Assembly: GCF_013368755.1 (NCBI RefSeq)
Contig: NC_049564.1
Coordinates: 3,418,001-3,482,000, forward strand
Source: Talaromyces rugulosus
Taxonomy: Eukaryota > Ascomycota > Eurotiomycetes > Eurotiales > Trichocomaceae
DNA length: 64,000 bases
Direction: 5' to 3'
Shown here one piece after another: positions 1-64,000 of this stretch. The translations under genes and the position numbers were made by a program. Under the pieces are notes generated by a model that was not told the DNA's origin, ran no database searches, and saw only the letters and a program-made list of their open reading frames with translations. Numbering within the stretch: position 1 is the stretch's first letter; every line of letters begins with the position of its first letter.

Positions 1-3000
1 AAAATATATATATTTTATAAAATAATATAGATAAGACTTAAATAATAATAAAACTAATTAAAACTCAATAAAAAAAATTATAATAATTATGAAAAAAATA
101 TAAATATCTAAAAATAGTATTATAATAAATAAAAATAATTAAAATAAACTATTAAATAAAAAAAAGATATTAAAGAATTATTCAAAAAAGATTTATAAAA
201 ATTTTTCTAATTTAAAAAAAATATTTTTAATAAGATATTAAAATAAAAAAAGAAATTTTATAAAAAAAATTAATATTTATAAAATATTAATAATTCTTTA
301 TTATATTAAAGTATTTTAAGAGATATAATAATATAAAATAATAAAAATTAAATAAATTATAAAGATCTAGATTAAAAAAAATATATAATTAAAAAACTTA
401 AAAAAATAAATAATAAATTTAAAAAAATATTAAAAAAAAAAATAAGTATAAATAATTAAAAAAAAAAAAGTTAGTTAATATAATTATTATCTATTAAAAA
501 CTATATACTAAGAAGAATTAATATAGATATAATAATAATATATTAAAAATTAGCTAAAATATTATAAATAAATATATAATAAATATTTTATATATAAAAA
601 TAATAAAAGAATATAAATAACTCTTATAATTAAAAAAAATAAATTTATATAATAAAATATAAAAATATATTTAAAACTATATATATAAATATTATCTATG
701 ATATAATAAATATATCTATATCTTAATTAGTTAAATATTATACTTTAATCTTATTTATTAATAATATTAAAAAATAAAAAACTAATAAAGATAAGTTTTT
801 AAAATATTAAAGATATTATATACTTTTTATTTTAAATATCTATTAAACTATAACTAGTATAACTATATATATATTAAAATAAAATATCTATTTTATTATT
901 AATTAATAAATATATAGTATAGTACTAATTAAAAAAATATATATAATTACTAATAAATAATAAAAAAACCATTTTAAAAATATATATTATTATAAAAAAA
1001 ATATTAATAATAATACTAGATAATAATTATCATAGAATACTATATAAAAACTTAATAATTCTAAAGATAATAATTAATAAGAAAAAAATAAGAATTTTAA
1101 TAAATTTAAAAATAATTAAAAATTATATCAACCAAAAATTTATAAAAATAATTAATCTATTATTTAAATAGATAAAAAAATAGATTAAAGTGATTAGAGC
1201 TAATAAAAAAATTATTATTAAAAAATATAAAAAATAAAACAGTATTAGTATTAAATTAAATAATTATTATATAGATATTATTTTTAATATAATACTATTT
1301 AATATTAAATAATTTAATTTAATTATTAATTAAAAAAAAGAAAAAATTATAATTAAAAAAAAATATTTAAAATATAATAACTGATTAAAATTATTTTCTA
1401 AATAAATAAAAAAATTAATTATAAAATAAAGTTAAAATCTAAAAAAATATATAAAAAAGTATTATAAATATATTCAATTATTTATTAAAAAAAAATTATA
1501 TTTTAATATATTTATTAAAATATAAAATAATTATTAAGTTAAAATCTAAAATATAATTTAAATAAGAAATTAAAAATAAATTTATTAATATATTTTATTT
1601 TATTGGATATTTATAAAAATTTAGTTTAATAAATTTAATATAAAACTTTTATATATTAAAAAAGAATAGAATAAAAAAAGTAATATATAACCATTAATAA
1701 TTAAATAGCTAAACTATTAATAATATAAATAAAATATTTTATTAAAAATAAAAAAAGATCTGTTATAAGATATAAAAATTATAACTATATTTAATATTAA
1801 ATAAAATTATTATAATCTATAAATAAAATAAAAATATTTTAAACATAGCTATTCTTATAGATAAAGAATTATATAAATAAATAATTATATCTATAAAATT
1901 AAAAAATCTATTTATATAATTTATATAATATATAATATATTTATTAAAAAACTATCTAAATAAATTTATAATAATATATTTTAATAATATTATAGTTTTT
2001 TTTTAAAAATTTTAAACTATATAATAGTTATATATAAAGTATTATAGATAAATTAATAAAAATTAAAATTATACTAAAAATTAAAAAATATAAATTTAAT
2101 ATAACTACTATTAAATATTTAAAAATAATTTATTTAATAGAAGGACTATAAATTTTATTAAAAAAAATTAATATAATTTAGTAATTAATCTATATTAATT
2201 AATATTATTAAAATCTAAAGATTCTTAGAAATAAATAGTTATATTCAAAGATATTTAAAGAAATATATTAATATTATAAAACTAATAATTTAATTTTTAA
2301 AAAAAAAAGAATAATTTAAATAAAAAAATAAATAATAATAAAATTTTAATTATATAATCTAGAACTTTAAAATATAATTAATATAACTAGATATTTTAAG
2401 ATTTATTTTAAAACTTATATATAATATAAGTAAATTAAAAAAAATTAATAAGTTATTATTATATTTTATTTATAATAATCTATAAATATAAAATAAAACT
2501 ATAATATCTATAATTAAGAGTTATTAGTAATTATTAAAATATCTAATATTAAAGATATTCTCTTTAAAAATATAAAATTATTATAAAAAATAATTAGATT
2601 ACTTTATTAGTGTTAAATAATTAAAGATAAATATATTATAAAAAGATCTAAATAAAATTAGATATAATAAAAAAATAATCTTAGTTATAACTATTATAGT
2701 TAATAAATTAAATTTTAAATAAAGATTTAAAAAAATAATAAGAAATAATAATAAAATCTAGAAAAAACTAGAAACTAGAATCTTATAATTAAATAAAGAA
2801 TTTATATTATAGAATAACTAAGTTATAATTTTAATAAAAATAATTATAGAAATTATTTAAAAAAATTATAATCTATTAAATAAAAAATATTAAAAAACTT
2901 AAAAAAATATAATAAGTATATTATTATCTTAATATTATTAAAAAAATAATTAAATATATTTATAAATATAATAAATATAACTAAAATAAACTATTATAAT

Positions 3001-3574
3001 ATAAATTATATAGCAAAATAAATGTTATAATAGATTTTATTTAAGGACTATTATAGTCTAAAAATCTAGTTATTAGAGTAAGCTATACTAATATAATTAT
3101 TATTATAAATTAATTTATAAAATATATTATTTTTAATTTAATATTAAAAGATATAACTATAGAGTAATATATAATATTAATATTTAAAATAATATTTAAT
3201 TAGATTAGATTACTAATAGAAATAACTTTAAATTAAAATACTAGTAAACTATTATAAAAATATATAAAATAATATATAAATTATTAACTATAAATTACTA
3301 ATAGACTAATAATTAATCTACAAAAATAATTTAAATAATATAATAATATCTAAGATATTACTTAGATTAAAATTAAATAAAATTATTACTAATAACTTAA
3401 TTTACTTTAAATAATATAGAAAATATAATAATAAAATAAATGCTATATTATATTAATTTTAAATAATATTTATATATATTATAGATAGATATCTTTAAAA
3501 AAAAAATATTAAAATAAATAACTAAAAAATAATATTTATAAATATTATATTAAAATATATTACAAAATATTTAA
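1..3574 (+). mobile_element. decayed chromovirus interior, family-D related (copy G)
   Basis: This is the internal part of a Ty3/gypsy element so damaged that no reading frame of note survives. Translating through stops gives an integrase start at about 3035 (D-F-I-stop-G-L-L, then S-K-N-L-V-I) that matches the better preserved copy at 12690. A second integrase stretch at about 3300-3330 reads T-N-N-stop-S-T-K-I-I-Q-I-I, the counterpart of the usual QTDGQ-ER-NQ block. A reverse transcriptase block near 1970-2120 parallels 11360-11500. The first kilobase is too AT-rich for me to assign, though its position fits gag and protease. The element starts outside the window and is cut at 3574 by a family-C LTR. 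Direction and family are inferred from these matches. Confidence 0.6.
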
Positions 3575-3825
3575 TGTGACGGCTGAACCTGAGGCTATCC
3601 CCAAGGGTAGGAGCGGCCTCGTGGCTAGATAAAAAGCCTTAGACAGAAAGGGCATCAACTCTAACCCATAGTACCAAATCTAAGGATAGTCTTACTTTAG
3701 AGCTATAAAGAGTTAAGCTAATTATCTAAATATAAAATAAAACTTTCTATAAATCTTAATAGTTAGATTTCTTTTCTATATTTATTATTTTAAAGAATTA
3801 TATCTTTAAATAAAAATTAATATTT
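3575..3825 (+). repeat. family-C LTR, copy E (3' end eroded)
   Basis: The repeat starts TGTGACGGCTGA and matches the reverse complement of the 5' LTR at 61669-61942. The first 65 or so bases are GC-rich and almost unmutated, and the rest is heavily AT-shifted. The last about 20 bases of the LTR and about 14 bases of the leader are missing compared with copy C, so the LTR runs directly into the leader. Because leader and gag sequence follow it, this is the 5' LTR of a plus-strand copy. Confidence 0.8.
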
Positions 3826-4399
3826 TTATACTTTATCTTTATTTTTTTTATAACTAATATAACTAGTATTTAGCTACAGTCAGTGCTTTAATTAAAGATA
3901 GACTTTTTTTTATCTTAATCTTTTTATATTTAGTATAGTCTATATAACTATAACAAATATCTTATTAGTATTTTAATCTTAAATCTTTATTTATCTTTAT
4001 TTAAAATCTAGAAATCTTATAAATTAATATAATAATAAAACTAAGTACCACTAATAAATATTAATATAATAAAAGTACTAGTAATAATAATATAAAAAAA
4101 TCTAATCATTACTTAATCATTAATTTTAAAGAATTAAAGCTTAAAGATATTCTTAAAGAACTATTTAATAAAAATAAATTCTTTAAGCTTTACAAAAGCA
4201 ATCTAGAAGATTTATTTAAAGATTTATTTTAATATCTTTTTATATAAAAAAAATAACTAGAAAAGACTTTTACTAAGTCTAATAATAATAATATAAAAGA
4301 AATTAACTCTATAAGAAAGAAGATTTAGAATTTTAAAAATAATCTAGCTAACTATTATTAGACTATATCTAAACTAATTATTAAATATAATATTATAAT
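3826..4399 (+). pseudogene. family-C leader and gag N-terminal remnant (copy E)
   Basis: This stretch continues copy E after its 5' LTR and aligns with the reverse complement of about 61075-61650 in copy C, that is, the untranslated leader and the first part of gag. Gag begins near 4050, and the readable blocks around 4130-4390 share the order of copy C's gag start (K-E-L-K-L then F-L-K-L), with many stops. It ends abruptly at 4399, where the LTR of element D begins. The rest of gag and all of pol of this copy are not found next to D's other end. Confidence 0.7.
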
Positions 4400-4438
4400 T
4401 GTCATAAGAATCGTGAACGCTCAACCAATCGATAAGTA

Positions 4439-6321
4439 ACGTATTTCACAAGTAAGCCGCGCACACAAGTAAACCGCGCACCCACCCACCCCTTCATATA
4501 TTGAAGTAATTCGGATTTGTACTCAACACCATAAAATCGCTTATATTTCTATATAGAATTATCGGGACATGATGTGCGCTTATGGCCTACTTGCCAGCAA
4601 TTCGTATATATAAATAGCACGCGCCTGCGAGACTACGAAGCCTTAGTCTGATTAGTCGCTTCAATAGACAAACTAGCTTCTTAAAGTCTTGTAGTAAGCA
4701 TCTAACCTTTAGCTATAGTCAAAATACCTTCATTATAAAGCGTTTTTGACTAATGATCCTGTCTCTTCTTTTTATGTTCATTTGCTGCTTGTAGATTATG
4801 ATTTTTCTTCACCAAAAGCGCTATAGAATACATTGCTAATAAATATCTCTTTATCAACTAATTAAAGGCCTGATTTGTAGAAGAAGAAGGGCTTATAGTA
4901 TATTATTTTAAAAGCCGCTTTATAGAATTAGTCTAGCGCTCTAAAGTCTAAATATTATAAGATGTTATAAGTATACTATTATTAGTTGATAAGATACCTA
5001 ATCTTAAAGGCTTTAGAGTTGGTATTTTCATAGTAATTTATAATTAAGATAGAACTGATTCAGGATTAAATAGTAAGATATCTATATATAAGAATCCACT
5101 TATAATATTTCTTATAGTATAGACCTCCTCGCGTATCCCTGGCAGTATTATAAGAAAATCATACTTATCAATATAGTTAATATCACAGCGCATCTAATCC
5201 TTAACTGCGCGTCCAAAGCAGCGCTTAAGAACTATAAAAACACCTATATCAAGTGGCTGTAATAGATGCAAGGAATAAGGAGGCATGCATACAGAAATAA
5301 TGTCATAGTTATAATAATATTAATCCTATTCTGGTGTTAAATAGCTGCTGTGGCCATCTAATATTAATAGCCAGTATTTTCCAATTGTATGATACCTCAT
5401 AAATTTATCAAACACATTTTGAAGCCAAAGTAATCCAATTTTATCTAATATCCATCTATTTAGTGATTAAATAATTAACCAATTAAGAGGTAAAGTTAGA
5501 TTTGTATACCAATCAGTCTGTTTATGCTTGGATTTGAATATAATCAAGGGAGGAAGCACCCATCCTTATATGCTTATACATTCCACGGCGGTGACCCATT
5601 CGCGATTTCCAGGTTGGATGAGGCTTGGTTTACTCAATCTATCACGGCTGCATATAACTTTTGCAGTGGCAATGATCCTAAGAGCAAATCTAGTCTCATC
5701 AAAATTATAAATATCTTCGTCTGCAATGCCATACTCTGTTTAAATACGTTTAAAAGTGTTAAAAAAAGGGCCTATAAGCTTTAGATCTTCACATTTGATA
5801 TAGGAATAATTTAATTGATATGCGAATCGCGTTTTGAGGTTAATTTGGCATTTTAAAAAGTTATTCACCCAATTTATACCAACAGTAGCTGGTATGGTAG
5901 TGTTTCCTCGTTTTATAAGGAGAATATTGGCCATAATCTAAAGCATTTAAGGTCGGATAGAACATCTACATAATTCTATAGATAGAATCTATATACAAGC
6001 GATTCTTTTTCAGTAGATAATAATTTTCGTCAAGTTGAAGCGACAATTGACATTTCAGTACTGCCATTGACTTAATCGCAAAGCGTTGACTCAAGCACTT
6101 TAAAAAGACGCGCAGCTTTGCGAAGACTTATGATTTTTTTGTTTTTCAACGTGTCAATAGCAAGTAGAAGTCGCCCATCATAATTTAGGTCTTTTTTTCT
6201 ATGATTTTGGACCATTTTTTGATGAAAACGAAGTTTTGAAGTGAGTGGTGGGTTGAAAAGTCGAAAGATTTTAGTGGGGTGCGTGGTTTACTTGTGTACG
6301 CGGCTTACTTATGAAATATGT
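4439..6321 (-). mobile_element. Fot1/pogo-type DNA transposon, Fot-I
   Basis: This is a 1,883-bp element with imperfect terminal inverted repeats. The left end begins ACGTATTTCACAAGTAAGCC and the right end closes GGCTTACTTATGAAATATGT. It is flanked by the TA duplication (4437-4438 and 6322-6323) expected of the Tc1/mariner superfamily. Length, TA target and transposase type fit fungal Fot1/pogo elements. It sits inside the 5' LTR of element D. The termini also hold a direct repeat of AAGTAARCCGCGCAC. Confidence 0.9.
5044..6215 (-). pseudogene. Fot1/pogo transposase (CENP-B-type HTH plus DDE), broken
   Basis: The transposase would cut and paste Fot-I. The probable start is the ATG at 6215-6213 (M-V-Q-N-H-R-K-K). 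An N-terminal helix-turn-helix region (S-L-R-K-A-A-R-L-F) follows, then after a frameshift near 5990-6050 a CENP-B-like DNA-binding block with the landmarks GINWVNNFL and KTRFA at 5800-5890. The DDE domain keeps all three acidic blocks: NFDETRFAL at about 5685, LLILDGHSSYLTPE at about 5360, and LQPLDIGVF at about 5240. Several stops break the frame, so it cannot make active protein. The true C-terminus may extend left of 5044. Confidence 0.85.
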
Positions 6322-6334
6322 TAGCAGACACTAC

Positions 6335-6343
6335 TTATATAAG
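6335..6343 (+). promoter_or_regulatory. putative TATA box of family-D LTR
   Basis: TTATATAAG lies inside the LTR and recurs at the equivalent place in the 3' LTR (14713, TTATATAAA). In the reversed copy at 29153 it is altered to CTTACATAAG. Conservation of the site among copies is the only support, and no transcript start can be seen. Confidence 0.4.
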
Positions 6344-7279
6344 CAAGCTGCCTGAAACTCCTATAGAGTAGATTTGCTAATTACAGAAACGAAGACAGAA
6401 ATGACTACATAGAAATTCATGTAATCTGAACAGTACGGATATACTAATCTAGTAAAGATATACTAAGTAAACATATACTTTAATAGTATAGCTGCACTAT
6501 TTCCATACAAATATATTTAGTATAGAATTATTCTCTCTATATAAGTATATCTGGTATAGATACACTCTAATAGTGCATATACACTATATTAGTAAAAATG
6601 TACTATGGTATATGATTATATAGTTAATAGAGCAAGACTATATTAAGGAATTATATCAATAATATAGTTAAGTAAACCTTAACTATGCTTGCTATATTTA
6701 GAATTAATTATATAAAGATATTTATTTACTATTATATATCTAGCTTATTATGTTTTATTTTTTTAAGTAAATAGTATATTACTATTACTCTTTAATATAC
6801 TTTATAGCCTATTATTATGATAGTATTCTACTTATTTTAGGATTGTTTTATATAATCTTCTTATCTTGCTTTCTGTTAGTAGAATATCTATCTTAATTTA
6901 CATTTTGATGAGTTGTTGAATTGATTGATAATAAAATACCTTTAATAACATGAAGTTTTAAGAATTAGATAAGCAATCAAACTTTACTAATAAGCTAATT
7001 ATAGTAGGAAATAGTAATGTATTAGCAGTAGAACTAGCAACTCTGTACTTATCTATAAGATAAGTAAGACTAGTTAATTAAGATAATAATGATAAATCTA
7101 ATAAATAAATTTAATAAAGATTCATTATATTAGAAAGAGTTATTGACTAAATAAATAAATATATCTAAAGACTATAAATTATAATTGTTAAAAGAGACAA
7201 TTATGTTAATTAATTTAAAGCTTAAGTTATAGCTATATTACCTAATAAAGCTGGAATAACTAGTAATAGGGTTAAACTA

Positions 7280-9400
7280 CTAAAATCTATGACCTTTGAT
7301 GGAACTAGGTCCAAGTTAAAGATATTTTTGGTTAATATAGAAATATATATTGAGGCCAACTAGATTATTAATAATAAAAAAAAATAATCTTTATAGTATT
7401 ATGCTTTATTAATATAATAGTAGAATAGATATAATCTATACTAAGTAAATTATACACTATCAACAAAGATAATTAAGAAACTATTATTAAAAAAACTATC
7501 TTTAAATTACAGTATATTTAAATAGAAATTTAGAGAAGCATTTAAAAATATTAATAAACTATAGACCATAGAAAAATAACTAAAATATCTATAACAGACT
7601 AAATCTACTTAGCAGTTAGTAACTAGATTTTAATAGATAATAACACTACTATACTATAATAATACTATTTAAATCACAATCTTTAAGAATATATTTAAGG
7701 AAGAAACCTAAATAGAATTTATTAAATTTAATTAACCTAATAATATTAATAGATTTATTAAGATAACAGTTAAGATTAATAATAAATTGTTTAAGATTAA
7801 ATAGAAGTAATAGAAATTTTAAAAATAAAAAAAAATTAAAAAATTTTCTTAGTATATCAATATATTAATAAAATAAGGAATCTAATATAATAAAGATAGT
7901 GATGTTAAGATATAACTTAATAATATAATTAATAAGAAAAAAATGGCCAAGTATAAAGAAAATAAAGCTTGTTATAAATATAGATAAAAAAAGCATTTTA
8001 TATAATAATATTAATTAGGATAAAATAAACAGAATAGTAATATTAGCCTTTAGAAAATAATAACAGTCTATTAATAAGTTGCAGCTATATACCAGACAGT
8101 TATAACCCTCTTAGAAAGTAAAGAAAAGTTAGAAAATAAATAGATTGATAAAGTTAAGAACTTTTAAGAACTAATATTAGAAAAAGAAATATATAATGTG
8201 CTTAAGAATTTTAAGTCAGAAGATAGCTTTAGACTATCTAAGGAATGCCTTAGATAGAGTTTAGAAAGAGAATCACCCTAGAAAAAAGATACTAAACTAG
8301 AAAAAGCATAATCTTATCTATATTAAGATTAAGAATACAGAAATACCTATTAACTAATTAGAAAATTTTATAAAGAAGACTAATATAGTAAAACTATTAA
8401 ATAGTATATTAATAATCTTTTATTAGAAAGTGAAAGTCAATATTCTCTAATATTTTAAGATAATAGAAAAAACAGAAAAGTTAATTATAAAGACTTAGAT
8501 TAAGAATTAAATACTTTATAATAATCATAGTTAATAAAAACAACTAATCTTAGAAAAAATACTATAAAAGTGATTAACTAAGTAAATAAAATAATTAAAC
8601 TATTTTAGAAATAACCATTAATTATAAAGAAAGAATAGGATTTAGTCCTAAAAACTAATATAATAGTTCTAAAAATAAAGATTAAGATTCTAAAAACAAG
8701 TAAAAAAGAACTAGAAATAGATAGTAAAGACTTTAAAATAATAAAAAAATTTCTTGAAATTAACTATAAAAAATTAAAATAAGAATATAGTTATAAACTA
8801 TTTAAATTAGTATATTAAGAAGATTTTATTTAAATATACTGATAATATATTCTTAAATATGAAAAATACTATGAGTAGATATTTTATAAATATGATATAT
8901 ATAGAAAAAAGAATATTATATTTATAAATAAATTTAAATATATCTTATTTATTAAAAAAATATAATTATATTATCTAATGTTTAAATATACTAAAAAATA
9001 TTTATATATATACTATCTATAATATAGAGGATAATATTATAGAAAAATATATTAGATACAATATTATAAATTAAAATATCTAACTTATTTTAAAGAAAAA
9101 GAAAAGAATAAATAAAAATTAATAATATTAATAATTATTTATTAATCTATTTTAGACTGTCTGAAGAGCTAGAATAAATATTAGTACTATATAGAAGAAA
9201 TCTGGTATTTTTTCTATAATAATATCAAAACTAACCAGTGCTATACAAAAAAATATCTATATTATGAAGAATAAGTTATCTACACTAATAAAAATTAGAC
9301 TAAAATTATTCTATTATAGAAACAATATCTTGAAAAATATAAAAAGAAATACTATTTTATTACTATAACTATTAAGATAGAAGAAACTGTGATTATTATT
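7280..9400 (+). pseudogene. gag of element D
   Basis: This is structural Gag of a Ty3/gypsy element. The opening block near 7280-7360 reads F-D-G-T-R-S-K-L-K then F-L-V-N-I-E-I-Y-I-E-A, the usual N-terminal capsid motif of fungal gypsy Gag. A zinc knuckle lies at 7970-8011 (A-C-Y-K-Y-R-stop-K-K-H-F-I), in which the second and last Cys codons have become Tyr by G-to-A change. The 1.3 kb between the knuckle and the protease is Lys/Asn-rich, without a motif I can name. There are many TAA/TAG stops. The gag/pol boundary is not resolved. Confidence 0.7.
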
Positions 9401-10281
9401 AAAAGAATAATTAATAGATATGAAGCTAAACTACTCTTTGATTTAGGAATATTAATAAATTATATTAGCGAAGCATATATTAAGAAAAATAATCTAAATA
9501 TATAAAACAAATTTATAGTATATTATATAAAATTTTAAAGGATAAATTATAATTAAAGGATTTATATAATAAATTGAAAATATTATAATTAAATTAGGAG
9601 AACACAAAGAAAGTAGCTAACTAGATTTAAATTTATTTAAATAAAAAGATTTTGATGTTATACTTAGAATAACTTAGCTATAAAAATATAATTCTATTAT
9701 TAACTAGAAATATAAGATGGTATTAATAGACTTAAAGATACTATAAATAGAATAAATAAAGATTAAACTAAACTAGTAGTTAAAGATGAAATATATTAAA
9801 GAAATAAATAAAATAAGCTGATAAATTGAAATATAAAGAAAACTAAAAGAAATCTATAAAAAAGAATTAAAGAAAGTGCTCAATAAATTATTAAAAAAAT
9901 ATTAAAATTTTACTAAATTATTTATAAAAAAGAAATATTGACTATTATAATATAAAAAAAAATATAAAATAGAGATATTTTTTAAAGCAGAAGTATAAAT
10001 ACTATAAATAAAACAATAATAAATCTTATAAGATGAACTCTAAACTATTAAAAAATTTATTAAAAAATTTTTAATAGCTGGTTATATTAGAGAATTAAAA
10101 ATAAAGACTTCTATATAAGTAATATTTATACTAAAATACAATAAATTATTACAAATAGTTATTGACTACTAAAAATTAAATAATATAACTAAAGATAACA
10201 TAAATAAAATACTATACTAAGAACAGAAAAAAGATTTATTATAAGACACAAAAATCATGATAATATTTAATATTAAATAGA

Positions 10282-11180
10282 AGGCCGATAAAGCCGCCAA
10301 GAAAGCTGCGGGGAAGCCCCGAACAGGCAAATACTCGGGCATCTCACTGGCACATGCTCAACGGGCCTGTACCGAAGCTTATAGAGCTGCCAGGGCCAAC
10401 TGGCTTACTGCAAAGCTTGCAAAGCGTGCCCAGCGGGCAAGCCAGGCCTACTATCCCCTCCGGGGATGGAAGCTTGACCCAATATTGGCGAACACCCCTA
10501 AGCACCTAGCGCGGCGATATTATCAGTTCAAGACTGGCCATATACTAATTAGGGTCTATTTACACCGAATTAAGGCCTAAGACTTCTCTAACTGCTTGGG
10601 GTGCTTTAGGGGGATTAAAATAATAAAATACCTTTTTATAAACTGCCGGCAGTGATGCCATTAATAGGAAAAACTATATACTAGCTTAGCTAAAGCGAGG
10701 ATAGAGACTCTATAGAATAAGGAATAGTGCTTTAAAGCATGCCTATTCTAGGATTTAAAGGCCACTGTAGCGTTACTAGCGTTTATAGAGGCTATTAGAG
10801 AGTGAGAGGATAACTAATAAGCCTAGAAGCAGGCCTATAAAACTAATAATTAGGATATTGAGGCCCTGGATGAGGGGAAGTAAGAGGGAAAAGAATAATA
10901 AGTAAAGACAGCCCACTATTATAAGCAACACCTAAACATTAGTAGCTATAAAAAAAGAATAGTGATTATTATCTACTATAAGTCTTTAAATTGTTCTATG
11001 TATATAAGCGGTATAGGATGAGGAAAATATAAGATACCTTGAAAGCCTAGATCTAATAGAAATAGAGGCACCAGTTTATAGAGGACAACCCCTATAAGCA
11101 GGCCTAATCCACACGAATCACTGTCTGTCATAGCCTAGGGCTCGGTATAGACGTTAAATTTGATTAAATAATAATAATAA
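10282..11180 (+). mobile_element. 5'-truncated Tad-like LINE, LINE5
   Basis: This is the last 0.9 kb of the LINE family: the end of the ORF2 RNase H domain (A-D-K-A-A-K-K-A-A), the C-terminal zinc knuckle region, the 3' UTR and an (AAT)n tail. A 14-bp target duplication TAATATTAAATAGA is at 10268-10281 and 11181-11194. It lies inside the RT of element D in the same direction. The first about 230 bp and last about 90 bp are nearly unmutated, while the middle carries heavy RIP-type changes. Confidence 0.92.
10284..10898 (+). pseudogene. LINE ORF2 C-terminal fragment in LINE5
   Basis: The fragment enters ORF2 just after the last RNase H acidic motif, reading A-D-K-A-A-K-K-A-A-G-K-P. It then covers the linker with Y-Y-P-L-R-G-W and the C-terminal cysteine region, where C-L-G-C has become C-L-G-C-F-R and later codons are damaged. 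The stop at 10896-10898 corresponds to the normal ORF2 stop. TAA/TAG codons from 10540 onward show it is non-coding now. Confidence 0.85.
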
Positions 11181-11457
11181 TAATATTAAATAGAGATACT
11201 ATAATCTATAAATAAAAAATAATAATATCTGGAAAATAGTATTCTTTATAGATTTAAAACTATATAAATAGCTAGTAGTGTCTATAAGACTTAAATAGCT
11301 ATTAGTAGAATTTATAAGATTTATAATCTATATTCTATAAGAATATCTTAACCTTTTTATTATAGTATATTTTAATAATATTATAGTCTACTTAAAAGAT
11401 TTTAAAGAATATAATAACTATATATAACTAATTATAATAAAACTTATAAAAATAGAA

Positions 11458-11693
11458 TTAATTCTTAAAATTAAGAAGTATAAATTTGATATTATATAAG
11501 TTAATTATCTAAAAATAGTATATATAACAAATAAACTAGAAATATTAAAAAAAAAATTAAACACTATTCTTGAATAACTAATTTAAATGAATGTTTATAA
11601 TATATAATCTTTTTTTAGATAATTTATATAATATCAAATTTATACTTCTTAATTTTAAGAGTTAATTATCTAAAAAAAGATTATATATTATAA
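11458..11693. repeat. fold-back inverted repeat in element D pol
   Basis: A perfect 28-bp inverted repeat has arms at 11595-11622 and 11666-11693 around a 43-bp loop (11623-11665). The loop is an inverted copy of 11458-11500 with only about two mismatches. The segment 11458-11530 has therefore been copied back in reverse and then forward again. The related copy at 2080-2200 lacks this arrangement. Confidence 0.8.
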
Positions 11694-13080
11694 TACTAAT
11701 GACAGAATTGTTAAAAAAGGATAAACTATTTAATTGAATAATAAGAAGATAATAATTTTTTGAAAATATTAAAGAACTTGTTAAAATTATGTTAATTTTA
11801 TAATTATTTAATTTAAAATTATAAAGTATTCTATAAATAGATATATCTAGATATATTTTTAAAGTAATTTATAAACAAATTAATAAAAAAAAAGAAATAT
11901 AGATTATTATATTCTATTTAAAAAAGTTTATATTAGTAGAAGTTAACTATAATATTTATAATTAAGAATTACTTATAATAGTTTAAGTATTTTAATAATA
12001 ATGATATTATCTCTAAAAAGCAAAATATAAAGTAATTATTAAAAATAATTATTATAATTTAAAATACTTTATAATAATAAAAGAACTATCTAGAAGATAA
12101 ATATAATAGATTAAAAAATTAGCTAAATTTAATTATAGAATTAAATATATTCTAAAAAAATAAAATATAGCTATAGATATATTAAGTAAACAACTAGATT
12201 ATATAATTAAGATAGAATTTCTTAAGATAAACATTCTACAAGAAGAATTAGGAGTTTTATATTATAATTATAATATAATCATTGCAACCACAATAAAAGT
12301 TATTAATAATAATCTATTCTATAAATAAATGCATTAGGAAACTAATAAAGATTAAAAAATACAAAAAGAATTATAAGCTAGATAAGTTATAAAAAATATT
12401 TAGAAAAGCTTAGTAATATAGAATAGAATGATTAGAATACCACAGAATATAACTATAAAAGTTATTTAATAATACCATAATCCTCTTATAAAAGGATATT
12501 AAGAAGTTAAAAAAACAGTTAAAATAATTACTTGAATATTCTACTTTTCTTATATACAAAAAAAGGTTAAAAATTATATTAAAAACTGTAATAAATATAA
12601 TAGAAATAAAACAGTATACTATAAACTCTTTAGAAAAATATAAATACTAAAAGTATTAAAAGAAGTATAGAAAAATATCATTATTAACTTTATCTAAGGA
12701 TTATCATAGTCTAAAGACCTAGTAATAGGAATTATCTATATTAATATTATAATAATAGTTAATTAACTTATAAAATATATTATTTTAGAATTAATATTAA
12801 AAGATATAATAACAGAATAATATATAAAACTTATATTATAAAAAGTTTTTATATAGACCAGATTATTAAATAAATTTATCATAAACTGAGATAAGTTATT
12901 TATATCTAAATATTAGTAGATAATTATAAAGATATATAGAATATATTATAAATTATTAACTATAAATTATTAATAGACTAATAACCAGTCCAAAAGAATA
13001 ATTTAAATAATTAAATAATATTTTTAACACTATTTAGATTAAGAATAAGATAATTAGATAGAACTATTATTATTAGTATA

Positions 13081-13404
13081 TTATTATTATTATTATTTAA
13101 TCAAATTTAACGTCTATACCGAGCCCTAGGCTATGACAGACAGCGATTCGTGTGGATTAGGCCTGCTTATAGGGGTTGCCCCCCATAAGCCGGTGCCTCT
13201 ACCCCCATTGGATCCAGGCTTTCAAGGTATCTTGCACTTTCCTCACCCCATGCCGCTTATATGCGCAGGACGATTCGGGGGCTTATAGTGGGTGGCAACC
13301 ACTACCCCCTCCTTATGGCCACTAACGTTTGGGCGTTGCCTACAATAGCGGGCCGCCCCTGCCCGCTATCCTTCCCCCTCTCGCTCTCCCTCATCCAGGG
13401 CCTC
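13081..13404 (-). mobile_element. short 5'-truncated LINE, LINE6
   Basis: Only the 3' end of the LINE is present: the last codons of ORF2 (reverse complement of CTCATCCAGGGCCTC), the 3' UTR and an (AAT)n tail, on the minus strand. The target duplication TATTATTAGTATA lies at 13068-13080 and 13405-13417. It is GC-rich and almost unmutated although element D around it is strongly AT-shifted, which suggests a late arrival or a copy too short to be recognised as a duplicate. Confidence 0.92.
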
Positions 13405-14106
13405 TATTATTAGTATAGTATATTAAATAATACAGAAAACATTATAATAAAATAAGTTCTATATTTTATAAATCTTAGATGATATCTAAAAATAATATAA
13501 TCTGAAGTACTATAAGAAAAATTATTTAAAGCTATAATAATATAAATTAATAAACTATAGATATTCTATTAGATAATATTAAAAGATATTAAGTAGACTA
13601 AAAACTAAATAAAGATCTATTATAATAAAAAATGTAAAGATACATCAATTCTTAAAAAAAAAAAGAAAGTTTATTTATTATAATAAATAATTAAATAGAA
13701 AAAATTTAATATTCTAAATAAGGGATTAAGTAATAAATTTAATATTATTAAATATAGATCTTTTATAATTTAAAAAAAACTTATTAATAATAATTATAAA
13801 CTTTAATTATTAGTAAGAATAAAAGTGTATCTAGTATTTTATATTTTATTATTAAAATTAACCAAAATCTAGAAAATAATAATAATAAAACAATTAAAAA
13901 TAAATATAAAGTTAAAAATATTTTAAAAAAAAAATTAGTAAAAAAAAGAATTTTTTATTTAATTAACTAGAAAGGATACAGACTCTAAATATAATTTATA
14001 GAAACTAGTTAGGTACTTAAATTGCTTTAAAAAAATTTAAGTATTTTATTAGAAAGAAACTTAAAAAGGATATAATCAAACTTATTATTAGATAATATAG
14101 AAAACT

Positions 14107-14544
14107 CCTAGATAATAGCTATAATTATTTTATTTAATTTTTATAGCTTAATCTTTTATTTCTATTCCTTCTTTTTTTTTTTTTTCTAGATGCTTTAACT
14201 CTTCTATATCTTTAATATTTATTTAAATAAATTAACTGGCATGCTTCTAAAGTAGTTTTTACTGCTTTTTAAGATAAAAAAGGTTTATTAGAGTTATTTT
14301 TTTTATTTTTTTTAATTTTCTTTTAAATAGTTAATAACTTCTTCAAAGCCAAATCTAAAGATGTTATCTTAATATAATAACTATAATTACTGTAAATATA
14401 TTTATTATAATACTTTAAAATTTCTAATTTAATGTATAACTTTCTAGATAAAGTACACTTACTGTAAAGGAAAAAAAGAATAATCTTGGTTTTAATAATA
14501 TAAATAAATAGATTATTTTTATTAATATTTTGCTTTAATGATAT
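14107..14544 (-). pseudogene. antisense accessory reading frame in element D
   Basis: Between the chromodomain and the 3' LTR, on the strand opposite gag-pol, lies the damaged counterpart of the frame at 29331-29803. The start codon is ATA here (14544-14542) where the other copy has ATG. The next residues, L-K-Q-N-I, agree in both. The downstream part keeps the basic run R-K-K-K-K-K near 14170. It is more mutated than the D3 copy and would not be recognised alone. I do not know its function. Confidence 0.55.
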
Positions 14545-14647
14545 AGTTAGAATATTATTATTAAGAATGTTAACAAAACTGAAACTAGCTTATCTATGTA
14601 ATAGGGGGCATGTGATTATTTATGTAACTATTAGGATGCCAGCCTTT

Positions 14648-14658
14648 AGAGGAGGGGA
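14648..14658 (+). other. polypurine tract of element D
   Basis: AGAGGAGGGGA lies directly before the 3' LTR start at 14660. This is where plus-strand DNA synthesis of an LTR retrotransposon is primed. Position and composition are the evidence. Confidence 0.7.
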
Positions 14659-14659
14659 T

Positions 14660-15291
14660 TGTTATAAAAATTAATAATACTTAATTAATAGATATGACAG
14701 CGGACACTAGTTATATAAATAAAGGTTATTAGATATTCTTATAGGGTAGAATCTCTGATTATATCTGTAAAGAAGAAAATATCTATATTTATACTCTGCA
14801 TAGAATGACTTATTAAATGAAAGTCTGTGTTATATAGAAAGACTTTCTTTATAAAAGAAGGTTCTATATAAAAAAAGATTTTATACAGAAAGAATCCTCA
14901 CAAAGAAAGAGTCTCTCTATAGAAGAGCCTTTTATATAGAAAGATATATCTTATAAAAGATAAAATATATAACTGCATAGTCAACATAGCAAGACTATGC
15001 TAGAATAGCTATAACTATAATATAATCAAGTAGAGCTTAACTATACTTACTATATTTAAGATTAACTATATAAAGATACTTATTTATTATTATATATCTA
15101 GTTTATTATATTTTATTCTTTTAAATAAATAGTATATTATTATTATTTTTTAATATATTTTGCAGCTTATTATTATGATAGTACTCTATTTATTCTAGGA
15201 TTGCCTTACATAACCTTCTTATCTTGCCTTCTGTTAGTAGAATACCCACCCTGATTCACATCTTGGTGACGAGTTGTTGAACCGATTGACA
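14660..15291 (+). repeat. 3' LTR of element D
   Basis: This 632-bp repeat begins TGTTATAAAA and ends CCGATTGACA. Its last about 130 bases are GC-richer and match the reverse complement of 28558-28690 closely. It follows a polypurine tract. The sequence on its right belongs to family C in minus orientation, not to the fragment that flanks the 5' LTR. Confidence 0.85.
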
Positions 15292-16620
15292 GATATCTAT
15301 AATCTTACTTTTTATATAATAATAGAATCTAGTAATTCTGATAATTATTATATCTATTCTATATATTCTTCTTTCTAAGTGTTGATAATATAGATTTTTT
15401 ATTAAACTAATAACTAGTAATATTTTCTTAGTATTATTAAAAAATCCTATAGTATTTTTTAATTATAAGATTTATTTTTATTTTTTATAGTTCTATTCTT
15501 AATTATATTCTATATATTTTTTTTATAACTATAAACATTTTTCTTTAAGATTCTAGTTATAGAAATAAGACAGATTTTTCTATTAATTAATCTTAGTATT
15601 CTATATTAGTTTAATATTTAAGATTAACTAATCTATTTTTTTTTAATATTATTTTTAGTATATAAATAAACTATTTTTTTTAATTTAATCTTTAAAAAAT
15701 ATATTCTCTAGCTATAAAAGATAATAGTTCTTATAATCTATTAATATATTATATTTTTTTAGCTATATATAATCTAAAATAATATTATAATAATCTAGTT
15801 ATATTAGAAAAAAGGATAGATACTACTATATCTAGCTATTAATAATTAGTATTAAGATTATAAGATATATAACTAATTTTATTATTTTTTTATTATATTC
15901 TTTTATTTTATAAAGTTTAGAAATAGATACTATATATATCTAAAAGTATTATATAAGCTTTTTTATTAAAAATATATCTAAAAAGATAAATCGATTAGTT
16001 TTAATATTAACTAAAGTTTTAATATAAATTAAATATCTATTTTTAGCTAGCTAAATAGATATAATTATATTATTTTTTTTCTTTTTATTAGCTATAAAAG
16101 ATTTAAAGTTTTATTATCTATACTTGATATATCTAAAAAAAATTTTTTTTCTAAATATAGATATTTTTTAACTTTTTATTTATATTATTCTTATTCTATT
16201 TCTCTAAAGTTTTTAGATCTAGAACTTTTTTTTTAAGAAAGTATTTATTAATATAATAACTATTTAGTTTATAATTAAAGTATTTATTTTTACTTATTAG
16301 TTTTTTTTTTTCTTTTTAGAAGAGCTATAATTAAAGAACTTTATTCTTTAGCTTTAATTTTTTAAAGATATTTAACTAATAGTTTTTCTAACTATAGTTT
16401 TTATTATTTTTAATTCTATAACTATAGATATATTATTTCTTTTTAATAATCTATTTAAGGTAGTTAATAATAGTATAATATTTTTATATAAAGATTTAGT
16501 ATAATATTATTAAGTTAATACTTTTTTTAATTATAATACGCTATATATTAAATAAAAGTTTATAATAGAATTCTTTTTTTTATTCTAATAGAATAAGGCC
16601 AGCTTAAGCTTACTATATTT
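15292..16620 (-). pseudogene. family-C fragment F (gag end to protease region)
   Basis: Colinear with 59361-60687 of copy C and in the same minus orientation, this covers the end of gag with the zinc-knuckle region (about 16240-16330) and the protease/linker part of pol. AT-shift is extreme and no frame longer than a few dozen codons remains. It is cut on the left by element D's LTR and on the right by LINE4. The missing parts of this copy are not elsewhere in the window. Confidence 0.75.
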
Positions 16621-16661
16621 ATCCCCGCCGGGAAAATCAAAAATCAACCTTTTGAAATTCA

Positions 16662-18586
16662 ATGCCTTTTGACGGTGTCCAGGGCCTCGCTATAGCCCAA
16701 GGACCCCCCAATATCGACAACGCCTCCCTAGACCCAGGGGGGCAGGCGCTAGGCCCGGTGAACCCCAAAGGTGTCTATATAGGCATCTTAGTAGAGATAG
16801 TACTGCTAGCGTCCTCTAAGACTAGTATAATGGTTCTCTAGAGTGAGGGCTTTATGCCTAACCTAGAAATCGAATCTAAGAAGCTATTCTCTCCTCTATA
16901 CCTTTAAGAAGCCTCTAAAGCTCTAAGAAAGAGATAATAGGATTATAGCCTTAATAAGGCTGATAGAGCTTTTATAAAAGCTTTAATTAGCCTAGTTTAT
17001 AAAGATATAAAATAAGCTTTATTAGACTATTTTATAAATAGCAATAATACACTATATATAGAGATAGCTATTATAAAAGCTTATATAACCTCTCTGGTAG
17101 AGACTATAGAATAGCACCATATAGATTAATTAGATGCTCTAGAGCACTATTTCTTAACTTTAGAAGCTTAATAGGCTTCTCTAAATATCCTAAACTACTT
17201 CTTAAAGTCTTTATTATTAAGAAATAACTGCTAGGGCCTATAATAGTCTTTACTATTTTAGGAAATAATATTTACAAAGATCATCTATAGTTTCTAAGCT
17301 AATCTAAATAAAGCTGTTAAGTCTATAGAGCTATACAGAGCTTTATCTCTAATATTAAAACCACTTTTTAGGATAAAGCCTGTAGTAGGTCTCTAGTAGA
17401 CTAATATAGCTAGCAGCTAGTAATATCTAGAAGTAGTAAATTATTATAAAAAAATAGGCTTACTCTCTAAACTAGCCTTTAAAAGTCTAAATAGATCTAG
17501 AAAGTCTAAAGCTTATTTATAGAAGTAATAAAAAAAGACTATAAGCTTATATTTAGATATAAAAATAGCTGCATCATCTCTAGAAAGTCTAAAGCTAATA
17601 TTATTTTATAGCTTAACTACTATTTAGTCTAGATAGACTTCCTAAACTTTACTAGAATAATAGATACTAATTATACTAAATCAGAAGTTATTTTAGCTTT
17701 ATTAGACTAAAGAAGCACTATAAACTTACTATTACTAGTTTATAAGGATCTATTAATAGCTGCTTATTACTAGATTAACTTTATAGTTATTTTAATAAAA
17801 GTAAACTAATAGTAGTATAAAATTAAGATATATATAGTATTAGTAGCTTGCTATAGTATCTTAGGACTAGATCTAGCTAAAGAAAAAATTGAATTAAAAA
17901 ATATATATACTCTAATAAGAAACTCTATCTAGATTAAATTAATAATAACTATCTAAACTAATAAGCAGTATTTCTTTATTATTATTATAACAATAGAAGG
18001 TCTAGATAATATCTATAGACTATTTGTCTAGAATATATACTTTAGAAGTAATAGATACCCTACCAACTTTTATTATAAAGTGGATAAAGATATTATTTAT
18101 ATCTAATACTGCGGCATTAGCTATTGAACTTATAGAGGCTGTAGTATCTAATCATTACTCTATATTGTGTGTGCTGATGTCTATAAAGTCTAAAAGTATA
18201 TCTATAATATACTAGACTATAGAGTCTAAATAGACTATCTATATCTGTATATATTTACTAAATATAGTAACTATAGAAGGAAGTATTAGACTAATTCTTT
18301 AAAATGTCCTAAGCTTTAAAAGGTTTATTAATAACTCTATAAGTGCTTTTTTAATATAAAGATTATTATACCTCTTTCTCTTTTTAAATAGACTAAATAG
18401 GAAGATGTTGTTAAAAAGACTTTTTTCTTAATTACTATTCAGGATGTCTCCTAAGCTTTAGAGCTTAGAGAGATTAATAATACTATAAAAGATATTCTAG
18501 GGATATTACCTTTATTATACTTATCTCTATATCTAATATTAACGCCTAGAGCTACAGTCTCTATTAATATTAATTATTTAATATAA
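16662..18586 (+). pseudogene. LINE4 ORF1 (gag-like), degenerate
   Basis: This is the damaged equivalent of LINE1 ORF1. The start ATG at 16662 is kept 41 bp from the 5' end, and the next residues run P-F-D-G-V-Q. The stop at 18584-18586 is in the same place relative to ORF2, but the frame is about 7 bp shorter overall and full of TAA/TAG codons. The zinc-knuckle region lies around 18080-18260, shifted into broken frames. Confidence 0.8.
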
Positions 18587-19785
18587 TTATAGCTATATTT
18601 ATTCTGTAATCTTAGGGGCTTTAAAAGCAGAGATAGAGTAATAAATAGATATTATATACTTATAAAAGCTTTATATTACTTATAACTTTTTCTACCTAGG
18701 CTATCTGCTGTACTGGCTAAAGAGGGAGAAGTAGGATTAATAAATACTTATAACTATCTGTAAAGACCTTATAGAGATAGTTAGAATTAAGAATTGCACT
18801 GGTTTAGTAGACTATCTCTATTTACAGGCCTTGGATATATAGAAAATATTAATAATTAGTAGATATATCCCCTGATGCATTAAAATAGTCAACTGCTATA
18901 ATATATAGATTAAGACTAGTTATTAGTAGTAAAAGGTCTTTCCTAGATAATATTAGGCTATTAAGGACGCAGACTAGGATCTATTTATAGTAGGTAATTT
19001 CAATATCTATAGCCCTTTATGGAACTTACTAGCTAAGGGCTGGGTTAATACTAAGCCCTTGGAACAGTTTATAGAGCAGCATTTACTATATATTAATAAT
19101 CTACTAGAGGAGGTTACATATTATAAAAAGACTAAGGGGGTGTTAATTATTGATTTAGTGTTATCCTTACCAACCCTAAGGCCTCTGTAAGCCTAAGAGG
19201 TGGATAAAGATAAGTCTATAATATCTAACTATGAGTTTATTGTCTTAGTCTAAGAAGCCCTAGAAGAACTCCTAAGAGAAATCTCTAAGAAGATTACTAG
19301 ATAGCAAATAGAAACTCTATAGATAAATAAGAAAGTTCTAAAGCTGACTATAGCAGCTTAGGCCTTAGAAGCTATAGGCTATCTTTCTTTTAATAATTAA
19401 TACATTAAGAAAGACCTTGCTAGAAAGACTAATTAAGTATAGAATATCTTAATCAATATACTTAATAAATATATTAAAACAGTATAGCTTTATATATTTA
19501 TTATTTATTTATTTATTTAATCAAATTTAACGTCTATACTGAGCCCTAGGCTATGACAGACAGCGATTCGTGTGGATTAGGCCTGCTTATAGGGGTTGCC
19601 CCCTATAAACTGGTGCCTCTACCCCTATTGGATCTATGCTTTCAAGGTATTTTGCACTTTCCTCGCCCTAAGCCACTTATATGCGTAGGACGATTCAGGG
19701 GCTTATAGTGGGTAGCAATCACTACCCCTTCTTTATGGCCACTAACGTTTAGGTGTTGCCTATAATAGCGGGTTGTCTCTGCCTG

Positions 19786-22700
19786 TTATTCTTCCCTCTC
19801 TCGTTTTCTCTCATCCAGGGTCTTAATGTCCCAATTATCAGTCTTATAGGCCTGCTCCTAGGCCTGTTGGTTATTTTCTCGCTCTCTAATGGCCTCTATA
19901 AACGCCAGCAGCGTTGTAGTGGCCTTTGGGTTCTGGAATAGGCGTGTTTCGGGGCACTGCTTACTATTCTGTAGGGTCTTTACCTTCGCTTCGGCTAAGC
20001 TGGTATATAGTTTTTCCTGCTGGTGGTACCACTGTTGACAGTTTGTAAGAAGGTGTCTTACTGTCTTAGTTTTTCTAGAGCACTCTAAGCAATTAGGGAA
20101 GTCTCGGGCCTTAATTCGGTGCAAATAGGCCCTAATTGGTGTGTGGCTAGTCTTGAACTGGTAATATCGCTATGTTAGGTACTTAGGGGTGTTCGCTAAT
20201 ATTAGGTTAAGCTTCCATCCCCGGGGGGGATAGTAGGCTTGGCTTGTCTGCTAGGTATGCTTTATAAGCTTTATAGCAAGCCAGTTGGCCCTAGCAGCTC
20301 TATAAGCTTTGGTATAGGCCTGTTAAGTATGTGCTAGTAAGATATCTGAGTATTTACCTATTTAGGGCTTCCCTGTAGCTTTCTTAGCGGCTTTATTAGT
20401 CTTTTCATTGCCTAGGATCTCTTTATGGCTTGGCATCTAGTATATAGTAACCCTGCGGCTGGTGGCCTGCAGTTCCTTGGTTAGATTATGTGCCCGCAGC
20501 GCCAGGGCTTAGCCAGGGCCTGGCTAGGTATACTGAAGCCTGCCTATAGTGGCTTAAGCATTAAAAAATATCCTAATTAGCTCTCTAAGATTCTCTGCTA
20601 GCGCCCACTTTAGGACTTTAACTACTTCTATTAGTTCTATATTAAAGACTTCGAAGCCTGCGCTTAAGAGAGCTAGGCACAATCTTTAGAGACTAATAAG
20701 TAGTTTATAAGCTACTATAGCGCCTATGCGCTAATCATTTAATCTGAAACTGTCTAAGTAAAGATCAGTATTCTTTATCCTACTTAAAGAGTCTAAAGCT
20801 AATTACATAACAGTTTCAGAGAAGTCTATCCTGAAATCTAATAATATAAACTTATTACTAGGCTTTATTGTACGCTCAAAGCCCTAAGAAGAGTTAATAA
20901 TCAAAGCCTCTTGTAGCCTATAGACCAGGTCTATACCCAGCTTCCAGAGACCTTAGTGGATTAGTATTACCTAAACTCAGTCTTCTAGCAGCTGCTCTCT
21001 AGGCTGTGCATGGGCGTCTCCCTTTCTAAACATTATAAGAAGTATTTCTGCTGCTAGATGCCTCTAAGAAAGTCCTAGGAGTCTTAGGGCATACCACTAC
21101 TATTTACTATCTAATAAGGCCTCTACTAGTTCTAAAACTGCCTTCCTTATAAGCAGTTCTAATAGGGTGGACTTCAGCATGCCTATGACTACCTAGACCT
21201 AGTTATTAATTAGGCCCTACAGCCCTTCTAGGTAGTTCTTTTGCCTATATCACCAAAGCTCGGCCCTATAAAGCGTCACTGACTGCGCGATAGCCTTTTA
21301 GATTCATTATGCCAGGCCTAGGAGGAGCCCCTAGGCCTTGCACAGTGCCTACACTCATCTTTCAGTATTTTGACCTTTTTACAGGCAGTACTTATAATAA
21401 GCTTTAAAGGTAAGCTTTAGATCTAGTAAGACCCCTAACCACTAGATGGCTGTTGGGGAGAATACCACTAAAGCATCTTCTACCTACATCCTAGCTTCCT
21501 AGACCTGATTTTTATGTTTCCTACTGGTAGCCCTAAAGAATAGAATGGCCTCTATCTTTTTAAAGTCGAATTTGATACTATTTGCTAGTCCCTACTCAAT
21601 AACAGCTTTTGCCGCTGCTTCTAGCTGCCTGCAGATCTCAGAAACCAAGCTTCCCTAGGCTACCAGGCCTATGTCATTGGCATAGAACAAAGCCTTAATC
21701 CCTGGCACCTGCTGTTCCATAGCCTAAAACACATCCCAGATATAGATAAGAAAAAAGATTGGAGAGACTAGTAAGCCCTAGGACAGCCCTAAGTCAATAA
21801 GCTGTTCAGAGGCTTTATAACCATCAATTACAAAACTGACCCTTCTATTTATAAAGAAAGATAAGGTCCATCTTATAAAGTCATTATCCAGGCCTACAGC
21901 TTCCATAGCCTTACTAAGCTTATAGAGGTCAACATAGTCAAAGGCCCCCATAACATCAATAAAGATAATGCCTGTAAAAAGCTTTTAAGTCTATCCCTCG
22001 TACACTATTTGCACAAGGCAGGCCACCGCGTCAATAGTCCCACAGCCCCGCCTGCACCCCATTTGTCTAAGATATAAAGCCCCCTAAGCCTCACACCAGT
22101 CCGCTATAAAGCCTACAGCCAGCTTCTTAACAACCTTGCCCAGGCAGCTAAGCAAGCTTATCACCCTCTAGGCCTTCACCTAGGTGTAATCAGGCTTCCC
22201 TGGCTTCCGAAGTAGAATGCCTTTAGCAGTCTTCCAGGCCCCTGGGTGCACCCCAAGCCGAAAGCACTGCCTAGCCATCCCTATGATTCGGGGTGAGTCT
22301 AGTGCCTAGAGTAGCCAGCATACTTTAAAATTGAGCCTATCAGCCCCCGGAGCTTTCTTAATACTCTGGCTGAATAAGGCCTGATGCACCCACTCTAACA
22401 TTATAAACATATAGACCTGTCCATCTAACAGCTCCCTAGAAGGGAAGCTACGGGGGGCGTTAGGAAATACTATTTCCCTAATTAAGGCTTCTTTATCAGC
22501 TATGGTAGTGGCAGGGAAAGCCCCTAGATCCGGGCCTTAGAGTGCTGGGGTGGTAGGATTAATCTATAGTTTAGTGTATTGTAGGGCTATTCAATACCTA
22601 TTAGAATCTCCTGGAGAAGGCTTTTCCAGGCCATCCCTAGGGCCTTTGAGAAAAGGGTTCCCAGTGGGGTTCGAACCTTTTTTCCACTCTTCCTTCCCCC

Positions 22701-23835
22701 TAGGGCCTCCCTCAGTAAGGAAGACCTCCTAGCAGGTCCTTTTAGCCGCCTTTATTTTATGGTAATAAGTAGTTCTTGCAGCCTTGAATTCAGTGTCAGT
22801 ACAGATATAGGTCTGCTACCATTTATAGGCTGCAGTCTATAAGCTCTAGGCTTGCTGTAGCTCTGGCTTCTATCACCGCTTAGAACGTGTACAAAGCCGT
22901 ACTGCTTTAGCATGCCTATCAAGTACGCTGGTTAGGATGTCTTGCACTTAATTGGCTTCTCTAGCAAGGTCTTCCTTGGTGTATTAATTACTAAGAGGGG
23001 GGTGGCCTATAGCCTCTGAGGCCTAAGCTGCTGTGGCCAGCTTTAGGGCTTCTTTATTTACCTGCAGAGCTTCTATCTGTTACCCAGTAATCTCCCCAGA
23101 GATTCCTCCTGGGGGGGGTTCTAGGGCTTTCCAGGCTAGGACGATAAGCTCATGGTTAGATGTTGTAGGCTTATCCTTATCTATCTCTCAGGCTTGTAGA
23201 GGCCCTAGAGTTGGTAAGGATAACACTAAATTAATAATTGACACCCCCTTGGTCTTCTTATAATATGTGGCCTTCCTTAGTAGGTTATTAACATATAGTG
23301 AGTGCCGCTCTATAAGCTGTTCCAAGGGCTCAGCGTTAACCCGGCCCTTGGCCAGTAGATTCCACGAAGGGCTATAGATATTGAAATTATCCACTAATAG
23401 GCATCTACCCACTATAAACAGGTCCCAGTCTATGTCCTTAATAGCCTGGTATTATCTAGGGAAGGCCCCTTACCACCAGTAACTGGCCCCAATCCACACA
23501 TTATAGCAGTTAATTATTCTAATGCGTCGGGGGGTATGTCTGCTAATTATTAGTGCTTCCCATATGTCCAGGGCCTGTAAATAGGGGTGGTCTATTAAAT
23601 CAGTACGGTTCTCAACCTTAACCATCCCTATAAGGTCTTTACAGATAGCTATAAGCACCTGTTAATCCTGCTTCTCCCCCCCTGGCCAGTACAGCAGATA
23701 GCCTGGGTAGAAGAAGTTATAAGTAATATAAGGCTCTTGTAGGCATATAATACCTATTTACCACTCTATTCCTACTTCTAGAGTCTCTAAGGTTGCGGGG
23801 TAGGTATGGCCGCAATTATGTTAAATAATCAATAT
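19786..23835 (-). pseudogene. LINE3 ORF2 (endonuclease, RT, RNase H)
   Basis: The span is exactly 4,050 nt, as in LINE1 and LINE2, so no net indel has occurred. The start codon is ATA instead of ATG (23835-23833). Still readable are N-F-N in place of D-F-N in the endonuclease (about 23388), F-I-D-V-M in RT (about 21960), Y-A-N-D in place of Y-A-D-D (about 21680), and the RNase H and C-terminal cysteine region near 20080. TAG/TAA codons interrupt it throughout. It would encode the enzyme that nicks the target and copies LINE RNA into DNA. Confidence 0.85.
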
Positions 23836-25747
23836 TAATAGGGGCTGCAGCTCCAGGTGTTGGTGTTAGACATGGGGATGAATATAGTAGAGGTGATGTC
23901 CTTGGGGCATCTTCTATAGTGTTATTGACCTCTCTAAGCTTTGGGGCTTAGGGGGCGTTCTAGATAGTAATTAGAGGAGAAGCCTCCTTAGTAATGTCTT
24001 CCCATTCAGTCTATTTAGGGGGGGAAGGGGGCATAATGATCTCTATGCTAGGGAAGTGCTTATAGAGTCGCTGGTGGGCCTTCTGAAGCTTGGGGCACCC
24101 TGGGGAATCAGCCTGGTGCTTCCCTCTACAGTTGCTGTATTTAGTAGGTGTATGCAGATATGGGTGGCCTGTTTGGGCCCTGCAGTCTAGCATGTTGCAG
24201 ATGTGCTCTTAGACTTCATAGGCGCCAGTATACACAGTATAGAGTGGTGGTTAGGTGCTGCAGCCTCTATAAGTTTGATAGCTAATGCTGCAGTATTAGG
24301 TGTAAATGGTATCTTTACCTACTTTGTGATAGAGACTGGTAGAGTGCCTGTTGCCCCTGAAGTGTACACCTTGGGCAAGTAGTCTGTAGGCGTCATCTAG
24401 GCCTCTTACTGTTATAATGATAGTAGAGAAATGCTGTTTATTAGTCTGGATAGCCGCTATCAGCTTGATCTAGATAGGGTTTCTCATTAGGGTGCATGTG
24501 TCCCCTAATTCAATTTCTTCTCTAGCTAGACCTAGTCCTAAGGCGTTATAATGGGCTATTGGCACCATATGCACCTTAATCTTGTGTCATTGTTGGTCTG
24601 CTTCTACTAAGATGACTGTGGGGTCGACCTAGTGGCAGGCAGCTACTAATAGATCTTTATAAGCTGATAATAGTAAGTCTATAGTGCTTCCTTAGTTTAA
24701 TAGGACTGAGATAGCCCCTGATTCGGTGTAATTAGCGTCTATTACCCTGACAAAGTTCAGGAAGCCTGCTTGGGCTAGGCAGCGGTTAAGCTATAAGATA
24801 ACATCAGCTTTAGATTTTCTAGGAGTGATGTGGCTATTTTCACACCTAAATATAAGCCTGCAGTCTCCTTTATTGCTTCTGCGAATAGACTTCAGGCTTC
24901 CTAAGTCCATTTAGACTTTTAGGGGCTGGTTCAGAGAGTAAGCCCATTTTTTTATAACAATTTGCCACTCCTAGGCATTGCTGGCCGCTATATTAGCCCA
25001 CTAAGGGCCTGCTGCGGGCTTCACCCCAGAAGATGGTTTTGATATTGGGGGTAAGGCTCTACATGGCTCTATAGGCTTAGCGGCCCTATTCGGGTTAGCT
25101 TGGAAGCCATAGGCAACCTCTGCAAACGTCGTCCCCTAGGATGGCAGAGGCTATCATAGGCCCTGGCGGTCGTCTCCTGATGATAGGGGCTTTAGAGGGT
25201 GGTTTAGAACATTTAGAAAGGCCTGTTGAGCTTCTAGGATTGAGAAACAGCGCTCTAAAGCGCCTAATTAGCCTATGAAGCACTACTCCATAGCCTCTAC
25301 CAGAGAGGTTATATAGGCCTTTATAGCAGCTATCTCCACGTGTAACACACTATTGCTGCTTGTAAAATGGCCTAATAAGGCCTGTTCTATGTCTTTATAG
25401 ACTAGGCCGATTAGGGCCTTCATAGAGGCTCTTTCTACCCCATCAAGGCTGTGTTCCTGTAGTCTCTTCCTTAGAGTTTTAGATGCTTCCTAGGAGCCTA
25501 GCACGCTGCTTAGAAGAGGAAATAACTCCCTAAGATTAATTTCCAGGCTAGGCAAGAAGCCCTCGTTCTGAGGGACTGTTACACTTACCTCAGAGAGCGC
25601 TGGTGATGCTGTCCCCACTAGGGTGCCTATATAGGCCCCTACGGGGTTCACCAGACCTAGCGCCTGCCCCCCTGGGTCTAGGGGGTGGTTGTCGATATTG
25701 GGGAGTCCAGGGGCCATAGCGAAGCCCTGGATGCCTTCCAGTAGCAT
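23816..25747 (-). pseudogene. LINE3 ORF1 (gag-like)
   Basis: The frame starts at an intact ATG (25747) with M-L-L-E-G-I-Q-G-F, and its 1,932-nt span equals that of LINE1 ORF1. The first 85 codons are open, and after that stops from CAG/CAA/CGA accumulate. The knuckle region near 24110-24330 keeps several Cys and His codons. It overlaps ORF2 by 20 nt, as in the intact family. Confidence 0.85.
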
Positions 25748-28557
25748 TGAATTTCAAAAGGTTGATTTTTGATTTTCCCGGCGGGTATAGCTTTATATAT
25801 GTTCTAAGCAATAATAAAAGCTAGAACTATAATAAGCCTAGAGCTTATAGACTATAGCCTATAAATAGTGATAGATCTATACTTATATTAACACTAAATT
25901 TAAGACTATAAGAACTATTTATTATTATAAAATAAAGGCGGCTAAAAAGACCTGCTAGAAGGCTTTCTTTATAGAGAAAGACCTTAGAAGGAAGGAAGAA
26001 TAGAAAAAAGATTCTAACCCTATTAAGAACCCTTTTTCCAAAGGCCCTAGAGATAGCCTAGAAAAATTTTCTCTAGAAGATTTTAATAGATGTTAAATAG
26101 CTTTATAATATACTAAGCTATAGATTAATCCTATTATCCTAGTACTCTAAGGCCTAGATCTAGAAACTTTTCTTGCTACTACCATAGCTAATAAAAAAGT
26201 TTTAATTAGAAAAACAGTATTTTCTAATACCCCTTATAGCTTTCTTTTTAAAGAGCTGCTAGATAGATAGATTTATATACTTATAATATTAGAATAGTTA
26301 TATTAAGCTTTATTTAGTTAGAGTATTAAAAAAGCTTTAGAAATCAATAAGCTTAATTTTAAAATATATTGACTATTCTAGGTATTAGACTCACTTTAAA
26401 TTATAAAGATAGCTAGATAATGCTTTTAGCTTAGAGTATACTTAGAGATCTAGAAGATTATTAAAAATATTTTACTTTAGAAGTTAGAGAAGTCTGATTA
26501 CATCTAGATAAAGGTTTAAAGGGTAATAAACTTACTTAGCTATCTGGATAAGATTATTAAAAAGCTGGCTGTAGACTTTATAATGGACTAGTATAAAGTT
26601 TAGAAAGCTTTATATTCTAAATAAATAGAGTGCAGGTAGGGCTGTAGAGCTATTGATATAATAGTCTATTTTATGTAAATAGTATATAAGGAATAGACTT
26701 AAAGGCTTTTCACAGGTATTATCTTTATTAATATTATAAAGGTCTTTGACTATATTAATCTCTATAAGCTTAATAAAACTATAGAAGCTATAGACCTAGA
26801 TAATAATTTTATAAAATAAACTTTATCCTTTCTTATAAATAGAAGGATTAGTTTTATAATTAATAGTTATAAAGTTTCTAAATAGCTTATTGATTTAGGA
26901 CTGTTCTAAGGCTTATTAATCTTGTTAATCTTTTTTTTTATCTATATCTAGAGTATATTTCAGGCTATAGAATAGTAGATATTAGAGATTAAGATCCTAT
27001 TCTATACTAATAATATAGGCCTAGTAGTCTAGAGAAGCTTGGTCTCTGAGATCTGTAAACAGCTAGAAGCAGTAGTAAAAGCTATTATTAAATAAGAACT
27101 GATAAATAATATTAAATTTAATCTTAAAAAGATAAAAGCTATTCTATTTTTTAAGGCCACTAACAGAGAATATAAAAATCAGATCTAGAAAGCTAAGATA
27201 TAGATAGAAAATATTTTAGTAGTATTCTTCTTAATAGCTATTCAGTAGTTAGGGGTCTTATTAGATCTAAAGTTTACTCTTAAAACCTACTATAAATACT
27301 ATCTGTAAAAAGGTCAAAATACTGAAAGACAAGTATAGACACTATATAAAGTCTAAAGACTTCTTCTAGGCCTAGTATAATAAATCTAAAAAGCCACTAT
27401 ATAGTTAATAATGCTTTATAGAGCTGAGCTTTAATAATATAGATAAAAAAACTATCTAGAAAAACTATAAAATCTAATTAATAACTAGATCTAGATAGTT
27501 ACAGGTATACTGAAGTCTATTTTATTAAAATTATTTATAAAAGAGGCAGCTCTAAAACCAGTAGAGACTTTATTAGATAATAAATAGTAGCAGTATATTC
27601 TAAAACTCTTAAGATTTTCCTAAAGATATCTAGCAGTAAAAATACTCTCTATAATATTTAAAAAAAAAGATATCTATATATAGCCTAAAAAGCAACTGCT
27701 AGAAGACTAAACTTAGACAATATTAATCTATTAAAGTCTTTAGAATCTAGATATAGACCTAATCTATAGGCTATAAAAGGCTTTAACTATTAATTTTTTT
27801 TAAGACTTTAAGCATATAATAAAGCCTAGTAATAAATCTATATTACTAGATTTTAGAATAGATTTTTTTAAAACTGCTATATAATTAGCTTTAGATTCTT
27901 TAAATAGAATAAAAAATACTGATCTTTACTCAGATGGTTTTAGATTAAATAATCAATGTATAGGTGTTATAGTAATTTATAAGCTATTTATTAGTTTCTA
28001 GAAATCGCGCCTAGCTCTTTTAAATATAGACTTTGAAGTTTTTAATACAGAACTAATAGAAATAGTTAAAGTCCTAGAGTAAGCACTAACAAAGAATCTT
28101 AAAGAGCTAATTAAGATATTTTTTAATACTTAAGCCACTATAAGTAGGCTTTAGTATATCTAGTCAGGCTCTAGCTAAGCCCTAGTGTTATAAGCATATA
28201 ATCTAGCCAAGGAACTGTAGATTACTGGCTGCAGGGTTACTATATACTGGATGCCAGGCTATAAGAGAGTCCTAAGCAATAAAGAGGCTAATAAAGCTGT
28301 TAAGAAAGCTGCAGGAAAGCTCTGAATAGGTAAATATTTGGGTATCTTACTGGTATATGCTTAATGGGCCTGTACTGAAGCTTATAGAGCTGTTAGGGCC
28401 AACTGGTTTGCTGCAAAGCTTGTAAAGTATGCCCAGTGGGCAAGCTAGGCCTATTATCCCCCCCAGGGATGGAAGCTTGACCTAATGTTAGTGAACACTT
28501 CCAAGCACCTAGCGCGGTGATATTACCAGTTCAAGACTAGCCACACACTAATTGGGG

Positions 28558-29215
28558 TGTCAATCGGTTCAACAACTCGTCACCAAGATGTGAATCGGGG
28601 TGGGTATTCTGCTAACAGAAGGCAAGATGAGAACGTTATATAAGACAATCCTAAGATAATATAAAGTACTATCGCAATAATAGGCTGCAAAGTATATTAA
28701 AGAGTAATAGTAATATACTATTTACTTAAGAGAATAAAACACAATAGGCTAGATATATAATGGTAAATAAATATCTTTATATAGTTAATCCTAAATATAA
28801 TAAGCATAGTTGATGCTCTATTAGCTATATTATTAATATATCTAAATATAGTCTGGCTATATTTAGCTATACTCCCTATATAGTCACATACTATGGTATA
28901 TTTTCACTAATATAATGCATGCGCATTATTAGGATACATCTACACTAGGTGTACTTACATAGGATAAATAGTTCTATACTAAATATATTTATATAGAAAT
29001 AATACAGCTATTCTATTTAAGATATATATCTACTTAATATATCTTCACTAAATTAGTATATCCGCACTATCTAGATTATATAAGTTCCTATATAGTCACT
29101 TCTATCTTTATTTTTATAATTAGCAAGTCTACTTTATAGGAGTTTTAGGCAGCTTGCTTATGTAAGTAATATCCGCTATTTATTAATTAGCTAAATGTTT
29201 ATGATTCTTATGATA
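28558..29215 (-). repeat. family-D LTR, copy D3 (3' LTR, reversed)
   Basis: This 658-bp repeat begins TGTCAATCGGTTCAAC, the reverse complement of the 15291 end, and ends CTTATGATA. Because the next sequence to the right is the polypurine-side interior (29216 onward), this is the 3' LTR of a minus-strand element. It interrupts LINE4 after ATTGGGG. The matching duplication should lie outside the window. Confidence 0.85.
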
Positions 29216-29803
29216 ATCCCCTTCTTTAAAGACTGGTATCCTAACAGTTATATAAATAGTCATAGGTCCCCTGTCGTATAAATAGGCTAATTTCTTTTTT
29301 ATTAACATTCTTAGTAGTGATATTCTGACTATGTTATTAAAGCAAAATATAAATATAAAAAACCTTTAGCTACATATCAAATAGTCTAGTGCTATTCTGC
29401 TAATTCCTTATTATTGTGCAGTCCAAGAGAATATTTATATTAAATCTAAAATTTTAAGTCGCTATAATGAGTATATTAATTTTGGTCACTATAAGTATCG
29501 CGATATAGCCTTATCTGATCTAATATAGAAAAAGCTTATTAAGGCTTAAGAAAAGATTAAAGCTGATAATAATTAGTTAAATACTAAGCTTAAGGCTTTT
29601 CTTGCTAAACGGGCTTGTTTATATAAACAAAGAAAACTTCTCTAAAAGTGCGCTAGAGAATTTATTTAAACAGATATAAAGAATATAGAGGAGTTAAAAT
29701 ATTTAGAGAAAAAGAAAAAGAAAAAATAGAAATAAGAAGCTAAGCTATAAAAATCAAACAAAATAATTGTAGCTATCATCTAGGAGTTTTCCATATCATC
29801 TAA
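29216..29803 (-). mobile_element. family-D interior, 3' part, copy D3
   Basis: The sequence next to the D3 LTR corresponds in reverse to 14100-14659 of element D. It includes the polypurine tract (reverse complement of ATCCCCTTCTTTAA) and the antisense reading frame. It is cut at 29803 by the LTR of copy A. The remainder of D3 must lie outside the window, beyond A. Confidence 0.8.
29331..29803 (+). pseudogene. antisense coiled-coil reading frame of family D
   Basis: This frame opens with ATG and runs 157 codons to where copy A interrupts it, on the strand opposite the gag-pol of D3. All eleven interruptions are TAA or TAG and none is TGA, as expected if CAA/CAG codons were hit by RIP. Reading them as Gln gives one continuous protein. 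The front half has I-L-S-R-Y-N-E-Y-I and H-Y-K-Y-R-D-I. The back half is Lys/Glu/Leu-rich (E-E-L-K-Y-L-E-K-K-K-K) and looks like a coiled coil. Base composition is less AT-shifted than its surroundings. The function is unknown. An accessory element protein or a captured gene are both possible. Confidence 0.65.
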
Positions 29804-30077
29804 TGTGACGTGCCTTTTCCAAAGATATTCGATTCCTATCTAGGGGTGCGATTCTCTAAAACAACAAGCATGGGAAAGAAATCTAACTACTAAGACCTGC
29901 AGGAAGGTTTTATCTTATGTACTTAGGTAACCAGCTTGACCCTTTATAGCCTTAGAATAAGGCTATCCCCAGATCTGACACCGCAGGTTAAGATTAATAC
30001 TTTTTTTATCTAAGGCCTTCTATCCGGCTACAAGACTGCTTCTATCCTTAGAGATAGTCTTAAGCTCAGTTGTTATA
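29804..30077 (-). repeat. 3' LTR of copy A
   Basis: At 274 bp it is the same length as the two LTRs of copy C. It begins TGTGACGTGCC and ends with RIP-altered GTTGTTATA in place of GCCGTCACA. The first half is nearly unmutated and the second half is strongly C-to-T and G-to-A shifted. The polypurine tract lies just after it on the minus strand. It interrupts D3, and the left flank TCTAA is the expected target duplication to look for beyond 64000. Confidence 0.9.
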
Positions 30078-30272
30078 TTATCTCTCCTTTTAGAAATGTT
30101 TACCCTTAAATATTGATTACTAGTCTATTATTATTTATATATTTTTTAATAAATTGATTTTTCTTTATAGCTTTTATCTATATATCTAATTAATGCGGCA
30201 GACCTAGCTTCTTAGAGTTAGTATTATAGAATAATTTTAATGTTAATAAAGTATTTGAAAAGTACCTTATTA
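30078..30272 (-). pseudogene. copy A pol 3' end (chromodomain tail)
   Basis: This aligns with 56210-56404 of copy C: the last codons of pol after the chromodomain. The target site of LINE1 (AAGTACCTTATTA at 30260-30272) ends the piece. Confidence 0.8.
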
Positions 30273-30554
30273 TTATTATTATTATTTAATCAAATTTAAC
30301 GTCTATACCGAGCCCTAGGCTATGACAGACAGCGATTCGTGTGGATTAGGCCTGCTTATAGGGGTTGCCCCCCATAAGCCGGTGCCTCTACCCCCATTGG
30401 ATCCAGGCTTTCAAGGTATCTTGCACTTTCCTCACCCCATGCCGCTTATATGCGCAGGACGATTCGGGGGCTTATAGTGGGTGGCAACCACTACCCCCTC
30501 CTTATGGCCACTAACGTTTGGGCGTTGCCTACAATAGCGGGCCGCCCCTGCCCG

Positions 30555-33500
30555 CTATCCTTCCCCCTCTCGCTCTCCCTCATCCAGGGCCTCAATGCCC
30601 CAATTATCAGTCTTATAGGCCTGCTCCCAGGCCTGTTGGTTATCCTCTCGCTCCCTAATGGCCCCTATAAACGCCAGCAGCGCTGTAGTGGCCTTTGGGT
30701 CCTGGAATAGGCGTGCTTCGGGGCACTGCTCGCTATCCTGCGGGGCCTTTACCCCCGCTTCGGCCAAGCCGGCATATAGTTTTTCCCGCTGGTGGCACCA
30801 CTGTCGACAGTTTGTAAGAAGGTGTCTTACCGTCTCAGTCCCCCTAGAGCACCCCAAGCAATTAGGGGAGTCTCGGGCCTTGATTCGGTGCAGATAGGCC
30901 CCGATTGGGGTGTGGCCGGTCTTGAATTGGTAATACCGCCGCGCCAGGTGCTTGGGGGTGTTCGCCAACATTGGGTCAAGCTTCCATCCCCGGGGGGGAT
31001 AGTAGGCCTGGCTTGCCCGCTGGGCACGCTTTGCAAGCTTTGCAGCAAGCCAGTTGGCCCTGGCAGCTCTATAAGCTTCGGTACAGGCCCGTTGAGCATG
31101 TGCCAGTGAGATGCCCGAGTATTTGCCTGTTCGGGGCTTCCCCGCAGCTTTCTTGGCGGCTTTATCGGCCTCTTCGTTGCCTGGGACCCCCTTATGGCCT
31201 GGCACCCAGCATATAGTAACCCTGCGGCCGGTGGCCTGCAGTTCCTTGGCTAGATCATGTGCCCGCAGCGCCAGGGCTTGGCCAGGGCCTGGCTGGGTAT
31301 GCTGAAGCCTGCCTATAGCGGCTTGAGCATCGAGAAACACCCTAATTGGCCCTCTAAGATTCTCTGCCAGCGCCCACTCTAGGGCTTCGACTACTCCTAT
31401 TAGTTCTGCATCAAAGACTTCGAAGCCTGCGCCCAGGGGAGCTAGGCGCGACCTCCAGGGGCTAATAAGTGGCTTATAAGCTACCGCAGCGCCTACGCGC
31501 TGATCGTCTAACCTGGAACCGTCTGAGTAAAGGTCAGTGTTCCCTATCCCACTTAGGGGGTCTGAGGCTAATTGCATAGCGGTTTCAGGGGAGTCTATCC
31601 TGAAATCTAGTGGTATAGACCTATTACTAGGCTCTATTGTACGCTCAAAGCCCTGGGAGGGGTCGGCGGTCAAGGCCTCTCGTAGCCTGCGGGCCAGGCC
31701 CATGCCCAGCTTCCAGGGGCCTCGGCGGGTTGGTGTTGCCCAAGCTCGGTCTTCTAGCGGCTGCTCTCCAGGCTGTGCATGGGCGTCTCCCTCCCTAAGC
31801 GTTATGGGGAGTATTTCTGCTGCTGGATGCCCCTGGGGAAGTCCTAGGAGTCTCAGGGCATACCGCCGCTGTTTACTATCTAATAGGGCCTCTGCTGGTT
31901 CCAAAGCTGCCTCCCTTATAAGCGGTCCTAATAGGATGGACTTCAGCATGCCTGTGACTGCCCGGGCCTGGTTATTAATTAGGCCCTACAGTCCTTCTAG
32001 GCAGTTCTTTTGCCCATACCACCAAAGCTCGGCCCCATAAAGCGCCACTGACTGCGCGGTGGCCTTTTAGATTCGCCATGCCAGGCCTGGGGGGAGCCCC
32101 TGGGCCTTGCACAGTGCCCGCACTCGTCTTTCAGTATTTTGACCTTTTTGCAGGCAGTACTTATAGTGGGCTTTGAGAGTAAGCTTTGGATCTAGTAAGA
32201 CCCCTAACCACCGGATGGCTGTTGGGGAGAATGCCACTAAAGCGTCTCCTACCTGCACCCTAGCTTCCTGGACCTGATTTTTATGTTCCCTGCTGGTGGC
32301 CCTAGAGAATAGGATAGCCTCTGTCTTTTTAGGGTCGAATTTAACGCTATTTGCCAGTCCCCACTCAATAGCAGCTTTTGCCGCTGCTTCTAGCTGCCTG
32401 CAGATCTCAGAGACCGAGCTTCCCTGGGCTACCAGGCCTATGTCATCGGCATAGGACAGGGCCTTGATCCCTAGCACCTGCTATTCCATAGCCTAAAACA
32501 CACCCCGGATATAGATAAGAAAGAGGATTGGGGAGACCAGTGAGCCCTGGGGCAGCCCTGAGTCAATAGGCTGTTCAGGGGCTTTATAACCGTCAATTAC
32601 GAGGCTGACCCTTCTATTTGTAAGGAAGGATAAGGTCCACCTTATAAAGTCATTATCCAGGCCTACAGCTTCCATAGCCTCACTAAGCTTATAGGGGTCA
32701 ACATGGTCGAAGGCCCCCATAACATCAATAAAGATAGTGCCTGTGAGAAGCTTTTGAGTCCATCCCTCATGCACTATTTACACGAGGCAGGCCACCGCGT
32801 CAATAGCCCCACGGCCCCGCCTGCACCCCATTTATCCAGGGTGTAAAGCCCCCTAGGCCTCACACCAGTCCGCTATAAGGCCTGCAGCCAGCTTCTCAAC
32901 AACCTTGCCCAGGCAGCTAAGCAAGCTTATCACCCTCCAGGCCTTCACCTGGGTGTAATCAGGCTTCCCTGGCTTCCGAAGTAGGATGCCTTTAGCGGTC
33001 TTCCAGACCCCTGGGTGCACCCCAAGCCGAAAGCACTGCCTAGCCATCCCTATAATTCAGAGTGAGTCTAGTGCCCAGAGTAGCCGGCATACTTTAAAAT
33101 TAAGCCTGTCAGCCCCCAGAGCTTTCTTAATGCTCTGGCTGAATAGGGCCTGATGCACCCGCTCTAGCATTATAAGCATATAGGCCTGTCCACCTAGCAG
33201 CTCCCCAGGAGGGGAGCTACAGAGGGCGTTAGGAAATGCCATTTCCCTGATTAGAGCTTCTTTATCGGCCATGGTAGTGGCAGGGGGAGCCCCTAGATCC
33301 GGGCCTTGGAGTGCTGGGGTGGTGGGATTAGTCCGTGGCTTAGTGTACTGTAGGGCTATCCAACACCTATTAGGATCTCCTGGAGAAGGCTTTTCCAGGC
33401 CATCCCTAGGGCCTTTGGGAAAAGGGTTCCCAGTGGGGTTCGAACCTTTTTTCCACTCTTCCTTCCCCCCAGGGCCTCCCTCAGCAAGGAAGACCTCCCA

Positions 33501-34604
33501 GCAGGTCCTTTTAGCCGCCTTTATTTCATGGTAATAAGCGGTTCTTGCAGCCTTGAATTCGGTGTCGGTACAGGCATGGGCCTGCCACCACTTGCGGGCT
33601 GCAGCCCATAAGCTCCGGGCTTGCCGCAGCTCTGGCTTCCACCACCGCTTAGAGCATGCACAAAGCCGTACTGCTTTGGCATGCCTATCGAGTACGCTGG
33701 TTAGGGTGTCCTGCACCCAATTGGCCTCTCTAGCAAGGTCTTCCTCGGTGCATTGATCACTAAGAGGGGGGTGGCCTACAGCCTCTGAGGCCCAAGCTGC
33801 TGTGGCCAGCTTTAGGGCTTCCTCGTTTACCTGCAGAGCTTCTATCTGCCACCCAGTAATCTCCCCGGAGATTCCTCCTGGGGGGGGTTCTAGGGCTTCC
33901 CAGGCTAGGACGATAAGCTCATGGTCAGATGTTGTAGGCTTATCCTTATCCACCTCCCAGGCTTGCAGAGGCCCTAGGGTTGGCGAGGATAACGCTAAAT
34001 CAATAATTGACACCCCCTCGGTCTTCTTATAGCGTGTGGCCTCCCCCAGTGGGTTATTAACATATAGTGAGTGCCGCTCTATAAGCTGTTCCAAGGGCTC
34101 AGCGTTAACCCGGCCCTTGGCCAGTGGGTTCCACGAAGGGCTATGGGCGTTGAAATCACCCACTAATAGGCACCTACCCACTATAAGCAGGTCCCAGTCT
34201 GCGTCCTCGATGGCCCGGCGTCATCTAGGGAAGGCCCCTTGCCACCGGTAACTGGCCCCAATCCACACATCATAGCAGTTGACTATTCTAGTGCGTCGGG
34301 GGGCATGCCCGCTAATTATTGGTGCTTCCCATATGTCCAGGGCCTGTAAATAGGGGTGGTCTACTAAATCAGTGCAGTTCTCGACCCTAACCGCTCCTAT
34401 AAGGTCTTTACGGATGGCCATAAGCACCCGTTGATCCCGCTTCTCCCCCCCTGGCCAGTACAGCAGATAGCCTGGGTGGGAGAAGTCATAGGCAATATAA
34501 GGCTCTTGCAGGCATATAATGCCTATTTGCCGCTCTATCCCCGCTTCTAGAGCCCCTAAGGTTGCGGGGTAGGTACGGCCGCAATTATGTTGAATAATCA
34601 ACAT
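30555..34604 (-). pseudogene. LINE1 ORF2: APE endonuclease, reverse transcriptase, RNase H
   Basis: The 1,349-codon frame starts at ATG 34604. Endonuclease motifs are L-Q-E-P-Y-I (catalytic Glu about 34), G-D-F-N (about 150) and S-D-H (226-228). RT motifs are F-I-D-V-M-G-A-F-D (about 625), G-L-P-Q-G-S and Y-A-D-D (718-721). RNase H shows Y-S-D-G-S (Asp about 1028), D-A-E-L (Glu about 1067), F-L-D-A (about 1092) and E-A-D-K (about 1147), then a CX2CX8HX4C knuckle at about 1249-1266. In-frame stops at 34221, 33057, 32853, 32493, 32067 and about 31990 are mostly CAG/CAA-to-TAG/TAA. The last 464 codons are open. The enzyme nicks target DNA and primes cDNA synthesis there. It is probably inactive as it stands, but only point changes separate it from an intact frame. 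Confidence 0.93.
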
Positions 34605-36516
34605 TAATAGGGGCTGCAGCTCCAGGCGTTGGTGTTGGACACGGGGATGAGTACGGTAGGGGTGATGTCCCTGGGGCATCTTCCATAGCGTCATCGACCT
34701 CCCTAAGCTTTGGGGCTTGGGGGGCGTCCTGGGTAGTGGTTGGGGGAGAAGCCTCCTCAGCAACGCCTTCCCATTCAGTCCATTCAGGGGGGGGAGGGGG
34801 CATAACGACCTCTACGCCAGGGAAGCGCTTATGGAGTCGCCGGCGGGCCTCCCGAAGCTTGGGGCACCCTGGGGAATCAGCCTGGTGCTTCCCCCCACAG
34901 TTGCCGCATTTAGTGGGTGCATGCAGGCATGGGTGGCCTGTTTGGGCCCTGCAGTCTAGCATGTTGCAGGTGTGCTCTTGGGCTTCATGGGCGCCAGCAC
35001 ACACGGTGCAGAGTGGTGGTCAGGTGCCGCAGCCTCTATAAGTTCGGTGGCCAATGCCGCAGCATCGGGTGCAAACGGTATCTTTATCCACTTTGTGATA
35101 GGGGCTGGTAGGGTGCCTGTTGCCCCCGAAGCATACGCCCCGGGCGAGTAGCCTGTGGGCGTTATCTAGGCCTCCTACTGTTATAATGATAGTAGAGAAA
35201 CGCTGCTTATTAGTCTGGATAGCCGCTATCGGCTTGATCCAGGTAGGGTTTCTCATTAGGGTGCATGTGCCCCCTAATTCAATTTCTTCCCTGGCTAGGC
35301 CTGGCCCTGAGGCGCTATAGCGGGCTACCGGCACCGCATGCACCTTAATCTTGTGCCACTGTTGGTCTGCTTCCACTGAGATGACTGCGGGGTCGACCCG
35401 GTGGCAGGCAGCCACTAATAGGTCCTTATAGGCTGGTAATAGCGAGCCTACGGTGCTTCCTTGGTCCAATAGGGCTGAGATAGCCCCTGATTCGGTGTAA
35501 TTGGCGTCTATTACCCTGGCGAAGTTCGGGAAGCCTACCTGGGCTAGGCAGCGGTTAAGCTGCAAGATGACATCGGCTTTAGACTTTCTAGAGGCGGTGC
35601 GGCCATTTTCACGCCTAAATATAAGCCTGCGGTCTCCCTTATTGCTTCCGCGAATAGGCTTCAGGCTCCCTGGGTCCATTTGGACTTTTGGGGGCTGGTT
35701 CGGGGAGTAAGCCCGTTTTTTTGTAACGATTTGCCACTCCTGGGCATTGCTGGCCGCTATATCGGCCCACTGGGGGCCTGCTGCGGGCTTCACCCCAGGG
35801 GGTGGTTTTGATATCGGGGGTGAGGCTCTGCGTGGCTCTATGGGCTTAGCGGCCCTATTCGGGTTAGCTTGGGGGCCATGGGCGACCTCTGCAAACGTCG
35901 TCCCCTGGGATGGCAGAGGCTGTCGTGGGCCCTGGCGGTCGCCCCCTGACGATAGGGGCTTTAGGGGGTGATTTGGGGCGTTCAGGGAGGCCTGTTGAGC
36001 TTCTAGGGTTGAGAAACGGCGCTCCAGAGCGCCCAATTGGCCTATGAGGCGCTGCTCCATAGCCTCTACCAGAGAGGTCATATAGGCCTTCATAGCGGCC
36101 ATCTCCGCGTGCAGCGCGCTATTGCTGCTTGCAAAGTGGCCTAATAAGGCCTGTTCCATGTCCTTGTAGGCTGGGCCGATTAGGGCCTTCATGGGGGCTC
36201 TTTCTGCCCCGTCAGGGCTGTGTTCCTGTAGTCTCTTCCCTAGAGTTTTAGGTGCTTCCTGGGAGCCTGGCACGCTGCTTAGGGGGGGAAACAACTCCCT
36301 AGGGTTGATTTCCAGGCTAGGCAAGAAGCCCTCGCTCTGAGGGACTGTTGCACTTGCCTCGGGGGGCGCTGGTGGTGCTGTCCCCGCTGGGGTGCCTATA
36401 TAGGCCCCTACGGGGTTCACCAGACCTAGCGCCTGCCCCCCTGGGTCTAGGGGGTGGTTGTCGATATTGGGGAGTCCAGGGGCCATAGCGAAGCCCTGGA
36501 TGCCTTCCAGTAGCAT
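34585..36516 (-). pseudogene. LINE1 ORF1: gag-like RNA-binding protein, one stop
   Basis: The 643-codon frame starts M-L-L-E-G-I-Q-G-F, with a single in-frame TGA (35022-35020, probably from CGA) at codon 499. A Pro-rich N-terminus is followed by a likely coiled coil at about 118-178 (A-M-K-A-Y-M-T-S-L-V-E-A-M). A basic central domain (R-R-L-I-F-R-R) comes next, then three CCHC-type knuckles near 482-496, 503-517 and 537-551; the last two follow CX2CX3HX6C. The protein would coat LINE RNA. It is open for 498 codons before the stop, which would remove two of the three knuckles. It overlaps ORF2 by 20 nt. Confidence 0.93.
34587..34604 (-). promoter_or_regulatory. hairpin at ORF1 stop / ORF2 start of LINE1
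   Basis: The RNA ATGTTGA-TTAT-TCAACAT forms a 7-bp stem with a 4-nt loop. The ORF2 start codon lies in the 5' arm and the ORF1 stop TAA overlaps the last base of the 3' arm. The position suggests translational coupling (termination and re-initiation), which is known for some other LINEs. The role is inference. Confidence 0.55.
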
Positions 36517-36555
36517 TGAATTTCAAAAGGTTGATTTTTGATTTTCCCGGTGGGT

Positions 36556-37013
36556 AAGTACCTTATTAAATACTATACTAGATCTAAATCCTTGCCTAAC
36601 TAGTTTACTTAATAATATAGCTTCTTCTAATATATCTAGGAGTCTAAGATCTTATTAATTTCCTATTCTAAATTTCTATTGACTTAGAGCTTAGAACATT
36701 TCTTTTTTAGTTAACCAATAAAAGGCTCAGTTAAAGCAGCATAGTGGAGTTTATTTAGAAAAAAAATACAGTATACTTATATATTTTATAGTAAATCTAA
36801 TTTAAAGGTATGTCCTATCTTATACAGTATCTTATATAACTCTTTAAATTAATAGCCTAGCTTTTTATTTAATTATTTTATATTCTATTCTTTATTACTA
36901 ATATAGATATAGTTATTAACTTTAAAGTCTATTTTCTATCTATGTTTATTTATTTGCTATTACTATCTGCTTTATATTTCTATAATATTATTATAGACAT
37001 AGTCCTATATATA
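36556..37013 (-). pseudogene. copy A pol segment (chromodomain and integrase end)
   Basis: Between LINE1 and LINE2 the family-C element resumes and aligns with 56393-56848 of copy C: the chromodomain and the integrase C-terminus. The sequence is AT-shifted and full of stops. The target duplications of the two LINEs (36556-36568 and 36999-37013) form its ends. Confidence 0.85.
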
Positions 37014-37054
37014 TACCCCGCCGGGAAAATCAAAAATCAACCTTTTGAAATTCA

Positions 37055-38986
37055 ATGCTACTGGAAGGCATCCAGGGCTTCGCTATGGCCCCTGGACTCC
37101 CCAATATCGACAACCACCCCCTAGACCCAGGGGGGCAGGCGCTAGGTCTGGTGAACCCCGTAGGGGCCTATATAGGCACCCCAGCAGGGACAGCACCACC
37201 AGCGCCCCCCAAGGCAAGTACAACAGTCCCTCAGAGCGAGGGCTTCTTACCTAGCCTAGAAATCAACCCTAGAGAGTTGTTTCCCTCCCTAAGCAGCGTG
37301 CCAGGCTCCCAAGAAGCACCTAAAACTCTAGGAAAAAGACTACAGGAACACAGCCCTAATAGGACAGAAAAAGCCCCCATAAAGGCTCTAATCAGCCTAG
37401 CCTACAAGGACATAGAACAGGCCTTATTAGACCACTTTACAAACAGCAATAGCGCGCTACACACAGAGATAGCCACTATAAAGGCCTATATAACCTCTCT
37501 GGTAAAGGCTATAGAGTAGCACCTCACAGGCCAATTAAGCGCTCTAGAGCACCATTTCTCAACCCTAGAAGCTCAACAGGCCTCCCCGAACGCCCCAAAC
37601 CACCCCCTAAAGCCTCTATCGTCAGGGGGCGACCGCCAGGGCCCACAACAGCCTCTGCCATCCCAGGGGACGACGTTTACAGAGGTCGCCCATGGCCCCC
37701 AAGCTAACCCGAATAGGGCCGCTAAGCCCATAGAGCCACGCAGAGCCTCACCCCCGATATCAAAACCACCCCCTGGGATAAAGCCCGCAGCAGGCCCCTA
37801 GTAGGCCAATATAGCGGCCAGTAATACCTAGGAGTGGCAAATCGTTATAAAAAAACGGGCTTACTCCCTGAACCAGCCCCCAAAAGTCCAAATGGACCCA
37901 GGGAGCCTGAAGCCTATTCGCGGAAGCAATAAGGGAGACCGCAGGCTTATATTTAGGCGTGAAAATGGCCGCACCGCCCCTAGAAAGTCTAAAGCCAATG
38001 TCATCTTGCAGCTTAACCGCTGCCTAGCCCAGATAGGCTTCCCGAACTTTACCAGGGTAATAGACGCCAATTACACCAAATCAGGGGCTATCTCAGCCCT
38101 ATTGGACCAAGGAAGCACTGTAGGCTTGCTATTACCAGTCTATAAGGACCTATTAGTGGCTACCTGCCATCGGGTCGACCCCGTAGTCATCTTAGTGGAA
38201 GCAGACTAACAGTGGCACAAGATTAAGGTGCATGCGGTGCTGGTAGCCCGCTATAGCGCCTCAGGGCTAGGCCTAGCCAGGGAAGAAATTGAATTAGGGG
38301 GCACATGCACCCTAATGAGAAACCCTACCTAGATCAAGCCGATAGCGGCTATCCAAACTAATAAGCAGCGTTTCTCTACTATCGTTATAACAGTAGGAGG
38401 CCTAGATGACGCCCACAGGCTACTCGCCCGGGGCGTACGCTTTGGGGGCAACAGGCACCCTACCAGCCCCTATCACAAAGTGGGTAAAGACACCGTTTGC
38501 ACCCGATGCTGCGGCATTGGCCACCGAACTTATAGAGGCTGCGGCACCTAACCACCACTCTGCACCGTGTGTGCTGGCGCCTATGAAGCCTAAGAGCACA
38601 CCTGCAACGTGCTAGACTGCAGGGCCCAAACAGGCCACCCATGCCTGCATACACCCACTAAATACAGTAACTGTAGGGGGAAGCACTAGGCTGATTCCCT
38701 AGGGTGCTCTAAGCTTTGGGAGGCCTGCTAACGACTTTATAAGTGCTTTCCTGGCATAGAGGTCGTTATGCCCCCTCCCTCCCCTGAATGGACTGAATGG
38801 GAAGGCGTTGCTGAGGAGACTTTTCCTCCAATTACTACCCAGGACGCCCCCCAAGCCCTAGAGCTTAGGGAGGTCGATGACGCTATAGAAGATGCCCTAG
38901 GGACATCACCCCTACCGTACTCATCCCCGTGTCCAACACCAACGCCTGGAGCTGCAGCCCCTATTAATGTTGATTATTCAACATAA
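37055..38986 (+). pseudogene. LINE2 ORF1 (gag-like)
   Basis: This is the same 1,932-nt span as LINE1 ORF1, starting at an intact ATG. Codons 1-154 are open (to 37519) and the next stops are mostly TAG. The coiled-coil region, the central R-R-L-I-F-R-R block at about 37940, and the knuckles at 38490-38700 are still readable. The end, I-N-V-D-Y-S-T, is identical to LINE1. Confidence 0.9.
38967..38984 (+). promoter_or_regulatory. hairpin at ORF1 stop / ORF2 start of LINE2
   Basis: Identical in sequence to the LINE1 hairpin at 34587-34604. In the damaged LINE4 (18567-18584) both arms have changed together to ATATTAA and TTAATAT, so the stem is kept even there. Confidence 0.5.
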
Positions 38987-41900
38987 TTGCGGCCGTACCT
39001 ACCCCGCAACCTTAGGGGCTCTAGAAGCGGGGATAGAGTGGTAAATAAGCATTATATGCCTGCAAGAGCCTTATATTGCCTATGACTTCTCCCACCCAGA
39101 CTATCTGCTGTACTGGCCAGGGGGGAAGAAGCAGGATCAACGGATGCTTATAGCCATCCGTAAAGACCTTATAGGAGCGATTAGGGTCGAGAACCGCACT
39201 GATTTAGTAGACTACCTCTATTTACAGGCCCTGGACATATGGGAAGCACCAATAATTAACGGGCATGCCCCCCGACGCACTAGAATAGTCAACTGCTATG
39301 ATGTATGGATTGGGGCCAGTTACCGGTGGCAAGGGGCCTTCCCTAGACGACGCCGGGCCATCGAGGACGCAGACTGGGACCTGCTTATAGTGGGTAGGTG
39401 CCTATTAGTGGGTGATTTCAACGCCCATAGCCCTTCGTGGAACCCACTGGCCAAGGGCCGGGTTAACACCGAGCCTTTGGAACAGCTTATAGAGCGGCAC
39501 TCACTATATGTTAATAACCCACTGGAGGAGGCCACACGCTATAAGAAGACCGAGGGGGTATCAATTATTGATTTAGCGTTATTCTTGCCAACCCTAGGGC
39601 CTCTGCAAGCCTGGGAGGTGGATAAGGATAAGCCTATAACATCTGACCATGAGCTTATCGTCCTAGCTTGGGAAGCCCTAGAACCCCCCCCAGGAGGAAT
39701 CTCCGGGGAGATTACTGGGTGGCAGATAGAAGCTCTGTAGGTAAACGAGGAAGCCCTAAAGCTGGCCACAGCAGCTTAGGCCTCAGAGGCTGTAGGCCAC
39801 CCCCCTCTTAGTGATCAATGCACCGAGGAAGATCTTGCTAGAGAGGCCAATTGGGTGCAGGACACCCTAACCAGCGTACTCGATAGGCATACTAAAGCAG
39901 TACGGCTTTGTACACGCTCTAAGCGGTGGTAGAAGCCAGAGCTACAGCAAGCCCAGAGCTTATAGGCTGCAGCCCGCAAGCAGTGACAGGCCCATGCCTG
40001 TACCAACACCGAATTCAAGGCTATAAGAACCATTTATTACCATGAAATAAAGGCGGCTAAAAGGACCTACTGGGAGGTCTTCCTTACTGAGAGAGGCCCT
40101 GAAGGGAAGGAAGAGTGGAAAAAAGGTTCGAACCCCACTGGGAACCCTTTTCCCAAAGGCCCTAGGAATGGCCTGGAAAAGCCTTCTCCAGGAGATCCTA
40201 ATAAGTGTTGAATAGCCCTACAGTACACTAAGCCACAGACTAATTCCACCACCCCAGCACTCCAAGGCCTGGATCTAGGGGCTTCCCCTGCCACTACCAT
40301 AGCCGATAAAGAAGCCCTAATCAGGGAAATAGCATTTCCTAACACCCCCTATAGCTCCCCTCCTGGGGAGCTGCCAAGTGGACAGACCCACATGCTTATA
40401 ACGCCAGAGCGGATACATTAGGCCCTATTCAGCCAGAGCATTAAGAAAGCTCCAGGGGCCAACAGGCTCAATTTTAAAGCATACCGGCTACTCTAGGCAC
40501 TAGACTCACCCCAAATCATAGGGATAGCTAGGCAGTGCTTTCAGCTTAGGGTGCACCCAGGGGCCTAGAAGACCACTAAAGGCATCCTACTTCAGAAGCC
40601 AAGGAAGCCTGATTACACCCAGATAAAGGCCTAGAAAGTGATAAGCTTGCTTAGCTGCCTAGACAAGGTTGTTAAGAAGCTGGCTGCAGGCCTTATAGCG
40701 GACTGGTATAAGACCTAAAGGGCTTTACACCCTAGACAAATAGGGTGCAGGCGGGGCCGTGGGGCTATTAACACGGTAGCCTACCTCATGCAAACAGTAC
40801 ACAAGGGATAGACTCAAAAGCTTCTCACAGACACTATCTTTATTAACGTTATAAAGGCCTTCAACCATATTGACTTCTATAAACTTAGTAAGGCTATAGA
40901 AGCTACAGGCCTGGATAATAACCTTATAAAGTAGACCTTATCCTTCCTTACAAATAGAAGGGTCAGCCTCATAATTGACGGTTATAAAGCCTCTAAACAG
41001 CCTATTAACTCAGGGCTGCCCCAAGGCTCACCGGTCTCCCCAATCCTCTTTCTTATCTATATCCAGGGTGTGTTTCAGGCTATAGAACAGCAGATGCCAG
41101 AGATCAAGGCCCTGTCCTATGCCGATAACATAGACCTAGTAGCCCAGAGAAGCTCAGTCTCTAAGATCTACAGACAGCTAGAAACAGCGGCAAAAGCTGC
41201 TATTAAGTAGGGACTGGCAAATAGCGTCAAATTCGACCCTAAAAAGACAGAGGCCATCCTATTCTCTAAGGCCACCAGCAGGGAACATAAAAATCAGGTC
41301 CAGGAAGCTAGGGTGCAGATAGGAGACGCTTTAGTGGCATTCTCCCCAACAGCCATCCAGTGGTTAAGGGTCTTACTAGATCTAAAACTTACCCTCAAAG
41401 CCCACTATAAGTACTACCTACAAAAAGGTCAAAATACTGAAAGACAAGTACAGGCACTGTACAAGGCCCAGAAGCTCCTCCCAGGCCTGGTATAACGAAT
41501 CCAAAAGGCCACTATACAGTCAGTAGCGCTTTATAGGGCTGAGTTTTGGTAATATAGGTAAAAGAACTGTCTAGAAGGACTACAGAGCTTAATTAATAAT
41601 CAGGCCTAGGCAGTCACAGGCATGCTAAAGTCCACCCCATTAGGACCGTTTATAAGGGAGGCAGCTTTGGAACTAATAGAGGCCCTATTAGATAGTAAAC
41701 AGCGGCAGTATGCCCTAAGACTTCTAGGACTCCCCTAAAGGCATCCAGCAGCAGAAATACTCTTTATAATACTTAGAGAAAGAGATATCCATGCACAGCC
41801 TGAAAAGCAGCCGCTAGAAGACCAAGCTTAGGTAATACCAACCTACTGAGGCCCCTGGAAGCTAGGCATAGGTTTGGCCCGTAGGCTATAAGAGGCCTTA

Positions 41901-43016
41901 ACCGCCAACCCCTCCTAGGGCTTTAAATATACAATAGAGCCTGGTAATAGATCTATACTACTAGATTTTAGGATAGACTTTTTTAAAACTGCTATGCAAT
42001 TAGCCTCAGACTCCTTAAATAGGATAGGGAATACTGACCTTTACTCAGACGGTTCCAGGTTAGATGATCAGTGTATAGATGCTATAGTAGCTTATAAGCT
42101 ACTTATTAGCCCCTAAAGATCATATCTAGCTTTTCTAGATATAGGCTTTAAAATCTTTAATATAGAACTAATAGGAGTAGTTAAAGCCCTAAAGTGGGTA
42201 CTAGCAGAGAATCTTAAAGAGCTAATTAGGATATTTCTTAATACTTAAGCCGCTATAGACAGGCTTCAGTATACCCAGCCAGGCCCTAGCTAAGCCCTAG
42301 TGCTACGGGCACATGATCTAGCCAAAGAACTGCAGGCCATTGGCCGTAGGGTTACTATATGCTGGGTGCCAGGCCATAAGGGGGTCCCAGGCAACAAAGA
42401 GGCCGATAAAGCCGCCAAAAAAGCTGCAGGGAAGCCTTAAACAGGCAAATACTCGAGCATCTCACTGGCATATGCTCAACGGGCCTGTACCAAAGCTTAT
42501 AGAGCTGCTAGGACCAACTGGCTTACTATAAAGCTTGTAAAGCGTGCCCAGCAGGCAAGCCAGGCCTACTATCCTCCCCGGGGATAGAAGCTTGACCCAA
42601 TGTTGGCGAACACCCCCAAGCATCTAGCGCGGCAATATTACCAGTTCAAGACTAGCTACACACCAATTGGGGCCTATTTGCACCGAATTAAGGCCCGAGA
42701 CTTCCCTAATTGCTTGGAGTGCTTTAGAGGGACTAAGACGGTAAGACACCTTCTTATAAACTGTCGACAGTAGTGCCACCAGCAGGAAAAACTATATGCT
42801 GGCTTGGCTGAAGCGAGGATAAAGGCTCTACAGGATAGCGAGCAGTGCTCCGAAGCACGCCTATTCCAGGACCCAAAGGCCACTACAGCGCTGCTGGCGT
42901 TTATAGGGGCCATTAGGGAGCGAGAGAATAACTAACAGGCCTGGGAGCAGGCCTATAAGACTGATAATTGGGGCATTGAGGCCCTGGATGAGGGAGAGCG
43001 AGAGGGGGAAGGATAG
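38967..43016 (+). pseudogene. LINE2 ORF2 (endonuclease, RT, RNase H)
   Basis: The span is 4,050 nt with no net indel relative to LINE1. Endonuclease G-D-F-N (about 39410) and S-D-H (39640) are intact. The RT box reads Y-A-D-N instead of Y-A-D-D (about 41120), a G-to-A hit on the catalytic Asp. RNase H Y-S-D-G is kept (about 42046). The C-terminal cysteines are partly lost. There are dozens of TAA/TAG stops. Confidence 0.9.
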
Positions 43017-43531
43017 CGGGCAGGGGCGGCCCGCTATTGTAGGCAACGCCCAAACGTTAGTAGCCATAAGGAGGGGGTAATGGTTGCCACCCACTATAAG
43101 TCCCCAAATCGTCCTGCGCATATAAGTGGCTTAGGGCGAGGAAAGTGCAAGATACCTTGAAAGCATGGATCCAATGGGGGTAGAGGCACCGGTTTATAGG
43201 GGGCAACCCCTATAAGCAGGCCTAATCCACACGAATCGCTGTCTGTCATAGCCTAGGGCTCGGTATAGACGTTAAATTTGATTAAATAAATAAATAATAA
43301 AATAGTCCTATATATACTTTAAATATTATATCTATGTTTAGGCTTTTTTCTTATTTAGTATATAGCTTCTAGGTAGTATTGATAGCATCTAATTAAATAA
43401 TATTCAAAGAATATAATTCTTTTTTATCTTAAATAAAGATATCTTTATAGATTTCTATAACAGTGACATAGCTATAAAGTTAATAATTAGTAAATATTTT
43501 AACTAGTCATCTATTGCAAAGTTAATATATA

Positions 43532-43591
43532 ACGTAATCCACCACCGACCCGGCCACACCACCAACCCGGCCACTTCCGCCCGAGAACGCG
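43532..43591 (+). repeat. left terminal inverted repeat of Fot-II
   Basis: ACGTAATC is followed by two 17-bp units of the form CCACCRACCCGGCCACA and then a CTTCCGCCCGAGAAC block that is shared with the right end. Confidence 0.85.
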
Positions 43592-45084
43592 TCCCATAAC
43601 AATTCTATATAATTCAACGCGTTAATATACCACCAATTCGCAATAAAAACCAGTTAAATCTTGAGGAACAAGAGGGAAAGATCTTATTAGCCATTTCCAA
43701 TTTACAGAAAGGAAATATCTTAAGTGTTTGTTAAGCTTTAAGAGTTTATAATATTCCTTATATAACTCTCCAAGATCGACTCAACGGCATCAAAAATAAA
43801 GCAGAAAATCGCGTTAATGGATATAAATTGACTAAATTTGAGGAGGAATCGCTTGTTAAATGGATACTGGACCTAGATAAACGTGGATTACTTCCTTGGC
43901 TATCTCTTATATAAAATATGGCTAATTATCTTCTCCTATAATATAGAAATCAACAGATTGGAAAGAATTAGGTATATAAATTGGTTTAATATTGCTTAGA
44001 GCTCAAATCAAGATTTTTACAAAGATATAACTACGAGCGTATTAAATACGAAGATTTAAAGATAATTTAGAAGTATTTTGACTGTGTACAAGAGGCTATA
44101 TTAGAATATGGTATCTTATTGGAAGATATCTACAATTTTGATGAGACTGGCTTTGTAATAGGTCTTTGTGTAACTGTAAAGGTTATAACAGGAAGTGATT
44201 GATATAGCAGACTATATTTATTATAGCCTGGGAATCGAGAATGGGTGACTGTAATTGAGGCAGTTAATTCTACTGGATGAGTTCTACCTTTGTATGTGAT
44301 TTTTAAAATAACAAAATACTCTTAAGAAGGCTGGTTTAAGATCCTTCTAGATGACTGGAGAATTAATATTAGTGATAATAGATGGATCATAGATAAGATT
44401 AGCATGGATTAGCTTATTAATCACTTTATTCCTTCTATGAATGGCTGTGTAATGGGAAGATATCGAATGCTTATTTTTAATGGCTATGGAAGCTATTTGA
44501 CTGTAGAATTTGATCAAATTTGCATTGAGAATAATATTATTCTAATTTATATATTTCCATACTCTTCTTATTTTTTATAGCTTTTTGATATTAGCTGTTT
44601 TATAGTTTTAAAACGTCAATATAGACAGCTTGTTGAGCAGCGGATGAGGCTTGGATTTAATTATATTGACAAAATCGATTTTCTTACTACATTTCTGGAG
44701 GCGCGTACAATAGCATATAAAGCTGAGACTATTTGGAATGGCTTTATAGCAACTGGATTAGTGTTATTTAATCTAGATTAAGCTTATCAACAACTTACAG
44801 TTCAATTAAGGATTCTAATCCTTTTTAGGAGTTGAAGAAGTAACTTATAGTTCTTTTACTTATAAATATCTTAAAATCTATATTAATTTAAGTGTCAATT
44901 AAGTATAATTAAGAGGCGAATAAGCTGGCGTATAAGGAGCCTTTTTAAAGTTATTAATGAGGCAATTAATTGCATGTTAAAAGCTTATGAGATAAGTATT
45001 AATGAGCTTCGGATTGTATGAAAGGAAGTTTATGATTTATGGGTTATACATGAGAAAGAGAAACAAAAACATAGATGATCTAGA

Positions 45085-46958
45085 GGTCAAAATACTGAAA
45101 GACGAGTGCGGGCACTGTGCAAGGCCCAGGGGCTCCCCCCAGGCCTGGCATGGCGAATCCAAAAGGCCACCGCGCAGTCAGTGGCGCTTTATGGGGCTGA
45201 GCTTTGGTGGTATGGGCAAAAGAACTGCCTAGAAGGACTGCAGGGCCTAATTAATAATTAGGCCTGGGTAGTTATAGGTATGCTGAAGTCCACCCCATTA
45301 GGACCGCTTATAAGGGAGGCAGCTTTGGAACCAGTAGAGGCCCTATTAGATAGTAAATAGCGGCGGTATGCCCTGAGACTCCTAGGACTCTCCTAGGGGT
45401 ATCCAGCAGCAGAAATACTCCCTATAACGCTTAGGGAGGGAGATGTCCATGCACAGCCTAGAGAGTAGCTGCTAGAAGACTGAGCTTGGGCAACACCAAC
45501 CCGCTGAGGTCTTTAGAAGCTGGGCATGGGCCTGGTCTGCAGGCTACGAGAGGTCTTGACCGCTGATCCCTCTCAGGGCTTTAAGTGTATAATAGAGCCT
45601 AGTAATAGGTTTATATCACTAGATTTCAGGATAGACTCCCCTGAAACTATTATGTAATTAGCCTCAGACCCCTTAAGTAGGATAGGGAATACTGATCTTT
45701 ACTTAAACGGTTCCAGGTTAGATAATTAGCGTGTAGGTGCTGCGGTAGCTTATAAGCCACTTATTAGTCCTTAGAGGTTGCGCCTAGCTTTTCTGGGCGC
45801 AGGCTTCGAAGTCTTTGATGCAGAATTAATAGAAGTAGTCGAAGCTTTAGAGTGGGTGTTGGCAGAGAATCTTAGAGAGCTAATTAGGGTGTTTCTCGAT
45901 GCTTAAGCTGCTATAGGCAGGCTTCAGTATACCCAGCCAGGCCCTAGCTAAGCCCTGGCGCTGCGGGTATATGATCTAGCTAAGGAACTGTAGGCCACTG
46001 GCCGCAGGATTACTATATGTTGGGTGCCAGGCCATAAGGGGGTCCTAGGTAACGAAAAGGCCGATAAAGCCGCCAAGAAAGCTATGAGGAAGCTCTGAAT
46101 AGATAAATACTTAGGCATCTTACTGGTATATGCTTAATGGGCCTGTACTGAAGCTTATAGAGCTGTTAGGGCCAACTGGCTTATTGTAAAGCTTGTAAAG
46201 CGTACCTAGCAGATAAGCTAGGCCTACTATCCCTCCTGGGGATGGAAGCTTGACCTAATGTTAGCGAACACTTCTAAGTACCTAGTATAGCGATATTACT
46301 AGTTTAAGACTGGCTATGCACTAATTGGGGCCTATTTGCACCGAATTAAGGCCTGAGACTTTCCTAATTGCTTAGGGTGCTCTAGAGGGACTGAGATGGT
46401 AAGATATCTTCTTATAAACTGTTGACAGTGGTGCCACTAGTAGGAAAAACTATATGCCGGCTTGGCTGAAGCGAGGGTAAAGGCTCTGCAGGATAGCGAG
46501 CAGTGCCTTGAAGCACGCCTATTCCAGGACCCAAAGGCCACTACAGCGCTGCTGGCGTTTATAGGGGCTATTAGAGAGCGAGAAGATAACTAATAGGCCT
46601 AGGAACAGGCCTATAAGACTGATAATTGGGGTATTGAGGCCCTGGATGAGAGAGAGCGAGAGGGGGAAGGATAGCGGGCAGAGGTGGCCCGCTATTGTAG
46701 GCAACGCCCAAACGTTAGTGGCTATAAGGAGGGGGTAGTGGTTGCCATCTACTATAAGCCCCCGAATCGTCCTGCGCATATAAGTGGCTTAGGGCGAGGA
46801 AAGTGCAAGATACCTTGAAAGCATGGATCCAATGGGGGTAGAGGCACCGGTTTATAGGGGGCAACCCCTATAAGCAGGCCTAATCCACACGAATCGCTGT
46901 CTGTCATAGCCTAGGGCTCGGTATAGACGTTAAATTTGATTAAATAAATAAAAAATAA
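45085..46958 (+). mobile_element. 5'-truncated Tad-like LINE7
   Basis: This 1.87-kb copy starts in the ORF2 RT domain (G-Q-N-T-E-R-R-V-R-A) and ends with the family 3' UTR and a TAAATAAA tail. The 14-bp duplication ATAGATGATCTAGA lies at 45071-45084 and 46959-46972, inside Fot-II. The first 150 bp are GC-rich and clean, and the rest is moderately damaged. Confidence 0.94.
45086..46674 (+). pseudogene. LINE7 ORF2 C-terminal half
   Basis: It covers the end of RT, RNase H and the C-terminal knuckle. The first stretch is open for about 58 codons from the insertion joint and reads into host sequence upstream. In RNase H, Y-S-D-G has become Y-L-N-G near 45705. D-A-E-L is kept near 45820. The normal stop is at 46672-46674. 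Confidence 0.85.
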
Positions 46959-47235
46959 ATAGATGATCTAGAAAACAGATATTCTATGAGTAAGATATTA
47001 CTAGAGAAGAAGCTTAAGCACTTATATAAGATTAGATTGAGATATCTTAATCTATAATCACTGCTCTGGCTGAGCCTGAGCTACTAGCTTCGCAGGCGCT
47101 TATACGCCGCCAATTTTAGTATAGTAAGTATAATACTCTTGGGCATAGAAGGCCTTAATGCCCTAATCATACTGGTAATTGACTTTTTGTATATAATTAT
47201 TATTTTGGATTAGAAATTGAGCTTTGAAATCAATA

Positions 47236-47317
47236 TAGAAAGTGTTCTCGGGCGGAAGTGGCCGGGTTGGTGGTGTGGCCGGGTTGGTGGTGTGGCCGGG
47301 TCGGTGGTGGATTACGT
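47236..47317 (-). repeat. right terminal inverted repeat of Fot-II
   Basis: Read on the minus strand it matches the left end but has three 17-bp units instead of two, ending in the same GTTCTCGGGCGGAAG block. GC-rich sequence here stands out against the AT-rich interior. Confidence 0.85.
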
Positions 47318-48776
47318 TAGCTATAGCTATTACTAAAAATACTAATTTATTATCTCTATTTATCTATCTGTCTAGGTATACTATACTATTAATAGCTTTA
47401 TTTTAATATAAAAAATTCAACATGTCTTTCTCTAGAACTTAAAGATAAACTAGTCTTTTTAGTTTAATATAATACTGTCTAGTAGGTCTATCTATAGAAA
47501 GATATATTAAATCTATAACTTTACTATATTTCTAGCTGTTATCTCTTTATAATATAATATAGAAACTAGTTTTTTAGTTAAATAGTTAATAGTAATAAAA
47601 ATATTATTAAATTTCTATTTATCTTAGAATAGCTTTATAAAATCTATTAATAAATACTACCAAGATTATACTAAGATAAATAATAGTTAAAAGAGTCTAG
47701 AAGCTCTATTTCTATATATATTCATCCTCTTATATATTTTATAATTATTTATATACTGATTTATATCATTGCTTTATATCTTTTAGTAAAACTATTCTTA
47801 GACTAGCTTTAGTATTTTTATATATTCTAAATATACTGTTATAAATTATTGATATACTTTATCTAATAGTTATATTTGTAAATTATCTTTTTTAGAAATA
47901 TAGAGTTATTTATTAAAGAAAAGTTATTTTTTAATTACTTTATAGATTTTTTCTTTCTTTAAGAATAAAATTTTAGTATTTTTCTTAGCTATATATTCTT
48001 TATTAGCTGTTAATATTTTAGTAATAATATTATTCTTTATAGTTAGGGTAACTAGTTCTATATATATTATCTTAAATATAATCTTATTATTAATTTTATA
48101 TTATAGTAGTAGTATTTAGTTTTAATAATTAAGATTTTTTATCTCTTCATTTTTTTTTTAAATAAAAGTGTTTGTTAATATATTTATTTTTTTTAATTAA
48201 TATTTAAGTATAAAGTAGTATTTTTCTAAGAATTTATATTATTAAGCTTATTAAATATTTAGAGCTTTAATAGTTATAAAATACTTAAAAACTTAATAAT
48301 CTAATAAAATATTAAAAAACTTTTATTTTTTTAATCTAATTAATTTAGACTTTTATTCTTTTAGAATTTTTATTACTACCAGTAGTTTCTTATTATAGAT
48401 GTTGTAATTATATTTAACTAGGATTATTAATATAGAGTAGTATGCAACTAAATGCTATTTTTTATTCTTATATAGTTAAGATAGAACTGTAGCCATTACT
48501 CTATCTAATATATCTATTTCTATATAGGTTTAGTAATTAAGATTATAATAAGCTAGTATTAAGGCTTCTAATAATTTCTTTTTCAAATTTTCAAATATTT
48601 TTTTGTATTCTTTACTTTATATAAATAAAATATTAATTTGAATAAAATAATATAATAATTTTATAATTTAGCTATAAGCTTTTATAAACTTCTAATAAAA
48701 ATTATAAAAATTAAGGAATAACTATATTTCTAAAACTATTATTAGTATCTTCTAGAAAAAAATAATCTTAATCTTT
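47318..48776 (-). pseudogene. copy A pol segment (integrase and RNase H)
   Basis: Colinear with 57064-58512 of copy C: integrase, RNase H and the end of RT. Every readable motif is damaged by C/T and G/A changes. It ends at the B insertion site, where the 5-bp TCTTT at 48772-48776 is repeated at 62586-62590. Confidence 0.88.
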
Positions 48777-49105
48777 TGTAAAGTGGGTGGTGTCTGAAAG
48801 ACTTATATATGAGGGAGTTGGAACCTACTGGGCTCCAAGGGGGTTCCTACTAGGAGTCGAGGCAGTATATAAAGTAAATAGAGATGGGTTATATTGATAT
48901 AGAATAAACCGCTTAAGCCCCTTCATCCTGGGGGATAGAGTCTCAAGCTTATAAGCCTAATCTAGATGAGATCCTACTTCCTAACAGGGTTATATTCACC
49001 GAGCATAAGGGGTAGATGCATCCTTTGTAATATATCAACTCAATCCACAGAGGATATGCAGGCCTTTATAAGCCGGATCGGCATCCCCGAGCCTAGCACT
49101 TCACA
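48777..49105 (-). repeat. 3' LTR of element B
   Basis: Begins TGTAAAGTGGG and ends GCACTTCACA. Aligned by eye with the 5' LTR it shows 22 substitutions in 329 bp and no indel. All 22 are G/A on the plus strand. Confidence 0.95.
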
Positions 49106-49106
49106 A

Positions 49107-49118
49107 TCCATCCCTCCT
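49107..49118 (-). other. polypurine tract of element B
   Basis: On the minus strand AGGAGGGATGGA lies one base from the 3' LTR, as needed for priming second-strand synthesis. It confirms that B is on the minus strand. Confidence 0.65.
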
Positions 49119-49459
49119 AGAAAGAATCATCCTCAAGACCTTATATCTGTAGGTTGGGAATAACCTCATATCTAACACAGTGGTTGCTACAGCAGCCAGC
49201 CAATCAAAACAAAGGACATCACAGTTTCCTAATTCGGAAGGCGGTTTGGTGCAGCAGTAAATAGATCTATCCACACATGTATTAACATATAAAAACTCTA
49301 AAAATAAACATAGAATATTTCTTATCCACATACAGCAATACCTTGGTATATGCCCCTTGTTAATTCCCCTATCAATTGATTTCAAGTTATAAGCTATCAC
49401 AGACATTTTACTAATCTTAAATTATGGTAGTTCTTAGAATCAAGCTTTTTTCTTTATCC
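49119..49459. other. B 3' interior, no gene seen
   Basis: No coherent reading frame is visible. A CCAAT motif (AGCCAATCAAAAC at about 49197) lies upstream of the antisense frame and could belong to a promoter for it, but the evidence is only the motif. Confidence 0.4.
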
Positions 49460-50725
49460 TATTCTACTTCTACCTCTACCAATAATAGCCTCTTACACCT
49501 CCAAGCCCATTCATCTCCCAGTTCAAATGCATATTGATCTATCCTAACATTCTTATAGAAAACCCTAACCTATTATAAGCCCTCGGGCTCTACTTATCAT
49601 AGCTATAGTACTCACTATCTTACTCTAATAAGTGCTTTCTTAAAAAGCTCCTAATTAACTTCAAATCAGTTCCTAATAGAATAGCATAGTGCTTTGGTAT
49701 CCCGAGTTACCACAGTTGTCTCTAAGATTTCTCATAATAGTCATCCAGTAGTTATTAAATCATTAACTAACAGGTTTAAATAATAAAAGAATGTTTTTAC
49801 TCTCCCTACTATCACTACCAAGGAACTTAACACACTCCTCGCTGTTATAAATAGTTCAATATAGGCTTTCTCAAATCAACCTTAGTTTCCCCCTCCTAGT
49901 AGGCTCCGTCTCAGAGCCTAGACAGATAGTATATATAGTAGATACTAATAGATATATCCAATTTTTAAGAAGATTCAGACTTATCATCCCTTGAGCCTGA
50001 TACCGACATAGCCAACCACCTTAAGTCTAGCCCTACCGGAGATGCCACTTCGGCTTCCTTAGCTGAAAATATAGTAGAGGATACTAATAAGACTCCTTAT
50101 CATATATAGACCGCCTTTAAAACGCCTATACCAGTGGCTTCTGCCTTAGATATCTTTAATATCCTTCTATCTAGCGACCAGCCAGATTTTTCAGAATATT
50201 ATAACCTTTAATTTAAGGCTTCTTTATGTGTGTTTAAAGCACATAGTCTACATCGGTTAATTAGTTAGAAGTCAGTTTGATTAGCAAAGATCTCTTCTAT
50301 ATATTTTAATACCATCCTTGTAACAGATAAATGCTTAGTACTTTAGTAGAGCTATCTTTATTTATATTATATAAAACTAGTAGACCATTATTAGAATTTC
50401 TATATATAATGTCTACTAACAGAAAAATATTATCACTGTTTCTGTTTAGAAGTAAAATACGATTCTATACCAGACTCACAGTTAGCCTCATTCCACATTA
50501 TACAAGCAATATTCCACTTGGGCGTATCTCTAGAAACCATCCAGACAGCCACTAATTAGATTCAGGTTATCAAGAGGACGTTCTATAAGGAACCATCCTC
50601 ATCACCCTCCCAATCGCGGATTCACTTGCTGGAGCCATCCGAATCAGACCAAATTGCAGCATTAAAAGCCCACCTTAACCGGATTGAAGGCATTATAGAC
50701 CAGATTCTTCAAATCTTGAATTAAT
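49460..50725 (+). pseudogene. antisense reading frame of element B
   Basis: On the strand opposite gag-pol a coding-like stretch of about 420 codons can be followed. Frame 2 runs 49460-49960 (S-T-S-T-N-N-S-L-L-H-L, then V-S-R-V-T-T-V-V-S-K-I-S). After a frameshift near 49965 it continues in frame 1 to the double stop at 50722 (L-E-P-D-T-D-I-A-N-H, A-L-D-I-F-N-I-L-L-S-S, F-H-L-G-V-S-L-E-T-I-Q). It ends in a likely coiled coil (A-L-K-A-H-L-N-R-I-E-G-I-I). Nearly all stops are TAA/TAG. The layout resembles a Gag-like or accessory protein, but I do not recognise a family. Confidence 0.5.
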
Positions 50726-51246
50726 AAGTAAGTATAATCCCTTTTAATATTACTTTTAATAAGGCTTTTGCCTAATCTAGTACTGATAGTAATAGAATGA
50801 ATATTTTAGTATTATACCTACCGCTGCCCCTACTGCTCCTGCTTCCCCTACCGCCCACTACCATAGCGGTATTTTGTAGAGTCCCTCTATATAGAATAAT
50901 CCTTTGGGATAATAGTTTAGTCTTAATGGTTAGTTTTCTTTTATTTTTTAAATAATAAAATCTTTTTTCTTGTCGTGCAATTTCCTCGTAGAATCCTTGT
51001 TAAACCTGAAACCCAGTAGAAAAAACAGGAAGAGTGATTCCAGAGCACAACTAGCTCCCTCTCATGGCCAAGTAGTAATCCTTGTTAGTGATACTAAAGA
51101 GTATAATAGAGGATAAGAAGGTCATATTTATATACTAGGACAGTTCTAAGTCAGCTCTAAATCAGAGCCTTTATAGCTCCTAGTCGGCTTTGGATAGGAG
51201 GCTCTAAAGTGATAAAGACTAAAAAACCTATTCTTAAGAAAAAGGT
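50726..51246. other. spacer between antisense frame and pol of B
   Basis: A short Pro/Ala-coding run with low-complexity CCTACTGCTCC repeats lies at 50818-50870, and AT-rich sequence with AATAATAAAA at about 50955. No frame or structural RNA is recognised. Confidence 0.4.
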
Positions 51247-54200
51247 CTATCTTTTTTTTGCCTTATAGGCTGCTAACTAGTGATATTCCTCAAGAAGTTC
51301 CTTTACATTGCCGAGGTCTTCTTTATCCAACCATTTGTTCTCATAAGAAGGATATCCAAGCCATTTTACCAAGTACTTGGTTCGTCCGCAATAGATACAA
51401 TGGTTGACGATGGCTTCAATTTCCTATTCTTCTTCTTCATCATCCACAATAATCACCTGTGGTTCCTATTCACTTTCTTCTCCTTTCCATGGATAATACG
51501 GTTCTAATAAGAAGACATGGAAAACAGGATGAATTCAACACCAATTCACCGGTAGCCAAAACCGGTAAGCTTACTTTCCTATCCTTTTAATAACCTCAAA
51601 GCTTCCTTCATATAGGAAGTCAAGCTTCTTATTTAACCTAAAGAATTTAAGATTTTTCATAGATAACAACACCCAATCACCCACAACATACTCTTTTAGT
51701 TAATAACATTTATTATAATAAATAGCTTGCACCTTAGTTACTTCTTCAAGATAAAGCTTCACCTACTCCCTAATTTCTTTTAATTTCTCAACACGCTCTT
51801 ACATCAATTAAACCATAAAAGATTCAACATAATTATCAAAGAGAGGCTTCAGATCAAAGCCAACTAGACTCCTAAGTAGGGTCGTCCTAATACTTACATA
51901 TTTCAAGTTATTATAAACAAACTAAGCTACTGACAAATACTACACCCAATCATCCTATCACTAGTTCATATAGCAGCGTAGATAATATTCCATAACCTAG
52001 TTCAATCTCTCCATCTAGCCATCCATCTATAGATAGAAAGCAGTGCTCAATCATTACTTAATTCCAAACTAATACATCAGTTCAGACCAGAATCCACTAG
52101 TAAAAAGCAATCCTCAGTCCATAATAATACTATCCAAGTAGCCATAGATATTAAAAACTCTCTCAATTATTATATCTACAAGTTCTTCAACATTAATACT
52201 CTTTTTATAAGGAATATAGATGCCTAGCTTAGTAAAGTGGTCAACAACAACCAATATAAAGTTATAAACTTCTTTCTAAAGTCTGTTCAGAGGCAGATCT
52301 ATAATAAAATCCATAAACAAGCTTTTACTTAATCCTAATAAAACCAGTAATAATTACAATTAACTATAAGGTCAATACTTTCACACCTTTACAAACTAAT
52401 ATATCTCATAAATACAAACATACTTATCTATATCTTAGTCTATTCTAAACCAATAATACTTTCAACTTATTAAATCAAGAGTTCTTATAACACCAAAATA
52501 ACCTATATATAGATAATTATAATATAACTTTATAAGTTTACTCCACAAAGCTATATCCTCTAGCACATATACCCTCTTATAATAATATAAAAGATTATTC
52601 TTAGTACTTCAAACTATCTTCAAGTTCCTAACTCAGTTCCTAGTTATCTTCAAATTATTTCCAACTCAATTTCTAGATAGATTCCTAATTACCTTCAAGT
52701 CATTTTTAACTTAGTTCCTAGGCAAATCCATTAATTTAAATTTAGAAATCCTATCCATCAGAACTATTTTCCACTAAAAAAAAGTATCCTCTTTCTATAG
52801 CTTCTATACTAGATCTGTAGTTAACAGCGTTAAAAAGCTGAAAACATCCTTAGCTTATATTGTTCTAAATACAAATCTTCTCTAGTAACAGCAGGCTCTA
52901 GAAACCTAACTATCTATACACAAATCCGTACTAAGACTCTCCCCTCAGAATAAGCTTGCCCTACTAAGACTATTCTCTAAAGATATTAAGCTTACCAGCC
53001 TTATACCAGACTTCAATACATTTAATTTCAATTTATATTACAAAATTAGTAATAATCTAACATCTTCTTCTCCCTCCCCATCTTCAAAAAAGTCCAGACA
53101 TCAGGATAGAGCGTCTGAAGAGTTCTTTACCCCAGGCTTATATTCAATTTCAAAATTATAAACCGCTAAAAACTAAGCCTATCTAGCCTACTTTACATTC
53201 AACTTCTTCGCAATAAAAAAGTAAGTTAAATTATTATAGTCTATCTACACTCTAATAAAATACTTACTACCTTTAAAGTAGTAACACCATTTCTAGAAAA
53301 CAAATATAATTACTTTTAATTCCTAGTCATATACCAGCTAATAACATTCTATCTTACTATACTTTTAACTTAAGAAAGCAACTAGATACCAGTATACTCG
53401 GTTTCTAGTTAATTCTGAGTTGGAGCTGACCTAAGTTTTAATAGAATCTAAATCAAAGCCTAGTTACAGAAATATAGCTTCTCTTCTAACCTTTGAGATA
53501 TCTATAATAATCTTAATTCTCTTCTCTAGATTAAAATGTCTTACTACTAAAAGATTTTTAAAAATATTATAAAGCTTTTTAAAAGCCTTCTTTACTTCTA
53601 GAGTCAGTTTAAACCTATAAGTCTCTATTTTAAAATCTCTTTTAAGTATCTTAGACAGCAGTGCTGTTATAATTAAAAAACTTCTTATAAATTTTCTAAA
53701 GAACCTAGTAAAGTCTAAGAAAACTTAGATCTCTTTTACAGACTTTGATTCAGACCAGTTCCAAATAACTTCAGTTTGTTCAGTGTCCATCAAGATTCCT
53801 TACTTGTCAATGACATAGCCTAGGAATTTTATCCTCTATTAATAAAAACTACACTTTAAAGCTTTTATATATAGCTAATAGTCTCTAAGCCTCTATAGAA
53901 CCTATTTAATATACTTCACATATTCTTCTTCTAATTATGAATAAATCAGGATATTATTAAGATAAACAATTATAAAGTCATTAATAAGGCCTTTCAAGGC
54001 ATCATGAATATAAGATTAAAAGATCGCGGGGGCATTAGTCAACCTAAATAACATGACTAAATACTCATAATACCTATACCAAATTCAGAAAGCCGTTTTC
54101 CACTCGTCTCCACGCTTAATTCTTATCCAGTAATATACATCCCAGAGGTCAATCTTAGTAAAGTATTTAGATCCTATCAATTAGTCCAGCATCTCGTCTA

Positions 54201-55935
54201 TTCTTAATAAAGGATAACGGGTTTTAACTATAATCTCATTAAGACCACAGTAATCTATATAGATATATAAAGAGCCATCTGCTTTTTTTACAAATAAAAT
54301 AGATACACTAACTGGGCTTATTAATTCTTAGATCCAACCCTTCTGCTGTATCTCTTCTAGATATATACACAGATGTTCCAATTATTTCACCAAGCATAGG
54401 TAAAAAGATCCATAAAAAGGGCCCTTTACACCTAGTTACAAAATAATCTTATGATTAACATTCTCAGGAGATAGGATTACCACCTCCTTTTTTAAGAATA
54501 CATTGGTATACTCATTATAAGTATCTAGAAGTTTTCTTTCTTTTAATTCAACTACTTCTATAGATAAGAGGAATATAGTCGCTGTTTTTACCAGTAGTTT
54601 AAAGCGTTAAAACATCTTAATTTTAATCTTAATAGGTAATTCTTTACTTTTTTGAAATTGCCACCTTTACCCACGCTAGATAAAGATTATAGGATCTTTG
54701 TCCTAAAGCCAGGTCTTTCCTAGGATAATTTCAAATCTGGTTATGTTGATTACATAGAACCATAGGGGATAGTTCTTTTCTCTCCCCTTTATGTCAATAA
54801 CCATGATATCAAGGTTGAGGATAGCGAAGCAAGTAGTGATCTACCTGTTAATGAATTTAATAGATTGTTCTAGGTTCCAAGTTAGCTTCCAGCTGGCTTT
54901 AAGTAGGAACCTATATGATATAAAATTCTCATCTACTCTAGTGTTAAGTATAGTAGTTATCTCAGATCTTGCTTCAGAAAGGTTTAATCTTATATAAATT
55001 GATATAGCGAAGTTCTTCAAGTCTTCTTCTTTTCTTAAACTAGTAACCACAGGCAGTCCTTATTAGATTTACTTTTTATTAGACTGTTTCTCAGTCTCTT
55101 TTTCCTTTTTTATATGGATAGCATTTAGCTTTAGGGGTAAAATTAGATTCCTTTCAGCAGTTTTAGTAGCTTTGCACTTAATAGCATAATGGCCAGTATA
55201 ATTACAACAATAGCAGATCATTATCAACTTATCTTTATTCTTTAAAAAGAATTTCTATTTCTTCTAAAATTTCTCTCAGTTATTGTAATCTAATCTATAT
55301 TTTCACTTTCAAGTCGGCTTCAAGTCAGAACCTTCTTGATTCTAAGTCGGACCTTGGCCTCCAGAGCAATTATTATTCTTATTTTCAGCTTTCCTTTCCA
55401 ATCTCTGTTCTTACTTCTCGATTTAATACAATCATTAAACAGTAGTAATTAGGTCCAGAAGCTTCGCTAGGAGCATACCCATTCTCATAATATCTAAACA
55501 GATCTTTAACAATAACTTTGCCAGGAAGATTCAATATTTAAAAAGATCTTCAGCTAGTAAAGGCCCACCACTTCCTTCTCTCGCTTTCTCGTAAAGAATC
55601 AAGAATTTAGAATAAAAAGCCTCAGGGTCTTGCCTATTTAACTATATTAAACTTAATAAAGCTATAGCGCTATTAATTCCTCAGTTCTGGGGAGACTCAA
55701 TCTAGTCCTCCAACCAGGTTCGGAAATCGTCAAAGGTAAAAGATTGCAAGTCAATCAAACTTTTCTTCTCTCTCCATTAGATGCGGTGATCTCCATCAAG
55801 CCAAGCAGCAGCATATTGGACCTTACTTGCTTCATCAGGATAAGATCAGGAACAACTTAAGATGTTATTTTCTACATCCTCAATCTATTCCTCGAATTCC
55901 TTGATGGATTTAGAAACGAAGCGCTTAAGGTCTGG

Positions 55936-56209
55936 TGTGACGTGCCTTTTCCAAAGATATTCGATTCCTATCTAGGGGTGCGATTCTCTAAAACAACAAG
56001 CATGGGAAAGGAATCTAACTACCAGGACCTACGGGAAGGTTTTATCTTGTGTGCTTAGGTAACCAGCTTAACCCCTTATAGCCCCAGGGTGAGGCTATCC
56101 CCAGATCTGGCACCGCAGATTAAGGTTGATGCCCTTCCTACCTAAGGCCTCCCATCTAGCCACAAAACTACTTCTATCCTTAGAGATAGCCTCAGGCTCA
56201 GCCGTCACA
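55936..56209 (-). repeat. 3' LTR of copy C
   Basis: TGTGACGTGCC to GCCGTCACA, 274 bp. Its left half is well preserved. Its right half has G-to-A and C-to-T changes relative to the other LTR (for example CACAAAACTAC against CACGAGGCCGC). Confidence 0.95.
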
Positions 56210-56212
56210 TCA

Positions 56213-56223
56213 CCCCCCCCTTC
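56213..56223 (-). other. polypurine tract of copy C
   Basis: On the minus strand GAAGGGGGGGG is followed by TGA and the LTR start TGTGACG. It fixes the orientation of the element. Confidence 0.8.
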
Positions 56224-56239
56224 AGAAACGCTTGCCTTT

Positions 56240-59200
56240 AAGCGTTAATTACCAGTCTATCATCATCTACATACTCTTCAACAAATCGATCCTTCTCTAT
56301 AGCTTTCATCCACACATCCAACTGACGCGGCAGACCTAGCTTCTCAAAATTGGCATTATAGAATAATTTCAGCGCCAGTAAAGCATTCAAAAAGTACCCT
56401 ACTAGATACTATATTAGATCTAGGTCCCTGCCTAGCCAGCTTACTTAATAGTACAGCTTCTTCCAGCGCATCCAGGAATCCAAGATCCTATCAACTTCCC
56501 ATTCCAAATTTCTATTAACCTAGAGCTCAGGATATTCCTTCTTCAGTTAACCAGCGAGAGGCTTAGTCAAAGTAGTATAGCAAAGCTTATCTAGAGAAAA
56601 AATACAGTGCACTTATATACTCTATAGTAAATCTAATTCAAAAGTATATCCTATCTTACGTAGTATCTTATATAACCCTTCAGACTAATAGCCTAGCTTT
56701 CTGTCTAGTTATTTTATATCCCATCCTTCATTACTAATATAGACATGGTCACCAACTCTGAAGTCTATCTTCTGTCTGTACTTGTTCGCTTGCCGTTGCT
56801 GTCTGTATTATGCTTCCATAATATTATTGCAGGTATGGTCTTATATGCGCTTTAAACACTATATCTATACTTAGGCTTTCTTCTTATTCAGTATGTAGCT
56901 TCTAGACGGTGTTGGTGGCATCTAATTAAACAATATCTAAAGAGCATAACCTTTTTCTATCTTAAATAAAAATATCCCTATAGATTCCTATAACAGTGAT
57001 GCAGCTGTAAAGTTAATGATTAGTAAGTACTCTGACCAGTTATTTATTATAAAGTTAATATATAACTATAGCTGCTGCTAAAGATACTGATTTACTATCT
57101 CTATTTATCTATCTATCTAAGCATGCTATATTATTAACAGCTTTATCTTAATATAAAAGATTCAGCACGCCTCTCTCTAGAACTCAGAGATAAACTGGCC
57201 TCCTTAGTCTGATACAATACTATTTAGCAGGCCTATCCACAGGAAGATATACTAAATCCATAACTTTGCTATATCTCTAGCTGTCACCTCCTTATAGCAC
57301 AGTATAGAGACTGGTCTTTTAGTCAAGCAGTCAACAGTGACAAAAATGTTATTAAATCCTCATTTGTCCTAGGGCAGCTCTATAAAGTCTATTAATAAAT
57401 GCTGCTAAGGTCATACTGGGATAGATAATAGTTAGAAGAGTCTAGGGGCCTTATCTCTGCGTGTATTCATCCTTTTATATATCTTACAATTATCCATATA
57501 CTAGTTTATATCATTACTCTATATCTCCTAGTAGAACTGTTCTTAGACTAGCTTTAGTATCTTTGTATATCCTAAGTACGTTATTACAGATTATTAATAT
57601 ACTTTATCTAGTAGTTATACTCATAAATCATCCTTCTTAAAAACATAGAGTCATTTATTAAAAAAAAATTATCCTTTAATCACTCTATAACTCTCCCCTT
57701 TCCCTAAGAATAAGACTTCAGCACCTTTCTCAGCCACATATTCCTCATTGGCCACTAATACCTTGGTAACAATATCATCCTCTGCAATTAAAGTGACCAG
57801 TTCTGCATATACTATCTCAAATACAATCTTATCATCAATTTTATACCACAGCAGTAACATTCAGTTCCAATGGTCAAGGTTTTTTACCTTTTCATCTTCT
57901 CTCCAGATAAGGGTATCCACCAATACATTCATTTTTCCTAATTAGTATCTAAATACAAAGTGATATTCCTCCAAGAACTCACACCATCAGGCTTATCAGA
58001 CATTCAGAGCTTTAGTAGTTATAAAGTACTCAAGAGCCCAATAATCCAATAGAATATCAAAGGACTCCTATCCTCTCAATCCGACCAATTCAGACTTCTA
58101 TTCCTTTAGAGCCTTTATTACTACCAGTAATTCCTTATTATAGATATCATAATTATACTCAGCTAGGGTCATTAATATAAAGTAGTACGTGACTAGATGT
58201 CATTCCTTATCCTTATACAGTTAAGATAGAACTGCAGCCATTACTCCGTTTAACGTGTCTATTTCCACGTAGGTTTGGTAATTAAGGTTGTAATAGGCTA
58301 GTACCAGGATTTTTAATAATTTCTTTTTTAGACTTTTAAATATTTTTTCACATTTCTTACTCTATATAAATAAAATATTAGTTTAAGTGAGGTAATGCAA
58401 TGACCTTATAGTTCAGCTGTAGGCCTTTATAAACTTCTAATAAAAATTACAGAAACCAAGGAATGACTATACTCCCAAAACTATTATTAGCATCTTCCAA
58501 GAAAAAATAACTTTAATCTTTGCTAGGTCGACCTCTATCCCCTCTAAAATAATGATAAAGCCCAGATACTTGGTTGATATGACATAGAACTCGCATTTTT
58601 TAATACTAGCTTGCAGTCCTGCCTCTCAGAGTCTCTCCAACACCTATCATACATACATCTCATACTCTAGCTCATTCTTGCTATATATTAATAAATCATC
58701 AATGAATATAATCACAAACTAGTCAAAGTAGTCCATGAAGATATCATTAATCAGTCGTTGAAACGTCACTGGTCTATTAGTAAGGCCAAATAGCATTATC
58801 TTATACTTAAAAGTGTCATATCGACAATAGAAGATGATCAGATCTATAGAGTCTAGGTACATTCAGATTTAGTGGAACCCCTGTCTAATGTCTAGCTTAG
58901 TAAAGATCTTTACCTTACTCAAGTATTTAAAGACTTCCTTAATAAGTAGTAGTGGATATTAGTCTTTTCTAGTTAAAGCGTTCAGCTTGTGGTAATTAAT
59001 ATAGAAGTGGAATCTACTATTGGCTTTCTTAGCTATAAGAATTAGAGATATGAATAGTACATTACTAAAGACAATAAATCCTTTATCTAGGTTATTAATA
59101 ATATAGTCTTAGGCTATTTAAAGCTATTCCTTTGATATTCAATATAAAGGATTATAATCTAACTCTAAATCTTGATTTAACTTAATCTTATGATTATATT

Positions 59201-60227
59201 TCTGGTGAACTGGCAACTTATCTGAGCGGATCTTTAAGAAGATATTAGCGAACTTGTGATACTGATCTGGTAGCTGCTGCTTGATCTCCTTACTTTCAGT
59301 TAATTTGATTATTTTTTTCTTTTTAGTTTTTAGTGCTTGCTCTATCTTATAAAGACTAGTTATAAAGATATCTGTAGTCTTGCTTTTTACATAACAATAG
59401 AATTTGGCAGCTCTAATAATTACTATATCTATTCCATACGTCCTTCTTTCTGAGTGTTGGTGATATAGGTTTCTTGTTGGACTAATAACTGGTGACGCTT
59501 CCTTGGTACTGCTAAAGGGTCCTATGGCGTTTTCTGATTGTAAGGCTTTCTCTATTTTTTGTAGTTCTATTCTTAATTACGTTTTTTGTGTTCTTTCTGT
59601 AACTGTAGGCGCTTTTTTTTGAGATTCTGGTTATAGAAGTAGGATAGGTTCTTTTATTAACTGATCTTGGCGCTCTATATTAGCTTGGTGCTCAAGATTG
59701 ATTGGTCTATTTCTTCTTAGTATTGTCTTTGGTATGTAGATGAACTGCTCTCTTTTTATTTAATCTTTAAGAGACACATCCTCTGGCCATAAAAGGTGAT
59801 AGTTTCTGTAATCTATTAACACATTATACTTCTCCAGCTATATACAACCTAAAATGACATTGTGACAGCCTAGTCATACTAAAAGAAAGGGTAGATGCCG
59901 CTGCATCTGGCTATTAATAATCAGTATTAAGATTATGAGGTGTGTGACCAGTTCTACTGTCTTTTTATTATACCCTCTCACCCCACAGGGTTCAGAAATG
60001 GGTACTGTGTATGTCTGAAAGTGTTATGCAAGTTTCTCTGCTAAAAATATATCTAAAAAGGTAAATCTGTTGGCTCTAGTATTGGCTAAAGCTTTGGTGT
60101 AAATTGAATATCTATTTTTAGCTAGCTAAATAGATACAGTTATGCTATCCTTCTCTTTTCCTATCAGCTATGAAAGATCCAAAGCTTCGTTATCTATACT
60201 TGATATATCTAAGAAGGAGACTTCTCC
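56240..60227 (-). pseudogene. pol of copy C
   Basis: Pol is in the -1 frame relative to gag. The protease region lies near 60050. RT at about 59050-58480 has Y-H-K-L-N, F-T-K-L-D-I-R and an intact catalytic F-I-D-D-L-L-I-Y-S (Asp pair at 58695-58700). RNase H at about 58300-58000 has Y-V-E-I-D and Y-N-K-E-L-L. Integrase has I-F-V-T-V-D near 57340. The chromodomain at about 56506-56340 reads E-W-E-V-D-R-I-L then V-S-W-L-G. About 63 codons around 57669-57860 are uninterrupted, but TAG/TAA stops elsewhere disable the gene. Pol ends immediately before the polypurine tract, with no room for an accessory frame. Confidence 0.87.
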
Positions 60228-61480
60228 TAGGTATAGATGTTTTCCAACTCTTTGCCTGCGTCATCCTCATTCTGTTTCTTTAAGGTCTTTAGATCTAGAG
60301 TCTTTTTCTTGAGAGGGCACTTGTCAGTATAGTGACCGCTCAGTTTATAATTAAAGCATTTGTCCTCGCTTATTAGCTTCTTCTTTTTTTCCCAGGAGAG
60401 CTGTGATTGAAGGGCTTTATTCTTCAGCTTCGATCCTTTGGAGGTATTCAACTAGTGGCCTTTCTGGCTATGGTCTTTGCTGCTTCTAATCCCATAGCTG
60501 TGGGCATGTTATTCCCTTTCAGCGATCTGCTTGAGGTGGTTAGCAGTAGTATAGTATCTTTGTATAAAGGTCTGGTATAACACCATTAGATTAGTGTTTT
60601 TCTTGATTATGGCGTGCTGCATATTAAATAAGAGTTTATAGTAGAGTTCCTTTTTTTATTCTAATAGGGCGAGGCCAGCTTTCTGGGTAAGAAGTGTGAA
60701 TTTTAATAAAAAGATCTGAAACTTTAAATCTTTTATTACTAAGTGATAAAGTTTTATCTTTGCATTGATTATATGGTTCTTATCTATGTAGATTATTTTT
60801 AGATGCTTAAAGATATCACTGACATCCTAGTAACATTATACTAAGTCTTTCTAGAATCATAGGAGTAAGTAGTTAGCTGCTTCTCCCTTATATATTTCCT
60901 TCACGTACACTATACAGGCCAGGGCTATTAGGTAATAGTTGGCATTGGCTTCCAATTTATTCTTAACATTAATCTCCCATAATTTATACTTGGGATTGAT
61001 TCCATCTAATAACAGCTGGCCATCTGGTAGCTTAGTAGTCTTCTTTTTATAGTCTCCCCTAGCTAGAGAGGTATTAATAATTACAGCATCATATTCTATA
61101 ATTAGTTTAGACATAGCCTGATAATAATCAGCTAGATTACTTTTAAGGTTCTAAATCTTCTCTTTTATAGAGTTAATTTTCTTTATATTATTATTACTAG
61201 ACTTAGCGAGAGCTTCTTCTAGTTGTTTCTCCTGTATAAAGAGATATTAGAATAAACTTTTAAATAGATCTCCAAAGTCGCTTCTGCAAAGCTTAAGGAA
61301 TTTATCCTTATTAAGTAGTCCCTTAGAAACATTTCCAAGCTTTAGTTCTTTAAGATTAATAGTTAAATAGCGACTAGACTCTCCTATATTATTATTGCTA
61401 ACACTCTCATTATATTGACGTCTGTCAGTGGTATTTAGTCTTACTATTATACTGGCTTATAAGATTTCTAGATTTCAAAT
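60227..61480 (-). pseudogene. gag of copy C
   Basis: The start lies somewhere near 61480 and is not certain. The readable blocks are K-E-L-K-L-G-N-V-S, F-L-K-L-C-R-S-D-F, then an open stretch 61114-60857 (K-L-I-I-E-Y-D-A-V-I). The C-terminal knuckle at about 60338-60380 reads C-F-N-Y-K-L-S-G-H-Y-T-D-K-C; the second Cys has become Tyr (TGT to TAT), so zinc binding would be lost. It ends at TAG 60229. Pol continues in the -1 frame, as in many Ty3/gypsy elements that use frameshifting. Confidence 0.85.
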
Positions 61481-61668
61481 AAAAATAAATAAAGGTTTAG
61501 AGTCAGAGCACTGATAAGGCGTTTGTCATAGCTATATAGACTGTGCTAAACATAAAGAGGTTAAGATAAAGAAAAGTCTACCCCTAATCAGAGCACTGAC
61601 TATAGCTGAATACTGGCTATACTAATTATAAAAAAGATAAAGATAAAGTATAGCAATACTTGTTGTAA
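61481..61668 (-). other. leader of copy C between 5' LTR and gag
   Basis: Untranslated leader. The bases next to the LTR (TTACAACAAGTATTGC on the minus strand) are where a tRNA primer-binding site should be. I could not match them to a usual tRNA 3' end (no TGG start), so the priming mode is open. Confidence 0.6.
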
Positions 61669-61942
61669 TATAACATGCCTTTTCTAAAGATATTTAATTT
61701 CTATCTAGAGATACGATTCTCTAAAACAACAAACATAGGAAAGGAATTTAACTACTAGGACCTGCGGGAAGGTTTTATCTTGTATATTTAGGTAACCAGC
61801 TTGACCCCTTATAGCCCTGGGGTGAGGCTATCCCCAGATCTGGCACCGCGGGTTAGGGTTGATGCCCTTCCTGCCTGAGGCCTCCCATCCGGCCACGAGG
61901 CCGCTCCTACCCTTGGGGATAGCCTCAGGCTCAGCCGTCACA
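61669..61942 (-). repeat. 5' LTR of copy C
   Basis: 274 bp. The left half is damaged (TATAACATGCC for TGTGACGTGCC), but the right about 100 bp, the U3 end, is GC-rich and pristine. The same end is the one spared in copy E at 3575-3640. Confidence 0.95.
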
Positions 61943-62256
61943 TCTGGAACCTTAGTGTCACGACGTTCGCTGATGATCGCGTGCGACAGTCCAGTGGTTC
62001 TAAGCCCTTATATAAGGGTCTACAGCATATCCATAGTCATATTAATTTATAGAACAGCTTATGGAGGTAAATCTTCAGAAGTCACATCCTACACCAGTTC
62101 AGTACTGATATAGTCCTGAGCCTCTTCCTCCTCATGCACAAATCCCAGGTTAGAAACTGGAACAGTTCCCGGTTCATCCAGTGTTGAAGAAGTCATGCCT
62201 CGTATAGTCACCATCGTCTCAGAGTCGATTCAGATCCTCATGGAAGCAGTTTATAA

Positions 62257-62585
62257 TGTAAAGTGGGTAGTGTCTGAAAGACTTATATATAAAAGAGTTG
62301 GAACCTACTAGGCTCCAAGGAGGTTCCTACTAGGAATCAAGGCAGTATATAAAGTAAATAGAGATGGGTTATATTGATATAGAATAAACCACTTGAGCCC
62401 CTTCATCCTAGGAGATAGAGTCTCAAGCTTATAAGCCTGATCTAGATGAGATCCTACTTCCTAACAGGGTTATATTCACCAAGCATGAGGGGTAGATACA
62501 TCCTTTGTGATGTATCAACTCAATCCGCGGAGGATATGCAGGCCTTTGTAAGCCGGATCGGCATCCCCGAGCCTGGCACTTCACA
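62257..62585 (-). repeat. 5' LTR of element B
   Basis: 329 bp, the partner of 48777-49105. Gag of B starts 16 nt to its left on the minus strand. TCTTT follows at 62586-62590. Confidence 0.95.
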
Positions 62586-64000
62586 TCTTTACTAGATTAA
62601 CCTCTATTTTTTTTAAGATAATAATAAAGTCTAGATACTTGGTTAATATAATATAGAACTTATATTTTTTAATACTAGTTTATAGTTTTGTCTTTTAGAA
62701 TCTTTTTAATATCTATTATATATATATTTTATGCTCTAGCTTATTCTTACTATATATTAATAGATTATTGATAAATATAATTATAAACTAGTTAAAATAG
62801 TCTATAAAGATATTATTAATTAATTATTAAAATATTATTAATTTATTAGTAAGACTAAATAATATTATTTTATACTTAAAAGTGCTATACTAATAATAGA
62901 AAATAATTAGATCTATAGAGTCTAGGTATATTTAGATTTAATAAAATCTTTATTTAATATCCAGCTTAGTAAATATTTTTACTTTATTTAAACACTTAAA
63001 GATTTCCTTAATAAATAATAGTAGATATTAGTTTTTTCTAGTTAAAGTATTTAGCTTACAGTAATTAATATAGAAATAAAATCTGTTATTAGCTTTTTTA
63101 GCTATAAGAATTAAAGATATAAATAGTATATTACTAAAGATAATAAATTCTTTATTTAAGTTATTAATAATATAGTCTTAGACTGTTTAGAGCTATTTCT
63201 TTAATATTTAATATAAAGAATTATAACCTAACTTTAGATTCTAATTTAATTTAATCTTATAGTTATACTTTTAATAAACTAGTAACTTATCTAAATAGAT
63301 CTTTAAAAAAATATTAATAAATTTATAATATTAATCTAGTAATTATTACTTAATCTTTTTATTTTTAATTAATTTAGCTATTTTTTTTTTTTAGTTTCTA
63401 GTGTTTGCTTTATTTTATAAAGACTAGTTATAAAGACATCTATAGTCTTACTTTTTATATAATAATAGAATCTAGCAGCTCTAATAATTACTATATCTAT
63501 TCTATACATTCTTCTTTCTGAATATTAGTGATATGGGTTTCTTATTAGACTGACAATTAATAACACTTCTTTAATACTACTAAAGAGTTCTATAATGTTT
63601 TTTAATTATAAAACTTTTTCTATTTTCTATAATTCTATTTTTAATTATATTTTTTATATTTTTTTTATAACTATAGGCGTTTTTCTTTAAAGTTTTGGTT
63701 ATAGGAGTAGGATAGGTTTTTTTATTAACTAATCTCAGTACTCTATATTAGTTTAATACTTAAGATTGACTAGTCTATTTTTTTTTAGTATTATTTTTAG
63801 TATATAGATAAACTGCTCTCTCTTTATTTGATTTTTAAGAGATATATTCTCTAGTTATAAAAGGTAATGATTTCTATAATTTATTAATATATTATATTTC
63901 TTTAGCTATATATAATCTAAAATAATATTATAATAGTCTAGTTATATTAAAAAAAAAGATAGATGCTATTATATCTAGCTATTAACAATTAATATTAAGA
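62586..64000 (-). pseudogene. copy A pol segment (RT and protease side)
   Basis: Copy A resumes exactly where it stopped at 48776 and aligns with 58513-59938 of copy C. The RT catalytic pair is changed to Asn-Asn (F-I-N-N-L-L near 62770). It continues past the window edge, and gag and the 5' LTR of A are expected there. Confidence 0.9.

Follow-up and report, generated by a model that had tools for sequence, protein, structure and literature searches.

An antisense gene, brtn, was reportedly described from the Boty-like retrotransposons of Botrytis by Zhao et al. in Virology in 2011. Later papers credit the Boty antisense gene to Zhao (2011) in the sections that are available (PMC8365987; PMC7264820), and one of them lists brtn as the additional ORF of BcGypsy1 (PMC8365987). 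Another paper describes, in its accessible part, a Boty-like element that has brtn-106 and a gag-pol with a chromodomain (PMC4227169), and a Monilinia transcript is described, in an excerpt, as similar to a truncated Pol and to BRTN (PMC5987419). In plants, the aORF-3R genes (Grande gene23, RIRE2, and Retand TRP28) are reported at the same place and in the same orientation. The antisense TRP28 genes of Retand are discussed in the available parts of two articles, where TRP28 is thought to bind DNA (PMC11963269; PMC7264820). In its accessible text, a 2020 review calls the function of the antisense accessory genes of LTR elements unknown, and it discusses an antisense-RNA (dsRNA) model for plant elements (PMC7264820).

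Two further systems can be set beside the present one. HBZ of HTLV-1 is a bZIP regulator encoded at the 3' end. The Ty1 copy number control protein is encoded on the sense strand and acts on capsids. According to the available portions of the respective articles, HBZ is an antisense-encoded nuclear protein on which the life cycle of the virus critically depends (PMC11963269), and Ty1 copy number control depends on a self-encoded, gag-derived protein whose evolution involves recombination (PMC7055915).

The gene considered here belongs to Talaromyces rugulosus. It was first noticed as a damaged frame in a stretch of 64,000 nucleotides (contig NC_049564.1, positions 3,418,001 to 3,482,000), which is referred to below as the window. 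It matches brtn in its antisense orientation, in its position between pol and the 3' LTR, and in being carried by a fungal element whose gag-pol includes a chromodomain. Its kind, an antisense gene so placed, was already known. The preliminary description of the window, made from its letters alone, had considered such genes rare in fungal chromoviruses. That was too strong, as the Boty antisense gene at the same place was published in 2011 and relatives are present in several ascomycete genera. Database searches matched 28 proteins with a single sequence, 153 with a first profile, and 205 with a profile of distant members, and the homologous proteins reach down to about 30% identity. Talaromyces, Aspergillus, Pseudogymnoascus, Fusarium, Colletotrichum, Pyricularia, Cordyceps, Hirsutella, and Beauveria are among the matches listed. 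No Botrytis name was found among the matches listed for the single-sequence and the two profile searches, 120 matches being listed for each profile. The relatives are known as protein entries, and the antisense place is established in the T. rugulosus copies.

There are also differences from the known systems. A zinc cluster or a pairing with U3 is not mentioned for brtn in the available parts of its sources, and brtn is compared here by description only. The plant aORF-3R genes encode other proteins, for which the accessible text describes no Zn2Cys6 cluster; the word zinc is absent from the available part of PMC11963269. HBZ, likened by description only, has in common with the present case that a retroelement encodes a protein in antisense, the nuclear location being a feature of HBZ (PMC11963269, in part), but it has a bZIP and not a zinc cluster. 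Ty1 copy number control resembles the present proposal in self-encoded control and in recombination during its evolution, but its protein is derived from gag (PMC7055915, in part). Neither a Gal4-like architecture nor a pairing with U3 was found for such genes in the open-licence literature searched.

Remnant of the gene in the window

The following features were located in the window.

6322..13076, + strand: 5' LTR and gag-pol of element D1, both decayed, with an interruption at about 10268-11185
14009..14544, - strand: second gene copy, in element D1, type B; starts at 14544, ATG lost, with stops and gaps
14661..15291 (start approximate), + strand: 3' LTR of element D1, with a type B U3 at 14724-14915
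28558..29213, - strand: 3' LTR of the type A window copy, with a type A U3; gag-pol sense would be the - strand
29214..29330, + strand: leader from the 3' LTR edge to the ATG, with a reverse-complement polypurine tract (by eye) and the TATA-like box ATAAATAG
29331..29803, + strand: remnant of the antisense accessory gene, type A; ATG at 29331, 157 codons, 11 in-frame stops, ends at 29803
29804..30270, strand unassigned: LTR-like repeat that belongs to another element family and cuts the gene short; it recurs at 55936-56401

The preliminary description had reported an ATG-started frame of 157 codons with eleven stops, all TAA or TAG. Both points are correct. The frame runs on the + strand from the ATG at 29331 to 29803 and contains 6 TAG and 5 TAA, with no other stop codon. 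It ends at 29803 because an LTR-like repeat from another family starts at 29804; the intact type A gene described below has 184 codons. When the window frame is aligned with the intact type A copy, 92 of 157 residues are identical in the protein, and 115 of 473 aligned bases differ. Of these differences, 111 are C>T or G>A. The mutated positions are concentrated at CpA (41 of 56 sites) and CpG (45 of 64), with 9 of 60 at CpT and 16 of 48 at CpC. RIP is called because the C>T and G>A changes fall mostly at CpA and CpG, and the frame is a RIP-mutated remnant of a genuine gene. The stops had been ascribed to RIP of glutamine codons. RIP itself is borne out, but a Gln-only origin is rejected, since the 11 stops map to 5 Gln, 5 Arg, and 1 Trp codons of the intact copy.

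The copy at 29331 retains the 3' LTR, the leader, and the frame only. There is no pol match remaining beside the frame, and its direction against gag-pol, as first described, can be read in the window only from the orientation of the LTR; in intact copies this direction is seen directly. The same frame had also been placed in a second element at 14107-14544. A copy is indeed present there, on the - strand from 14544 to 14009, and 175 of its 187 differences are in the RIP direction, but it is of type B and not of type A.

Elsewhere in the window, positions 30282-43289 contain two 6.3-kb arms that are 92% complementary and flank 462 bp, an arrangement reminiscent of a head-to-head meeting of two elements from another family. 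The GC content of positions 1-3000 is only 6-7%.

Intact copies and their elements

The assembly comprises 35.76 Mb in six contigs. It contains at least 42 matches to the gene with a DNA query and at least 54 with a protein query. The whole gene is open in at least 17 of the 54 matches, of which 11 encode 184 amino acids (type A) and 6 encode 177 amino acids (type B). The 11 open type A copies are identical in DNA, as are 5 of the 6 type B copies, and the intact proteins of the two types are 81% identical. Thus, the real accessory gene that had been proposed from the window is borne out. The proposal was to fall if intact copies were closed or unconstrained, and the opposite was seen: fully open frames in the same genome and strong purifying selection.

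The remaining protein-query matches consist of 36 with stops and one stop-free fragment of 62 amino acids. This fragment (L062, C6:805982-806155, 41% GC) lies near a short piece that resembles an LTR by eye, and it could be a solo remnant or a host fusion. Decayed copies are numerous at about 3.0-3.7 Mb on every contig, and these clusters may mark centromeres.

Type A LTRs are 657 bp long with TG...CA ends, and the pairs are identical at 657/657 positions in all three elements compared. Type B LTRs are 612 bp long, with pairs identical at 612/612 positions in all four elements. Both types have 5-bp target duplications. The elements with identical LTR pairs are, on this pattern, fresh insertions. 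The opposite strand of the intact copies encodes a capsid, a zinc knuckle, a protease, an integrase, and a chromodomain, and by these domains the carrier is a Ty3/gypsy chromovirus. The antisense gene is placed between pol and the 3' LTR, as in the intact copy L039, which has the following coordinates.

1584-2240: 3' LTR
2356-2910, + strand: antisense gene
2828-8637, - strand: gag-pol frames

The 3' end of the type A gene overlaps the last 83 nt of pol in L039, tail to tail. Counted inward from the inner edge of the 3' LTR, the gene starts after 115 nt (type A) or 114 nt (type B), beyond the polypurine tract (by eye). The TATA-like box ATAAATAG is found 78-79 nt before the ATG and is conserved in both types (leader at 2241-2355 in L039 and at 29214-29330 in the window). 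This leader with its box is a candidate antisense promoter outside the LTR.

The gag-pol of the fresh type A copies L039 and L041 is broken into two open frames, at a different point in each copy, and the antisense gene is intact in both. Other N-halves, heavily RIP-mutated, were found at L059, L060 (C3:3555584), and L061 (C1:3067409). These represent at least one, perhaps two, further types of the antisense gene. For the first of these further types, the LTR matches neither U3 type.

Protein architecture

The strict spacing C-x2-C-x6-C-x5-12-C-x2-C-x6-8-C is present in 90 of the 121 family proteins collected first and in 143 of 215 overall. One of the 90 is P0001, a protein that shares 99% identity with type A. 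Among the Pfam families, only Zn_clus matched two or more of 89 members, with 13 of them at E <=0.01 (best 0.001). A comparison of profiles against 12 host clusters gave an E of 2.6e-4 and a probability of 42. A profile search of PDB sequences gave 17 matches, the top two of which were GAL4 (E 0.016 and 0.019) and eight of which were Gal4-type; in Foldseek, seven of eight matches were Hap1, Pho7, Put3, or Leu3. All of these profile and fold matches are weak. The structure model, a monomer with pLDDT block means of 78 to 98 up to residue 150, has helices at 28-33 and 47-52 inside the cluster and then one helix at 64-153. The last 50 residues are negative in 89 of 89 members, and the cluster is positive in 88 of them. 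The Lys/Glu-rich helix of the preliminary description is Glu-rich in the intact protein, and its Lys-rich look is partly a product of RIP.

In outline, the protein resembles a minimal Gal4-type regulator, in which a six-cysteine cluster of Zn2Cys6-like form is followed by a helix predicted to be long and, at the end, by an acidic tail. It shares with Gal4/Put3/Hap1-type regulators the six-cysteine spacing and, as predicted by the model, the two short cluster helices and the long helix directly after them. It differs from them in that it has only 184 amino acids and is carried by a retrotransposon; the Pfam search found no further domain, and type A gave no Zn_clus match. A Zn2Cys6-like DNA-binding architecture is very probable, and the protein may well bind zinc, bind DNA, and dimerise. 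The cysteine pattern, the helix, and the weak but specific Gal4-type matches lend support to the earlier guess of a regulator.

In Gal4, the loop between cysteines 2 and 3 touches DNA. In the antisense protein, this contact loop presumably differs from that of Gal4/Put3/Hap1-type regulators. Within the family the loop between cysteines 2 and 3 is variable (2.2-3.2 bits), and residues 45-51 are conserved (0-1.5 bits). The variability of the loop is only compatible with diversifying specificity, because positions such as 42, 54, and 60 vary equally.

Paired divergence of U3 and the gene

One fresh type A element was aligned end to end with one fresh type B element. Alignment windows are mostly 92-100% identical outside two segments. 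In LTR positions 251-600 (U3 in the gag-pol sense) the identity is 40-60%, and over the gene's first half (about 801-1100) it is 50-72%. The alignment windows at 601-800, which cover the LTR end, the polypurine tract, the leader, and the first codons, are 84-100% identical, and the one at 1101-1150 is 88% identical. The 200-bp island between U3 and the N-half is about 89% identical. Local matches between the A element and four B elements agree with this picture. In the pair aligned, only the U3 segment and the zinc-cluster half are strongly diverged.

A RIP-tolerant comparison was made for 31 copies, which were 30 genome loci and the second window copy. All 28 scorable copies have a U3 and an N-half of the same type (15 A/A, 13 B/B); the others are two without an LTR in the stretch and one of a third type. 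Cross scores between the U3 types are near the shuffled level, with one copy (L036) at 1.62. The fresh copies (11 A and 6 B) are not independent, and with each set counted once, 5 A and 8 B copies remain behind the agreement. Each type includes old and decayed members as well as fresh ones.

In sense orientation, U3 A contains ten GTG-N6-CAC dyads at positions 149 to 320 with a pitch of 15-20 bp, against a same-arm maximum of 5 in 500 shuffles. A dyad count against shuffles found no such palindrome excess in U3 B. U3 B contains a 17-bp tandem array of 4.8 copies (TRF). Both arrays are upstream of the sense (gag-pol) TATA box TATATAAGG, which is at 433 in A and at 391 in B (counted in a stretch starting three bases before the LTR). 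Pairs of sites were counted genome-wide. Strict A-site pairs occur at 25 places, all 25 in U3 A copies, and B-site pairs with at most one mismatch gave 34 matches, all 34 in U3 B copies. CATAG repeats, largely adjoining the sense TATA box on its upstream side, are common to both U3 types (LTRs of L039 and L043) and are possibly host factor sites.

Proposed function

The reading preferred here is that the frame is a RIP-killed accessory gene of a chromovirus and that its product is a self-encoded regulator that reads its own LTR. A probability of roughly 0.5 is given to it. A small promoter, located between the polypurine tract and the ATG, would drive transcription of the gene in the direction opposite to gag-pol. 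The long helix would be a coiled coil for dimerisation, and the dimer would bind the repeated sites arrayed in U3 of the element's own LTR, a short way upstream of the sense TATA box. The zinc-cluster half would read the array, and binding would control gag-pol transcription. Binding of the protein to its own U3 array is put at slightly below an even chance. The U3 array and the zinc-cluster half would be a specificity pair, exchanged as a block between otherwise nearly identical elements because a mismatched pair would not work. More tentatively, the antisense Gal4-type regulator and the U3 array may be a block-swapped lock-and-key module, with separate regulatory groups like phage immunity types. 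Between activation and repression, the acidic tail and the position of the sites upstream of the TATA box slightly favour activation. Counting against the whole reading are the sub-threshold level of the matches and the distance of only 200 bp between U3 and the gene.

It is doubtful, though by no means far-fetched, that this is an antisense gene of the brtn kind whose DNA-binding or nucleic-acid-binding protein acts elsewhere (for example as a chaperone, in nuclear import, or in integration targeting), with U3 co-segregating through its 200-bp proximity. The linkage of U3 to the gene is tight and could give co-segregation by itself, and U3 is the fastest-evolving part of many LTR elements. 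The leader between the diverged parts is itself somewhat type-specific. However, the 200-bp island keeps its identity of about 89% where both of its neighbours are far more diverged, and each U3 type has a dense site array of its own. Strong constraint on the island would account for this pattern as well.

It appears unlikely that the protein restricts its own element as a repressor or copy-number controller, comparable to Ty1 copy number control and phage repressors, with the U3/N-half types as immunity groups. The coexistence of two types, both of them represented by old as well as fresh copies, would fit this explanation, and HBZ offers an analogy (PMC11963269, in part). The acidic tail in 89 of 89 members and the position of the sites upstream of the TATA box, not over it, fit activation at least as well.

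Selection on the reading frame

The regulator proposed above would act as a protein, and the evidence from selection is that the frame is almost certainly a real protein gene. Across the whole gene (177 codons), types A and B have a dN of 0.143, a dS of 0.946, and a ratio of 0.151. In the first 108 aligned codons, a segment chosen after the location of the A/B divergence had been seen, differences fall at 59 of 71.7 synonymous sites and at 53 of 252.3 nonsynonymous ones (dN 0.246, dS saturated), and the differences at codon positions 1/2/3 are 28/18/66. The last 69 codons have only 4 differences. The comparison with other frames that the preliminary description had suggested also favours the gene. 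Both shifted + frames and two of the - frames have ratios above 1, that is, four of the five other frames. The third - frame has a ratio of 0.193, as expected of a shadow from shared third positions. The + frame of the gene has the lowest dN and the highest dS, and of the six frames no other is open over its full length in both types. The possibility that the + strand here was the 3' end of a transposase from a DNA transposon was rejected as well; pol with integrase and chromodomain is on the other strand, and the frame is a separate gene.

It is very improbable that the antisense RNA is what matters, as dsRNA against gag-pol, and that the reading frame is incidental. The 83-nt overlap with pol would suit such a model, which is discussed for plant elements (PMC7264820, in part), but a dN far below dS, the conservation of the cysteines, and homologues whose identity falls to about 30% are against it, and protein-level selection largely refutes it. 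A chance open frame or a shadow of another coding frame, for which one could cite the stretches with TAA/TAG stops only that RIP-rich sequence yields and the low ratio of one antisense frame, is rejected as next to impossible on selection, six-frame openness, and database homologues.

Meaning for fungal retrotransposons

The Gal4-like architecture, together with a paired, exchangeable LTR array, turns "function unknown" into a testable question of binding. If the preferred reading of a self-encoded regulator is true, fungal retrotransposons carry private transcription circuits. Such circuits could separate families and evade host control. They could also supply host genomes with a regulator and its sites together.
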